DNA from: Bacteroidota bacterium
GTDB taxonomy: Bacteria; Bacteroidota; Bacteroidia; Bacteroidales; Paludibacteraceae
Assembly (NCBI GenBank): GCA_030706465.1
Contig: JAUZOM010000005.1
Location: 1-51,465 of the forward strand
Length of the DNA stretch: 51,465 bases
Reading direction: 5' to 3'
Shown: in pieces, positions 1 to 51,465 of the stretch
Numbering within the stretch: the stretch's first letter is position 1
How the letters are laid out: every line of letters starts with the position of its first letter
The notes under the pieces: model-generated
Told to the model about the DNA's origin: nothing
The model's database searches: none
Seen by the model: only the letters and a program-made list of their open reading frames with translations
Made by a program: the position numbers and the translations under genes

Positions 1-760
1 TCAGAATTTTATTCAACAGTAAATCGTTATGGCAGCAATGCTGACCACGTAACTGGTTGTACGAACCCATCAACGACCAAGCATGCCCTTCCAGAACGGC
101 CGCTTTGAATGCAGGCAAATAAATTTCACGCAACGCACGGTCGCTTAAATTTACATTGATATGATCCCTCCATCTTTCCTGATTATTGAGCGCAAAATGC
201 TTCACACAGGCGGATACTCCATTTTGTTGCACCCCCTGAACATAAGGCGCCACCATTTGGGAAGACAAGTAAGGATCTTCGCCCATGTATTCAAAATTAC
301 GTCCGTTAAGCGGGGTCCGGTATATATTCACTCCCGGCCCTAAAAGAACGGTCTTGTTACGGTAGCGGGCTTCCTCTCCGATCGCCTTGCCATACAATAA
401 GGCCATTTCCGGGTTAAACGAAGCAGCCATACAGGTCAGTGCCGGAAAGGCGGTACAGGAGTCATTCGTACAGTGCGCACCCGACCATTCGTCCCACAAC
501 ACATCTTCACGAAGGCCATGAGGGCCATCATCCGTCCACACTTCGGGTATACCCAGCCGGGGAACACCTTTAGAACTGAACTTTGACTGGGCATGACACA
601 TGGCTACTTTTTCCTCTAATGTCATGATTGAAAGCGCATTCTCCACCCGATTTTCAATAGGTTGAGCAGTGTCTAAATAAACCGGTTTTGCCTTTTGAGC
701 GTTGGCTTGGAATCCTGTTAATGCTACCAGGCAAAGCAATGCTGTTGTGAGTTTCTTCAT
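1..760 (-). CDS. Glycoside hydrolase family 3 (beta-glucosidase-like), 5' part, cut by window edge
   Basis: The gene runs leftwards from an ATG at 760 and leaves the window, so only about 253 N-terminal residues are visible. They begin with a secretion signal (MKKLTTALLCLVALTG, then an Ala-rich cleavage region). After it come GH3 N-terminal TIM-barrel signatures: MTLEEKVAMCH, a TDDGPHGLR segment, FPALTCMAASFNPE, a GPGVNIYRTPLNGRNFEYMGEDP block, a CVKHFALNNQE segment and a GSYNQLRG motif. The KHF(A)xN and RNFEYMGEDP motifs are hallmarks of GH3 beta-glucosidases and beta-xylosidases. The nucleophile Asp region and the C-terminal sandwich lie outside the window. The product should be a periplasmic or outer-membrane-facing exo-acting enzyme that removes sugars from beta-linked oligosaccharides. 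Exact substrate cannot be read. The family call is firm. Confidence 0.9.
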   Translation of the reverse strand, partial: MKKLTTALLCLVALTGFQANAQKAKPVYLDTAQPIENRVENALSIMTLEEKVAMCHAQSKFSSKGVPRLGIPEVWTDDGPHGLREDVLWDEWSGAHCTNDSCTAFPALTCMAASFNPEMALLYGKAIGEEARYRNKTVLLGPGVNIYRTPLNGRNFEYMGEDPYLSSQMVAPYVQGVQQNGVSACVKHFALNNQERWRDHINVNLSDRALREIYLPAFKAAVLEGHAWSLMGSYNQLRGQHCCHNDLLLNKIL

Positions 761-1039
761 AGAAATACGATATTTTGTTTAATTTATTTACAATATTGTT
801 TAACTTGGAATTAATCAGTTTTTAGAAGGTATCTTACTTTGATGAAAAAAGAGAGTTCTCCTGTATTATAAATGTGATATTCGATATTTAGAAGGCCGGA
901 TAATTTCATTTTTAATAAAAGAGCTGCAAATTTAATTCAATTTATCGAAAAACAAACATATTTATTAAAACAAAGAAATGTCAGGTCTATACCGGTATAG
1001 ATTCGAAATGCCCTATCAAATTCGGATATTGAACCGAAT

Positions 1040-1600
1040 CAATAAATACATGTAATGGCTTTGCCGGATAGGCTCTGAAAAGTCTATCCGGCTACGATTA
1101 AAAATCAATGAAATCAGGTTTCTTATTATAAGCTTCCTCTTTCGGGCAAATACTCTGTTCATTCCAACCGTTGAAGTACTCGTAACTATTCTTTGCCAGG
1201 CCCTATGCAGGTCGAATTCCTGCCGTTATTCGTTTTTGGTATAGATAGGGTTCAGTTAGGGTTCAGTTAGGGTTCGGTTAGGGTTCGGTTAGGGTTCGGT
1301 TAGGGTTTGGTTAGGGTTTGGTTAGGTATACCTATCCGAACCCTATCTGAAGTCTATCCGATTTCTCTTTATACCTAAAACAGAAGGCGGTTAAGATCCG
1401 CTAGTGATAGATTGGGCAAAGACAAGAGAAATAAGATCATACTACCTTCATTCTTTTGCTGAAATTAATTTTGGTTTATGAAGAAAGGCCATTAGGGCGT
1501 ATTGGTTCATTCAATCGTAGTTCTTAACGAAACAACCCGGATAGCTAATCTGTTCGTTCCTGTCCATTCAGGCATGTTTCCATAAACGGTCCGGTAGAAT
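1040..1600 (-). repeat. Dispersed non-coding repeat element, copy A (inverted relative to copy D)
   Basis: Read on the minus strand this segment aligns with 39597-40170. Shared blocks, in order, are: ACCGG near the start; GCTAATCTG/GGTTCATTCA (read on plus); GAAATTAATTTT at 1461-1472; a spacer containing AATCGGA; the 11-bp array; the 16-mer TATTTGCCCGAAAGAG (minus strand, about 1140-1155); TTTCATTG; and a block reading GGATAGA..CTT..CA..CCTAT.CGGCAAA. No reading frame is conserved between the copies. It lies between two divergent promoters. Ends are approximate because the copies are diverged. Confidence 0.7.
1238..1377. repeat. 11-bp periodic array with central dyad, array A
   Basis: From 1246 an 11-bp unit repeats about seven times, drifting from TTCAGTTAGGG through TTCGGTTAGGG to TTTGGTTAGGG. 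It reaches a 10-bp palindrome AGGTATACCT (about 1324-1333), after which the complementary orientation follows (CCTATCCGAACCCTATCTG). Outer ends GGTATAGA (1238-1245) and TATACCTAA near 1377 are inverted relative to each other. The left arm is longer than the right. The array could fold into a long hairpin or cruciform. Confidence 0.85.
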
Positions 1601-1695
1601 CCGCATCATCGGTCCCTTTCAATACAAGCAGAAAAGAGTTTGTATCAACTGTTTTAATTCAATTTACAGTTATTTTTCCTTTCACTCTTTCTTTG

Positions 1696-1703
1696 TATCT
1701 TTG
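1696..1703 (+). promoter_or_regulatory. -7 box of the ettA promoter
   Basis: TATCTTTG is an exact match to the Bacteroidetes -7 consensus TAnnTTTG. The T-rich stretch 19 nt upstream (1673-1676, TTTT) is only a weak -33 match. Transcription would start near 1709, about 40 nt before the chosen ATG at 1752. This rules out the TTG at 1701 as a start codon. Confidence 0.75.
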
Positions 1704-1751
1704 CAAAGCAATCATTTCACAATTATACCATTAAACGATTACACAATATTT

Positions 1752-3422
1752 ATGGCAGACGAAAAGAAAGTTATATTCTCGATGGTGGGAGTCAGCAAAG
1801 CATTTTCACCACAAAAAAAAGTATTAAACAACATCTACCTTTCGTTTTTTTACGGAGCAAAGATCGGGATTATCGGTCTGAACGGTTCAGGTAAATCGAC
1901 GTTATTGAAAATTATTGCCGGCGTGGAAAAGACATTCGACGGTGAAGTCGTCTTTTCGCCCGGCTATTCTGTCGGTTACCTGGAACAGGAACCACATTTG
2001 GACCCGACCAAAACAGTAAAAGAAATAGTACAGGAAGGCGTGCAGGAAATTGTAGACATGCTGGCCGAATATGAACGGATCAACGAACAGTTTGCCGAGC
2101 CGGATGCGGATTTCGATAAGCTCATTGCCCGGCAAGGGGAATTACAGGAACTGCTAGATCATGCGGATGCCTGGAACCTGGATAACAAACTGGAGCGGGC
2201 CATGGATGCCTTACGCTGTCCGGCAGAGGAAGCGTTGGTATCGGTATTATCGGGAGGTGAACGCCGCCGGGTAGCCTTATGTCGTTTATTGCTCCGTCAA
2301 CCGGATATCCTGTTACTGGATGAACCGACCAACCACTTGGATGCCGAATCGGTGGAATGGCTGGAGCATTACCTGCAACAATATGCCGGAACGGTAATCG
2401 CCATTACCCACGACCGGTACTTCCTGGATCATGTTTCGGGATGGATACTGGAACTCGACCGGGGTGAAGGTATTCCCTGGAAAGGAAACTACACCTCCTG
2501 GCTCGAACAAAAGACAGCACGTATGGCAGGTGAAGAAAAACAAGCCAGCAAAAGGCGTAAGACACTGGAACGTGAATTAGAATGGGTACGCATGGCTCCC
2601 AAAGCACGTCACGCGAAAGGAAAAGCACGTCTGGAAGCATACGACCGGTTGATCAATGAAGATCAAAAAGAAAAAGAAGATAAGCTGGAACTCTTTATCC
2701 CCAACGGTCCCCGCCTGGGGAACAAAGTAGTGGAAGCGATCGGTGTATCGAAAGCTTTCGGAGATAAATTATTATTCGAAGATCTTAACTTCATGCTTCC
2801 ACCCAATGGTATTGTAGGAATTATCGGACCAAACGGAGCCGGTAAAACGACTTTGTTCCGGCTCATGATGGAGCTGGAGAAAGCGGATAAAGGAACATTT
2901 GAAGTCGGCGAAACCGTAAAGATCGGGTATGTAGACCAAAGTCATGCAGATATTGATCCGGATAAAACGGTCTATCAGGTTATATCCGGAGGTACCGAAT
3001 TTATACGTGTAGGAGGAAAAGAAATCAATGCCAGGGCTTACCTGTCACGATTCAACTTCACAGGCGGTGATCAGGAAAAACTATGCGGTATTCTATCGGG
3101 TGGTGAACGAAACCGGTTGCACCTGGCTATCACCTTAAAATCGGAGGCGAATGTTTTATTGCTCGATGAGCCTACCAACGATATCGACGTTAATACCTTG
3201 CGCGCACTGGAAGAAGGACTTGAGAACTTTGCCGGCTGTGCTGTCGTCATCTCACACGACCGGTGGTTTCTCGACCGTATCTGTACACATATTATTGCCT
3301 TTGAAGGTAATTCACAGATATTTGTATTCGAAGGATCTTACTCCGAATATGAAGAAAACAAACGCTTGCGCCTGGGTGACGAAGGTCCGAAACGAATACG
3401 ATTTAAGAAATTAATCGTTTAA
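1752..3422 (+). CDS. ettA: Energy-dependent translational throttle protein EttA (ABC-F ATPase)
   Basis: ABC-F proteins bind the ribosomal E site; EttA gates entry into the elongation cycle according to ATP/ADP level. The product is 556 residues, the usual EttA length (about 555). Two ABC domains are visible: Walker A GLNGSGKST (42-50) and GPNGAGKTT, each followed by an LSGGE signature and an LLLDEPTN Walker B with catalytic Glu. There is no transmembrane segment. The linker between the domains (P-site tRNA interaction motif) is rich in Lys/Arg, with a WVRMAPKARHAKGKAR stretch typical of EttA. I chose ATG 1752 (MADEKKV), because an in-frame TTG at 1701 overlaps the promoter's -7 box. A strong hairpin at 3554-3592 follows. 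Single-gene transcription unit. Confidence 0.95.
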   Translation: MADEKKVIFSMVGVSKAFSPQKKVLNNIYLSFFYGAKIGIIGLNGSGKSTLLKIIAGVEKTFDGEVVFSPGYSVGYLEQEPHLDPTKTVKEIVQEGVQEIVDMLAEYERINEQFAEPDADFDKLIARQGELQELLDHADAWNLDNKLERAMDALRCPAEEALVSVLSGGERRRVALCRLLLRQPDILLLDEPTNHLDAESVEWLEHYLQQYAGTVIAITHDRYFLDHVSGWILELDRGEGIPWKGNYTSWLEQKTARMAGEEKQASKRRKTLERELEWVRMAPKARHAKGKARLEAYDRLINEDQKEKEDKLELFIPNGPRLGNKVVEAIGVSKAFGDKLLFEDLNFMLPPNGIVGIIGPNGAGKTTLFRLMMELEKADKGTFEVGETVKIGYVDQSHADIDPDKTVYQVISGGTEFIRVGGKEINARAYLSRFNFTGGDQEKLCGILSGGERNRLHLAITLKSEANVLLLDEPTNDIDVNTLRALEEGLENFAGCAVVISHDRWFLDRICTHIIAFEGNSQIFVFEGSYSEYEENKRLRLGDEGPKRIRFKKLIV

Positions 3423-3553
3423 TCAAAACAATGTGATAACAGGCCAATAGAAACAATGACGATTAAATGAACTCGTTATTTCTGTTTCTTTTCCAGCACT
3501 AACCAGTTGGGAGCCGGTAGTAAAATTGATTTCGAATCTGGTTATACAAAAAT

Positions 3554-3592
3554 AAAATGCGCTTCCCTGAATAACATCGGAAAGCGCATTTT
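3554..3592. terminator. Bidirectional terminator between ettA and the PII-like gene
   Basis: Inverted repeat AAAATGCGCTTcC (3554-3566) with GGaAAGCGCATTTT (3579-3592), about 12 nt of loop, A/T tracts on both sides. It sits between convergent genes and can end transcripts from either direction. Confidence 0.8.
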
Positions 3593-3620
3593 GGTTTAAT
3601 AGAAATGAAATGATTCTGAA

Positions 3621-3914
3621 TTACATTCCGTCCTCTATGTTCCAGACAAAAGCACGAATACCCATACGCTCCGAAGTTCCATCCAACGTACGTAAATCTT
3701 CCAGTATCGGTTTTACCTTTGCATCATCAACCACCGTGAGAATGGCCGTATTTAGTGCCGGCCACGCGTGAGTTCCGTAATGAGGGTCACCGGTTATACT
3801 TCCGCGGCCAATAACCGATTCCCAACCACTAAAACCACGCACATGGTTGATTGACAAGATAGACTGAACCTGTTCATAATACGCTTGATCGAATGATATA
3901 AATATTGATTTCAT
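3621..3914 (-). CDS. PII-like signalling protein, last gene of the efflux operon
   Basis: A 97-residue soluble protein with no signal peptide. It begins MKSIFISFDQAYYEQVQSIL and has a ferredoxin-like beta-alpha-beta feel: a conserved HVRGFSGW..V.GRGS loop, an ILTVVDDAKVKPILEDL segment, and a C-terminal GIRAFVWNIEDGM strand. This resembles the short PII-like proteins (CutA/PII superfamily, DUF3240-like) found beside RND exporters in Bacteroidetes and in metal-resistance operons. It starts 11 bp after the stop of the RND permease, so it is surely cotranscribed. PII-like proteins bind nucleotides or metal ions and can gate a transporter; a role as sensor for this pump is inferred from position. 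The family call rests on pattern memory, not on an alignment. Confidence 0.6.
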   Translation of the reverse strand: MKSIFISFDQAYYEQVQSILSINHVRGFSGWESVIGRGSITGDPHYGTHAWPALNTAILTVVDDAKVKPILEDLRTLDGTSERMGIRAFVWNIEDGM

Positions 3915-3925
3915 CTTGATTGTTT

Positions 3926-6900
3926 TTAGTTATTAGCCGATAATTCATTCATTTTCTTTTCCCGTGCAATTCGTTTCAGCTTTTTATGTTGACGTTTAAC
4001 GCCGCTTGCGGCAAATAACGTATACATAGTAGGAACAACAACTAAAGTCAGAACTGTTGAGACCGATAACCCGCCAATAACTGTAACAGCCATAGGTTTC
4101 CACATCTCAGAACCCTGTCCGTGACTTATCGCCAAGGGCAACATACCCAGAATAGCTGTCAGGCTGGTCATCAATACCGGACGTAAACGTGATTTACCAC
4201 CGGTAACCACCGATCGGATAATTCCCATTCCACGTTCACGATTCAGGTTGATGTAATCCACCATAACAATACCGTTCTTCACCACAATCCCGACAAGCAT
4301 AATCACCCCGACGAATGTCATTACATTGAATGTGGTTCCCGATAACCACAAGGCCAGTACTACCCCTGAAATTCCAAACGGAACTGAAAACATGATAATA
4401 AACGGATAAGTCACCGATTCGAACTGCGAAGCCATTACAACGAATACGAGCAAAATAATGATCAGGAAAAGTGTACCCAAATCGCTGAACGATTCCTGTT
4501 GATCTTTAAATGAACCTGCAATTGCAGTCGTAACATCTGAAGGAATGTCTATTTGAGCAAGTTGTGCATTGATATCTTTTACCGCTTTATCAAGCGTAGT
4601 TCCGGAAACTGTAGACGAGACCGTAATGATTCGCTGACGGTTTTTGCGTTCGATGGTTGGAGGCGTGAAACGTTCCACCACTTTACCCAAATCTTTCAAC
4701 CGGATAGCCTGCCCCTGTGCATTGTAAATCATGATATTCTCGATAGCCTCAATAGACTGGCGGTATTCCGGTGCATATGCTACCACGATTGAGTACTCTT
4801 CGCCATCTTCCCGGAAAAGAGAAGAAGTAATGCCATTTATACGGTTGCTTAAATAATTGGAAGCGGTACTAATATTTAATCCGTTTAATGCGAGTTTCTC
4901 TCTGTCAAAATCAACCTGGTATTCCGGCGTATATTCTTCGCGGCTGACAGTTGTATTTACCAACCCGTGAACCTTTGCCAAACGTTTTGAGACTTCAGCC
5001 GCAACTTTATCCGTCTGATCAAAATCATACCCGTATATTTCCACATCCAAGGTTGACTGACCACCCATCATGCTCATACCACCACCGGCAGTAACTGTTG
5101 CTTTACGAATTTCCGGTAAGCGTTTCATATCGTTACGGATGCTATCGGTTATAGCAAAAGCCGAACGATTACGCGCTTTCAAATTCACCAGCCTTATGGA
5201 GAATGTTCCGACATTGCTTGAGTTTTTACTTAACAACGATCCGAATATATTTTTACTGCTGGCCTGGCCGACACTAAAGTTTACCATATCAATCTCAGGA
5301 TATTTCTTACCCCATTCTTTGTAAAGCTTTTGACAAACAGCTTTGGTTATCTCCATTCTCGTTCCGACAGGCATCTCAATCGTAGCAGAGATAACACCGC
5401 TATCCTGGGCTGGGAAGTTTTCAGTACCCACCCATCCTACTGCAAGAGGGATAATGCTGACAATAAAGAATACAGTTGCAGATGCCAGTATTGTTTTCTT
5501 ATGACGAACCGCCCAGTTAACCAACTTGGCATACTTCTCATCCAACTTATCCAAAAAGCGTTGAATAGGGTCATAAACCAAATTGAATCCTTTGCTCCGT
5601 TTAGGATCCATCCGCAACAACTGAGAAGCAAGCATTGGGGTAAGAGTCAATGCACATACCATTGAAACAGTAATAATGATAGTTACCATCCACCCAAGTT
5701 GAGAAAACATAACACCTGCCATTCCCGAAACCATTGTTAATGGAAGAAATACGGCAATAATAGTAAGCGTAGAAGCTACAATTGATAGCCCGACTTCATT
5801 GGTGCCGTTTACAGCTGCAGTTTTAGGCCTGCTGCCCCGTTCTATATGAGTGGTGATATTTTCCAGTACCACAATGGCATCATCCACCACTAACCCTATG
5901 GCTAGTGACAAAGAACTAAGCGAAATGATATTCAAGGTTCCACCCGTGAGAGCAAGATAAATAAAGGCTGCTATTAACGAGATCGGGATTGTCAGAATAA
6001 TAATCACCGTCGCTCGCCAGCGTCCCAGGAAGAACAGCACCACTATCATTACAAATATAAGTGCATATATTACCGTTTCAGCCAAGCTGTCAATGGTTCG
6101 GATAATATTGTCTGAGGTATCCCCGATAACACTGAGTTTCACATCCGAAGGGAGGCTCTTCTTTATCTGCGGCAACATTTTCAGCACTTCTCTGGCAATC
6201 TGTACCGTATTGGCTCCCGATTGTTTTTGAACAATGATGGCTGCACCCTGCACGCCATTTGTATAGCTTTCCTGCAAACGTTCCTCATGTTTGTCACTGA
6301 TCACAGCCACATCGGATAGCTTCACAGTTTTGCCATTGAAATTTCCAACAACAATATTATTCATTTCCGAGGGATCTTTAAATTCTCCTTCTACACGCAG
6401 GGCATACGTATCGCTCCCAACATCCATCGAACCGGCCGGAGTATTTACATTCTCCATGTGAATGAACTGTGCCAGGGCTTCAATAGTCAGGTGGTAAGCT
6501 TCCAGTTTAACCGGATCAACATATACCTGAATTTCACGCTGAGGTGCACCACTAATGGAGACAGACCCCACGCCATTAATACGGGCAAGGGGATTAGCCA
6601 CTTTGGTATCCAGTATTTTATAAAGTGCCGGCAAGCTCTGATTGGCTGTAGCCGAGAGCATGATTACAGGGATCATGTCCGTACTGAGTTTGAAGATGAT
6701 TGGATTACCCGCACCGGCCGGCATATAGGACTTCACCAGGTCCAACTTGTTACGAATATCATTTGTCACCACATTCAGATCCAATCCATAATCAAACTCC
6801 ATCGTAATAATCGAACGGTTTTCCTTCGAGGTTGATGTTATATTTTTCAGGTTTGAAACTGTATTCAGAGAGCTTTCCAGTGGACGGGTTACATTTGTTT

Positions 6901-7078
6901 CAACATCAGAAGCACTGGCACCTTCATAAGTCGTCATGACCATGATCGTGTTGGTTTCAATCTTGGGCAACAAATCAATCGGCAATTTATTGTAAGAGAA
7001 AAGGCCCAGAATAACCACCGCGACAAATATTATCGAAGTCATTACCGGCTTTCTCACCGAACTTTCGTATAAACTCAT
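3926..7078 (-). CDS. RND efflux transporter, inner-membrane permease (AcrB/MexB-like, HAE1 type)
   Basis: A 1050-residue proton-driven exporter. TM1 is at about 12-30. The first periplasmic porter/docking region runs to about 335, followed by TM2-TM6. The proton-relay Asp pair is in TM4 (GLVVDDAIVVLEN, D399/D400). A second periplasmic half spans about 545-865, and TM10 has VGIVVKNGIVMVDY with the partner Lys934. The two-fold repeat of AcrB is clear. A Gly/Met-rich stretch (GGGMSMMGG, about 664-673) lies in the second periplasmic half; whether it binds metal is unknown. No HME-type metal signature was recognised, so drugs, detergents or bile acids are likelier substrates. It is third in the operon tolC-acrA-acrB-PII and sits 65 bp behind the adaptor gene. 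Confidence 0.95.
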   Translation of the reverse strand: MSLYESSVRKPVMTSIIFVAVVILGLFSYNKLPIDLLPKIETNTIMVMTTYEGASASDVETNVTRPLESSLNTVSNLKNITSTSKENRSIITMEFDYGLDLNVVTNDIRNKLDLVKSYMPAGAGNPIIFKLSTDMIPVIMLSATANQSLPALYKILDTKVANPLARINGVGSVSISGAPQREIQVYVDPVKLEAYHLTIEALAQFIHMENVNTPAGSMDVGSDTYALRVEGEFKDPSEMNNIVVGNFNGKTVKLSDVAVISDKHEERLQESYTNGVQGAAIIVQKQSGANTVQIAREVLKMLPQIKKSLPSDVKLSVIGDTSDNIIRTIDSLAETVIYALIFVMIVVLFFLGRWRATVIIILTIPISLIAAFIYLALTGGTLNIISLSSLSLAIGLVVDDAIVVLENITTHIERGSRPKTAAVNGTNEVGLSIVASTLTIIAVFLPLTMVSGMAGVMFSQLGWMVTIIITVSMVCALTLTPMLASQLLRMDPKRSKGFNLVYDPIQRFLDKLDEKYAKLVNWAVRHKKTILASATVFFIVSIIPLAVGWVGTENFPAQDSGVISATIEMPVGTRMEITKAVCQKLYKEWGKKYPEIDMVNFSVGQASSKNIFGSLLSKNSSNVGTFSIRLVNLKARNRSAFAITDSIRNDMKRLPEIRKATVTAGGGMSMMGGQSTLDVEIYGYDFDQTDKVAAEVSKRLAKVHGLVNTTVSREEYTPEYQVDFDREKLALNGLNISTASNYLSNRINGITSSLFREDGEEYSIVVAYAPEYRQSIEAIENIMIYNAQGQAIRLKDLGKVVERFTPPTIERKNRQRIITVSSTVSGTTLDKAVKDINAQLAQIDIPSDVTTAIAGSFKDQQESFSDLGTLFLIIILLVFVVMASQFESVTYPFIIMFSVPFGISGVVLALWLSGTTFNVMTFVGVIMLVGIVVKNGIVMVDYINLNRERGMGIIRSVVTGGKSRLRPVLMTSLTAILGMLPLAISHGQGSEMWKPMAVTVIGGLSVSTVLTLVVVPTMYTLFAASGVKRQHKKLKRIAREKKMNELSANN

Positions 7079-7143
7079 AATTTCTTTTTTACAATTTATT
7101 TACTATTTGCGCATAAAATAATTACTGAATCATTTTATGCAAC

Positions 7144-8163
7144 TTACTTAACCAGTTTTACACTGGCGCCATCAACCAATTTTGACTGGCCGGCTACAAC
7201 TACCTGATCCCCTGCCGATATTCCGGAGATGATTTCATAATTACTTTCAATCCGACGACCTATTTCCACCTGCTTGTATTCTACTTTTCCATTATTATAG
7301 ACATACACAAACCGCGCCCCAGAACCGGATTGTTTAATAATTGCCTGGTCAAGCACCAATACACGCTTTGCTTTACCAAATTCCATAGTTACCCGGGCAA
7401 ACATTCCGGGGCGGACTTTATTATTGCTGTTATTCAATTTGATCTCTACCGGGAAAGTACGTGTGTTCATATCAATAGTCGGATATATCAGACTAACTTT
7501 ACCTTGAAATTTAGCTCCCTGAAAAATATCAAACTTTACATCAACCGGCATACCCAATTTAACTTGCGAATAATATGATTCCGAAACATTAATCAATACT
7601 TTAACCGGATTGATATTCATAACTACCAAAACCGGCTTTTGCGAAGAATACATATCTCCGTTATCGTAATTACGTTCGGTCACAACTCCACTGATCGGGC
7701 TAATTAAAAACGTATTTTCTGATAAATTCTTCAAATTAGTCTGAGCAACATCCAATTGAAGCTTGGCATTGTCAAGTTCCTGTTGTGAAGCGCCACCCAC
7801 ATTGAAAAGTTCCTGGGTACGCTTATAAGTCCGTTTAACGTTTTCTATTTGAGTTTCGGAGTTTGATAAATTGGCAACATCCATTTGTACCAACTTTTGC
7901 CCTTTTGATACATGTTGACCGACCTCAACTAATATATGACGGATTCGTCCCGGAGTGGCAGGTGCAATACTGTTTTTTGCCTCTGGCTGTACCGTTGCGG
8001 TTAACTCATAAGTTTGATCTATGTCACCCACGATAGCTTCCTGAACCCGTACATTCGGGATTTCATTTGCTTCTTTCGTATCGGTTTTTTCGGTTTTCTT
8101 GCATGAGCTAAATCCTAAAGCCAAAGCGCAAACCACAATGCCAACTAATTTAATTCGTTTCAT
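7144..8163 (-). CDS. RND efflux periplasmic adaptor (AcrA/MexA-like membrane-fusion lipoprotein)
   Basis: 339 residues. The N-terminus is a lipoprotein signal with lipobox FSSC (Cys21), so the adaptor is anchored to a membrane by lipid. A barrel-sandwich (lipoyl-like) half follows (TATVQPEAKNSIAPATPGRI, then VEVGQHVSKGQKL). Next are a short alpha-helical hairpin with an SQQELDNAKLQLDVAQTNL arm, the second lipoyl half (LISPISGVVTERNYDNGD), a beta-barrel region and a membrane-proximal domain ending GDQVVVAGQSKLVDGASVKLV. This adaptor links the RND permease to the TolC-like channel. It lies 31 bp from the channel gene and 65 bp from the permease gene, in one operon. Confidence 0.95.
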   Translation of the reverse strand: MKRIKLVGIVVCALALGFSSCKKTEKTDTKEANEIPNVRVQEAIVGDIDQTYELTATVQPEAKNSIAPATPGRIRHILVEVGQHVSKGQKLVQMDVANLSNSETQIENVKRTYKRTQELFNVGGASQQELDNAKLQLDVAQTNLKNLSENTFLISPISGVVTERNYDNGDMYSSQKPVLVVMNINPVKVLINVSESYYSQVKLGMPVDVKFDIFQGAKFQGKVSLIYPTIDMNTRTFPVEIKLNNSNNKVRPGMFARVTMEFGKAKRVLVLDQAIIKQSGSGARFVYVYNNGKVEYKQVEIGRRIESNYEIISGISAGDQVVVAGQSKLVDGASVKLVK

Positions 8164-8194
8164 TTGTATAATTGTTTATTATATTTTACTCTGA

Positions 8195-9568
8195 TTAATT
8201 CTTTAATTGCTTATTTCCGGCGGTATCTTTCCCTAGTAATTTCTCTAAATCGGATTTTGCTGAAAGATAATCGAAAATAGATTGATTGTATGATAATCCG
8301 GCTGTAATATAGGCCAACTCCGAGTCGGTAATATCCAGATACGTTCCTGAGCCTACATCATATCTTTTTTGCGAAATTGACACTGCTTTTTCGGCCTGAC
8401 GTAAGCCTTCCTTGTTTGAACTTATCTTTTGCATGGCCTTTTTAATGTTATCCAAACAAGATATCACCTGTAATTCCAAACTTCGCCGCAGATTATCACG
8501 TTGATCCTTCAACTCATCAATTTGAATTTGCAGTTGTTTTTCTTTATAGAGTCTTGTTCCTCCCTGAAAAATAGGGATTGAAACAGATAAACCGGCAGAA
8601 GAAACCGGAAACCAGGAATAAGTTGATAAAGGTACGCCACTATTTCCCATTGACTGATACTGATAACTAAAGCTGGCTGCTAAAGTTGGCCACCAAGCTG
8701 CTTTTTGAATCATAAGCGTATGATTCAACTGTTTTGCTTTGATATCAAATTGATTCAAATCTGTGTTGGTATGCAAAGTCGTTGTGTCGATTGCCAATAC
8801 ATCGCCATACATATTCGTTTCGAAGTCAGCCAAACTACCTTCGACTTTTAATCCGGTAAACATATCCATTCCAATAAGCATTTTTAATTGCAGGATACTC
8901 ATATTTACGGCTGTTTCAGCTGAAACAACATTCGATTGCGCATTTCTTACCTGAACATCAGCACGTATCCATTCAAATTCCGAGACAGTTCCCTGTTTAA
9001 ATTTGTTTTGGATTATACGGGCATTTTCAACTGTATTCTCATAACTTCTTCTAAATACGTTATATGAATCCTGCGCTAATAATATTCCATAATAAGCTTT
9101 CGTTACCTGGTTTATCAAGGAGAGCTTTGACGATCTGGAAGACTCAAGTGCTAATTGCGCATCAAGTTTTGTCATCTTCAATGTTGCCCATAAAGTGGGC
9201 GAAATAATTGGGAGACTAGCTGAAATGCCAAACCCAAATGAATTATCGGGAACAAACCCGGGAATTATTGTACCGGCCGGTAATCCAAACATGGCAACCG
9301 GTAAAATCATCTTTTGCGATTCAATTGATCTGGAATATGTTCCTCCGGCAGAGATATTGGGAAACAATGCCGCGAATTTCTCTTTTTTAGAATAATCCAC
9401 CCGAATGATTTCTTTATCCGACACTTTTATAGTCGGGCTCTGACTCAAGGCAATCTCCAATGCTTTTGGCAACGAGACCTTCAAAGTATCCTGTGCTTTT
9501 AATGCCATAAATGGCAACATACAAATCATTGCTGTTACCAATACATTTTTTTTACTAAATAGTTTCAC
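8195..9568 (-). CDS. TolC-family outer-membrane efflux channel
   Basis: 457 residues with a Sec signal ending at about KAQD (residue 27). The sequence shows the internal two-fold repeat of TolC/OprM proteins: long amphipathic helices rich in Ala, Gln and Ser (for example the segments around TKAYYGILLAQDSYN and KRYDVGSGTYLDITDSELAY) flanking short outer-membrane strands (SFSYQYQSMG, GLSVSIPIFQGG). Y/F-G-S-G-T-Y-L is the usual outer-membrane efflux protein signature. No lipobox is present, so it is TolC-like rather than OprM-like in anchoring. It is the first structural gene of the efflux operon, downstream of the TetR gene. Confidence 0.93.
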   Translation of the reverse strand: MKLFSKKNVLVTAMICMLPFMALKAQDTLKVSLPKALEIALSQSPTIKVSDKEIIRVDYSKKEKFAALFPNISAGGTYSRSIESQKMILPVAMFGLPAGTIIPGFVPDNSFGFGISASLPIISPTLWATLKMTKLDAQLALESSRSSKLSLINQVTKAYYGILLAQDSYNVFRRSYENTVENARIIQNKFKQGTVSEFEWIRADVQVRNAQSNVVSAETAVNMSILQLKMLIGMDMFTGLKVEGSLADFETNMYGDVLAIDTTTLHTNTDLNQFDIKAKQLNHTLMIQKAAWWPTLAASFSYQYQSMGNSGVPLSTYSWFPVSSAGLSVSIPIFQGGTRLYKEKQLQIQIDELKDQRDNLRRSLELQVISCLDNIKKAMQKISSNKEGLRQAEKAVSISQKRYDVGSGTYLDITDSELAYITAGLSYNQSIFDYLSAKSDLEKLLGKDTAGNKQLKN

Positions 9569-9802
9569 AATCTTATTCTAAATTAATTATTAAATATCTA
9601 TCAAAAATTATTATACGAAAGATTATATCCTTGAAATTTTTCACAAAAATATGTCCAAACAATCCATATGTCCGATAAAAAATCGATGAAATACCTTTTT
9701 TATACGATGAACAAAAGAAATAAAGTCTTAAATCCGGATCCACAATCTATTCTTCATCCCCAAAATACGGAACAAGTCAATTCCAAATTAGACAAGAGAT
9801 TT

Positions 9803-10417
9803 TTACCTTTCGAGTTCTGAAGTTGTTTGTTCCTTCATGTAACGTAATCCTTTTTCATTCGCAATAAAATGAATCATCAAATCAATGAAAAATTCAACTA
9901 ATCGCTTCTTTGTATATTTTTTGGATGATTGTTGCATCATTTCGAAGATGTTCTTAATTTGAAGGGAATGAAATAATGAGATAAGTTCAACGTCCAAATC
10001 TTCCCGGTAATAACCTTCGGCAATTCCCTGGCGTAAGTTCATTTCGAACCCCTGCCTTATTTCACTTCTTCTTTGTGATTCATGCTTTTCAAAAACCTTA
10101 GGATAGTATTTTTGTAAATCATAACACATCGATTGAGATTCAACCTCTAACGACTTCTTTATCTCCTTAATTATAAGTATTAATGAATCTATTGCGTTTT
10201 TATTCTTGAAGAGTTTGAGAAATTTATCATAATTGTTCTTCTTTTGCAGGGTCAAAACAGCATCCACAAGATCTTCCTTTTGTGGAAAATAAAGGTAAAA
10301 GGTTTTTTTTGAAATATGCAACTCATTACAAACATTGTCTATTGACACACTACGAATTCCAAATTGCTCAAATAAGCGACTCGCAACTAAAACAATATTT
10401 TCTTGCTGTATTTCCAT
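9803..10417 (-). CDS. TetR/AcrR-family transcriptional regulator
   Basis: 204 residues. The N-terminal DNA-binding domain contains the helix-turn-helix SIDNVCNELHISKKTFYLYF followed by PQKEDLV, the canonical TetR pattern. The C-terminal two thirds are helical and variable, as expected for the ligand pocket. It lies upstream of the TolC/AcrA/AcrB genes in the same direction with a 234-bp gap. It is probably their repressor, released by a pump substrate; this is inference from gene order. I see no convincing palindromic operator. Two copies of TTATACGA (9611-9618 and 9700-9707) are the only repeats noted in the gap. Confidence 0.9.
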   Translation of the reverse strand: MEIQQENIVLVASRLFEQFGIRSVSIDNVCNELHISKKTFYLYFPQKEDLVDAVLTLQKKNNYDKFLKLFKNKNAIDSLILIIKEIKKSLEVESQSMCYDLQKYYPKVFEKHESQRRSEIRQGFEMNLRQGIAEGYYREDLDVELISLFHSLQIKNIFEMMQQSSKKYTKKRLVEFFIDLMIHFIANEKGLRYMKEQTTSELER

Positions 10418-10440
10418 TAAGGTATATTATCAAATTTCAG

Positions 10441-10473
10441 CAAAATTATAAAATTATTTATTCATACTACAAT
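10441..10473 (-). promoter_or_regulatory. Candidate promoter of the tetR gene
   Basis: On the minus strand TAATTTTG (10441-10448) fits the -7 consensus TAnnTTTG. ATTG (10470-10473) lies 21 nt upstream as a possible -33 box. It is about 25 nt from the ATG at 10417, a typical short leader. Confidence 0.5.
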
Positions 10474-10598
10474 TTATTGATGTATTTTTTAGAACAAGAT
10501 TCCAAACGACATAATACACAATTGATATATAGATATTTAAATTTAAAACATAGAAACTATATTTTAGTCACAGTTTCCAAGTTTCCCTTAATAGCTAA

Positions 10599-10624
10599 AA
10601 AAGCCCTGAAAAATCAGGGCTTTT
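10599..10624 (-). terminator. Terminator of the wza-wzc operon
   Basis: Perfect 11-bp stem AAAAGCCCTGA / TCAGGGCTTTT with a 4-nt loop, 20 bp after the wzc stop codon. It separates the capsule pair from the tetR gene, which reads the same way. Confidence 0.85.
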
Positions 10625-10644
10625 AAGTTTAAGTTAAATGCTAT

Positions 10645-13008
10645 TTATTTCCGAATTTTATTAATTAAATTCATTTTCTCGGCAGAATCAGTCTTGTGAT
10701 GTCTTTGTCCATAGCCGTAACCATAACCGTAACCCGAACTTTCATCAGTTCCATTTAAGATAACAGACATATTATTTAGCTTGTTATGTTCATAAATTTC
10801 ATTTATCAACGTACACGCTTCCCGTGGAGTATAATTCTGACGGGCAACATAAACGCAGTTATCAGCTAATCTGTTAAGCAAATATGTATCAGAGACCAAA
10901 CCAATAGGCGCAGAGTCAATAATAATATAATCATACATTTCCCGTAATTGCAGAAATAAATCATCTAACCGTTGATTCATCATTAATTCTGCCGGATTCG
11001 GTGGAACCGGTCCTGCCGGAATTACGTCAAGATAAGGATGCAAATCGGAAGGGACAATAATATCTTCCGCTATGTAACTTTCATCAGAGATATAGATAGT
11101 AATACCCTTTTCTTTGGACAAATGCAGATAATTTCCTAACATAGGACTTCGGATATCCAATCCAACTAAAATCACTTTCTTTTTCAATAAAGCAAAAGTC
11201 ATAGCCAGATTAATAGCCGTAAATGATTTTCCCTCCCCACTAATGCTTGATGTAATTAAAATGACCGGTTTTTCCTTTCCAGCCAACATAAATTGTATAT
11301 TCGTTCGAATAATCCTGAACATTTCAACAATGGGAGTCGTCAAGCCTTCACGAACCACAACAATACCAGCATCTTTTTTCAATCCAATGGAGCCCAGGTA
11401 AGGTACTTTAATCAAGCGTTTTAATTCTTTACTATCCAGTATCTTATTGTTTAGCAAATCGGCAACATAAATATAAACCATTGGCAATATAATACCCAGC
11501 AATAGTGCCAAAAAATAAATCATCGTTCTTTTTGGTGATACCGGTGCCAGGGAAGAATAGGCGGGATCAATCGTTTTGGCCGATGGAATGGTACTTGCTA
11601 AACTCAGGGCATTCTCTTCTCTCTTTTGCAACAAAAACAGATATAACTTGGATTTTATCTCTTTCTGTCGAAGTATTTCGGTCAACTCCCTTTCTTGGGT
11701 GGGCACCCCATTTATTCTGGAATTAAACTGGGATGTTTTCCCTAACACATCTTTCTTCGCTATTTTTAATCCATCTTTAATGCTGGCAATACTGACAATA
11801 ATGCTGTTTCTCTGCTCTTTTAACTGTTGTTCCATTTGCATTAAAACAGGATTCCTTTCATTTGTTGTACGCAAAAGTTTCATCCGTTCCAATAATTCTT
11901 TATTATAATCCGCCATTAATTGAAGCAAGGATTTGTCTTCAATTCCTAAGTTAGCAGGGACCAAATCATAATGGTGCTTATTATCTTTTACATAAGCTTC
12001 AATATAACCTACCAGATTCAATTGGGTCTCCAACCCGGCTAATTTAGTATCATATTCACTGGCCGATTGCAAAAAGATATCGGCATCAGTGGTAATATCG
12101 GTCAGCTTATTCTTCTTCTTATAATTTTCCACGTTCATTTCTACATCCAACAATTCAGTACCAATCAATTTAATACGCTCCTGAACAAATGCAGCAGTAC
12201 TGGTGGCGATCAGATTTTTATCAATAACAGCGTCCTGATTGTATAATTCTATTAATTTGTCCAGAACAGCTTCCGATTTCTTCGGGCAAGCCGAAACGGT
12301 GGAAACATTAATAGCATTGGACTTCTTGGTTGCAGAATTTGCTTTAATGGACGAACAATAAGCATCTGTCAACAACCGAGTAGAATTGGATATAATTTTA
12401 AACGAATCACCTACTTTAATAGGAAGAATTTGTTGAAATTTAAAAGCACCCAATGGAGTATTGATCGTTTTATTTAAATCTGGGACTTCATACCTTTCTG
12501 AGAATCGACCTGATTTAAAATCAATTTGATAACCAGCATCTTTTCTTTTAAGTTTAAATAAAACCGATTGTTTGACCGTATCGTTAAATAATGGTGGAGT
12601 GATTAGTTTTAAAGGAGTCAACGGATAAATTTCATCGTATCTCAGTCCATTCTTTTCATAATATTCCGTTTCAATTCCAAGAGATTTAATAACATTCGTC
12701 ATTAATGTTTTGGAAGACAATAATTGAATCTCATCTTCCACTTCCTTTGAAGTACCGGATACTCCACCCAATCCATCGAGCATGGACATATCAAGCAGCC
12801 CGCTTTTTGAATTGTCTTTCCGAATCAAAATGGTAGTTTGAACGTCAAATTGTTCATTGGTAGTCTTTAAATAAAAGTAAGCAATGGCAAGACAAACTAT
12901 AACAGAGATCAAAAACCAATGCCATTTCTGTAAGTATTTGATAAGTATTTCTCTTATATTAATAATCTCAGTATTCGAAGAGTTTAAGTCGGGGGTATTA
13001 TTTTCCAT
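10645..13008 (-). CDS. Wzc-like chain-length regulator / BY-kinase (tyrosine autokinase)
   Basis: 787 residues. A first TM (about 30-48) precedes a periplasmic Wzz/GNVR coiled-coil region, then a second TM (about 496-518) and a cytoplasmic BY-kinase domain. That domain has Walker A SGEGKS (590-595), Walker A' VGLDIRSP (615-622) and Walker B IIIDSAP (695-701). The C-terminal tail has a Tyr cluster with four Tyr alternating with Gly (Tyr760-766), then QRHHK. In Wzc-type proteins such tyrosines are autophosphorylated and control polymer assembly and export. It is 50 bp downstream of the wza gene and ends at a strong terminator. No glycosyltransferase, flippase or polymerase gene is in view, so the polysaccharide made with this pair is encoded elsewhere or beyond reach. 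Confidence 0.93.
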   Translation of the reverse strand: MENNTPDLNSSNTEIINIREILIKYLQKWHWFLISVIVCLAIAYFYLKTTNEQFDVQTTILIRKDNSKSGLLDMSMLDGLGGVSGTSKEVEDEIQLLSSKTLMTNVIKSLGIETEYYEKNGLRYDEIYPLTPLKLITPPLFNDTVKQSVLFKLKRKDAGYQIDFKSGRFSERYEVPDLNKTINTPLGAFKFQQILPIKVGDSFKIISNSTRLLTDAYCSSIKANSATKKSNAINVSTVSACPKKSEAVLDKLIELYNQDAVIDKNLIATSTAAFVQERIKLIGTELLDVEMNVENYKKKNKLTDITTDADIFLQSASEYDTKLAGLETQLNLVGYIEAYVKDNKHHYDLVPANLGIEDKSLLQLMADYNKELLERMKLLRTTNERNPVLMQMEQQLKEQRNSIIVSIASIKDGLKIAKKDVLGKTSQFNSRINGVPTQERELTEILRQKEIKSKLYLFLLQKREENALSLASTIPSAKTIDPAYSSLAPVSPKRTMIYFLALLLGIILPMVYIYVADLLNNKILDSKELKRLIKVPYLGSIGLKKDAGIVVVREGLTTPIVEMFRIIRTNIQFMLAGKEKPVILITSSISGEGKSFTAINLAMTFALLKKKVILVGLDIRSPMLGNYLHLSKEKGITIYISDESYIAEDIIVPSDLHPYLDVIPAGPVPPNPAELMMNQRLDDLFLQLREMYDYIIIDSAPIGLVSDTYLLNRLADNCVYVARQNYTPREACTLINEIYEHNKLNNMSVILNGTDESSGYGYGYGYGQRHHKTDSAEKMNLINKIRK

Positions 13009-13058
13009 GCTTTTAAAATACTTTAAAAAAAAGTGAGGTTACGTTTCTTTTAAAACTT

Positions 13059-13847
13059 TTAGTTTTTTGTTATTGAATAGATTACAGCAACGACAGTTGC
13101 AATGGTCGATGCAGCAGACAAATAGAGGGACGTATTTTGGGAGGCTACTGATTTTACTGAACTTGGTTCAACATAAATAACATCATTTTGTTGCAGGTAA
13201 TAATACGGGGATTTAAAAACATCATCCGAATTTAAATTTAATCTGACAAATTCCAGTTTGCCATTATTTTCCCTGGTTATCAGCACATTGTTCCTTTTTC
13301 CATAGATAGTCATATCTCCAGCCAAACCCAATGCGTCCAATATGGTTACGCGTTCATTGCTGATAGAATACTGACCGGGTCGTAAAACTTCCCCTAAAAC
13401 TGTCACCTTGTAATTCATAAATTGAATAGTAATGATGGCATTCTTCAAATAGGGTGAAAGCTGATCGTTTAGATATTTAATAGCCTGTGACTTAGTAAGT
13501 CCGGCTAGTTTTATAGTTCCAATGACTGGAAAACTGATATTTCCGTTGATATCCACCAAATAGGATTGTAAGGTTGGTGCTGAATATAATTGGTCGCTAC
13601 CCGGGGTGGCGTATGAAACTAAAGGAAGGTTAAACGGTGCTACGGCCAACGGATCCAGACCCGTAACCGTTATTGAAAGCATATCGCCTGAGCAGATCCG
13701 GGCTTCATGTATTTTATTAAACTTTTTATTAATCGAGTCAGCTGAATTGGAATTTACGCCATAAAAATAAGCGACTTCCTTTTGTGTGGTACAACCGACA
13801 AATGCCAGTACAAATACAACTAAAAATAAATAAAAGGTTTTCTTCAT
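13059..13847 (-). CDS. Wza-like polysaccharide export lipoprotein
   Basis: 262 residues from ATG 13847. It starts MKKTFYLFLVVFVLAF with lipobox FVGC, so it is an outer-membrane lipoprotein. An upstream in-frame ATG (13871) would add MLYKLMLY before the signal and is less likely. The body has the poly-export domain (ICSGDMLSITVTGLDPLA, then SYLVDINGNISFPVIGTIKLAG with SQAIKYLNDQL) followed by a SLBB-like domain (KVTVLGEVLRPGQYSISNERVTILDALGLAGD). The end is a short hydrophobic helix. It should form the outer-membrane exit pore partnered by the Wzc-like kinase encoded next. A good TAnnTTTG promoter lies about 110 bp upstream. Confidence 0.93.
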   Translation of the reverse strand: MKKTFYLFLVVFVLAFVGCTTQKEVAYFYGVNSNSADSINKKFNKIHEARICSGDMLSITVTGLDPLAVAPFNLPLVSYATPGSDQLYSAPTLQSYLVDINGNISFPVIGTIKLAGLTKSQAIKYLNDQLSPYLKNAIITIQFMNYKVTVLGEVLRPGQYSISNERVTILDALGLAGDMTIYGKRNNVLITRENNGKLEFVRLNLNSDDVFKSPYYYLQQNDVIYVEPSSVKSVASQNTSLYLSAASTIATVVAVIYSITKN

Positions 13848-13955
13848 GTAAAGCATTAATTTATATAACATTGAGAACGGTTAAACTTTCTAATGGATGA
13901 AACTGACAAAACTCAGTAACTTAATTTGACTGATCCTACTACAAAAAAGAAGCTA

Positions 13956-13963
13956 CAAAGATA
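13956..13963 (-). promoter_or_regulatory. -7 box of the wza-wzc promoter
   Basis: On the minus strand this reads TATCTTTG, an exact -7 consensus. CTTG (13984-13987) 20 nt upstream is a partial -33 box. It gives a leader of about 100 nt before the ATG at 13847. Confidence 0.65.
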
Positions 13964-14361
13964 CCTTAATCCACAAGAACAAACAAGTCTATCTGGTAAA
14001 ATAGTAAAATATTTTTTAATAAAAATTGAAAACTCGTGTTAAATTACATATAAATTCTTTTCCCCAAAATTGCTAATTGCGAACAATTAATGCGATAGAA
14101 ATCGTTCCCCTAAAGAATTTGGGTAGATTTGGCTACATCAAAAAGAGTCTAACACAAAACGAAAAAAAATTAAAAATAGTATTTTATCAACTTAATTCTG
14201 TGAAAAAATATGTCTCTATAACGTTTGGGGTGGGTAATTGAAATACCATTAATATTCATTTCTCCGTAGGAGAAAACTGTAGATAGCCTGTACCTGGTTT
14301 TTAAATTCAACAATTCAATGATTCGATGATTCATCCTCCTCGCATCCTATTCTGTTCTCAT

Positions 14362-14491
14362 TTTAGGTAAACTTATACCATTACCTGGGATAAATCAGGG
14401 ATAATCCATAGATAACCCATATCATTAATGATATGGGTCATCTATGGGATATCTATGGGACATCTATAGGTTAACTATGGGAAAACCTAAA
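14362..14491. repeat. 11-bp periodic array with central dyad, array B (divergent unit)
   Basis: The centre is a perfect 22-nt palindrome at 14416-14437 (half-site CCCATATCATT). To its right 11-bp units follow: GGTCATCTATG, GGATATCTATG, GGACATCTATA, GGTTAACTATG. To its left are inverted relatives (ATCCATAGATA with upstream CAGGGATA). Outer ends are TTTAGGT (14362-14368) and ACCTAAA (14485-14491). The unit differs from the other three arrays, but period, dyad and ends are the same. Confidence 0.75.
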
Positions 14492-14765
14492 CTAAGATGC
14501 GACCGGACATAGACATGATGCCGATTAGACTGTAAGATGTGGTGAATCGGATAGTTCTTTTCGAAGGAGTAAACGAATGCTCTAACTGGAACCATCAGAC
14601 TCTAAATTCGGTACTTCATAACCTGGGATCGGGATAAGGAATAATCCTATTCGGCAGTAAATCCTTCTACCCCGGATTTGTAGCGAGGGGCTCATGGTGA
14701 TTTATTTATAACACCTGATCATTTCTACAGGGAACCTTCCGGGTTGCACCTCTTGTATAATCAAA

Positions 14766-14806
14766 AAGTCCCTAAAAGCAGATTCAAGATTTGTTTTTAG
14801 GGGCTT
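14766..14806 (-). terminator. Orphan terminator-like hairpin
   Basis: A 15-bp stem with two G-U wobbles joins 14766-14780 and 14792-14806 (core CCCTAAAA/TTTTAGGG). On the minus strand it is followed by a T run, as in an intrinsic terminator. No gene reads into it from the right, so it may end an unannotated short transcript or be a relic. Confidence 0.4.
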
Positions 14807-15151
14807 ATTGGAAAGAGTTGCCATTGATGTGTTGACAGCCACTTTAAATCAGTCAAAGAGTGCAGAGTTATTGTGTTGTGGGGTTAATGTTGTCATCAAT
14901 ATCATTCAGACGTTGTACCCGCACAAATAAGGATAGAATCAGGAATAGGATCTGTTTTATTTCGGGTAAACTCAATTTTGATTACCCACCTTATTGGTTA
15001 TAGAGCCTAAAATATATCCTCATTTATTTCTGATATCAAATCAATATGTTTTATTCTCTTGATTGTTATTAACAGGTGGTGCATAATCTGCGATAAGTAA
15101 TTGCATTCCATAAAGAATGTGTGTCTTTAATTTCTCTCTTTTACGAAATGG

Positions 15152-15345
15152 TTCTACCGGATAAGTTATAGAAATAAGTCTGAATTATCCTGAAATAGCT
15201 GATTAGCAATCCTTGTTGTTTAATGAAAAATTTTAATTGAATGACTCAACCCATACCGAAACGATCTGGATGCAGAATCAAAAAATTAATTTCAATAAAT
15301 AACAGAAGCCGCAAGATCTTCTACAACCTTTCTGGTAAAACCAAT
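15152..15345 (+). repeat. Dispersed repeat element, copy B (short form without the array)
   Basis: The first 146 bp match copy D (39597-39744) and inverted copy A. Shared blocks are CTACCGGA, GAATTATCCTGAAA, GATTAGC, GTTTAATGAA, ATACC and AAAAATTAATTTCAATAA. Immediately after, 15297-15345 matches the far end of copy D (40122-40167): AATAACAG, GATCTTC.ACAACCT and GG.AAAACC. The roughly 375 bp between these in copy D, including the 11-bp array, are absent here. Confidence 0.7.
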
Positions 15346-15688
15346 GGAATAAAAAACTACAGAATAGAAATTACATCAATTCTGTTAAACCTTATACAAA
15401 CAACATCCCGTTTATTTTGAATCCTCCGATTCCATCTGAATCAAATAAATGAGAAACAGGACTAAAGAAAATTGAGGAGAGAAACTGATTATCTAATTTT
15501 TCTATAAAAAAGCTTTTGTTCGTTATCAATTAAGAACCCATATATCAACAGATTGTAAAACGCTGAAATAATTTTGTATTTTTTTTTAATAATTCTTTCA
15601 AATTTATTTTGTAAATTAAAAAGATTGCTGTATGTTTATTGCACTTTTAGTAATTACTATTTTACAAACAATTCTAATACTTATTGTC

Positions 15689-15943
15689 ATGACAAAAACG
15701 ATAACATTCAACGAACTACGAAGAGTGAAGGATGCGCTTCCAGCCGGTAGTATGACCAAGATCGCAGAAGAACTTGGTCTGGAAAAAGAAACAGTGCGTA
15801 ATTATTTTGGTGGACACGATTATAAAGATGGGAAAAGTTGTGGAGTTCATATAGAACCGGGGCCTGATGGGGGATTAGTAATGCTAGATGATACTAAAAT
15901 TTTAGATATTGCAAAACGTATTTTAACTGAACAAGGAGAATAA
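15689..15943 (+). CDS. Small helix-turn-helix DNA-binding protein
   Basis: 84 residues from ATG 15689 (MTKTITFNELRRVKDALP). The centre contains a clear HTH-like segment, GSMTKIAEELGLEKETVRNYFGG. It is followed by a GVHIEPGPDGGLVMLDDTKIL stretch and a short C-terminal helix. Proteins of this short type are conserved in Bacteroidales as putative DNA-binding proteins of unknown target. An in-frame ATG at 15632 would add 19 very hydrophobic residues, which would place an HTH protein on a membrane; the lack of coding character there and the usual family start favour 15689. A terminator hairpin follows (15963-15993). The binding site is unknown. Confidence 0.8.
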   Translation: MTKTITFNELRRVKDALPAGSMTKIAEELGLEKETVRNYFGGHDYKDGKSCGVHIEPGPDGGLVMLDDTKILDIAKRILTEQGE

Positions 15944-15962
15944 TTGTCCAAATATTTATTGT

Positions 15963-15999
15963 GAAAGCAGTGACATGGCATCTCACTGCTTTCTTTTTT
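15963..15999 (+). terminator. Terminator of the HTH gene
   Basis: Perfect 11-bp stem GAAAGCAGTGA (15963-15973) / TCACTGCTTTC (15983-15993), then seven T. It is 20 bp after the stop codon. Confidence 0.88.
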
Positions 16000-16038
16000 T
16001 GGAAAATAGGCTTGAGAAACTTGAAGAGGCAAATTAAC

Positions 16039-16046
16039 TGTCTTTG
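16039..16046 (+). promoter_or_regulatory. Candidate -7 box before the HIT gene
   Basis: TGTCTTTG is one base off TAnnTTTG and lies 23 bp before the ATG, just after the terminator of the HTH gene. TTG at 16012-16014 or 16021-16023 could be the -33 element; spacing is not ideal. It would drive the HIT-rsmF-MBL-DUF6340-DUF4301 run. Confidence 0.4.
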
Positions 16047-16069
16047 AAACAAAATTTAAAATATGACTT

Positions 16070-16522
16070 ATGGATAAATCATCAGATTGCTTGTACTTTC
16101 AACGAAATGAATTACAAAAAAATTTAATGATTGAAATTTGTGACTTATACACTTCGACGCTTTTTTTATTTAAAGAACAAAGTTATCCCGGTCGTTGCGT
16201 TGTAGCTTATAAAGGCCATGTTAAAGAACTTTTTGAGCTTTCGGAACCAGACCGAAACGCATTTATGAAAGATGTTTGTCTGGCTGCTGAGGCAGTGCAG
16301 AAAGCTTTTTCACCGGCTAAAATTAATTACGGAGCATATTCAGACAAATTACCTCATTTGCATTTCCATATAGTGCCTAAACAGGAAGAAGGATTGGATT
16401 TCGGAGGAACCTTTGAAATGAATCCTCAACAGATTTACCTGACCGAATCCGAACAGGCAGAGACAGTTAAAAAGATTGTTTCTGCACTTTCATATAAAAA
16501 ACAGACAAAACCTTCCAAGTAA
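16070..16522 (+). CDS. HIT-family nucleotide hydrolase/transferase
   Basis: 150 residues. The histidine triad is intact: PHLHFHIVPK, with His96, His98 and His100. Upstream is the usual FKEQSYPGRCVVAYKGHVKEL strand-loop and a helix that includes FMKDVCLAAEAVQKAF. HIT proteins hydrolyse or transfer nucleotide monophosphates from substrates such as Ap4A or adenylylated amines; which one is used here cannot be read from sequence. It is the first gene of a plus-strand run, 16 bp ahead of the rRNA methyltransferase gene, so the two are likely cotranscribed. Confidence 0.9.
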   Translation: MDKSSDCLYFQRNELQKNLMIEICDLYTSTLFLFKEQSYPGRCVVAYKGHVKELFELSEPDRNAFMKDVCLAAEAVQKAFSPAKINYGAYSDKLPHLHFHIVPKQEEGLDFGGTFEMNPQQIYLTESEQAETVKKIVSALSYKKQTKPSK

Positions 16523-16538
16523 TATCAAATAACATTCC

Positions 16539-17870
16539 ATGAACCTACCCGAAAACTTTGTTAAACGGACCTCCAATCTATTAGGAAACGAATTCCAGTA
16601 TTTGAAAAAAGCACTCGAAGAGGCCGCTCCAACAAGCATACGGGTTAATAATAAAATAGATTATCACCCGTCAACGGAGCGAGTTCCCTGGTGTGATAGC
16701 GGCTATTATTTAAACGAGCGCCCGCTCTTTACTGCCGACCCTCTTTTTCATGCCGGAGTCTATTATGTTCAGGAAGCAAGTTCCATGTTTCTGTATCAGG
16801 CAGTGAGACAACATTTCCCTCATGCGCAAACCGTCCTCGATCTATGTGCGGCTCCCGGGGGTAAATCTACGCTTTTAACGCAGGCTTTACCCGAGAGCAG
16901 TTTGTTGGTAAGCAACGAAATAGTCCGTTCACGTGCTTATATTTTGGCTGAGAATCTTATAAAATGGGGGAATGCAAATATCGTTGTCACGAATAACGAA
17001 CCTAAAGACTTCGCCTTATTGTCCGGATATTTTGATGCACTGGTGGTGGATGCACCCTGTTCGGGAGAGGGAATGTTTAGAAAAGATTCAGGAGCAATTC
17101 AAGAATGGTCGGAATATAATGTAACTTTGTGCGCGGCCCGCCAACGTGAAATTGTCAGTTCTGTCTGGGATAGCTTAAAAACAGAAGGTATTTTAGTATA
17201 CAGCACCTGTACATTCAACCGGGAGGAAAATGAAGAAAATGCACGATGGATTTGTGAAGAACTGGGTGCTGACTTGTTAACTTTGGACTTAAATGGCAAT
17301 CAGGCAATTACCACTACCGATTTTGGATACCGGTTTTATCCACACAAAACAAAAGGAGAGGGATTCTTTCTGACTGTACTGAGAAAAAATTCCGGGGGGC
17401 ATTCCGTTCATAAGAATAAAAGAGATGACAAAAAAAACATAAAACCTGTAACAAAAAGCAATGTTTCTACGTTTTCATTGATAGAATCCGATCGTTGGAT
17501 CATTTATCCGGAAGATAATTTACTAAAAGCGTATGATAAAAATCGTTTGAATGATTTCTTATTTCTGAATAAACAGTTGAAATGCATGCATTCCGGTTTA
17601 TTGTTGGGAGAACAAAAAGGGACTTCTTTTATTCCTTCTCCAAGCATTGCCTTATCGAAGAAACTGGACAAGTACAGCGTAGAAACTGCAGAAGTGGACT
17701 ATCGGACTGCAATTTCCTTTTTAAAGAAAGAAAGCATTCTGCTGCCCGAATCATCCAAAGGATATATTCTGATTAGCTATAAGGGACAAGCTTTGGGCTG
17801 GGTCAAGAATTTAGGGAACAGGACGAATAACTTATACCCCCAAGAATGGCGCATAAGAATGAAACTATGA
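16539..17870 (+). CDS. RsmF/NOL1-NOP2-Sun family 16S rRNA m5C methyltransferase
   Basis: 443 residues. The Rossmann-fold SAM site is LDLCAAPGGKS (101-110). Motif IV is VDAPCSGEGMFRKD with Cys174, and motif VI YSTCTFNREENEE has Cys224. The two cysteines are the covalent catalyst and the release residue of RNA m5C methyltransferases. GEGMFRKD after the PCS motif is characteristic of the RsmF (YebU) branch, which modifies C1407 of 16S rRNA in E. coli. A C-terminal RsmF-like/PUA-type region (about 300-443) contains GYILISYKGQALGWVKNLGN. The start at 16539 is 16 bp after the HIT gene. Confidence 0.92.
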   Translation: MNLPENFVKRTSNLLGNEFQYLKKALEEAAPTSIRVNNKIDYHPSTERVPWCDSGYYLNERPLFTADPLFHAGVYYVQEASSMFLYQAVRQHFPHAQTVLDLCAAPGGKSTLLTQALPESSLLVSNEIVRSRAYILAENLIKWGNANIVVTNNEPKDFALLSGYFDALVVDAPCSGEGMFRKDSGAIQEWSEYNVTLCAARQREIVSSVWDSLKTEGILVYSTCTFNREENEENARWICEELGADLLTLDLNGNQAITTTDFGYRFYPHKTKGEGFFLTVLRKNSGGHSVHKNKRDDKKNIKPVTKSNVSTFSLIESDRWIIYPEDNLLKAYDKNRLNDFLFLNKQLKCMHSGLLLGEQKGTSFIPSPSIALSKKLDKYSVETAEVDYRTAISFLKKESILLPESSKGYILISYKGQALGWVKNLGNRTNNLYPQEWRIRMKL

Positions 17871-17910
17871 TGAGTGGCGTGATTAATCGAACAAACAGAA
17901 ATTATTAAAA

Positions 17911-18657
17911 ATGAAACTTCTTTTTCTGGGTACAGGAACATCAACGGGAGTGCCTCAAATTGGCTGTCCATGTAACACCTGCCAATCTTCGGACAGCAAG
18001 GATAAAAGATTAAGAGCCTCTATCCTGATAACTGAAGGCAGCACGCAGCTATTGATCGACTGCGGACCCGATTTGCGTCAGCAATTACTTACCAATAACA
18101 TAGATTCTGTTTCTGCAATATTACTTACCCATGAACATTACGATCATGTAGGGGGCTTGGATGATGTAAGGCCACTGGGTGAAATGCAATTGTATGCCGA
18201 GAAAAGGGTTTTATCAATTATTCAACGAAATATGCCGTATTGCTTTGGTGATAAAAAATATCCGGGAGTACCTGCTATCCATTTACATGAAATTCAGGAA
18301 GATGCTTTCTTCATAGAACATATCGGGATACAACCCATCAGGGTAATGCATGCTAAACTTCCGATACTGGGATTCAGAGTAGGAAAAGTTGCTTATCTAA
18401 CAGATATAAAAACCATTGAAGAACGCTCGATTGAGAAACTTCAGGATCTGGATGTATTGGTAATGAACGCGCTCAGGTTAAACAACCACATTTCGCATTT
18501 ATCGTTAAATGAAGCCATAGAGATTGCGCTTAGAATTGGAGCACGTCAAACCTATTTTACCCATATGAGTCATGATATTGGGCTGCACAAAGCCGTGAAT
18601 GAAGCATTGCCTGAAAGCATGCAACTTGCTTACGATGGCTTGCAAATAAATATTTAA
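17911..18657 (+). CDS. PhnP-like metallo-beta-lactamase-fold phosphodiesterase
   Basis: 248 residues. The metal-binding motif THEHYDHVGG (His74, His76, Asp78, His79) defines the metallo-beta-lactamase fold. The N-terminus MKLLFLGTGTSTGVPQIGCPCNTC carries a Cys cluster like the extra zinc site of PhnP (phosphoribosyl cyclic phosphate phosphodiesterase). A later AYLTDIK motif and C-terminal HMSHD supply further metal ligands. No phn (C-P lyase) genes are nearby, so a role in phosphonate use is not implied; cyclic nucleotide-like phosphodiesters are plausible substrates. It lies 40 bp after the methyltransferase gene. Confidence 0.85.
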   Translation: MKLLFLGTGTSTGVPQIGCPCNTCQSSDSKDKRLRASILITEGSTQLLIDCGPDLRQQLLTNNIDSVSAILLTHEHYDHVGGLDDVRPLGEMQLYAEKRVLSIIQRNMPYCFGDKKYPGVPAIHLHEIQEDAFFIEHIGIQPIRVMHAKLPILGFRVGKVAYLTDIKTIEERSIEKLQDLDVLVMNALRLNNHISHLSLNEAIEIALRIGARQTYFTHMSHDIGLHKAVNEALPESMQLAYDGLQINI

Positions 18658-18700
18658 AATAAAATAGGATTCATTTTATAAATAAGGAAAACTTCCGATT

Positions 18701-19747
18701 ATGAATATATACAAACTAAAACTCCTGCTGCTGGCTACCGGAGCTGTTTTCTTTACTTCCTGTACCAGTTTATTATATACCTCGCTCGATGTGCTACGTC
18801 CGGCTAACGTAGCCTTTGCCACAGATGCAAATGATTTGCTTATCGTAAACAATACGGTTAACCAACCGGCAGAATATGGACATAGGAACGAATTGATCAA
18901 TGAAGTTCCTAAAAACGTATTAATAAAAACCGATAGTATGGCCATATTTTGTTTAGGGGCATTAACCGATGATCTGGAAGGAAAAGATTTTTTTTCATCG
19001 GTTCAACTGAATCCGAATACAATTAATCAAGAAAACGATTTCTTTAAATCTTCTCAACTCAATGACGAGACGGTTAAGAATTTATGTTTGGCAAATCACG
19101 TTAATGTTGTTCTATCACTTGATAAAATAAAAGTAGATGATGATTTGATTGAAAATTACCTGCCAGAAAGCAGTACTTTTTTATCTACCTTAGAGCTTAA
19201 GTTCGAAACATCCTGGAGCATCCATTATTTGAATAAACAGGAGGTTACTTCCGTTCAATATAACGACACGGTGTTTTGGGAATCTGAGTCGTACAATCGA
19301 AAGAAGGCCATTAGTGATCTTCCCAACCGTGAAGACGCATTGGTAGATGGAGCATTGACAGTCGGTCATAAAGCCGTAAATCGTTTTGTTCCGTATTGGG
19401 ATAAAGTGGATCGATACTTTTTTAACCCTCGCAATAAAATAATGAAACAAGGCATGGATTCGGTCTATGTAAAGAACTGGAAAGCTGCCATTAATTTATG
19501 GGAAAGCGAACTTAATAAGACAAAAAGCAACTGGATTCAGGCACAGGCAGCCAATAATATCGCCATTGGATATGAAATAACAGGCGATCTGGACAAAGCG
19601 CTGGAATATGCTACAAAAGCTTATTACAGCGTTGGTAAAATGACGATTGTAGATTATCAATCGTTTGTCCGGTTATCGGATTACCTGAATGAATTAACAC
19701 AACGAAAGAAGGAACTGGATATTTTAAAGAAACAATTAGGTGAATGA
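18701..19747 (+). CDS. DUF6340-family lipoprotein with C-terminal TPR-like helices
   Basis: 348 residues. Signal peptide with lipobox FTSC (Cys21) marks a lipoprotein. The middle is a beta-rich domain of unknown function containing NVVLSLDKIKVDDD and a WSIHYLNKQEV segment. From about 245 on, helices in tetratricopeptide style follow: WKAAINLWESEL, then AQAANNIAIGYEITGDLDKALEYATKAYY. Proteins of this build occur across Bacteroidales and are called DUF6340; no function is established as far as I know. It lies between the PhnP-like and DUF4301 genes in one run. Confidence 0.75.
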   Translation: MNIYKLKLLLLATGAVFFTSCTSLLYTSLDVLRPANVAFATDANDLLIVNNTVNQPAEYGHRNELINEVPKNVLIKTDSMAIFCLGALTDDLEGKDFFSSVQLNPNTINQENDFFKSSQLNDETVKNLCLANHVNVVLSLDKIKVDDDLIENYLPESSTFLSTLELKFETSWSIHYLNKQEVTSVQYNDTVFWESESYNRKKAISDLPNREDALVDGALTVGHKAVNRFVPYWDKVDRYFFNPRNKIMKQGMDSVYVKNWKAAINLWESELNKTKSNWIQAQAANNIAIGYEITGDLDKALEYATKAYYSVGKMTIVDYQSFVRLSDYLNELTQRKKELDILKKQLGE

Positions 19748-19782
19748 TCCACTATTTATAATTTATAATATATTTCAAAAAA

Positions 19783-21303
19783 ATGCTAACACAAACCGAT
19801 GAAGAGATCCTGAAAAAGAGAGGGATCACAACCAGCCAGATTGAAGAACAACTTAAGTCATTTGTAAATGGATTTCCTTTTTTAGAAATTCGTAGTGCAG
19901 CCGAACCAGGGAAAGGAATTGTCCTTGTCCAAAAAGAAGAAATTCCAGTTCTATTGAACCAATGGGATGAATATCTGCAAACAGATGCCTCCATCCTAAA
20001 GTTTGTTCCGGCTTCGGGAGCTGCCAGCCGAATGTTCAAAGATCTTTTTAGCTTTCTGGAAGGGCAGAACGATGTACCGGGCAATGACTTTGAAAATAAG
20101 TTCTTCAACGAAATAGAAAAATTCGCTTTTTTTGGAGATCTGAACAAGGTTTGCATTAAAAATAACGGAATGTCAATCGATGAACTGATAATAAACAAAC
20201 AATATAAAACTATTGTCGAAAACTTATTACTCGGAAAAGGATTGAATTATGGCTCACTCCCGAAGGGATTGTTGAAGTTTCACTCCTACCCTTCCGAAGT
20301 TCGTACGCCCATGCAGGAACATTTAGTCGAAGGAGCTCTGTATGCTGCCAGCGATTCAGGAAAAGTAAACATTCATTTCACGGTATCGAAAGAGCACCGT
20401 GTCTTGTTCGAAAAACATTTTGCTGAATCAATCTCCCAATTTGAAAAAAGCTACAAGGTGCAATATCATGTTAGTTTCTCGGAACAAAAGCCTTACACCG
20501 ATACGATTGCGGCTGATGAAAACAACGAACCTTTCCGTGATAAAAACGGTGAGCCGGTATTTCGTCCGGGAGGACACGGTGCTTTGATTGAAAACCTGAA
20601 CGACCTGGATGGTGACATCATTTTCATTAAAAACATTGATAACGTAGTCCCCGATTCGTTGAAAGAGAGCACTATTACCTACAAAAAAGTCATAGCAGGT
20701 CTACTGGTGAACTTACAGAAACAAAGTTTCGCTTATTTGTCTGAACTGGAAAAAGGATCAGTTTCTAAAGCTAAGTTGGAAGAAATAGCTCAATTCTGTG
20801 AAAGACGGCTCAACAATTATCATCCCAATTTGCAGGCTATGCCGGAGAACGAATTACAAAAATATCTTTATACCAAATTAAACCGCCCGATCCGGGTTTG
20901 CGGTATGGTGAAAAATGTGGGAGAACCCGGTGGAGGACCATTCCTAACAGTAAATGCCGATGGAACTGTGTCTCCGCAAATTCTTGAAAGTTCGCAGATT
21001 AATATGGCCAATCCGAAAGATAAAGCCATCATGATGAACTCAACACACTTTAATCCCGTGGATTTGGTTTGTGGTGTAAAAGATTACCAGGGGAATAAAT
21101 TCAATTTAATTCAACATGTGGATAAAAATACAGGCTTCATTTCCTTGAAATCAAAAAACGGGAAAGAGCTTAAAGCCCTTGAACTTCCCGGACTCTGGAA
21201 CGGTGCTATGAGTGACTGGAATACCATTTTTGTGGAAGTACCGATTGATACATTCAATCCGGTGAAAACGGTGAATGATTTACTCAGGCCTCAACATCAA
21301 TAA
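19783..21303 (+). CDS. DUF4301 protein, nucleotidyltransferase-like motifs
   Basis: 506 residues, cytoplasmic. It is recognisable as the Bacteroidetes DUF4301 family. VPASGAASRMFKDL (75-88) resembles the G-x-G-T-R-(L/M) nucleotide-binding loop of sugar-nucleotide pyrophosphorylases. GGHGALIENLNDL (from about 263) and DIIFIKNIDNV resemble the Gly-rich uridine-binding and V-D-N motifs of UDP-GlcNAc/UDP-glucose pyrophosphorylases. A further block, CGMVKNVGEPGGGPF, is a strong conserved Gly loop. A role in activating a sugar or related compound is inferred; no substrate can be named. A long terminator follows directly. Confidence 0.8.
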   Translation: MLTQTDEEILKKRGITTSQIEEQLKSFVNGFPFLEIRSAAEPGKGIVLVQKEEIPVLLNQWDEYLQTDASILKFVPASGAASRMFKDLFSFLEGQNDVPGNDFENKFFNEIEKFAFFGDLNKVCIKNNGMSIDELIINKQYKTIVENLLLGKGLNYGSLPKGLLKFHSYPSEVRTPMQEHLVEGALYAASDSGKVNIHFTVSKEHRVLFEKHFAESISQFEKSYKVQYHVSFSEQKPYTDTIAADENNEPFRDKNGEPVFRPGGHGALIENLNDLDGDIIFIKNIDNVVPDSLKESTITYKKVIAGLLVNLQKQSFAYLSELEKGSVSKAKLEEIAQFCERRLNNYHPNLQAMPENELQKYLYTKLNRPIRVCGMVKNVGEPGGGPFLTVNADGTVSPQILESSQINMANPKDKAIMMNSTHFNPVDLVCGVKDYQGNKFNLIQHVDKNTGFISLKSKNGKELKALELPGLWNGAMSDWNTIFVEVPIDTFNPVKTVNDLLRPQHQ

Positions 21304-21321
21304 AATAAACCTATTTTAAAG

Positions 21322-21371
21322 TTGAAAACAAAATTGCCGTTCAGAAATCTGAACGGCAATTTTGTTTTCAA
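21322..21371 (+). terminator. Terminator after the DUF4301 gene (perfect inverted repeat)
   Basis: A perfect 24-bp inverted repeat centred on 21346/21347 (core TTGCCGTTCAGA / TCTGAACGGCAA), with A- and T-rich outer parts. It starts 18 bp after the stop. It ends the plus-strand run and may also serve the minus-strand cyclophilin gene. Confidence 0.85.
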
Positions 21372-21593
21372 AGCTTTGCTTTTTTCCGCTACTTGTTCCT
21401 GTACAAAAAGAACCGATTTTCTTTTATTTCAACTTACGAAGATTGATTTGGCTCAAAGTCCGGAAACAAATCAAGACGGAACAAATCATCATAAATACCT
21501 TTTTTCTTGAATAAGTCCTCCCTGGTGTGATTTTAAGCATCAGGGATTAGCCATTCTTTATCTTTCTTTTATCAAATCAAAGACCAGATTCTA

Positions 21594-22415
21594 TTATTTA
21601 ACCACTTCAGCTTTCATCACTTTTATATCTTCCATCGGTCTGTCATTACGACCTGTTGTTGTTTTCGATATTTTTTCTACGATATCCAATCCTTCCGTTA
21701 CTTCGCCAAATACCGTGTATTCCCCATCTAAATGAGGTGTTCCTCCGATAGTTTTATAATCAGCACGTTGTTGTGCAGTTAATTTGTATGTTGGATTCTT
21801 TTCCATTTTCTTATGCACAATATCCAATATGGAATCACGTAAGGCATCCAGTTTGGGTTGGCTGCGTTCCAACCGGTATTTCTTTGCCTCGTTCTGCCTG
21901 TCTTTTAGTATTTCCCGGAATAATTTACCTTCCAGTTTCCGTTTATTTCCATTTTCAATGCTGTCCAATGCCTGGTCGGAGAAGATTTTTCCTTCTACAA
22001 TATAAAACTGACATCCGGAAGATGCTTTCAGGGGATTAGTCTGGTCACCCTGACGAGCGGCTGCCAATGCACCGCGCTTATGATAATACTTCGGATAAAT
22101 GATTTCAGCAGGAATCGTATACCCGACGTCTCCCTCACCCAGTAAAGCTCCGGGCTTTGCATTCTTTGAACCGGGATCGCCGGCCTGAATCATAAAACCG
22201 GCAATAACCCGGTGAAATAAAACCCCGTTATAAAATCCTTCTTTAACCAGTTTCATAAAATTAGCATGATGTTTGGTTGTTTCGGGGTATAACTTCACGG
22301 TTATGTCCCCATAGGTAGTTTCAAAACGAATCTGGGTACCTGTACTTTTCTTTCCTGCACACGAATCTGACATAATAAGCAAAACAATTAAAACTATAAC
22401 GATACTTTTTCCCAT
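21594..22415 (-). CDS. Peptidyl-prolyl cis-trans isomerase, cyclophilin type, lipoprotein
   Basis: 273 residues. An N-terminal hydrophobic segment ends in MSDSC (Cys19), a lipobox, so the enzyme is exported and lipid-anchored. The cyclophilin core is plain: FETTYGDITVKLYP, FHRVIAGFMIQAGDP (catalytic Arg69), SSGCQFYIVEG, and GGTPHLDGEYTVFGEVTEGLDIV. A highly charged helical insert of about 70 residues (about 145-215) sits between the last two blocks, longer than in compact cyclophilins; similar inserts occur in other Bacteroidetes members as I recall. It should help fold periplasmic or outer-membrane proteins. Transcribed alone and divergent from the symporter gene. Confidence 0.93.
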   Translation of the reverse strand: MGKSIVIVLIVLLIMSDSCAGKKSTGTQIRFETTYGDITVKLYPETTKHHANFMKLVKEGFYNGVLFHRVIAGFMIQAGDPGSKNAKPGALLGEGDVGYTIPAEIIYPKYYHKRGALAAARQGDQTNPLKASSGCQFYIVEGKIFSDQALDSIENGNKRKLEGKLFREILKDRQNEAKKYRLERSQPKLDALRDSILDIVHKKMEKNPTYKLTAQQRADYKTIGGTPHLDGEYTVFGEVTEGLDIVEKISKTTTGRNDRPMEDIKVMKAEVVK

Positions 22416-22544
22416 TTCACCCTACGATTAAATTAAACAATAAAATCAATTTGACCTAAGCAGGGCAAAAGTACAAAAATTCAGGCTGAAGGGGAAAGTT
22501 TTCTGGTAATTTGCTGAAATGCCCATTCACGTGCATTAATTTTA

Positions 22545-22552
22545 TATATTTG
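22545..22552 (+). promoter_or_regulatory. -7 box before the BASS-family transporter gene
   Basis: TATATTTG fits TAnnTTTG. Transcription would begin near 22558, which excludes an in-frame GTG at 22555 and supports the ATG at 22582. No clear -33 TTTG at the usual distance. Confidence 0.6.
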
Positions 22553-22581
22553 CAGTGTTAAAAAAGCAGACCCTGAATAGC

Positions 22582-23529
22582 ATGTATGAAGCCTTAAAAC
22601 AACTTGACCCTATCCGAATTAATTTCTCAGCATCCGGCATGCATATTATTAATATTATTCTGAGTTTTATCATGTTCGGAGTAGCATTAGGGATCAAGCC
22701 CCACCAATTTAAAGAATTATTTAAAGAACCAAAAACCTATCTGATAGGACTCTTCGGGCATTTAGTTGCTCTGCCATGCATAACTTTTTTGCTCGTAGTT
22801 GCATTCAGCTCGTATATTACACCCACCATTGCCATGGGAATGTTCTTGGTAGCTGCCTGTCCGGGAGGAAATATCTCCAACTTCATGACTTCCTATGCTA
22901 AAGGAAACACCGAGTTATCCGTCGGCCTCAGCGCAAGTACCACCTTGTTGGCAACTATCTCGACTCCTTTCAACTTTGCTTTTTGGGGAGGTTTGTATCT
23001 CCGGTTCATCAGCACGAAAGGCGGTCATCTGTTACAACCGTTGCAAATTGATAATTTGCAGATGTTCGAAACGGTATTTATTTTATTAGGAATCCCCTTA
23101 GTATTAGGAATCTTTTTTGCTAAAAATTTTCCATGCATCACTGAAAAATTAAAAAAACCGATCCAGTACCTTTCCATTGTTTTCTTTATTGTTATGGTGG
23201 TCCTGGCTTTTGCCAACAACTGGCATTTGTTTCTAAAATACATCTTCTATATCTTTTTTATCGTCTTAATTCACAACTTTCTGGCTTTCCTGACCGGATT
23301 TTCACTGGGCAGTATCTTTCATGTATCAAACCGCGACAGGAGGACGATAACCATTGAGATGGGGATTCAAAACTCGGGCCTTGGTTTAGTCCTGCTTTTT
23401 AATCCTAAAATTTTTCCACCCTCACTGGCTGTCGGGGGAATGCTTTTTATCACCGCCTGGTGGGGAATCTGGCATATCATTGCCGGGCTAAGCCTGTCAA
23501 CCTATTGGGCGCGACATCGGCCAAAATAA
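22582..23529 (+). CDS. Bile acid:sodium symporter (BASS) family transporter
   Basis: 315 residues from ATG 22582 (MYEALKQLDP). About nine hydrophobic segments are visible. Family motifs include VAACPGGNISNFMTSYAKGNTELS (the GGN...S sodium-site loop) and TIEMGIQNSGLGLVL (the E..xQN crossover). BASS proteins move bile acids, pyruvate, pantoate or other organic anions with sodium. The substrate cannot be told here; a bacterial member need not carry bile acids. The gene is 44 bp before the acyltransferase gene and probably cotranscribed with it. Confidence 0.88.
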   Translation: MYEALKQLDPIRINFSASGMHIINIILSFIMFGVALGIKPHQFKELFKEPKTYLIGLFGHLVALPCITFLLVVAFSSYITPTIAMGMFLVAACPGGNISNFMTSYAKGNTELSVGLSASTTLLATISTPFNFAFWGGLYLRFISTKGGHLLQPLQIDNLQMFETVFILLGIPLVLGIFFAKNFPCITEKLKKPIQYLSIVFFIVMVVLAFANNWHLFLKYIFYIFFIVLIHNFLAFLTGFSLGSIFHVSNRDRRTITIEMGIQNSGLGLVLLFNPKIFPPSLAVGGMLFITAWWGIWHIIAGLSLSTYWARHRPK

Positions 23530-23573
23530 TGCAGAGTTATTGAAATATTTTATCGTATAATAGTTTTTTGAAA

Positions 23574-24920
23574 ATGTCGAATATATCCGATTATCCTCTT
23601 TCATTCCGGTTAGTGAGAGATTATGTGGTTTGTACTTTCAAACGGTATTATGGCGAATATATCGTTGTCGGCAGGGAAAACATACCCGCTGGCTGTCCGG
23701 TAATCTTTGCCCCAAACCATATTAATGCCTTGATGGATGCCATAGCGGTGCATTCAATAGCTCCTTACAAGTTACCGGTTATATTTCTGGCCCGCGCCGA
23801 TCTCTTCAAAGACAAGACAGCCGCTAAACTTCTTAATTTTGTCAAAATACTACCGGCCTTCCGTATGCGCGATGGCATGGAAAACCTTGGTAAGAACAGT
23901 GAAGTCTTTGAACAATGTGTCGGGATACTTCATCAAAACAAAGGACTGGGTATCATGCCAGAAGGCAATCAGGGAGAAGAGCGGAAACTTAGGCCGTTGG
24001 TTAAAGGTATTTTTCGCATCGCGTTTACGGCCCAACAGCCGTATGGCACACAGCCGAAAGTGAAAATCATTCCTGTTGGCATTGATTACGGTGATTTGGT
24101 GAAATACGGAAAACATGTTATCATCAACATCGGCAAACCGATTGAGATATCGGAATATATGAAAAGTTACGGGGAGAATCCGGTTACTGCGACAAACGAT
24201 ATCCGCGAAAGGCTGACTGGTGCTTTAAACCGTTTATCGTTGGACCTGGCTTCCGCGAAACATTATAGCTGTTTCGAAACCGTTACGGCAGTTGCTAATT
24301 CTTCTTTCGTGGAAAAACTTCACTTTCCGGACAATACCGTCTACCGTTTTATAGCCCGCCAGGAAATTGCTAAAACTTTAGTGGCACTCGAAGAGAGTAA
24401 CCCCGAAAAAATCGACAGGCTGGAATCGCTTTGCAAAGAATACACCGGGTTATTGACTAAAGTAAACCTGCGCAATTGGGTTTTAGAACAAAAACCGTAT
24501 AGTATCCCGGCCATGTTGGTTGAAGGATTCAAGTTATTCTGGACAATACCTTTTTTCGTTTTCGGGTTCCTACTTAATTTTATCCCGTTCTTTCTTCCCG
24601 TCTACATACGTAAAAAGATTATTAAAGCCGAATATGAAGGCTTTTTTAGTTCGTTGCAATTTGGAATAGGGATTATTGCGTTTCCGGTTTTTTACCTCCT
24701 GCAGGCCATCCTGTTCTGTAGCCTGGCAAACGCGTCCTGGAAGCTAACACTGATATTTTTCTTTGTCCAATATCCGTTGGGCAAATGGGCCATTAAATGG
24801 AACAGGGAAGCCAAAAGATTCATGGCAAAACGAAGGTATTTAAAACTGCTTAGAAAGAAGTCAACCGACCTGGCCCGGGCACAAAGTGTACGTGAACAAA
24901 TTATAGGGATGATCCTGTAG
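23574..24920 (+). CDS. PlsC-type 1-acyl-glycerol-phosphate acyltransferase family protein
   Basis: 448 residues from ATG 23574; a TTG six bases upstream is less likely. The acyltransferase block I is APNHINALMDA (His48, Asp53 region). A later block MPEGNQGEERKLRPLVKG matches the PEG acceptor-binding block, and KVKIIPVGIDYG the block IV pattern. Two long hydrophobic segments near residues 315-385 anchor the C-terminal half, and a basic tail ends the protein. Such proteins acylate lysophosphatidate or related lipids at the inner membrane. At 448 residues it is longer than a housekeeping PlsC (about 240), so an additional or ornithine/glyco-lipid substrate is possible. Confidence 0.87.
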   Translation: MSNISDYPLSFRLVRDYVVCTFKRYYGEYIVVGRENIPAGCPVIFAPNHINALMDAIAVHSIAPYKLPVIFLARADLFKDKTAAKLLNFVKILPAFRMRDGMENLGKNSEVFEQCVGILHQNKGLGIMPEGNQGEERKLRPLVKGIFRIAFTAQQPYGTQPKVKIIPVGIDYGDLVKYGKHVIINIGKPIEISEYMKSYGENPVTATNDIRERLTGALNRLSLDLASAKHYSCFETVTAVANSSFVEKLHFPDNTVYRFIARQEIAKTLVALEESNPEKIDRLESLCKEYTGLLTKVNLRNWVLEQKPYSIPAMLVEGFKLFWTIPFFVFGFLLNFIPFFLPVYIRKKIIKAEYEGFFSSLQFGIGIIAFPVFYLLQAILFCSLANASWKLTLIFFFVQYPLGKWAIKWNREAKRFMAKRRYLKLLRKKSTDLARAQSVREQIIGMIL

Positions 24921-24989
24921 CAAAAATCCGGCAATCAGAAACTAAGCCGGTACCTTATTTCAAACTCTCAACAAACAAAAGAAGTGATT

Positions 24990-25088
24990 ATGAGGTACTC
25001 CATACAGGTTGCCGTATTTAGTGACGGAGTCATTCAATACCCGTGGTCATCACCTTTTAATATCCCGGACACCGGGACAAGCAACTGA
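24990..25088 (+). CDS. Possible small protein, 32 residues
   Basis: An ATG-to-TGA frame begins MRYSIQVAVFSDGVIQYP and ends with a Pro/Thr/Ser-rich tail. It sits 69 bp after the acyltransferase stop and 58 bp before a strong terminator, so it would be transcribed with that operon. There is no database support available to me and no distinctive domain. It may be chance. Confidence 0.2.
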   Translation: MRYSIQVAVFSDGVIQYPWSSPFNIPDTGTSN

Positions 25089-25145
25089 AATATACATTGC
25101 CACCTTCTTGTCTATGTTCAATTGCCAAGGTTAAGTTTGACTCCG

Positions 25146-25187
25146 AAAAAAGGAAGTAAACGGATATTCTCTGTTTACTTCCCTTTT
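25146..25187 (+). terminator. Terminator of the BASS-acyltransferase operon
   Basis: Perfect 10-bp stem GGAAGTAAAC (25152-25161) / GTTTACTTCC (25173-25182), extended by flanking A and T tracts. It lies 230 bp past the acyltransferase stop, so the mRNA has a long 3' tail or carries the possible small frame at 24990. Confidence 0.85.
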
Positions 25188-25419
25188 TGTGTCAAAGCTA
25201 TTTTTAAGTAATTGAAAATATAGATTGCCCGCCGTTATTTTTACTTCTTACTGGAAGAAAACCCATTCGCGTTCCATTTTTTCATTTGCTTGAGTAAACG
25301 ACAAGGATACATTCATCTGAATTTTCCGGATAGACTAAAAACAGCATAAAGTGGCATCTCTTTTTCAAAAGAGGAAGCATTCCCTGTCTGAGTGCAGTCT
25401 TATTTTAGTCTTATTTTAC

Positions 25420-25564
25420 TTTAGGTATAGAGGGGGTTCAGTTAGGGTTCAGTTAGGGTTCAGTTAGGGTTCAGTTAGGGTTCGGATAGGGTTTGGATAG
25501 GTAGACCTAACTGAACCCCCTCGAAACCCTCTCCATACTCCCGTTGAAATGTCTCCATACCTAA
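25420..25564. repeat. 11-bp periodic array with central dyad, array C
   Basis: After TTTAGGTATAGA the unit GGGTTCAGTTA repeats four to five times, then drifts to GGGTTCGGATA and GGGTTTGGATA. Near TAGGTAGACCTA (25498-25509) the orientation flips to CTAACTGAACCCCC and CGAAACCCTC. It ends with TACCTAA (25558-25564), inverse to the start. Architecture is the same as array A. Confidence 0.85.
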
Positions 25565-26255
25565 CATGAGCTCCGGCTGAAATAAGAGGATACTACCCGG
25601 GGAGGAAGGACTAAGATTGAAACAACATCAGTCAACGGGTTGGAATCCGGTGAAGGATCGACTCCAACACCCCACCAACTTCGTCCGATGGCCGGGTGCC
25701 GGATCAATAGCCAACAGAGATTGTCTCTATGTATAAAATGGATATTCAGCTATTCCAACTGCTTTTATAGGAAAATTACTTGCTGCAATCTTGCTTAGTA
25801 TCTGATTGCTCCTTCATTCATTGGCCATTCGGTTTTAGAGGTTCCGTATTTATATAGATCGGGATTCTGTACGGGTTATATCGGGATAACACAGGAAAAA
25901 TGTAGCGTTTATCCTAGAACAAACCCCGAACAAGAAATGAAGACAATAAGGAGGGAAACACGGGAAGAAAAAAGATGGTTCTTTGACTAAAATAAACCTG
26001 AAGCGGGGATTCGATTTCAGAAAAGGGAATCAGGGACTGGAAGGTGAAATATAAATTCAGCTTTGCCGGTTTGCCGCAAAATCATCAATCCAATGAATCT
26101 GGATCGGAATGAAAACCCAGGAAAGGAGAAATAATTCATGCAGTATGATGCCCTGGAAATGGGAATACGACAATGGACCGTTTCAGACACCCCATCCGAT
26201 AAATCCGGTTAAACCCGGATCAGCATTTGCTACAAAAACCATCCGGAAGCTGATT

Positions 26256-26951
26256 TCATGCTGGTTTTGACTCTTGCTGGTCTTGTTCATTCTCTATTTC
26301 TTCATCATTTTCATTCAGATAATCCAATGATTCATCCTCTTCATTTTCCCATACCTTAACCGGTTTTTGAGGTCCATCATTCCGGTACCACAGCGATAAA
26401 ACGGAACCGGTTATCCCGCCGGCCAAATGTCCCTCCCAGGAAACCGGATCTTGAATTTGCCAGGGGAAAATATGCCAGACCATGCTGCCGTAGATAAAAG
26501 CAACTATGAGTGATATAGCAATCAAGGGCACATGTTTCCTGATAATCCCGCTAAAAAACAGGAAGAAAGCCAATGAATAAATCAATCCGCTGGCTCCGAT
26601 ATGCCAACTGTCCCTACCGATAAACCAAAGGATCAGTCCACTAAAAACGTACGAAAGAATCATTACCCGGGAAGCTATTTGCTTGTAAAAGAAATACAGG
26701 AAGCTTCCCAATATAAAAAAAGAGATGATATTATTGATTAAATGCGACCAACCTGCATGAACAAATATCAGCGTAAATACGCCCCAGATATTCTCTATCC
26801 GCCGGGGATATACCCCCGCCGTATGGAAATCCCAATCCATCCCTTTTTCCAGGATGAAACTAAGGACCATGAGAATCACCAGAACTAACGGAATAAAAAC
26901 GGCATTTACAAATTGCCGTTTATCGGTGAGAGTGTTCGATTCTTGTGTCAT
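26256..26951 (-). CDS. Rhomboid-family intramembrane serine protease
   Basis: 231 residues with about six membrane segments. The catalytic serine lies in IGASGLIYS (Ser121 in GASG), and the partner His in EGHLAGG (His175). The HAGWSHLINNI segment after the second hydrophobic stretch is the typical HxxxN-type rhomboid motif (HLINN). Rhomboids cut transmembrane segments of substrate proteins in the lipid bilayer; the substrate here is unknown. The C-terminal 40 residues are very acidic and soluble (EDEESLDYLNENDEEIENEQ), an unusual tail. Monocistronic as far as visible, with a TAnnTTTG box upstream. Confidence 0.93.
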   Translation of the reverse strand: MTQESNTLTDKRQFVNAVFIPLVLVILMVLSFILEKGMDWDFHTAGVYPRRIENIWGVFTLIFVHAGWSHLINNIISFFILGSFLYFFYKQIASRVMILSYVFSGLILWFIGRDSWHIGASGLIYSLAFFLFFSGIIRKHVPLIAISLIVAFIYGSMVWHIFPWQIQDPVSWEGHLAGGITGSVLSLWYRNDGPQKPVKVWENEEDESLDYLNENDEEIENEQDQQESKPA

Positions 26952-27319
26952 TTTATTTTTACTTATCTTTACAGCACAAAGTTACAATATCTTTAAGTAG
27001 CAACCGTGGAATTGCAAGCAAATGTGTATCTTTAGGTGGATAGAAACATTAAACGTTCATTCAATATTTAATATAAAATGCAATTCATCAATTACTTGTC
27101 ACATACTTTTTTTTCTAAAAAAACAAATTAAGTGAATTTGAGTAAAAAAACGCATTAATGTTTGGGAAAAATTTAATATATTGCGGTCGTAAAAGAGGAA
27201 TCTCAAAATCTTTAGCCGGATCAGGCTTGCATCTTTTAATTTTCCATAAATTACATTCCATTTTAAAACAACTAAAAGTAAAATCTATTATTAGTTATCA
27301 TATACTATAGTTTTAATCT
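26952..27319. other. Divergent promoter region between rhomboid and glycogen operon
   Basis: 368 bp, very AT-rich, with no gene. A minus-strand -7 box is at 26977-26984. For the glycogen operon the best sites, around TAATGTTTG (27157-27165) and TATATTG (27178-27184), both deviate from consensus. A leader of over 100 nt to the ATG at 27320 is likely. Confidence 0.5.
26977..26984 (-). promoter_or_regulatory. -7 box of the rhomboid gene
   Basis: Reads TAACTTTG on the minus strand, matching TAnnTTTG, 26 bp from the start codon. No good -33 box at the standard spacing. Confidence 0.5.
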
Positions 27320-29260
27320 ATGAGTTATCTTAATTTTGATAAAACGTTGCTGATAAATCTTGAAAAATCACTTTCAAAAGAGATGATTCGTACCAACAGG
27401 GCCGGTACCTACAACAGCACCACATTGATTGATTGCAACACCAGAAAATATCACGGGCAGTTAGTCATGCCCCTGCCGGAGATAGATAATTCAAACCACA
27501 TTTTGCTTTCATCTCTTGATGAAACGGTAGTTCAGCATGGTGCTGAGTTTAATCTGGGAGTTCACAATTTTGAAGGGAATAATTTCAGTCCGAACGGACA
27601 TAAATACATCCGGCAATTCGATTGCGAAGTTATTTCCCGCACCGTCTACCGGGTAGGAGGAGTCATTCTTTCCAAAGAAAGACTTTTGGTATCATTCGAG
27701 CCACGGGTGCTCATTAAATATACCCTGCTGGAGGCTCATTCAGCTACCCTGCTTCGTTTTAAGCCTTTTCTTGCTTTTCGCAGTGTTAACGAACTGACGC
27801 ATCAAAACGATGTTGCTGAAACATCCTATCAGGAAATACAGGATGGAATTTCGATGTGCTTGTATGAAAAATATCCCCGGTTATGCATGCAGTTTTCCAA
27901 AAAGTCGATCTATAATCATCAACCTTATTGGTATAAGAACATTGAATATTTTAAAGAAAAGGAACGGGGTTACGATTATAAAGAAGATTTATTAGTCCCG
28001 GGATATTTTGAGATGCCCATAAAGAAAGGAGAATCAATTATCTTTTCAGCCGGCATATCCGAAATCTCGCCCCGAAAACTGAAACCACTTTGGGATGAAG
28101 AATTAGCAAAAAGAAATCATCGCGTGGATATGTTCAGTTGCCTGAAAAACTCAGCCCAGCAGTTTTACAAACGGGAAGGCGACAAAACCTATCTATTGGC
28201 CGGATATCCCTGGTTCGGAGCCCGTGCACGTGACCAATTTGTGTCATTGCCGGGTTGCACCTTATCCATTGACCGGATGGATTATTTTGATGCCATAATG
28301 GAAACGGCAGTTCCTGAAATTCAAAGATTTATTAACGGTGAAAAAAGCGGATTCAAGTTACAGGCTATTGATGATCCGGATGTTTTGCTTTGGTTTTTGT
28401 GGACCGTTCAGCAATTTGCCATTAGCGTATCACTGAAAGAAGCAGCCAACCGTTATGGGGACTTAGCTGCCAGCATCATTTCGTTTATCCGGAAACAAAA
28501 TCATCCGAATTTATTTCTGCATAACAATGGCTTGCTCTATATTAACGGTACAGAAAAACCGGCAACGTGGATGAATGCCATGGAGAACGGGAAACCCATT
28601 ACTCCACGAACAGGCTATGTGGTTGAAATAAATGCCTTGTGGTGTAACGCCTTAAAATTCACTTCCTCCCTAACCCGGGAAAAGGGGAATGAACATGCAG
28701 CCGATTTATTGGACTATCAGGCAGAAATAGCCCGTGATGCGTTTGTAAAAACATTTTGGAACGGCACTTATTTATACGATTTTGTTGATGGAAATTACAA
28801 TGATCAGGAAGTCAGGCCAAATATGATTTTAGCTGTAAGTATGCCTTACTCCCCGTTGAACAAACATCAACAAAAGTCTGTTTTGGATATTACTACGAAA
28901 GAATTGCTTACCCCAAAAGGCTTACGCTCATTAAGTCCCAAAAGCGGTTTTTACAGGCCAAATTATGTTGGCGGACAGTTGGAACGGGACCGAAACTATT
29001 TTAACGGTCCGGTTTGGCCCTGTACATTCGGAGCGTTTGCAACAGCCTATCTACGGATTTACAAACAAAGCGGGAAACCATTTTTGGAAAGGATGCTGAT
29101 TGGTTTAGAGTCCGAAATGACAGAACTTTGTGTCGGCTCACTGCCCGAGTTGTTCGATGGGAACCCTCCCTATAAAGGTCATGGAGGTATGTCGTTTGCA
29201 ATGAGCGTGGCTGAAGTATTGAGAGTATTGGACATATTGAAAAAATACGAAAACGAATAA
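27320..29260 (+). CDS. Glycogen debranching enzyme (amylo-alpha-1,6-glucosidase type)
   Basis: 646 residues, cytoplasmic. The N-terminal domain (GDE_N-like, to about 270) opens with EMIRTNRAGTYNSTTLIDCNTRKYHG, the typical start of archaeal/bacterial debranching enzymes. The C-terminal (alpha/alpha)6 domain has YPWFGARARDQFVSLPG, VVEINALWCNALKF, VRPNMILAVSMPYSPL and NGPVWPCTFGAFATAYLRIY, as in GDE_C/GH133. It releases glucose from alpha-1,6 branch stubs of glycogen. It is the first gene of a three-gene operon; the next gene starts 2 bp after its stop. Confidence 0.93.
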   Translation: MSYLNFDKTLLINLEKSLSKEMIRTNRAGTYNSTTLIDCNTRKYHGQLVMPLPEIDNSNHILLSSLDETVVQHGAEFNLGVHNFEGNNFSPNGHKYIRQFDCEVISRTVYRVGGVILSKERLLVSFEPRVLIKYTLLEAHSATLLRFKPFLAFRSVNELTHQNDVAETSYQEIQDGISMCLYEKYPRLCMQFSKKSIYNHQPYWYKNIEYFKEKERGYDYKEDLLVPGYFEMPIKKGESIIFSAGISEISPRKLKPLWDEELAKRNHRVDMFSCLKNSAQQFYKREGDKTYLLAGYPWFGARARDQFVSLPGCTLSIDRMDYFDAIMETAVPEIQRFINGEKSGFKLQAIDDPDVLLWFLWTVQQFAISVSLKEAANRYGDLAASIISFIRKQNHPNLFLHNNGLLYINGTEKPATWMNAMENGKPITPRTGYVVEINALWCNALKFTSSLTREKGNEHAADLLDYQAEIARDAFVKTFWNGTYLYDFVDGNYNDQEVRPNMILAVSMPYSPLNKHQQKSVLDITTKELLTPKGLRSLSPKSGFYRPNYVGGQLERDRNYFNGPVWPCTFGAFATAYLRIYKQSGKPFLERMLIGLESEMTELCVGSLPELFDGNPPYKGHGGMSFAMSVAEVLRVLDILKKYENE

Positions 29261-29262
29261 GA

Positions 29263-30513
29263 ATGAAGGCATTAATGTTTGGTTGGGAATTTCCACCACA
29301 TATTTTGGGAGGATTAGGAACAGCAAGCTATGGATTGACAAAAGGAATGGCTTTACAAGATGATATGGAAATAACATTTGTAATTCCCAAGCCTCATGGT
29401 GATGAAGATCAAAGTTTTCTGAAAATAGTCGGAGCCTGTAATGTACCGGTTGTATGGAAAGATAATGACTGGGATTATGTCAATCAACGCATTGGATCAC
29501 AAATGCATCCCGATGAGTATTTCTGGTTGCGGAATGGGATAAAATATGACTATACCCGGATTTATACAAACGATTTGGGCTGCATCGATTTTTCAGGCCG
29601 TTACCCCGACAACCTGATAGAGGAAATATCAAATTACGAAGCGGTGGCCAGTGTACTGGCTCATCAAATGGAATTTGATATTATCCATTCGCATGATTGG
29701 CTTACTTATCCGGCAGGCGTATTTGCCAAACAAATTTCAGGAAAACCACTCGTTATCCATGTACATGCCACCGACTTTGACCGAAGCCGCGGGCAAGTAA
29801 ATCCTACCGTTTACGGGATTGAAAAGCGGGGAATGGATGCCGCCGACCATATTATGACCGTGAGCGATTTAACACGGAAAATTGTGATTGAGAAATACTT
29901 CCAGGATCCCCGGAAAGTAACTACCGTGCATAATGCCGTCGACCCGCTGAAGGATGTTGATCTATACAAAAAAACGCCACGCAAAGAAAGAGTGGTCACC
30001 TTCCTGGGCCGGATTACCATGCAAAAAGGTCCTGAATATTTTGTTGAAGCGGCATACCGGGTATTGCAAAAAACCAAAAATGTGCGCTTTGTAATGGCCG
30101 GGAATGGAGATATGTTGATTGCAATGATCGATCTTGTTGCCAAACGGAATATCGCCGACCGGTTCCACTTTACCGGATTTTTAAAAGGCAGCCAGGTTCA
30201 TCAAATGTTAGCCGATAGTGATGTGTATATTATGCCCTCGGTATCTGAGCCATTTGGTATTTCACCATTGGAAGCCATGCAGGTCGGAACACCGTCGATC
30301 ATATCCAAGCAATCGGGTTGTGCTGAGATTCTCACACATGCTATCAAAACGGACTATTGGGATATTGACGCCATGGCTGATGCCATTTACTCAATAGTAA
30401 AAAATCCGGCCATGTACGAAAGTTTAAGCAAATTAGGACTGGAAGAAGTAAACAATATAAAGTGGCAAGATGCCGGATTGAAGGTTCGTGCCATTTATGA
30501 GAGCGTGATGTAA
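29263..30513 (+). CDS. GT4 glycosyltransferase, glycogen/alpha-glucan synthase-like
   Basis: 416 residues with the GT-B fold. N-terminal GWEFPPHILGGLGTASYG is the glycogen-synthase-like KxGG-type nucleotide-sugar loop. Middle landmarks are DIIHSHDWLTYPAG and HVHATDFDRSRG. The C-terminal donor domain has VTFLGRITMQKGPEYFVEAA and the E-x7-E motif SEPFGISPLEAMQVGTP. In Bacteroidetes this gene between a debranching enzyme and a GH57 gene is taken as the glycogen synthase. It is shorter than E. coli GlgA (about 477). Translation is probably coupled to the debranching enzyme gene (2-bp gap). Confidence 0.9.
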   Translation: MKALMFGWEFPPHILGGLGTASYGLTKGMALQDDMEITFVIPKPHGDEDQSFLKIVGACNVPVVWKDNDWDYVNQRIGSQMHPDEYFWLRNGIKYDYTRIYTNDLGCIDFSGRYPDNLIEEISNYEAVASVLAHQMEFDIIHSHDWLTYPAGVFAKQISGKPLVIHVHATDFDRSRGQVNPTVYGIEKRGMDAADHIMTVSDLTRKIVIEKYFQDPRKVTTVHNAVDPLKDVDLYKKTPRKERVVTFLGRITMQKGPEYFVEAAYRVLQKTKNVRFVMAGNGDMLIAMIDLVAKRNIADRFHFTGFLKGSQVHQMLADSDVYIMPSVSEPFGISPLEAMQVGTPSIISKQSGCAEILTHAIKTDYWDIDAMADAIYSIVKNPAMYESLSKLGLEEVNNIKWQDAGLKVRAIYESVM

Positions 30514-30547
30514 AGCCAAAACCACAAAAAATACATATTAATTATAT

Positions 30548-31837
30548 ATGAGAAACATTTGTTTTTATTTTGAAATTCATCAACCGCTTCGGTTGAAACG
30601 TTATCGTTTTTTTGAAATCGGGCAAGATCATTATTACTATGATGATTTTCAAAACGAAGAGCGTATCCGCTACTTGGCTGATCAAGCCTATTTGCCAACC
30701 AATCGGATTATTGCCGAATTGATAAGGAGTTCCAATGGCAATTTTCGATGCACTTTCTCTATCTCAGGCATTGCGTTGGAGCAGTTAGAACAATATGCGC
30801 CTGAAGTCATTGATAGTTTTAAGGAACTGGCAAAAACCGGAAGCGTTGAGTTTTTGGCAGAAACCTATGCTCATTCGCTTTCATCGATTTTCGATGCAAA
30901 TGAATTCAAGCAACAAGTAAAGATGCATTCCGATAAAATTGAAGTCTTATTTGGCAAGCGGCCTACGGCGTTTCGTAATGCTGAGCTGATTTATTCGGAT
31001 GAGATCGGTGAATTGGTTTCAAAAATGGGTTATAGAACAATACTTTTAGACGAAGCCCGCCAGATGTTAGGCTGGAAAAGTCCAAACTACGTATATAACC
31101 ACGAATATTTGACAAAGCTCAAGTTACTAGTTCGGAATCATAAACTAAGCGATGATATTGCATTCCGGTTTAGCAATCAATCCTGGAACGATTATCCGCT
31201 TACGGCAGAAAAATTTGTTAGCTGGTTAAATGCTATGCCTCAAGAAGAAAAAATCGTTAATCTGTGGATGGGTTACGAAGCTTTAGGGGTATTTCAACGT
31301 CCGGAATCCGGTATTTACGACTTCATGAAAGCGTTGCCCTACCATGCCATGGAGCAGCAAATCAGTTTTATGTTACCTTCCGAAGTAGGGAAGAAATTGG
31401 AAACTGCCGGAAGTATCTCCGCTCAACATCCAATCAGCTGGTCTGGACTCGAAAAAGATATAAGCCCGTGGACAGGAAACGATTTGCAACAAGAAGCTTT
31501 ACATAAACTCTATGGAGTCAGCGAACGGGTTCGTTTATGCAATGACAAGCCTCTTCAACATGATTGGTTAATGCTCCAATCGTCTGATCATTTTCGCTAC
31601 ATGAGTCATAAAGATGCATATGGTACTAATTATGAATCTCCTTATGAGGCTTTTATGAACTATATGAATGTGCTGGCCGATTTTCTGGAAAGAGTGGATG
31701 CTCAATATCCAACCACCATTGAAAACGAAGAGTTGAATGAACTACTCAAGACTATCAACCATCAAGAAAAGGAAATTGAAACCCTTGAAGAGGAATTGAA
31801 AAAGTTACGGGCACGGAAATCAAAAAAAGAGAATTAA
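30548..31837 (+). CDS. GH57 family alpha-amylase-like protein, catalytic Asp position altered
   Basis: 429 residues, cytoplasmic. GH57 regions are visible: CFYFEIHQPLRLKRY (region 1), SISGIALEQ (2), and AFRNAELIYSD with the nucleophile Glu146 (3). At region 4, where active GH57 enzymes carry a catalytic Asp in a (M)DYExFG motif, this protein has WMGYEALGVFQ with Gly at 242. The C-terminus (about 395-429) is a charged coiled coil (EKEIETLEEELKKLRARKSKK). It may be an inactive or altered amylase-like protein that binds alpha-glucan or regulates the two preceding enzymes. Amylase-like GH57 proteins with missing catalytic residues have been reported. Third gene of the glycogen operon, ended by the hairpin at 31866-31903. 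Confidence 0.88.
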   Translation: MRNICFYFEIHQPLRLKRYRFFEIGQDHYYYDDFQNEERIRYLADQAYLPTNRIIAELIRSSNGNFRCTFSISGIALEQLEQYAPEVIDSFKELAKTGSVEFLAETYAHSLSSIFDANEFKQQVKMHSDKIEVLFGKRPTAFRNAELIYSDEIGELVSKMGYRTILLDEARQMLGWKSPNYVYNHEYLTKLKLLVRNHKLSDDIAFRFSNQSWNDYPLTAEKFVSWLNAMPQEEKIVNLWMGYEALGVFQRPESGIYDFMKALPYHAMEQQISFMLPSEVGKKLETAGSISAQHPISWSGLEKDISPWTGNDLQQEALHKLYGVSERVRLCNDKPLQHDWLMLQSSDHFRYMSHKDAYGTNYESPYEAFMNYMNVLADFLERVDAQYPTTIENEELNELLKTINHQEKEIETLEEELKKLRARKSKKEN

Positions 31838-31865
31838 GCAGCTATTTATTTTGGGATTAAGAAAT

Positions 31866-31906
31866 AAAAAGACTTATGGGACAACATTCCTTTAAGTCTT
31901 TTTTTA
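31866..31906 (+). terminator. Terminator of the glycogen operon
   Basis: Stem AAAAAGACTTA (31866-31876) / TAAGTCTTTTT (31893-31903) ending in a T run, about 30 bp after the GH57 stop. Confidence 0.85.
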
Positions 31907-32035
31907 TAATAAGAAAAAACAGATTATCATTGTTTTATGAATTTATGGAATAAATAAGCCGGCATTCTGGTTAACCCATCATAATTAGGAATTAAAAATT
32001 ATGCATTTGATAAATTCCACAGTCCGGCGTGGTTC

Positions 32036-32066
32036 TTTGCCATTTGACTTTATTCACTTACCTTTG
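32036..32066 (+). promoter_or_regulatory. Bacteroidetes-type promoter of the CCA-enzyme gene
   Basis: TTTG (32036-32039), 19 nt, TACCTTTG (32059-32066): exact -33 and -7 consensus at the standard spacing. Transcription would start near 32072, giving a leader of about 20 nt to the ATG at 32093. Confidence 0.85.
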
Positions 32067-32092
32067 TGTTCCAAAATTAGGTTAAGCCCTGT

Positions 32093-33505
32093 ATGAAAAA
32101 ATACTTACAAGACAAGATATTTCAAATTATCTCCGAAGCAGCGGATGAGCAACAACAAGAATGTTATGTAATTGGAGGGTTTGTCCGTGATATATTTCTG
32201 AAACGTTCTTCAAAAGACATTGATGTAGTAGTTGTCGGCAGTGGGATAGAACTGGCCAGACGGGTATCCAAAAAGTTAGGGAAACATGCAAGTCTGACAA
32301 TTTTTAAAAATTTCGGGACAGCCCAGGTAAAATTAAAAGAGCTGGAAGTTGAATTTGTGGGTGCCCGGAAGGAATCGTATCACCGTGATTCCCGAAATCC
32401 CATTGTGGAGGATGGGACGCTGGAAGATGACCAGAATCGCAGGGACTTTACCATAAATGCCCTGGCATTATGCCTGAATAAAGATCGTTTCGGCGAGTTG
32501 GTCGATCCGTTTGGAGGATTGGAAGACCTGAAAAATTTTGTGATTCGTACGCCACTCAATCCCGATATCACGTTCTCTGATGACCCGCTCCGCATGATGC
32601 GTGGAATCCGCTTTTCTGCCCAATTAAACTTCTTCCTGGAGACAAATACTTTCGACGCTATTGTACGCAACAAAGAACGGATTGAAATTATTTCCAAAGA
32701 AAGAATTGCTGATGAATTGAATAAAATCATGCTATCGAAGAAACCTTCGGTGGGCTTCATCCTACTTGAAAAGACAGGCCTGCTGGAACTTATCTTTCCG
32801 GAACTCCTGGCTTTAAAAGGGGTGGAAACCAAAGATGGAATTGGTCACAAGGATAATTTTAATCATACCTTGACCGTACTGGACAATGTATGTAAACATA
32901 CCGACAATTTATGGCTCCGGTGGGCTGCTTTATTGCATGACATCGGAAAACCACTCACAAAACGCTTTGATCCACGCTTAGGCTGGACATTTCATAACCA
33001 TAACTTTATTGGGGAAAAAATTATTCCGGATATATTCCGTAGGATGAAACTGCCAACCAACGAAAAGATGAAGTATGTCCAGAAAATGGTAACGCTTCAC
33101 ATGCGACCGATTGTACTCAGTGAAGAAGAAATCACCGATTCTGCAATACGTCGTTTACTGTTTGAAGCAGGCGACGATATTGACGATCTGATGATGCTTT
33201 GCGAAGCTGACATTACTTCTAAAAACCCGGAAAAAGTAAAAAGATTCCGGGCTAATTTTCAGCTTGTGCGTCAAAAGTTGAAGGAAATTGAAGAGAAAGA
33301 TCGCGTCCGTAATTTTCAACCGCCTATTGGAGGAAAAGAAATTATGGACACATTCAATTTACCGGCTTCAGCCATAGTCGGTGAAATTAAAACGCGCATT
33401 AAAGATGCCATTATGGATGGGCTTATTCCCAATGACCATGATGCAGCCTTTGCTTACATGATTGAAATTGCTAAAGAATCCGGATTAAATCAAGTCATTC
33501 AATAA
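32093..33505 (+). CDS. CCA tRNA nucleotidyltransferase / poly(A) polymerase family with HD domain
   Basis: 470 residues. The nucleotidyltransferase head has IGGFVRDIFLK (28-36) with Asp42 and Asp44 of the D-x-D metal site, and the RRDFTINAL motif (116-124) of class II enzymes. The next region (FSDDPLRMMRGIRFSAQL) matches the nucleotide-selecting RNA-binding domain. A C-terminal HD domain, LLHDIGKP (His282, Asp283), is found in the bacterial CCA enzymes with 2',3'-cyclic phosphatase activity. It adds or repairs CCA ends of tRNAs. This fits: the tRNA-Met nearby does not encode CCA. It is followed after 36 bp by the prolyl oligopeptidase gene. Confidence 0.93.
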   Translation: MKKYLQDKIFQIISEAADEQQQECYVIGGFVRDIFLKRSSKDIDVVVVGSGIELARRVSKKLGKHASLTIFKNFGTAQVKLKELEVEFVGARKESYHRDSRNPIVEDGTLEDDQNRRDFTINALALCLNKDRFGELVDPFGGLEDLKNFVIRTPLNPDITFSDDPLRMMRGIRFSAQLNFFLETNTFDAIVRNKERIEIISKERIADELNKIMLSKKPSVGFILLEKTGLLELIFPELLALKGVETKDGIGHKDNFNHTLTVLDNVCKHTDNLWLRWAALLHDIGKPLTKRFDPRLGWTFHNHNFIGEKIIPDIFRRMKLPTNEKMKYVQKMVTLHMRPIVLSEEEITDSAIRRLLFEAGDDIDDLMMLCEADITSKNPEKVKRFRANFQLVRQKLKEIEEKDRVRNFQPPIGGKEIMDTFNLPASAIVGEIKTRIKDAIMDGLIPNDHDAAFAYMIEIAKESGLNQVIQ

Positions 33506-33541
33506 AATATTTCTTCTAATGTTTCAGAAAAACAGACAACT

Positions 33542-35656
33542 ATGAAACGTGTAATTCCTATTGTTATCAGTATGATTCTATTATCATCAAATCAGTCCAA
33601 TTCACAAATTGTTTATCCTGTAACCGCTAAAGAAAAAGTGGTCGACACATATTTTGGCATTCAAGTAAAAGAACCATACCGTTGGTTGGAAAATGATACT
33701 TCTGCAGCCACTTCGGCCTGGGTTAAAGCTCAAAATAAAGTCACATCCAGTTATCTGGCCCAGATACCTTTCCGCAATGAGTTAAAAAAGCGGCTGACGG
33801 CATTGATGAATTATCCTAAATACGGTGCTCCGTTTAAAAAGAACGGACAGTATTTTTTCTATAAAAATAACGGACTTCAAAACCAATCTGTTTTATACCG
33901 CCAGGCGACCTTAACATCCGAACCGGAAGTATTAGTTGACCCAAACACATTCTCAACGGATGGAACGGTGGCATTGCACACCCAATCTTTTTCGAAAAAC
34001 GGGAAATATCTTGCTTATTCAATTGCACGGAGCGGTTCCGATTGGAATGAGATTTTCGTCATGGAGGTAGCCACCCGGCAAATTTTGGCTGATCACATAA
34101 AATGGTCAAAGTCCTCGGATATTGCATGGCAGGGTGATGGATTCTATTACAGTGCCTATGACGCACCGGAAGCCGGGAAAGAATATTCAAATAAAAATGA
34201 ATATGAAAAAGTATTTTACCATGCAGTAGGCCAAATGCAAAGCCAGGATAAATTAATTTATGAAAACAAAGAATTTCCCCTTCGGGAATGTTATCCGATT
34301 GTAACGGAAGATGAAAAATATCTGTTTATAACAGAAACAGAAACAACTACCGGAAACGAATTATTGTTTAAAGACTTAACCATACCGGGCTCAAAGTTTG
34401 AATTATTTGCTCCCGGATTTAAAAATGATTATACGGTAGTCAATCACGTTAATGGTAAAATCTATATTCTCACTAACTGGGAAGCTCCTAAACAACGTTT
34501 AATGGAAGTAGATCCCAGGGACCATTCTCAGGAACATTGGAAAGAAATTATCCCTGAGTCGGAAAATGTGTTGGAAAGAACAACTATTATCGGCGGAAAG
34601 ATATTGGCAGAATATATGAAAGATGCCGCACACCATGCTTATGGCTTTGATTTAACCGGCAAAAAGCTTTATGAAGTCCGGTTGCCTACATTGGGCACAT
34701 TGAGTGGTTTCAACGGAGACAAGGACGATAACGAAGCTTTTTATATATTTAATTCTTACACTGTCCCTCCTACCGTCTACCGATTTAATGCAGACAAAAA
34801 CACTTCAGAAGTTTTTCATAAAACGGAAGTTAAGTTTAACCCCGATGAATATATCAGCGAGCAGGTATTCTATACCAGCAAGGATGGCACCAAAGTTCCC
34901 ATGTCAATTATGTATAAAAAAGGCATGAAGAAAGATGGCAAAAACCCGTTGATGCTTTATGGTTATGGAGGTTTCAATATCAGCATGAACCCTTCGTTTA
35001 GTGTGGTCCGCATTCCTTTCTTAGAAAACGGAGGTATTTATGTTGTAGCAAATATACGAGGCGGAGGTGAATATGGCGAAGCATGGCATTTGGCCGGTAC
35101 TAAAATGCATAAGCAGAATGTGTTCGACGATTTTATTTCGGCAGCAGAATATTTAATTTCAAAAAGATATACTTCTTCCAACAAACTGGCTATTGATGGA
35201 GGTTCGAATGGAGGATTACTGGTCGGGGCCTGCATGACCCAACGGCCCGATCTGTATGCTGTGGCTATCCCCGAAGTGGGTGTATTGGACATGTTGCGTT
35301 ACAATCAGTTTACCATAGGCTGGTCGTGGGCCAGCGATTACGGTATCGCCGAGGAAAGCAAGGAAATGTTTGAATACCTGAAAGGCTACTCCCCGTTGCA
35401 TAATGTTAAACCCGGAACAAAGTATCCGGCTACAATGGTCATGACCGGCGATCACGACGACCGTGTAGTTCCGGCTCATTCATTTAAATTTGCAGCTACC
35501 CTGCAGGCTGCTAATGCCGGTACAACCCCAACTTTGATCCGAATTGACACCAAAGCAGGACATGGGGCCGGGAAACCGGTCGGGAAAGTGATCGAAGCAC
35601 AAACCGATATGTGGTCGTTTGTCATGTATAACCTGGGAATGAATCCAAAATTTTAA
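33542..35656 (+). CDS. Prolyl oligopeptidase (S9A), secreted
   Basis: 704 residues. A signal peptide of about 22 residues (MKRVIPIVISMILLSSNQSN, then SQ) exports it, probably to the periplasm. The N-terminal part up to about 430 is the beta-propeller that limits substrates to short peptides; the rest is an alpha/beta-hydrolase. The catalytic Ser555 lies in IDGGSNGGLL. The Asp is in GDHDDRVVP (639/640) and His674 in KAGHGAGKP. The lipase-like NIRGGGEYGEAWH stretch is typical of S9A. It cleaves after proline in oligopeptides. Related periplasmic enzymes are common in proteolytic Bacteroidales. Confidence 0.95.
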   Translation: MKRVIPIVISMILLSSNQSNSQIVYPVTAKEKVVDTYFGIQVKEPYRWLENDTSAATSAWVKAQNKVTSSYLAQIPFRNELKKRLTALMNYPKYGAPFKKNGQYFFYKNNGLQNQSVLYRQATLTSEPEVLVDPNTFSTDGTVALHTQSFSKNGKYLAYSIARSGSDWNEIFVMEVATRQILADHIKWSKSSDIAWQGDGFYYSAYDAPEAGKEYSNKNEYEKVFYHAVGQMQSQDKLIYENKEFPLRECYPIVTEDEKYLFITETETTTGNELLFKDLTIPGSKFELFAPGFKNDYTVVNHVNGKIYILTNWEAPKQRLMEVDPRDHSQEHWKEIIPESENVLERTTIIGGKILAEYMKDAAHHAYGFDLTGKKLYEVRLPTLGTLSGFNGDKDDNEAFYIFNSYTVPPTVYRFNADKNTSEVFHKTEVKFNPDEYISEQVFYTSKDGTKVPMSIMYKKGMKKDGKNPLMLYGYGGFNISMNPSFSVVRIPFLENGGIYVVANIRGGGEYGEAWHLAGTKMHKQNVFDDFISAAEYLISKRYTSSNKLAIDGGSNGGLLVGACMTQRPDLYAVAIPEVGVLDMLRYNQFTIGWSWASDYGIAEESKEMFEYLKGYSPLHNVKPGTKYPATMVMTGDHDDRVVPAHSFKFAATLQAANAGTTPTLIRIDTKAGHGAGKPVGKVIEAQTDMWSFVMYNLGMNPKF

Positions 35657-35740
35657 TAGATTTACAGTTTTTATAATCAGCAGAATAGCTTTCGCGAATT
35701 TGAATTCATAGACAAAACACCATTTTTTTCTTGCTAAAAA

Positions 35741-35771
35741 TTTGTCAAATGCGCTAAAAAGGCTATCTTTG
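35741..35771 (+). promoter_or_regulatory. Promoter of the tRNA-Met gene
   Basis: TTTG (35741-35744), 19 nt, TATCTTTG (35764-35771): perfect -33/-7 pair of the primary Bacteroidetes sigma factor. Start site would be near 35777, 12 nt before the mature tRNA. Confidence 0.9.
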
Positions 35772-35788
35772 CACCGCTTTAGAAGAAT

Positions 35789-35862
35789 GGCGGGATAGCT
35801 CAGTTGGTTAGAGCGTCGGATTCATAACCCGGAGGTCACGAGTTCAACTCTCGTTCCCGCTA
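35789..35862 (+). tRNA. tRNA-Met (CAT), elongator type
   Basis: 74 nt with all cloverleaf parts: acceptor GGCGGGA/TCCCGCT, D arm GCTC..GAGC, anticodon CAT (35823-35825) in loop TTCATAA, variable loop AGGTC and T arm ACGAG/CTCGT with loop TTCAACT. The C11-G24 pair in the D stem fits an elongator rather than an initiator. CCA is not encoded. In the anticodon stem the pair next to the loop is A31-C39, a mismatch, and the acceptor starts with a G-U pair. Confidence 0.93.
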
Positions 35863-35866
35863 CAAG

Positions 35867-35898
35867 AAAAGGAAGTTCAGAAATGAGCTTCCTTTTTT
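35867..35898 (+). terminator. Terminator of the tRNA-Met gene
   Basis: Stem AAAAGGAAGTTCA (35867-35879) and TGAGCTTCCTTTT (35884-35896) with loop GAAA and a T run. It begins 5 nt after the tRNA. Confidence 0.88.
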
Positions 35899-35944
35899 GT
35901 TGAAGAAAAATGGATTAACCCAATTGAATTTTGTAAACTATTGA

Positions 35945-35952
35945 TATATTTG
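35945..35952 (+). promoter_or_regulatory. -7 box of the nth promoter
   Basis: TATATTTG fits TAnnTTTG, with ATTG (35923-35926) 18 nt upstream as a possible -33 element. The transcript would start at about 35958, leaving a leader of nearly 100 nt that opens with the hairpin described next. Confidence 0.55.
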
Positions 35953-35960
35953 CATAACAG

Positions 35961-35978
35961 GTTAAAGGAGGTGAACCG
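35961..35978 (+). promoter_or_regulatory. Anti-16S (Shine-Dalgarno) sequence in a 5'-terminal hairpin of the nth leader
   Basis: AAAGGAGGTGA (35964-35974) is complementary to the 3' end of 16S rRNA over 11 nt. It is flanked by TT/AA and GG/CC-like arms: GGTT (35960-35963) can pair with AACC (35974-35977), presenting AAAGGAGGTG in the loop. The nearest used start codon (36056) is over 80 nt away and no ATG follows at the normal distance. GTG 35971 opens a short out-of-frame reading frame. Confidence 0.45.
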
Positions 35979-36055
35979 GATCCCTGATAATTTGTTTTGT
36001 AATAGGATAGAAATCCGGATATATTTTTATTGTCAACCATTTATACGAACTGACC

Positions 36056-36721
36056 ATGAAACAAAATTGGATAGAATACCTTGAACCGTTAATGAAACTA
36101 TATGATAAACGTAAGCATCCGCTTGACTACAAAAGCCGTTATCAAATGCTGGTTATGATCATACTGTCAGCCCAGGACTCCGACAAGCATATCAATGAGC
36201 TGGCTCCTGCATTTTTCGAAGCATATCCATCCCTGAACAGCCTGGCAAAAGCTAACCCTGATGATCTCTACCGCTATATCAGCACCGTTAGAAATTTTAG
36301 CAATAAGTCAGGATGGCTTATTAAACTGGCTCAACTGTTAGGGGATGATGATAAAATACCCCGAACAATGGCAGATTTGACCCAATTACCTGGTATAGGC
36401 AGGAAATCGGCAAATGTCATTATCCGTGAATCGGGAGATAAAGCAGAAGGAATTATCGTAGATTTGCACGTTGTAAGAGTAGCTCCACGAATCGGGATTG
36501 CCTCAGGCACACAACCCGAGAAAATCGAAAAGCAGATTATGGCATTGGTACCGCAAAATCGTTGGAACGATATTGGTATGGCACTCTCGTTTCTGGGTCG
36601 TGAAATATGCCGGCCGACTAACCCCAAATGCGACATTTGTATCATGAATCAGGTCTGCAATTATTATAACGGGACAGCCGATGAAAGTAAGAATAAAGAC
36701 TCCGATTTAAAACTATTTTAG
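36056..36721 (+). CDS. nth: Endonuclease III (base-excision DNA glycosylase/AP lyase)
   Basis: 221 residues. The helix-hairpin-helix LPGIGRKSANVI carries the catalytic Lys117, and VDLHVVRVAPR has the Asp136 of the HhH-GPD superfamily. The C-terminal 4Fe-4S ligands show the exact Cys-x6-Cys-x2-Cys-x5-Cys spacing (Cys185, 192, 195, 201). The early segment LSAQDSDKHIN matches the LSAQ(A/T)(T/S)D block of Nth. It removes oxidised pyrimidines and nicks the abasic site. The start has no adjacent Shine-Dalgarno sequence, as usual in this phylum; see the odd leader upstream. Confidence 0.93.
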   Translation: MKQNWIEYLEPLMKLYDKRKHPLDYKSRYQMLVMIILSAQDSDKHINELAPAFFEAYPSLNSLAKANPDDLYRYISTVRNFSNKSGWLIKLAQLLGDDDKIPRTMADLTQLPGIGRKSANVIIRESGDKAEGIIVDLHVVRVAPRIGIASGTQPEKIEKQIMALVPQNRWNDIGMALSFLGREICRPTNPKCDICIMNQVCNYYNGTADESKNKDSDLKLF

Positions 36722-36726
36722 AACAG

Positions 36727-36762
36727 AAAAAAGCCTAACGATATGAATCGTTAGGCTTTTTT
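36727..36762. terminator. Bidirectional terminator between nth and clpB
   Basis: 16-bp perfect stem (36727-36742 and 36747-36762), core GCCTAACGAT, loop ATGA, with A and T tracts on both sides. It serves two convergent genes. Confidence 0.9.
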
Positions 36763-36818
36763 CTTGTCCTAATGCAGAATAACGCACAACCGTGCATCTC
36801 CCTGTAAAAGCAGGTACC

Positions 36819-39410
36819 TTACTTATTCTCGAAAACCAATCCGTTTTCATCAACATCCACCACAATAGACTGGTCATTCTGTACTTTTCCGGAGATCAAT
36901 TGTTTTGACAAGTCGTTCAGCACATACTTTTGGATAGCCCGTTTTACAGGACGTGCACCAAATTGTGGATCAAAACCTTCCCCGGCAATAAAATGAATGG
37001 CTTTTTCTGTCAGTTCCAGTTGAACACCGTTCCCCTGCAAGGTCTTTTGAATCAAGGACAGTTGCAAACGGACAATCTCCTCTATCTGCGATTCGTTTAA
37101 CGGAGCAAACATCACCAGTTCATCAATCCGGTTCAGGAATTCAGGGCGGATGGTTTGTTTCAAGAGTTCAAACACCTGTGTTTTGGTCCTTTCAATCACT
37201 TCTGCCTGATTTTGATTGGTCATACTCTCAAAATTATCACGTATCAACGTAGATCCAATGTTGGAAGTCATGATAATGATGGTATTCTTGAAATTCACCA
37301 ACCGTCCCTTATTATCGGTCAGACGTCCATCGTCCAGCACTTGCAGCAATACGTTGAACACATCGGGATGTGCCTTTTCTATTTCATCGAAAAGCACTAC
37401 CGAATACGGTTTCCTGCGGATAGCTTCGGTCAGCTGCCCTCCTTCATCATATCCCACATATCCCGGAGGTGATCCGATCAACCGTGTTACCGAGAATTTC
37501 TCCTGATACTCGCTCATATCAATTCGCGTCATCATGTTTTCATCATCGAACAGGAACTCAGCCAACGCCTTTGCGAGTTCTGTTTTACCGACTCCTGTCG
37601 TACCCAGGAATATAAAAGAGCCTATCGGCCGTTTGGGGTCCTGCAGCCCGGCACGACTTCTACGAACGGCATCTGCTACTGCTTGTATTGCTTCATCCTG
37701 TCCTACCACCCGTAAATGCAACTCTTCTTCCAAATTAAGCAGTTTATCTTTTTCTGATTGAAGCATCTTTTTGACGGGTATACCGGTCCAGCGACTCACT
37801 ACATCGGCAATATCTTCACTGTCGACTTCTTCTTTTATCAATGCATGGGCACCTTGCATGGTTGCCAGTTTCGCCTTGAATTGAGCGATCTGTTCCTCTG
37901 CCGCTTTAATCTTACCATAGCGAATTTCTGCTACCAGTCCGTAGTCTCCTTCACGTTCAGCTTTATCTGCCTGATATTTCAGGTCCTCAATCTCTATTTT
38001 AGTTTGCTGAATGCTGTCGATCAGTTGTTTTTCCGACGACCATTTAGCACGCATCTCCTTCCCTTCTTCCTTCAAATTGGCAATTTCTTCATTCAACTGT
38101 GCCAACTTACGCGTATCGTTTTCCCGCTTGATCGCTTCCCGTTCTATCTCCAGCTGTTTAACATTACGATCAATAATATCCAGTTCTTCCGGTACCGAAT
38201 CAACTTCCAGCCTAAGCTTGGCAGCCGCTTCATCCATTAGGTCGATGGCTTTATCCGGCAAGAACCGGTTGGTAATATACCGGCTCGACAGTTCTACCGC
38301 CGCGATAATGGCATCATCTTTGATCCTTACTTTATGGTGATTTTCATACCGCTCTTTCAACCCACGAAGGATGGATATGGTACTGGGGATATCGGGTTCG
38401 TCCACATTGACAAGCTGGAAACGACGTTCAAGGGCTTTATCTTTTTCAAAGTATTTTTGATATTCATCCAACGTGGTAGCTCCGATAGCTCTCAATTCTC
38501 CACGTGCCAAAGCAGGTTTCAGGATATTGGCGGCATCCATAGCCCCATCGCTTTTGCCGGCACCCACCAGGGTGTGGATTTCGTCAATAAACAGGATCAC
38601 TTCCCCTTCGGCTTTTATCACTTCATTCACAACCGCCTTCAGCCGTTCTTCAAATTCCCCCTTGTACTTGGCACCGGCTATTAAAGCTCCCATATCCAAC
38701 GAGAATATCTGTTTCGATTTCAGGTTTTCCGGTACATCACCACGTACAATTCTGTGTGCCAATCCTTCGGCAATGGCTGTCTTTCCTACGCCCGGTTCAC
38801 CAATCAATATCGGGTTATTCTTGGTACGCCGGGTCAGTATTTGAAGCACCCTTCGGATCTCTTCATCACGGCCGATGACAGGATCCAGCTTACCTGCACG
38901 GGCCTGCTCGTTCAGGTTAATGGCATACTTGTTCAAGGCATTATAACTTTCCTCCGCGGAAGCAGAGTCTGCCTTTGCTCCTTTTCTTAATTCCTGGATG
39001 GCCTGTTGTAATTCACTTTCGCTGACCCCTGCATCCTTCAGCACTTTAGACATTTCATTTTTCTCATTCACCAATGCCAGCAAGATATACTCCAGTGAAA
39101 CAAACTGATCGCCGGCCTTGGTTGAAAGAGCTGTCGCTTTTTGCAACACGGCATTGGTTTCCCGGCTCAGGTAAGGTTCCCCCCCCGATACACGGGGATA
39201 ACCACCGATCATACTGTTTGCAATTGCTTGAACGGATGATACATTCACACCCAGTTTCCCAAACAGGAATTGGGTCAAATCCTCTCCTTTGGCAAGTAAA
39301 CCTAAAAATAAGTGTGGTGTTTCAACCGCTTGCTGGCCGTTCGACTGAACCAGTTCTATCGCATGCTGTATGGCTTCCTGCGATTTCAGGGTAAAATTAT
39401 TAAAGTTCAT
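36819..39410 (-). CDS. clpB: ATP-dependent disaggregase ClpB
   Basis: 863 residues, the ClpB length (E. coli 857). The N-terminal Clp repeat domain begins [20 protein letters not shown]. The first AAA+ module has Walker A GEPGVGKT (204-211) and [15 protein letters not shown]. Next comes the coiled-coil middle domain that separates ClpB from ClpA/C (roughly 400-530, rich in Glu/Lys), then the second AAA+ module with [19 protein letters not shown] and [16 protein letters not shown]. No ClpP-binding loop (IGF) was noticed. It extracts proteins from aggregates with DnaK after heat stress. I see no CIRCE or clear TAnnTTTG element in the upstream 150 bp. Confidence 0.97.
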
Positions 39411-39596
39411 TGTTAGCTCGTTAAGTTGTTTGATTCTATGCTTGCTTAATATAAATTCATATTACGTTATTTGGTTCAACAATTTCTTTACCAATAGACA
39501 GATTCTGCTAAATTGTCATTTAAAATATTTATTTAACTGAAAAACAAGACATTATTTCAGTATTCAAGACAATTAATGATAAATTAAAGCAGTTGG

Positions 39597-40170
39597 CCCT
39601 ACCGGACAGGTTGTGGGGAAAAGACTGAATTATCCTGAAAGAGCAGATTAGCGATTCGTGTCGTTTAATGAAGAATTTTGAATGAATGAACCGATACTCC
39701 AACTAAACTACCCAGATGCAGGATCCAAAAATTAATTTCAATAACAAATAGAGCTATTCTGACCTTATTGCTTATGTTTCTTTAATTGCCCTTTACCGGA
39801 GCATAACCTGCTTCCTTTCTTTGTATAAAAAGGAATCGGAAAGATTACCGATAGGGTTCGGTTAGGGTTCGGATAGGGTTACCTATCCGAACCCTAATTG
39901 AACCCTAATTGAACCCTATCGGAAGTTATACTATGCTAAGAGCGGGTGACGGAAGGAATAGGAGGAGACAGCGTACAGCCAAAGCCGAAACCTGAATCAA
40001 AAAAAACACATAAAATTGCTGGTTAATAATAGTTTAAGAGCTTTACAAAAGAGAAGTTAAATGGAATATTTGCCCGAAAGAGAACGCTGACCGTAAAAGT
40101 AGAGTTTCATTGGCATTTAATAACAGCAGGATAGATCTTCCACAACCTATACGGCAAAACCTAATTATTT
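39597..40170 (+). repeat. Dispersed non-coding repeat element, copy D (full form)
   Basis: Order of blocks: head 39597-39744 (shared with copies A and B), spacer with AATCGGA, 11-bp array 39848-39922, TATTTGCCCGAAAGAG (about 40070-40085), TTTCATTG, and a tail with GGATAGATCTTCCACAACCT and CGGCAAAACC (to 40167). Copy A has the same order on the minus strand. Copy B has head and tail fused. No frame longer than a few dozen codons spans the element. Confidence 0.7.
39848..39922. repeat. 11-bp periodic array with central dyad, array D (compact)
   Basis: 75 bp bounded by CCGATAGGGTTC and GAACCCTATCGG, a perfect 12-bp inverted pair. Left arm: about 2.5 units of GGGTTCGGTTA type. The dyad is at ATAGGGTTACCTAT (39873-39886). 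Right arm: CCGAACCCTAATTGAACCCTA and so on, three units. This is the shortest and most symmetrical of the four arrays. Confidence 0.85.
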
Positions 40171-40273
40171 ATCCGGATATTCAAGCATCGACCAATAATT
40201 AGTAAAAATGAAATTTTTCAACATTTGCAAGGTGGTTTTTTTTGTTTTTATGTAATATATTCACAAAAAAAGC

Positions 40274-40281
40274 TATCTTTG
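40274..40281 (+). promoter_or_regulatory. -7 box of the ppdK promoter
   Basis: TATCTTTG, exact consensus, 53 bp before the ATG. The -33 position falls in a T-rich stretch (TTTTTATG) without a clean TTTG at 19 nt. Confidence 0.7.
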
Positions 40282-40334
40282 CCTCATTAAAATCTTAGAA
40301 TCACAACAATAAAATTTAAATCTAATCATTCAAA

Positions 40335-43058
40335 ATGAGTAACACGAAAAGAGTCTATACTTTTGGCAATGGACAAGCCGAAGGTAAAGCAGACATGAGA
40401 AATTTGCTCGGAGGAAAAGGAGCAAACCTGGCTGAAATGAATTTAATCGGCGTACCGGTACCTCCGGGTTTTACGATCACGACTGATGTTTGTACGGAGT
40501 ATTTTACACTGGGAAAAGATCAGGTTGTTGAACTGCTAAAGCCAGAGGTGGAGAAAGCCATCGCCGGAGTAGAGAAACTGATGAATTCAAAGTTCGGTGA
40601 TATAGAAAACCCGTTATTAGTTTCCGTACGTTCAGGTGCCCGTGCTTCTATGCCGGGGATGATGGATACGATTTTGAACTTAGGTCTGAATGATGCCGTG
40701 GTGGAAGGTCTGATCCGGAAAACCGGCAACGCACGCTTTGCCTGGGACTCCTACCGCCGCTTTGTACAAATGTACGGGGATGTAGTGTTAGGCATGAAAC
40801 CTGCCAACAAAAACGACATTGATCCTTTCGAGGAAATTATTGAACATATAAAGAAAGCCCGGGGTGTTGAATTAGATACCCAACTTTCAGTAGACGACCT
40901 GAAAGAACTGGTCGTAAAATTTAAAGCCGCCGTATTAAAACAAACCGGCCACAACTTCCCCGAATCAGCCTATGAACAACTTTGGGGAGCAATCTGCTCG
41001 GTATTCGATTCGTGGATGAACGAACGGGCTATCCTGTATCGTAAAATGGAAGGAATACCTTCCGAATGGGGGACAGCGGTTAGTGTACAATCCATGGTAT
41101 TCGGCAATATGGGTGATACTTCGGCAACCGGCGTCTGCTTCTCGCGCGATGCGGCAACCGGCGAAGACCTATTCATCGGTGAATATCTGATCAATGCACA
41201 GGGTGAAGATGTGGTGGCAGGTATCCGTACGCCTCAACAAATCACCATAGAAGGTTCAAAGCGCTGGGCCAAACTGGCCGGCATTCCGGAAGCCGACCGG
41301 GCTGCCAACTACCCTTCGATGGAAGAAGCCATGCCGGCTATTTATAAAGAATTGGATGCTATCCAGACCAAACTGGAAAATCATTACAAAGATATGCAGG
41401 ACATGGAATTTACCGTACAGGAAGGTAAATTATGGTTCTTGCAAACCCGTAACGGGAAACGTACAGGCGCTGCCATGGTAAAAATAGCTATCGACATGTT
41501 CCACCAAGGCATCATAGACGAAAAAAAGGCCATCCTGCGTATTGATCCCAACCGATTGGATGAACTGCTTCACCCGATATTCGATAAAACAGCGATCAAG
41601 AATGCAAAACTCATTGCCAAAGGATTGGCTGCTTCTCCCGGAGCTGCTTCGGGCAAGGTAGTCTTCAATGCCGATGATGCTGCTGAATGGGCTGCCAGGG
41701 GGGAGAAAGTAATCATGGTCCGTATTGAGACTTCCCCTGAAGACCTGGCCGGTATGGCTGCCGCCAAGGGAATCCTGACTGCCCGGGGCGGTATGACTTC
41801 CCATGCCGCTGTAGTAGCACGCGGAATGGGTAAATGTTGTGTCTCAGGAGCCGGAACCTTAAAAATCGACTACGTTACTAAAACCATCGAGGTAGACGGG
41901 CTAAGCGTGAAAGAAGGCGATTACATCTCGCTGAACGGATCGACCGGTGACATTTTCTTAGGACAGGTTGGAACGAAGGAAGCTGAATTGGATGCCGACT
42001 TTGCCGAACTTATGACCTTAGCAGATAAACACACCCGAATGACCGTACGTACCAACGCCGATACACCGCACGATGCCCATGTTGCCCGCAAATTCGGAGC
42101 TACCGGGATTGGCCTGTGCCGTACGGAACACATGTTCTTCGAAGGGGAAAAGATCAAAGCTATGCGTGAAATGATATTGGCTGAAGATGAAGAAGGCCGT
42201 CGTATTGCACTGGCAAAAATCCTGCCTTATCAGGAAGCTGACTTTGAAGGAATCTTCGCCGCTATGGAAGGATGTCCGGTTACCGTACGGCTGCTCGATC
42301 CTCCGTTGCATGAATTTGTACCTCATGATGAAAAAGGACAACAGGAAATGGCGGTAGCCATGGGCGTATCCCTAAAAAAGATCCAACAACGCGTGGATTC
42401 ACTCCACGAGCAAAACCCTATGTTAGGCCATCGCGGATGCCGGTTGGGAAATACCTATCCTGAAATTACAGAGATGCAAACCCGTGCTATTTTGGGAGCT
42501 GCTTTAGTCCTCAAGAAAAAAGGCATCAAAGTGCTGCCCGAAATTATGGTACCATTGGTTGGCATTGAATCTGAATTTATCCTGCAAGATAAAATTATCC
42601 GGGATACGGCAGCCACGTTATTCAAAGAAAGAGGCGACAGCATTGAATTCAAAGTAGGAACCATGATTGAAATTCCGCGTGCAGCCTTAACAGCCGACCG
42701 CATTGCTGCAACAGCCGAGTTCTTCTCATTCGGGACCAATGACCTGACCCAAATGACTTTCGGTTATTCCCGGGATGATATTGCCTCCTTCCTACCGATT
42801 TATTTAGAAAAGAAAATCTTGCAAAACGATCCATTCCAGGTACTGGATCAAACAGGAGTAGGTCAATTGGTGCAAATGGCAACTGAGAAAGGACGTTCCG
42901 TGAATCCGAAGTTAAAAGTTGGCATTTGTGGTGAACATGGCGGTGAGCCATCCTCGGTTGAATTCTGCCACCGTTCTGGATTGAACTATGTAAGCTGCTC
43001 ACCTTTCCGTGTGCCTATTGCCCGGTTGGCTGCCGCACAGGCTGCATTGAAAAATTAG
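40335..43058 (+). CDS. ppdK: Pyruvate, phosphate dikinase
   Basis: 907 residues. The N-terminal ATP-grasp domain begins YTFGNGQAEGKADMRNLLGGKGANLAEM. The phospho-carrier His490 lies in GGMTSHAAVVARGMGKCC. The C-terminal PEP/pyruvate barrel has TGIGLCRTEHMFF, PMLGHRGCRLGNTYPEI, FSFGTNDLTQMTFGYSRDD and GICGEHGGEPSSVEFC with the catalytic Cys. It interconverts ATP + phosphate + pyruvate with AMP + PPi + PEP in the cytoplasm, so it can act in gluconeogenesis or PPi-linked glycolysis, both common in anaerobic Bacteroidetes. Monocistronic, ended by a strong terminator. Confidence 0.97.
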   Translation: MSNTKRVYTFGNGQAEGKADMRNLLGGKGANLAEMNLIGVPVPPGFTITTDVCTEYFTLGKDQVVELLKPEVEKAIAGVEKLMNSKFGDIENPLLVSVRSGARASMPGMMDTILNLGLNDAVVEGLIRKTGNARFAWDSYRRFVQMYGDVVLGMKPANKNDIDPFEEIIEHIKKARGVELDTQLSVDDLKELVVKFKAAVLKQTGHNFPESAYEQLWGAICSVFDSWMNERAILYRKMEGIPSEWGTAVSVQSMVFGNMGDTSATGVCFSRDAATGEDLFIGEYLINAQGEDVVAGIRTPQQITIEGSKRWAKLAGIPEADRAANYPSMEEAMPAIYKELDAIQTKLENHYKDMQDMEFTVQEGKLWFLQTRNGKRTGAAMVKIAIDMFHQGIIDEKKAILRIDPNRLDELLHPIFDKTAIKNAKLIAKGLAASPGAASGKVVFNADDAAEWAARGEKVIMVRIETSPEDLAGMAAAKGILTARGGMTSHAAVVARGMGKCCVSGAGTLKIDYVTKTIEVDGLSVKEGDYISLNGSTGDIFLGQVGTKEAELDADFAELMTLADKHTRMTVRTNADTPHDAHVARKFGATGIGLCRTEHMFFEGEKIKAMREMILAEDEEGRRIALAKILPYQEADFEGIFAAMEGCPVTVRLLDPPLHEFVPHDEKGQQEMAVAMGVSLKKIQQRVDSLHEQNPMLGHRGCRLGNTYPEITEMQTRAILGAALVLKKKGIKVLPEIMVPLVGIESEFILQDKIIRDTAATLFKERGDSIEFKVGTMIEIPRAALTADRIAATAEFFSFGTNDLTQMTFGYSRDDIASFLPIYLEKKILQNDPFQVLDQTGVGQLVQMATEKGRSVNPKLKVGICGEHGGEPSSVEFCHRSGLNYVSCSPFRVPIARLAAAQAALKN

Positions 43059-43104
43059 AGCAAAGGACAAAGAGCCAAGAACAAAGAGTTAAAATTTTGG
43101 TTAT

Positions 43105-43147
43105 AAACAAGACAGGCTATCTCACTACGAGATAGCCTGTCTTGTTT
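43105..43147. terminator. Bidirectional terminator between ppdK and the helicase gene
   Basis: Perfect 19-bp stem (43105-43123 / 43129-43147), core GACAGGCTATCTC, 5-nt loop, with AAACAA/TTGTTT ends. It lies between convergent genes. Confidence 0.9.
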
Positions 43148-43184
43148 AACAAAAAACTGTCAATTATGAACTGTCAACTAAGAA

Positions 43185-44516
43185 CTACTTTTTCTTCTGC
43201 CCTCTTGTTTTGGGCTTTTTATATTTTAAACGCATAGACTCAGCACGCCTGATTTTATTGTTTACCTTCTTGTTTTTATCACTTTTCTCGTGAAATGCAG
43301 CTCCCCCTTCTTCCTTTTTAGGAACGGTAACCAGTGAGTTCTTCATCTTCACTTGCGGCAACTCATCCGGAGTTAATTCTTTTGAAACGACCACTTCAGG
43401 GGGTAATGTAACAATCGGGATCTTCCTGCTCATTAAAGCTTCAATATCCTTCCGGTTCTCCGCATCCACCTTTGTTATAAATGTGATGGAAACACCATTT
43501 TTATCGGCCCGCCCGGTACGGCCGATCCGGTGCATATAATTCTCCGCAATCTCGGGCACATCAAAATTGACCACATGCGACACATCGGATATGTCAAGGC
43601 CACGGGCTACAATGTCGGTAGCAATAAGGACGGGAATCAGGTTTTCCTTGAAGCTGCGCATGGTTTCGAACCGATTATTCTGGGATTTATTAGAATGTAT
43701 CAACCCAATCTGTTCCGAAAATTTAGGTGTAAGTTCTTCATAGAGGGCATCAGCCAGTTTTTTTGTTGAAGTAAACACTAATACTTTTGAAAATTCAGGA
43801 TTATTCTTTATCAGGAATTCAAGCAAATTTACTTTCGTATGGAAGTTAGGAACTTTAAAACCGATTTGCTTAATATTCTCAAGCGGAGTTCCGGTGGGGG
43901 CAGCTTCAATCTCGAGCGGTTCGACAAAAAAATCATGAACAAGATCTTTTAACTCTTCTGAAATAGTGGCTGAGAACATCAGGTTTTGTCGCTTAGTCGG
44001 CAACAAATCAATGACACGAATCAATTGAGGACGAAAACCGAGATTCAACATCTCATCCACTTCGTCTATCACAAATCGTTTAATTAGTTTTAATTTCAGG
44101 GTACCATTCAAGGCAAAGTCCAACAGCCTGCCCGGAGTTGCTACCAATACATCAACCCCGGCCAATAATAAAGGAGTCTGGCGAATCATATTCACACCAC
44201 CATATACTCCGGCAACCCGAACATTCATGTATTTAGTAAGCAGTTCCACCTGCTCCACCACTTGTACCACCAATTCGCGGGTAGGCACTACAATCAGTAT
44301 TTGAGGATGTTTTTCTTTGGTAAACTTCCATTGCCTTAAACATGGCAGCAGATAGGCTATTGTTTTTCCTGTACCTGTTTGTGCAATTCCCACAATATCA
44401 CGTCCGGACATGATGGCAGGATAAGCTCTTTCCTGGATAGTTGTTGTTTGCGTTATACCTAAGTCGTTCAACGCATTTATTAAAGGAGTATTGATGTTTA
44501 ATTCGGTAAAATTCAT
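43185..44516 (-). CDS. DEAD-box family ATP-dependent RNA helicase (DEVD variant)
   Basis: 443 residues. Motifs in order: Q motif GITQTTTIQERAYP, motif I AQTGTGKT, Ia PTRELVVQ, motif II DEVD in place of DEAD, motif III SAT, motif V ARGLDISDVSHVVNFD and motif VI HRIGRTGRADKNG. After the helicase core a basic, low-complexity tail (about 375-443, ending RLKYKKPKTRGQKKK) probably binds RNA. It is RhlE-like in length and tail. DEAD-box helicases unwind short RNA duplexes in ribosome assembly or RNA decay; the target is unknown. Confidence 0.92.
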   Translation of the reverse strand: MNFTELNINTPLINALNDLGITQTTTIQERAYPAIMSGRDIVGIAQTGTGKTIAYLLPCLRQWKFTKEKHPQILIVVPTRELVVQVVEQVELLTKYMNVRVAGVYGGVNMIRQTPLLLAGVDVLVATPGRLLDFALNGTLKLKLIKRFVIDEVDEMLNLGFRPQLIRVIDLLPTKRQNLMFSATISEELKDLVHDFFVEPLEIEAAPTGTPLENIKQIGFKVPNFHTKVNLLEFLIKNNPEFSKVLVFTSTKKLADALYEELTPKFSEQIGLIHSNKSQNNRFETMRSFKENLIPVLIATDIVARGLDISDVSHVVNFDVPEIAENYMHRIGRTGRADKNGVSITFITKVDAENRKDIEALMSRKIPIVTLPPEVVVSKELTPDELPQVKMKNSLVTVPKKEEGGAAFHEKSDKNKKVNNKIRRAESMRLKYKKPKTRGQKKK

Positions 44517-44534
44517 TTAAGCAAGGTATAATTT

Positions 44535-44691
44535 ATAATTCATAATGCATAATTCATAATGCATAATTCATTGTATGCTGAATTAATTCGCTGCAAAGAT
44601 AGTCTAAATGTATCACACCTTGAAATTTAAACTATAACCGATTGATATTTAATGAATCCATGTACCTTTTTATTATGCATTATGAATTATG
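44535..44691. repeat. Inverted repeat pair around the helicase promoter
   Basis: A 19-nt sequence ATAATTCATAATGCATAAT (44535-44553) has its exact reverse complement at 44673-44691. The left arm also repeats a 14-mer CATAATGCATAATT in tandem (44541-44554, 44555-44568). Between them lies the helicase promoter. The right arm ends 14 bp from the pdxH stop. Confidence 0.75.
44594..44601 (-). promoter_or_regulatory. -7 box of the helicase gene
   Basis: Minus strand reads TATCTTTG, exact consensus, about 78 bp before the ATG at 44516. The -33 site at 19 nt (TTCA) is poor. Confidence 0.6.
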
Positions 44692-44704
44692 TATTCAGCA
44701 TTGT

Positions 44705-45334
44705 TCAGGGTGCTAACCGGGATATTTTCCATTCCCCGGATTCAATCCTATAAATCACTCGGTCATGCAACCTATTTGGACGACCCTGCCAAAACTCTAT
44801 GGAAGTCGGTTTAACGAGATAACCGCCCCAATGTGGAGGTTTGGGAACATTTTCACCGAATTTTTGCATGTAATACTCATATTGTTGTTCTAAAAAATCT
44901 TTGGATCGAATAACCTGACTTTGGGGAGAAGCCCAGGCTCCAATCCTGCTTTCAAGGGGGCGGGACAAGAAATAAACCGTTGAAATAGCATCACTTACTT
45001 TTTCAACCTGGCCTGTAATCCGAACCTGGCGTTCCAATTGCGGCCAGAAAAACAATAAAGAGACCTGGTTATTAAAAGCGATTTGCCTGGCTTTGTGACC
45101 TTCATAATTGGTAAAAAAAACAAAGCCTTCAGGCTGGACATCCTTCAATAAGACGATCCGCGAGTGCGGTTGCAGGTTTTCATCGACTGTTGAGACGACC
45201 ATAGCGGTAGGTTCCGATTGGTTGTGTTTAATAGCCTCATCCAGCCAAACATCAAACTGCTCGATAGGATTTGGTAGTACCTCCTTTTCATCCAGGGAAG
45301 AAAACATATACTGTTTACGAATATCGTGAAGCAT
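44705..45334 (-). CDS. pdxH: Pyridoxamine 5'-phosphate oxidase
   Basis: 209 residues, cytoplasmic, FMN-dependent. Signatures: RKQYMFSSLDEKEV at the start, PTAMVVSTVD, PHSRIVLLKDVQPEGFVFFTNYEGHKARQI (FMN site), RQVRITGQVEK, and the C-terminal PNRLHDRVIYR...W.I.RLAP block with the substrate-binding Arg/His. It oxidises pyridoxamine or pyridoxine phosphate to PLP with O2. It is divergent from gcvP, whose product needs PLP. Oxygen use by this enzyme suggests the host meets at least micro-oxic conditions. Confidence 0.97.
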   Translation of the reverse strand: MLHDIRKQYMFSSLDEKEVLPNPIEQFDVWLDEAIKHNQSEPTAMVVSTVDENLQPHSRIVLLKDVQPEGFVFFTNYEGHKARQIAFNNQVSLLFFWPQLERQVRITGQVEKVSDAISTVYFLSRPLESRIGAWASPQSQVIRSKDFLEQQYEYYMQKFGENVPKPPHWGGYLVKPTSIEFWQGRPNRLHDRVIYRIESGEWKISRLAP

Positions 45335-45568
45335 AAAACTGATTTATCATTAATTTAATTACAATTCATCATTCATTGATTTGAATGATAGAACAATTCC
45401 CGTTTCATTTGGTTTATATTTACTTAAGATTTGCATTAATTCATTATCAATTTCGTTCTTTTTATTACAATATTCAGCTCTATGTTTCAAATTGAAATCG
45501 ATATAAAAATCCTTTCTTTTCGGGTTAATTTTCCTTTCATTTTAGAGTTTTTTTTGAAAAGAAACAAG

Positions 45569-45576
45569 TACCTTTG
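45569..45576 (+). promoter_or_regulatory. -7 box of the gcvP promoter
   Basis: TACCTTTG fits TAnnTTTG, 29 bp before the ATG. A TTTG at 45553-45556 is too close to be a normal -33 box. No glycine riboswitch was recognised in the 271-bp gap. Confidence 0.6.
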
Positions 45577-45605
45577 AGGCACAAAAAAAAGTAATTATTC
45601 TTAGT

Positions 45606-48437
45606 ATGAAAGACTTATTGCAGGCCCGCCACATTGGCATTTCAGAACAAGATGAAGCGTTTATGCTTCAAACTGTTGGAGTAAAAAATATGGATGAATT
45701 GATTGCCCAGACAATTCCTTCGGACATTCTGCTGAAAAAGACGATTGAATTACCGGATGCACTTACGGAACAACAATACACAGAACACATTGCTGAACTG
45801 GCCTCCAAAAACAAACTATTTACGTCCTACATCGGGCAAGGTTGGTACGATACCCACACCCCTGCCGTTATTCAACGGAATGTATTTGAGAACCCATCCT
45901 GGTACACCTCCTACACGCCCTATCAGGCAGAAATCTCACAGGGAAGGCTGGAAGCTTTATTAAATTTCCAGACTGCTGTTTGTGATTTTACCGGCATGCC
46001 CCTTGCCAATGCCTCTTTACTGGATGAAGCTACTGCCGCCGCCGAAGCAGCTACCATGATGCACAACCTGCGCAGCCGTGACCAACTAAAGAATAATGCC
46101 AATACTCTTTTTGTCGATCAACATTGCTTTCCGTCCATACTGGCCGTGCTTCACACCCGTACTCAGGCGCAAGGTATCCAGTTGGAAATTGGGGACTTTG
46201 AAAGCGTTCATTTCACAGACAAGCATTTTGGAGCTATTGTCCAATACCCGAATGCAAACGGAAGCATCGAAGATTATACCGGATTTGTAACCCGGGCACA
46301 TGCCGTTGGGTGCAAAGTAGCCGTTGATGCCGATATTTTAAGCCTTGCTCTATTGACTCCTCCGGGAGAGTGGGGAGCTGACATTGTATTCGGTTCTACC
46401 CAACGTTGGGGAATTCCCATGGGATTTGGCGGACCATCAGCAGCCTATTTTGCTACACGGGATGAATTTAAACGCGATATGCCGGGCCGGATTATTGGGA
46501 TCAGTAAAGATATAAACGGCAGGCCCGCCTTGCGTATGGCCCTGCAAACCCGTGAACAACATATCAAACGCGAAAAGGCCACTTCGAATATATGCACAGC
46601 GCAGGCATTATTAGCCTCTATGGCCGGGTTCTATACAGTTTACCATGGAGCTGAAGGAATCAAAAATATCACTCAACGTATTCATGCCACAGCCACTTAT
46701 ATCAACGAGATTTTGCCTGTTTACGGATATACACAGGAGAACGAGAACTTCTTTGACACATTAAAAATTACGTTGCCGACAGAAGTTTCAACAGAAGATT
46801 TGAAAGCTATCGCATTGGATTATGAAGTAAATTTCCATTATTTTGAGACCGGTGAAATAGGTATCAGCTTCGACGAAACAACAGACATTGATGATGTCAA
46901 CACATTAATCGAAATTCTGGCAGCAGCTGTAGATAATGCTCCTGTTTTTGCCCAAGAAGACGATCTGGAAGAGTTGAAATCGTATGACGAAAGCCTGGAA
47001 CGGACTTCGGCCTATCTGACTCACGAAGTATTTAACCGCTACCACAGTGAGACGGAAATGATGCGTTACATCAAGAAACTGGAACGCCGTGATATATCCC
47101 TGACCCATTCCATGATTTCGTTGGGTTCATGTACTATGAAACTAAATGCCGCTTCGGAAATGTTACCCATGAATCGTGCTGAATTTGGAGGCATGCACCC
47201 GTTGGCACCAGCAGACCAGACTGAAGGCTATAATGAGATGATTGCCGAACTTGAAAAATACCTGACAGCCATCACCGGCTTTGCGGCTTGTAGCCTGCAA
47301 CCAAACTCTGGGGCAGCCGGCGAATATGCCGGGTTAATGACTTTACGTGCGTACTTCAAATCGAAAGGAGAAACACAGCGTAACGTTGTATTGATCCCAG
47401 CCTCTGCACACGGCACCAACCCGGCTTCTGCTCATCAGGCCGGGTTTGAAATCGTGGTGGTAAAATGCGATGAAGGTGGTAATACCGATTTAGCCGACTG
47501 GAAGGAAAAAGCGGAAATCAACAAAGACAAGTTAGTGGGTTGCATGATAACCTATCCTTCCACGCATGGAATTTTCGAAGCACATATCAAAGAAATGTGT
47601 ACTATCATCCACCAGAACGGCGGACAGGTTTATATGGACGGTGCCAACATGAACGCCCAGGTTGGATTGACTAATCCTGGAGCAATCGGGGCAGATGTTT
47701 GTCACCTGAACCTGCATAAGACATTTGCTATCCCTCACGGCGGCGGAGGTCCGGGTGTAGGTCCTATTTGTGTAGCCGGGCATTTGAAGGAATTCATACC
47801 CAGTAAGACTTTTGGACAAAATACCGTGTCGGCAGCCCCTTACGGCAGTGCCAGCGTATCAGTCATTACTTACGGCTACATCCGCATGATGGGAGTGGAA
47901 GGCTTGACACGTGCAACCAACATAGCGATCTTAAATGCCAATTACCTGGCTGCACGGTTGAAAGACAGCTACGGAGTGCTTTATACCGGCGAGAACGGAC
48001 GAGTAGGGCATGAACTGATCCTGGAAGCACGCAATTTTAAAGCAACTTCCGGTATTACCGAAACCGATATTTCCAAACGATTAATGGATTATGGGTTCCA
48101 CGCTCCCACCCTTTCATTTCCTGTACATGGCACTTTGATGATTGAACCGACTGAAAGTGAATCATTAGCTGAGCTGAACCGGTTTGCGGATGCTATGCTA
48201 CAGATTTATGATGAAATAAAAGAAGTGGAAAACGGAGTAGCCGACACCACCGATAATGTTCTATTAAACGCTCCGCATCCGGAATACGTTCTTGTTTCGG
48301 ATGAATGGAATCATCCTTACAGCCGTGCAAAAGCTGCCTATCCAACAGCGTGGGTCGCAGAAAATAAATTCTGGACAAACGTGGCACGTATCGATAACGG
48401 GTTTGGGGACCGGAATCTGGTATGTACGTGTCAATAG
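45606..48437 (+). CDS. gcvP: Glycine dehydrogenase (decarboxylating), fused P-protein
   Basis: 943 residues, so both P-protein halves are in one chain (family about 950). The N-half begins RHIGISEQDEAFML and has TSYTPYQAEISQGRLEALLNFQ. The C-half has SLGSCTMKLNAASEM, PNSGAAGEYAGLM, IPASAHGTNPASA, and the PLP lysine Lys705 in NLHKTFAIPHGGGGPG. It decarboxylates glycine and passes the aminomethyl group to the H-protein lipoyl arm. The T, H and L proteins of the cleavage system are not in this window. The gene has its own promoter and terminator. Confidence 0.97.
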   Translation: MKDLLQARHIGISEQDEAFMLQTVGVKNMDELIAQTIPSDILLKKTIELPDALTEQQYTEHIAELASKNKLFTSYIGQGWYDTHTPAVIQRNVFENPSWYTSYTPYQAEISQGRLEALLNFQTAVCDFTGMPLANASLLDEATAAAEAATMMHNLRSRDQLKNNANTLFVDQHCFPSILAVLHTRTQAQGIQLEIGDFESVHFTDKHFGAIVQYPNANGSIEDYTGFVTRAHAVGCKVAVDADILSLALLTPPGEWGADIVFGSTQRWGIPMGFGGPSAAYFATRDEFKRDMPGRIIGISKDINGRPALRMALQTREQHIKREKATSNICTAQALLASMAGFYTVYHGAEGIKNITQRIHATATYINEILPVYGYTQENENFFDTLKITLPTEVSTEDLKAIALDYEVNFHYFETGEIGISFDETTDIDDVNTLIEILAAAVDNAPVFAQEDDLEELKSYDESLERTSAYLTHEVFNRYHSETEMMRYIKKLERRDISLTHSMISLGSCTMKLNAASEMLPMNRAEFGGMHPLAPADQTEGYNEMIAELEKYLTAITGFAACSLQPNSGAAGEYAGLMTLRAYFKSKGETQRNVVLIPASAHGTNPASAHQAGFEIVVVKCDEGGNTDLADWKEKAEINKDKLVGCMITYPSTHGIFEAHIKEMCTIIHQNGGQVYMDGANMNAQVGLTNPGAIGADVCHLNLHKTFAIPHGGGGPGVGPICVAGHLKEFIPSKTFGQNTVSAAPYGSASVSVITYGYIRMMGVEGLTRATNIAILNANYLAARLKDSYGVLYTGENGRVGHELILEARNFKATSGITETDISKRLMDYGFHAPTLSFPVHGTLMIEPTESESLAELNRFADAMLQIYDEIKEVENGVADTTDNVLLNAPHPEYVLVSDEWNHPYSRAKAAYPTAWVAENKFWTNVARIDNGFGDRNLVCTCQ

Positions 48438-48461
48438 AGCCAAGAACCAAGATAAAGGACT

Positions 48462-48503
48462 AAAGAAACCCCGCTTTGTTGATACAGAGCGGGGTTTCTT
48501 TTA
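48462..48503 (+). terminator. Terminator of gcvP
   Basis: 14-bp stem AAAGAAACCCCGCT (48462-48475) / AGCGGGGTTTCTTT (48488-48501), ending in T residues, 25 bp after the stop. Confidence 0.88.
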
Positions 48504-48551
48504 TTTGAACATGGATGAGATGACTGGCGACCAGTTCATTTCAAGAATAAA

Positions 48552-49475
48552 TTAATACCAGCAGTTGTGACATACCGGTTCACGAAGGATATTATAGGTA
48601 ATCATCAGTTCGTTGGTACCATACGAACTCAGCCGTATGCCACCGAAGTGATAGTCATAGCTGTAAGATATATGAATGGCATCACTTATATCAAAGCCAA
48701 AGATCAGACCAGCTTCACTCCCGGTACGGTAGAATAAGCCAAGATCAAATTGATCGGGTTGGTCGTTCAACCCAGAACGGTTTGGTATTTTAAAGTAAGT
48801 AGTCGCATTGAATTCGGCCTGGTAGATATTGGAATATTGGATGCCACAAATACCAGCTCCGAGGTTGATTATATCATTTGAATATTCCCGGTAGCGCCCA
48901 TACAGAAAATTGGTATTGGATTGCTGATTATTTATTTTAGAAAAAAGCGAAAAGATATTTTGGCTGGAAGCTCCTATTTTGAATGACTTATTGGTAACCT
49001 CCACTCCCAGATCAGCATTAAGCGTTGTTCCGGATTTCAATTTATCATACGCAGCTTTATCATTATTGTCAACGAGATTCATTTTGGACATATCATAACT
49101 CAGACATTGAACATTTCCACCTAACCCGAAATGCAACTGCCAGTCTTGTTGAAAAAGAATGGCATAAGCATAAGTCAAATCGACATTGGTAGTGGAAGTA
49201 TACCCTATTTGATCCTGAACAGCAATAGCCCCCAGTTGAGTATGAAAATTTTCAAGATAGGTGGTAGCTGAAGCAAAAAATGTAGTAGGTGCACCCGGAA
49301 AACCGGCCCACTGTTTGCGGGCTGCCATGCTGAATACCGCCTGGTATTTGTCGTAAACAGTAGCCGGATTAATGTATTGCGAGTTTACCCAGTAGTTATT
49401 CAACCGGATGTCCGATTGTGCAACTGCCAGTAAACTTAGCAAATTGAGTATAAAAAGAAATAGAACTTTCTTCAT
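48552..49475 (-). CDS. PorP/SprF-family type IX secretion-associated outer-membrane protein
   Basis: 307 residues from ATG 49475 (MKKVLFLFILNLLSLLAVAQ, a clear signal). An ATG two codons upstream (49481) is equally possible; longer starts would overlap the upstream gene. The mature part begins with NNYWVNSQYINPATVYDKYQA, the hallmark PorP/SprF opening (x-N-P-A). It continues as alternating beta strands (KQWAGFPGAPTTFFASATTYL, LGAIAVQDQIGYTSTTNVDLTYAY) and ends in IHISYSYDYHFGGI strands, as in an outer-membrane barrel. In T9SS organisms such proteins are encoded beside, and hold, type-B-sorted surface proteins; here the partner is the upstream gene 49487-51352, 5-11 bp away. Confidence 0.9.
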   Translation of the reverse strand: MKKVLFLFILNLLSLLAVAQSDIRLNNYWVNSQYINPATVYDKYQAVFSMAARKQWAGFPGAPTTFFASATTYLENFHTQLGAIAVQDQIGYTSTTNVDLTYAYAILFQQDWQLHFGLGGNVQCLSYDMSKMNLVDNNDKAAYDKLKSGTTLNADLGVEVTNKSFKIGASSQNIFSLFSKINNQQSNTNFLYGRYREYSNDIINLGAGICGIQYSNIYQAEFNATTYFKIPNRSGLNDQPDQFDLGLFYRTGSEAGLIFGFDISDAIHISYSYDYHFGGIRLSSYGTNELMITYNILREPVCHNCWY

Positions 49476-49486
49476 ATTCATTGACA

Positions 49487-51352
49487 CTACGGTCGTAAAA
49501 CCATTAGGTACCCTTCTTTTGTTTTTGTCTTTGCTCCCGAGATGTAATAAAGCACATAAAAATAAGTATCCTGAGAAACAAGCTTTCCATGATATGTTCC
49601 ATCCCAACCATCCGTTCCTTCAAAGAGAAGAATCCCATTCCTGTTATAAATCTGGACATGATTTCCCTTCATAAACACATCATTCATTCCATCTCCATTC
49701 GGAGTGAGCGTATTTGGAATATTGATAAACGTAAGATTAGTTACCACTGTACTGTCACATCCATCTACCGTTTTAAGAATATCGTTATAAATTCCTTCCT
49801 GATCATACGTATGCCCGTTAATAGTATATTTTTCTCCTGAAAACAAATGGATAGCCTGTGACACTTTAACCGCATCAATTACAGTTAAATTTAATGTAAC
49901 AATTACATCGGTCCCTAAAGCATTGGTCATTTTTTTTGTATATACCCCGGAGGCAGTATAGGGTGAACCATTCCAAATATAGGGTAAATCAGAACTACAA
50001 ACAGAAGCGTTGGTAAAAGCACTGGTTGATAAATTAACTTTTAGAATAAGTTTTGCAATGCTATCACAGCCCATTGAGTTGATAAGATCGAGAGGTGAAG
50101 TATATGTCCCGTTTTCAGTGAGAAGCATTTTATTCCACACATAAGGCAATTCATCGGATCTCACAATTTCACTTGTGATGGAACTTGAAGGTAAAACAAC
50201 CGTTAATATAAGTGTTGCAATACTGTCGCAGCCGGAAGAATTTATAAATTGGGCTGTATAGGTTCCGGATTCATAGCATAATTTTTTATTCCAAACATAA
50301 GGAAGCAGTGAAGAACAAATATAATCCTTAGTGGTTGAGGTCAACGGAGATTTAACATTCAATATCAATGTCGCAATACTGTCACAACCAACAGAATTAG
50401 CTAACGTAACTCGGTAGGTTCCGGCTGATGAAATAGATAAACCATTCCATCTATAAGGTAAAGCGTAAGGACAAGTAGTTACTTCTGTTGTGGAACCTGT
50501 AGACGGATTTACAGTCACAACAACAACACCCGCCTGGGAATGGAAACAAGCTTTGGAATCTTTTACTCCCAACAGGCGATACCTAAAAGCGCCGGGTGTT
50601 GTTGTTGGTACACTGACGGTGACGCTGTTGCCCGTAACGGTAGTTACCGTTGTATCGGTTCCATTGATGTTATACGTAAAAGTATAAGGTGCGGATCCTC
50701 CTGTTCCGGTAAAAGTTACAACAGGAGAAGCTGCATTTTGGCAAGCAATAGTGGTGCCACCGATTGTAGCTGTGGAGAGTTGATTTACCGTGATGCTACC
50801 TTTTAAAGAAGCTTCTGCACAAGGTGCACCACCCACAGTGGTAATTGTATAATTGCCACTCATAGTAGGAATGCCACTTAGTGTTACAGTGGTTCCATTT
50901 ACAACAGAATTTACACCGTCAGGCAAGCCTGTCACAGTTACGCCTGTTGCACCTCCGCCAAAACTATAGGTAACTTTATTGATAGCCCCACCCCAACATA
51001 TAGTTTGCGATTCAGTGCCAATTTCACTGGTTTGTTGCAATGTCGGTAACCCGATAACGGTCACTTGCAAAGATTGAACCGGTCCAACGCAACTATCCTT
51101 TGTTATTTCCTGTACTGTCAATGTATATATGCCTGATTTAGTCCAGTTTATATTCACCGAATTGGTGGTTGATGCCTCAGGACTTCCTTCGTTTATTTTC
51201 CATATATACGAAGAGCCGGAAGTAGCATCTACATAATAATTTTTTGAAGTACCCATACATACCACATCCGGTTGACCTGATTGTGCCATAGTATGCACAA
51301 CACTTATCAGTGCTATGAAAAAGATGATTATGTAGGATCCTCTTTTCTTCAT
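49487..51352 (-). CDS. T9SS type B sorted surface protein with tandem repeats (SprB-like cargo)
   Basis: 621 residues. It has a signal peptide (to about MAQSG), two Ig/PKD-like stretches (to about 285) with TVTGLPDG and GGSAPYTFTYNINGTD, then about five copies of a 60-65-residue repeat (about 285-545). Each repeat has (L/E)LPY.WN, then G.Y, GCDSIATL.L and V. The last 80 residues are the gliding-motility-associated/type B sorting domain: PNTLTPNGDGMNDVF, VQIYNRNGILLFE, GWDGTYHGK, Y.Y.L and a short basic end. Such proteins cross the outer membrane by the type IX system and are tied to a PorP/SprF partner, which is the next gene. Likely a surface adhesin; ligand unknown. Confidence 0.92.
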   Translation of the reverse strand: MKKRGSYIIIFFIALISVVHTMAQSGQPDVVCMGTSKNYYVDATSGSSYIWKINEGSPEASTTNSVNINWTKSGIYTLTVQEITKDSCVGPVQSLQVTVIGLPTLQQTSEIGTESQTICWGGAINKVTYSFGGGATGVTVTGLPDGVNSVVNGTTVTLSGIPTMSGNYTITTVGGAPCAEASLKGSITVNQLSTATIGGTTIACQNAASPVVTFTGTGGSAPYTFTYNINGTDTTVTTVTGNSVTVSVPTTTPGAFRYRLLGVKDSKACFHSQAGVVVVTVNPSTGSTTEVTTCPYALPYRWNGLSISSAGTYRVTLANSVGCDSIATLILNVKSPLTSTTKDYICSSLLPYVWNKKLCYESGTYTAQFINSSGCDSIATLILTVVLPSSSITSEIVRSDELPYVWNKMLLTENGTYTSPLDLINSMGCDSIAKLILKVNLSTSAFTNASVCSSDLPYIWNGSPYTASGVYTKKMTNALGTDVIVTLNLTVIDAVKVSQAIHLFSGEKYTINGHTYDQEGIYNDILKTVDGCDSTVVTNLTFINIPNTLTPNGDGMNDVFMKGNHVQIYNRNGILLFEGTDGWDGTYHGKLVSQDTYFYVLYYISGAKTKTKEGYLMVLRP

Positions 51353-51465
51353 TGGTTTTCTAAAACGTTCTTTATATCAAACCTGCCAACAATATTCACT
51401 TTCACTTTGTTAGCGGTGAGGTATTACCTGTTTTCGCTACATGTTATTAGCTGTACGTAATTGGA

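Follow-up and report, generated by a model that had tools for sequence, protein, structure and literature searches.

Between two protein-coding genes of a Paludibacteraceae genome lies a long stretch of DNA that encodes no protein and carries an array of 11-bp repeats. What kind of sequence is this, and how did it come to occupy its present position? The locus was analysed within a window of 51,465 nucleotides, which is the whole stretch of DNA considered here. The original prediction described a dispersed, non-coding element of ~570 bp at 39597-40170 that resembles a second island near the start of the window, and it left open whether the origin is mobile (MITE-like) or reflects a conserved chromosomal function. 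The evidence favours the mobile origin. In its full form, the best reading, which is probably correct, takes this locus (island D) to be one copy of a MITE-like, non-autonomous element, termed type 1, with a foldback minisatellite inside it.

Two diverged copies of one non-coding element

Islands D and A, on opposite strands of the window, represent one non-coding element of ~570 bp in two diverged but colinear copies. Island D is located between clpB (36819-39410, - strand) and ppdK (40335-43058, + strand), names that reflect a reading of the translations and are not database calls. The features of the two copies are:

39595-40161, + strand: island D, type-1 element of 567 bp (alignment to A and other copies)
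39595-39619, + strand: left terminal inverted repeat of D; 16 of its 22 first positions match the reverse complement of the right end (by eye)
39847-39922, + strand: inverted 11-bp array, the hairpin core of D (TRF rows 39850-39880 and 39889-39918, RNA fold, sequence letters)
40067-40082, + strand: conserved tail motif TATTTGCCCGAAAGAG (alignment; variants present in other copies)
40137-40161, + strand: right terminal inverted repeat of D (alignments, end pattern, sequence letters)
1057-1602, - strand: island A, second type-1 copy (alignments; tail end by end pattern)
1240-1362, - strand: inverted 11-bp array of A, with arms unequal in length (TRF and sequence letters)

When 39550-40200 is aligned locally to the reverse complement of 1000-1650, the score is 136. 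Scores from 300 dinucleotide shuffles have a mean of 22.3 (sd 2.4) and a maximum of 35, and none reaches 136. The predicted match, strongly diverged and colinear, therefore withstands the objection raised against it in advance, that it might score no better than shuffled sequence. With the array omitted, the heads alone score 78 (163 identical of 230 aligned positions) and the tails alone score 68 (86 of 105); neither value is reached in 300 shuffles. The 16-nt exact match said to be common to both islands was recovered as the tail motif of D and at 1137-1152 on the - strand in A. No conserved reading frame had been anticipated, and all six frames of both copies contain 8-16 stop codons. The longest stop-to-stop frame that touches D has 57 amino acids and extends beyond the element.

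Element boundaries were placed where imperfect inverted ends begin and stop, as judged from alignments and sequence letters, and the extent of D is better given as 39595-40161 than as 39597-40170, and that of A as 1057-1602 rather than 1040-1600. A search pattern for the ends detects the right end of D and the tail end of A. It misses the left end of D and the head of A because both are too diverged.

An inverted array forms the hairpin core

The array had been noted as an 11-bp repeat, which is correct, but its inverted arrangement was missed, as were related hairpins with unrelated units (see below). In oriented copies, TAGGGTTCNGW units on the left are followed by a centre such as GGTATACC and by GAACCCTAWCN units on the right. 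Because the array is inverted, its two opposed arms fold into a hairpin in the middle of the element. The computed fold of D has an energy of -154.6 kcal/mol on the + strand, with z -5.9 relative to shuffles and z -4.6 on the - strand.

Arm lengths are uneven. Two or three units make up 84 of 99 left arms (range 0-4, where a count of 0 means that the parser lost frame, for example, at L001, L004 and L100), and right arms contain up to 10 units. Since the right arms vary so widely and the left arms mostly hold two or three units, the core presumably gains and loses 11-bp steps by slippage.

A pattern for the inverted array matches the source genome (G000) 83 times in forward and 86 times in reverse orientation, mostly as the two strands of the same sites, with 61 distinct sites among the matches listed. 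The reversed control pattern gives no match in either orientation. A hand count places 14 of the 60 array loci no more than 250 bp from the end of a contig (for example, C10/C58, C64 and C185), compared to about two expected by chance, so that copy counts in this genome are likely lower bounds. One pair of loci, L029 and L030, looks like a single array split over two contig ends.

Type-1 copies, ends and gene context

Island D has at least 98 matches in its own genome (4.34 Mb, 337 contigs), a lower bound obtained by scoring 40 of 121 first-look candidates. Aligned type-1 copies have a common start, GGTTCTACCGGATAGGTTRTGRAAACAAG, and a common end, CTTCCACAACCTATCCGGCAAAACC, which are imperfect terminal inverted repeats of the GGTTYTRCCGG type. 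The end pattern occurs at 25 places in the genome, including the right end of D, the tail end of A and the following copy:

15150-15342, + strand: internally shortened type-1 copy of 193 bp (end matches at 15150-15173 and 15319-15342; sequence)

This copy is devoid of the array and retains both ends, which match at 19 of 24 positions by eye. Heads of type-1 elements exist in a long and a short form. Many copies keep one end only, and they are often truncated and old. No target-site duplication was evident by eye at the ends of the aligned type-1 copies. Another small inverted-repeat element, with ends like TTCTACTTTA and TAAAGTAGAA, seems by eye to be nested in or beside three type-1 copies (L022, L126 and L019).

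The elements are intergenic. Called genes overlap the core at none of 71 loci in the source genome and at none of the 27 parsed loci in a relative, G005, a count that omits two unparsed loci (L031 and L043). A cruder cut-off of 70 amino acids places short open reading frames over 9 of 58 cores. Where both neighbouring genes were called in the source genome (37 loci), 21 pairs are divergent, 14 co-directional and 2 convergent. The cruder gene calls give 14, 12 and 1, respectively (27 loci), and G005 gives 7, 12 and 5 (24 loci). A preference for promoter sides, which the 21 divergent and 2 convergent pairs might suggest, was rejected, as these numbers roughly follow the length of spacer in each class: 19.3 kb divergent, 18.3 kb co-directional and 5.3 kb convergent of 43 kb in G000, elements included.

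Type-2 elements and hybrids

The 60 array loci in the source genome fall into two groups of roughly equal size, one with type-1 flanks and the other, termed type 2, with flanks that are quite unlike them. Sorting by regular expression gives a 31/29 split, in which at least L067 and L086 are misfiled as judged by eye. Type-2 elements are about 500-560 bp long with the ends TAAGTANNTGGAATAACTGAATG and ATTTCCAATTACTTA. One is present in the window:

25205-25767 (edges approximate), - strand: type-2 element with the same TAGGGTT core as type 1 and different ends, of the TAAGTANNTGGAA type (alignments, sequence letters)

The proposal that the array is one module of a diverged, dispersed family thus gains strength, since the same module also resides in a family with different ends. 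A search for the type-2 left end matches 29 places in the genome, of which 12 were already in the set, 15 were newly read and 2 were left unread. Eleven of the newly read loci have arrays of the variant unit CCCTCACTGAA; a G-rich centre marks two others (L098 and L100), and at two more (L092 and L097) the contig ends before the core. Four loci (L010, L013, L021 and L025) appear by eye to be hybrids, with a type-1 left side and a type-2 right side. Such hybrids are expected if arrays recombine, and because of them it is probable that the core has been swapped between elements with different ends through recombination inside the array.

Most type-2 copies have TA at both ends, which is ambiguous as a target duplication because it may belong to the repeat. 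Several hundred bases around the end-pattern matches inspected were examined by eye. These matches are the elements themselves or truncated copies, and no autonomous relative bearing such ends appeared among them. An IS630 element was considered as the type-2 parent and rejected: there are five PF13358 matches, and at the four loci where ends were sought none was convincing except a remnant beside L057. Here (L057/L221, C31:1167-1364 of the source genome), an IS630-type transposase fragment that lacks a start adjoins a type-2 copy, and after the fragment comes CATTACTTA, a sequence similar to the type-2 end. This observation serves as a lead only.

Distribution and insertion between clpB and ppdK

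Among 48 genomes of the same genus, three carry the inverted TAGGGTT array (G000, G005 and G008). These three form one clade with support of 1.000 in a nucleotide tree of clpB from 20 genomes. Across 91 genomes drawn from the family, the pattern matches only the source genome and one other, the latter by a single hit with three mismatches that is not array-like; the reversed control pattern also matches once, in G088. The second of the two origins left open by the prediction, a conserved chromosomal function, is rejected on the basis of this narrow range. One of the three genomes, G005, is the Paludibacter sp. STB_57 MAG or its twin, with 2427 of 2427 bases identical in the sole genome-contig record matched. 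This places the genus at or near Paludibacter, in the Bacteroidales. Island D has no blastn match in plasmid or phage records, and the exact array pattern is absent from viral contigs, although these record sets may omit the genome itself. A plasmid or phage origin was rejected on these grounds.

The spacer between clpB and ppdK measures 925 bp in the source genome. Both genes were found in 9 of 29 other loci fetched, and in seven of these nine relatives the spacer measures only 284, 289, 289, 323, 331, 337 or 341 bp. This difference indicates that D is an insertion. The remaining two relatives have spacers of 520 bp (G015) and 884 bp (G005). The G005 spacer holds a different 11-bp hairpin, with units TACAGTGATAT, and no type-1 element. 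Island A adjoins an ABC-F-like gene, upstream of which no array was seen by eye within up to 900 bp in seven relatives; at one of these loci (L209) only about 215 bp precede the gene and the next upstream gene differs. Island A therefore also looks lineage-specific.

Related hairpins with other 11-bp units

In the source genome, 25 of 49 TRF arrays across 250 kb have a period of 11 or 22 bp, as do 21 of 85 across 200 kb of G005, compared to 2 of 42 in G015, 0 of 11 in G062, 0 of 14 in G048 and 0 of 8 in G001, a contrast that is somewhat inflated because pattern matches guided the choice of the G000 and G005 contigs and of the window. An 11-bp autocorrelation of 0.45 or more is seen in 9 of 13 long hairpins of the source genome and in 4 of 12 of G005, and in none of the 6 from these four relatives. 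Unit sequences among these hairpins include TATGGGACATC, CCCCCTCGATA, TATATATACCA and TATGGATTATA. One such hairpin is located in the window:

14355-14500, no strand assigned: related hairpin with the 11-bp unit TATGGGACATC (TRF; 65 paired and 17 mismatched positions)

Its flanks, TTTTAGGTA and ACCTAAACTAAGAT, resemble by eye those of other cores. A hairpin of the same TATGG type is present in G005 (C95:28001-28144), and in both genomes the hairpin is situated upstream of one and the same gene (15632 in the window). The two hairpins match over 93 bp by blastn (72%, E 4e-9) and are possibly orthologous.

In a third type, found in G005, the palindrome extends nearly from end to end, with CATGATGTCGC arms and inner units of ATAATCCATAT or ATTACAGTGAT. 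The search gave 31 matches, of which 25 were read, and several of these are the two ends of one copy. The set studied leaves out non-palindromic, coding-like sites (L222, L224, L225, L227, L229, L244 and L250) and two copies with ATTACAGTGAT units (L234 and L241). Outer arms of type 3 pair better within a copy than between copies, with p 0.010 on the + strand and 0.017 on the - strand (n = 16, including L223) or 0.007 and 0.006 without L223 (n = 15). A plain count of matches gives p 0.089 (n = 16) and 0.056 (n = 15). The same test is negative for type 1 (p 0.47 and 0.20, n = 24) and for type 2 (p 0.98 and 0.85, n = 30), and the effect in the TAGGGTT arrays of G005 is weak (n = 27, p 0.02 and 0.056). 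Own-copy pairing as proof of selection on the hairpin is thus unsupported in the TAGGGTT families.

Origin of the elements

Mobile origin is favoured because the elements have inverted ends, are dispersed and have gene-free cores, because the clpB-ppdK spacer differs by the size of an insertion, and because a shortened copy retains both ends. Judged by sequence, the family is likely one of MITEs: its members are short (~570 bp) and have no coding capacity, their terminal inverted repeats are recognisable though imperfect, and they are multi-copy, dispersed and intergenic. A transposase supplied in trans would act on the imperfect inverted ends. The elements would have spread in the ancestor of the three sister species and later decayed and diversified. 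A MITE origin as such leaves unexplained why an 11-bp period and inverted arms occur across unrelated units. In the favoured account, the units change in sequence over time, whereas the 11-bp period and the inversion of the arms persist. The differing unit sequences may descend from one ancestral core, with the palindrome kept by arm-to-arm correction or by selection. A bolder proposal, which must be considered distinctly unlikely, is that these are bacterial foldback elements defined by geometry alone, in which the 11-bp step and opposed arms are kept and unit sequence is free. If true, it would point to some process by which palindromes are built or read 11 bp at a time. A polymerase or transposase might copy a hairpin arm in increments of one A-form turn, for instance, or an RNA duplex might be read with that pitch.

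Eleven base pairs correspond to one turn of an A-form helix, and the elements could alternatively be structured non-coding RNA genes or leaders whose hairpin is made as RNA, with the 11-bp pitch read by a protein or RNase. The fold of D, far better than shuffled sequence on both strands, is in keeping with this idea, as are the tendency of type-3 outer arms to pair best within their own copy and the persistence of period and palindrome despite sequence change. However, the plain match count in type 3 gives p 0.056 (n = 15) and 0.089 (n = 16), the own-copy advantage is null in types 1 and 2 and weak in the G005 arrays, and the arrays are absent from 45 of 48 congeners. There is no clear strand preference either, and the type-3 effect is similar on both strands. 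On the + strand, A.C mismatches outnumber G.T mismatches in type 1 (80 to 50), type 2 (203 to 121) and the G005 arrays (101 to 53). A strand preference based on these counts was rejected, as the three agreeing sets are related rather than independent and ten other hairpins go both ways. A known RNA identity was also rejected, since the window yields one tRNA and no other Rfam family at gathering score; weak matches on D are to microRNA models and are uninformative because any hairpin gives them. An RNA function is accordingly judged unlikely.

Protein-binding sites, for nucleoid, partition or transposase accessory proteins, would make the MITE bodies mere carriers of the arrays. Regular 11-bp spacing and the many sites per genome would suit such a role, and genome-specific unit dialects could follow a co-evolving binding protein. 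This account is quite improbable: units differ completely between arrays of one genome, which ill suits a single sequence-specific protein, and the loci are spread over spacer classes roughly in proportion to length. The excess of arrays near contig ends raises the further concern that hairpins and repeats were mis-joined in a fragmented draft assembly. Such an artefact is extremely improbable, as arrays also reside deep inside contigs, including those of the less fragmented G005, and the length difference at D falls between genes that are conserved on either side. The MITE-like reading is retained.

Relation to known elements

Porphyromonas gingivalis belongs to the Bacteroidales. BrickBuilt (PMC4596501) is a non-coding, intergenic MITE of this species that has a leader, a tandem-repeat core, a tail and short inverted ends, a narrow host range and many incomplete copies. 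Its core consists of 23-nt direct repeats and its ends are IS5-like (GAGACCTTTGCA type; GAGACCTTYGCA). Among bacterial systems compared, BrickBuilt comes closest both in plan and in taxonomy, as the elements studied here likewise have a Bacteroidales host, a gene-free intergenic plan, a tandem-repeat core and inverted ends. In contrast, their units are 11 bp long and lie in opposed arms, their ends are of the type-1 or type-2 kind and not IS5-like, and their core is common to families with different ends.

Inverted arms of short tandem repeats are described for the foldback element Tm1 of root-knot nematodes (PMC3169594), where 13-15 bp repeats occur in variable number and foldback repeats are reported as hotspots of ectopic recombination. 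The hairpins studied here also have inverted arms of short tandem repeats. However, foldback elements are eukaryotic and their composite repeats form the termini, whereas the arms are internal in types 1 and 2 and near-terminal only in type 3. REP sequences are described (PMC3733652, PMC3116915) as dispersed extragenic palindromes of 20-40 bp, and REPINs are termed miniature mobile DNA; the present elements differ in their length of about 200-570 bp and in their tandem 11-bp arms. Literature on 11-bp repeats, MITEs, palindromes and foldback elements contains nothing recognisable as the present element among the matches listed.

A short mobile element with a tandem-repeat core was therefore already known from P. 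gingivalis. The present families add one core of opposed 11-bp arms that resides between different ends, and related hairpins that retain period and palindrome despite changed sequence. Within a single clade of three species, they offer natural material for studying how long bacterial palindromes grow and persist, and for asking whether the hairpins are passengers or parts with a role.

Gene order around the elements

Compared with the genes from 15632 onward, the gene block at 1749-13871 has the opposite orientation in G005. In the source genome, the spacers at the two breaks hold island A on one side, and the 14355-14500 hairpin together with the short type-1 copy on the other. Because elements or a hairpin occupy both break spacers, element-mediated inversion is possible. 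The arrays, which coincide with assembly breaks, may also underlie a local inversion. Short tandem arrays of 7- and 14-bp units are present at 44528-44571 and 43057-43186 of the window and are not of the 11-bp kind.
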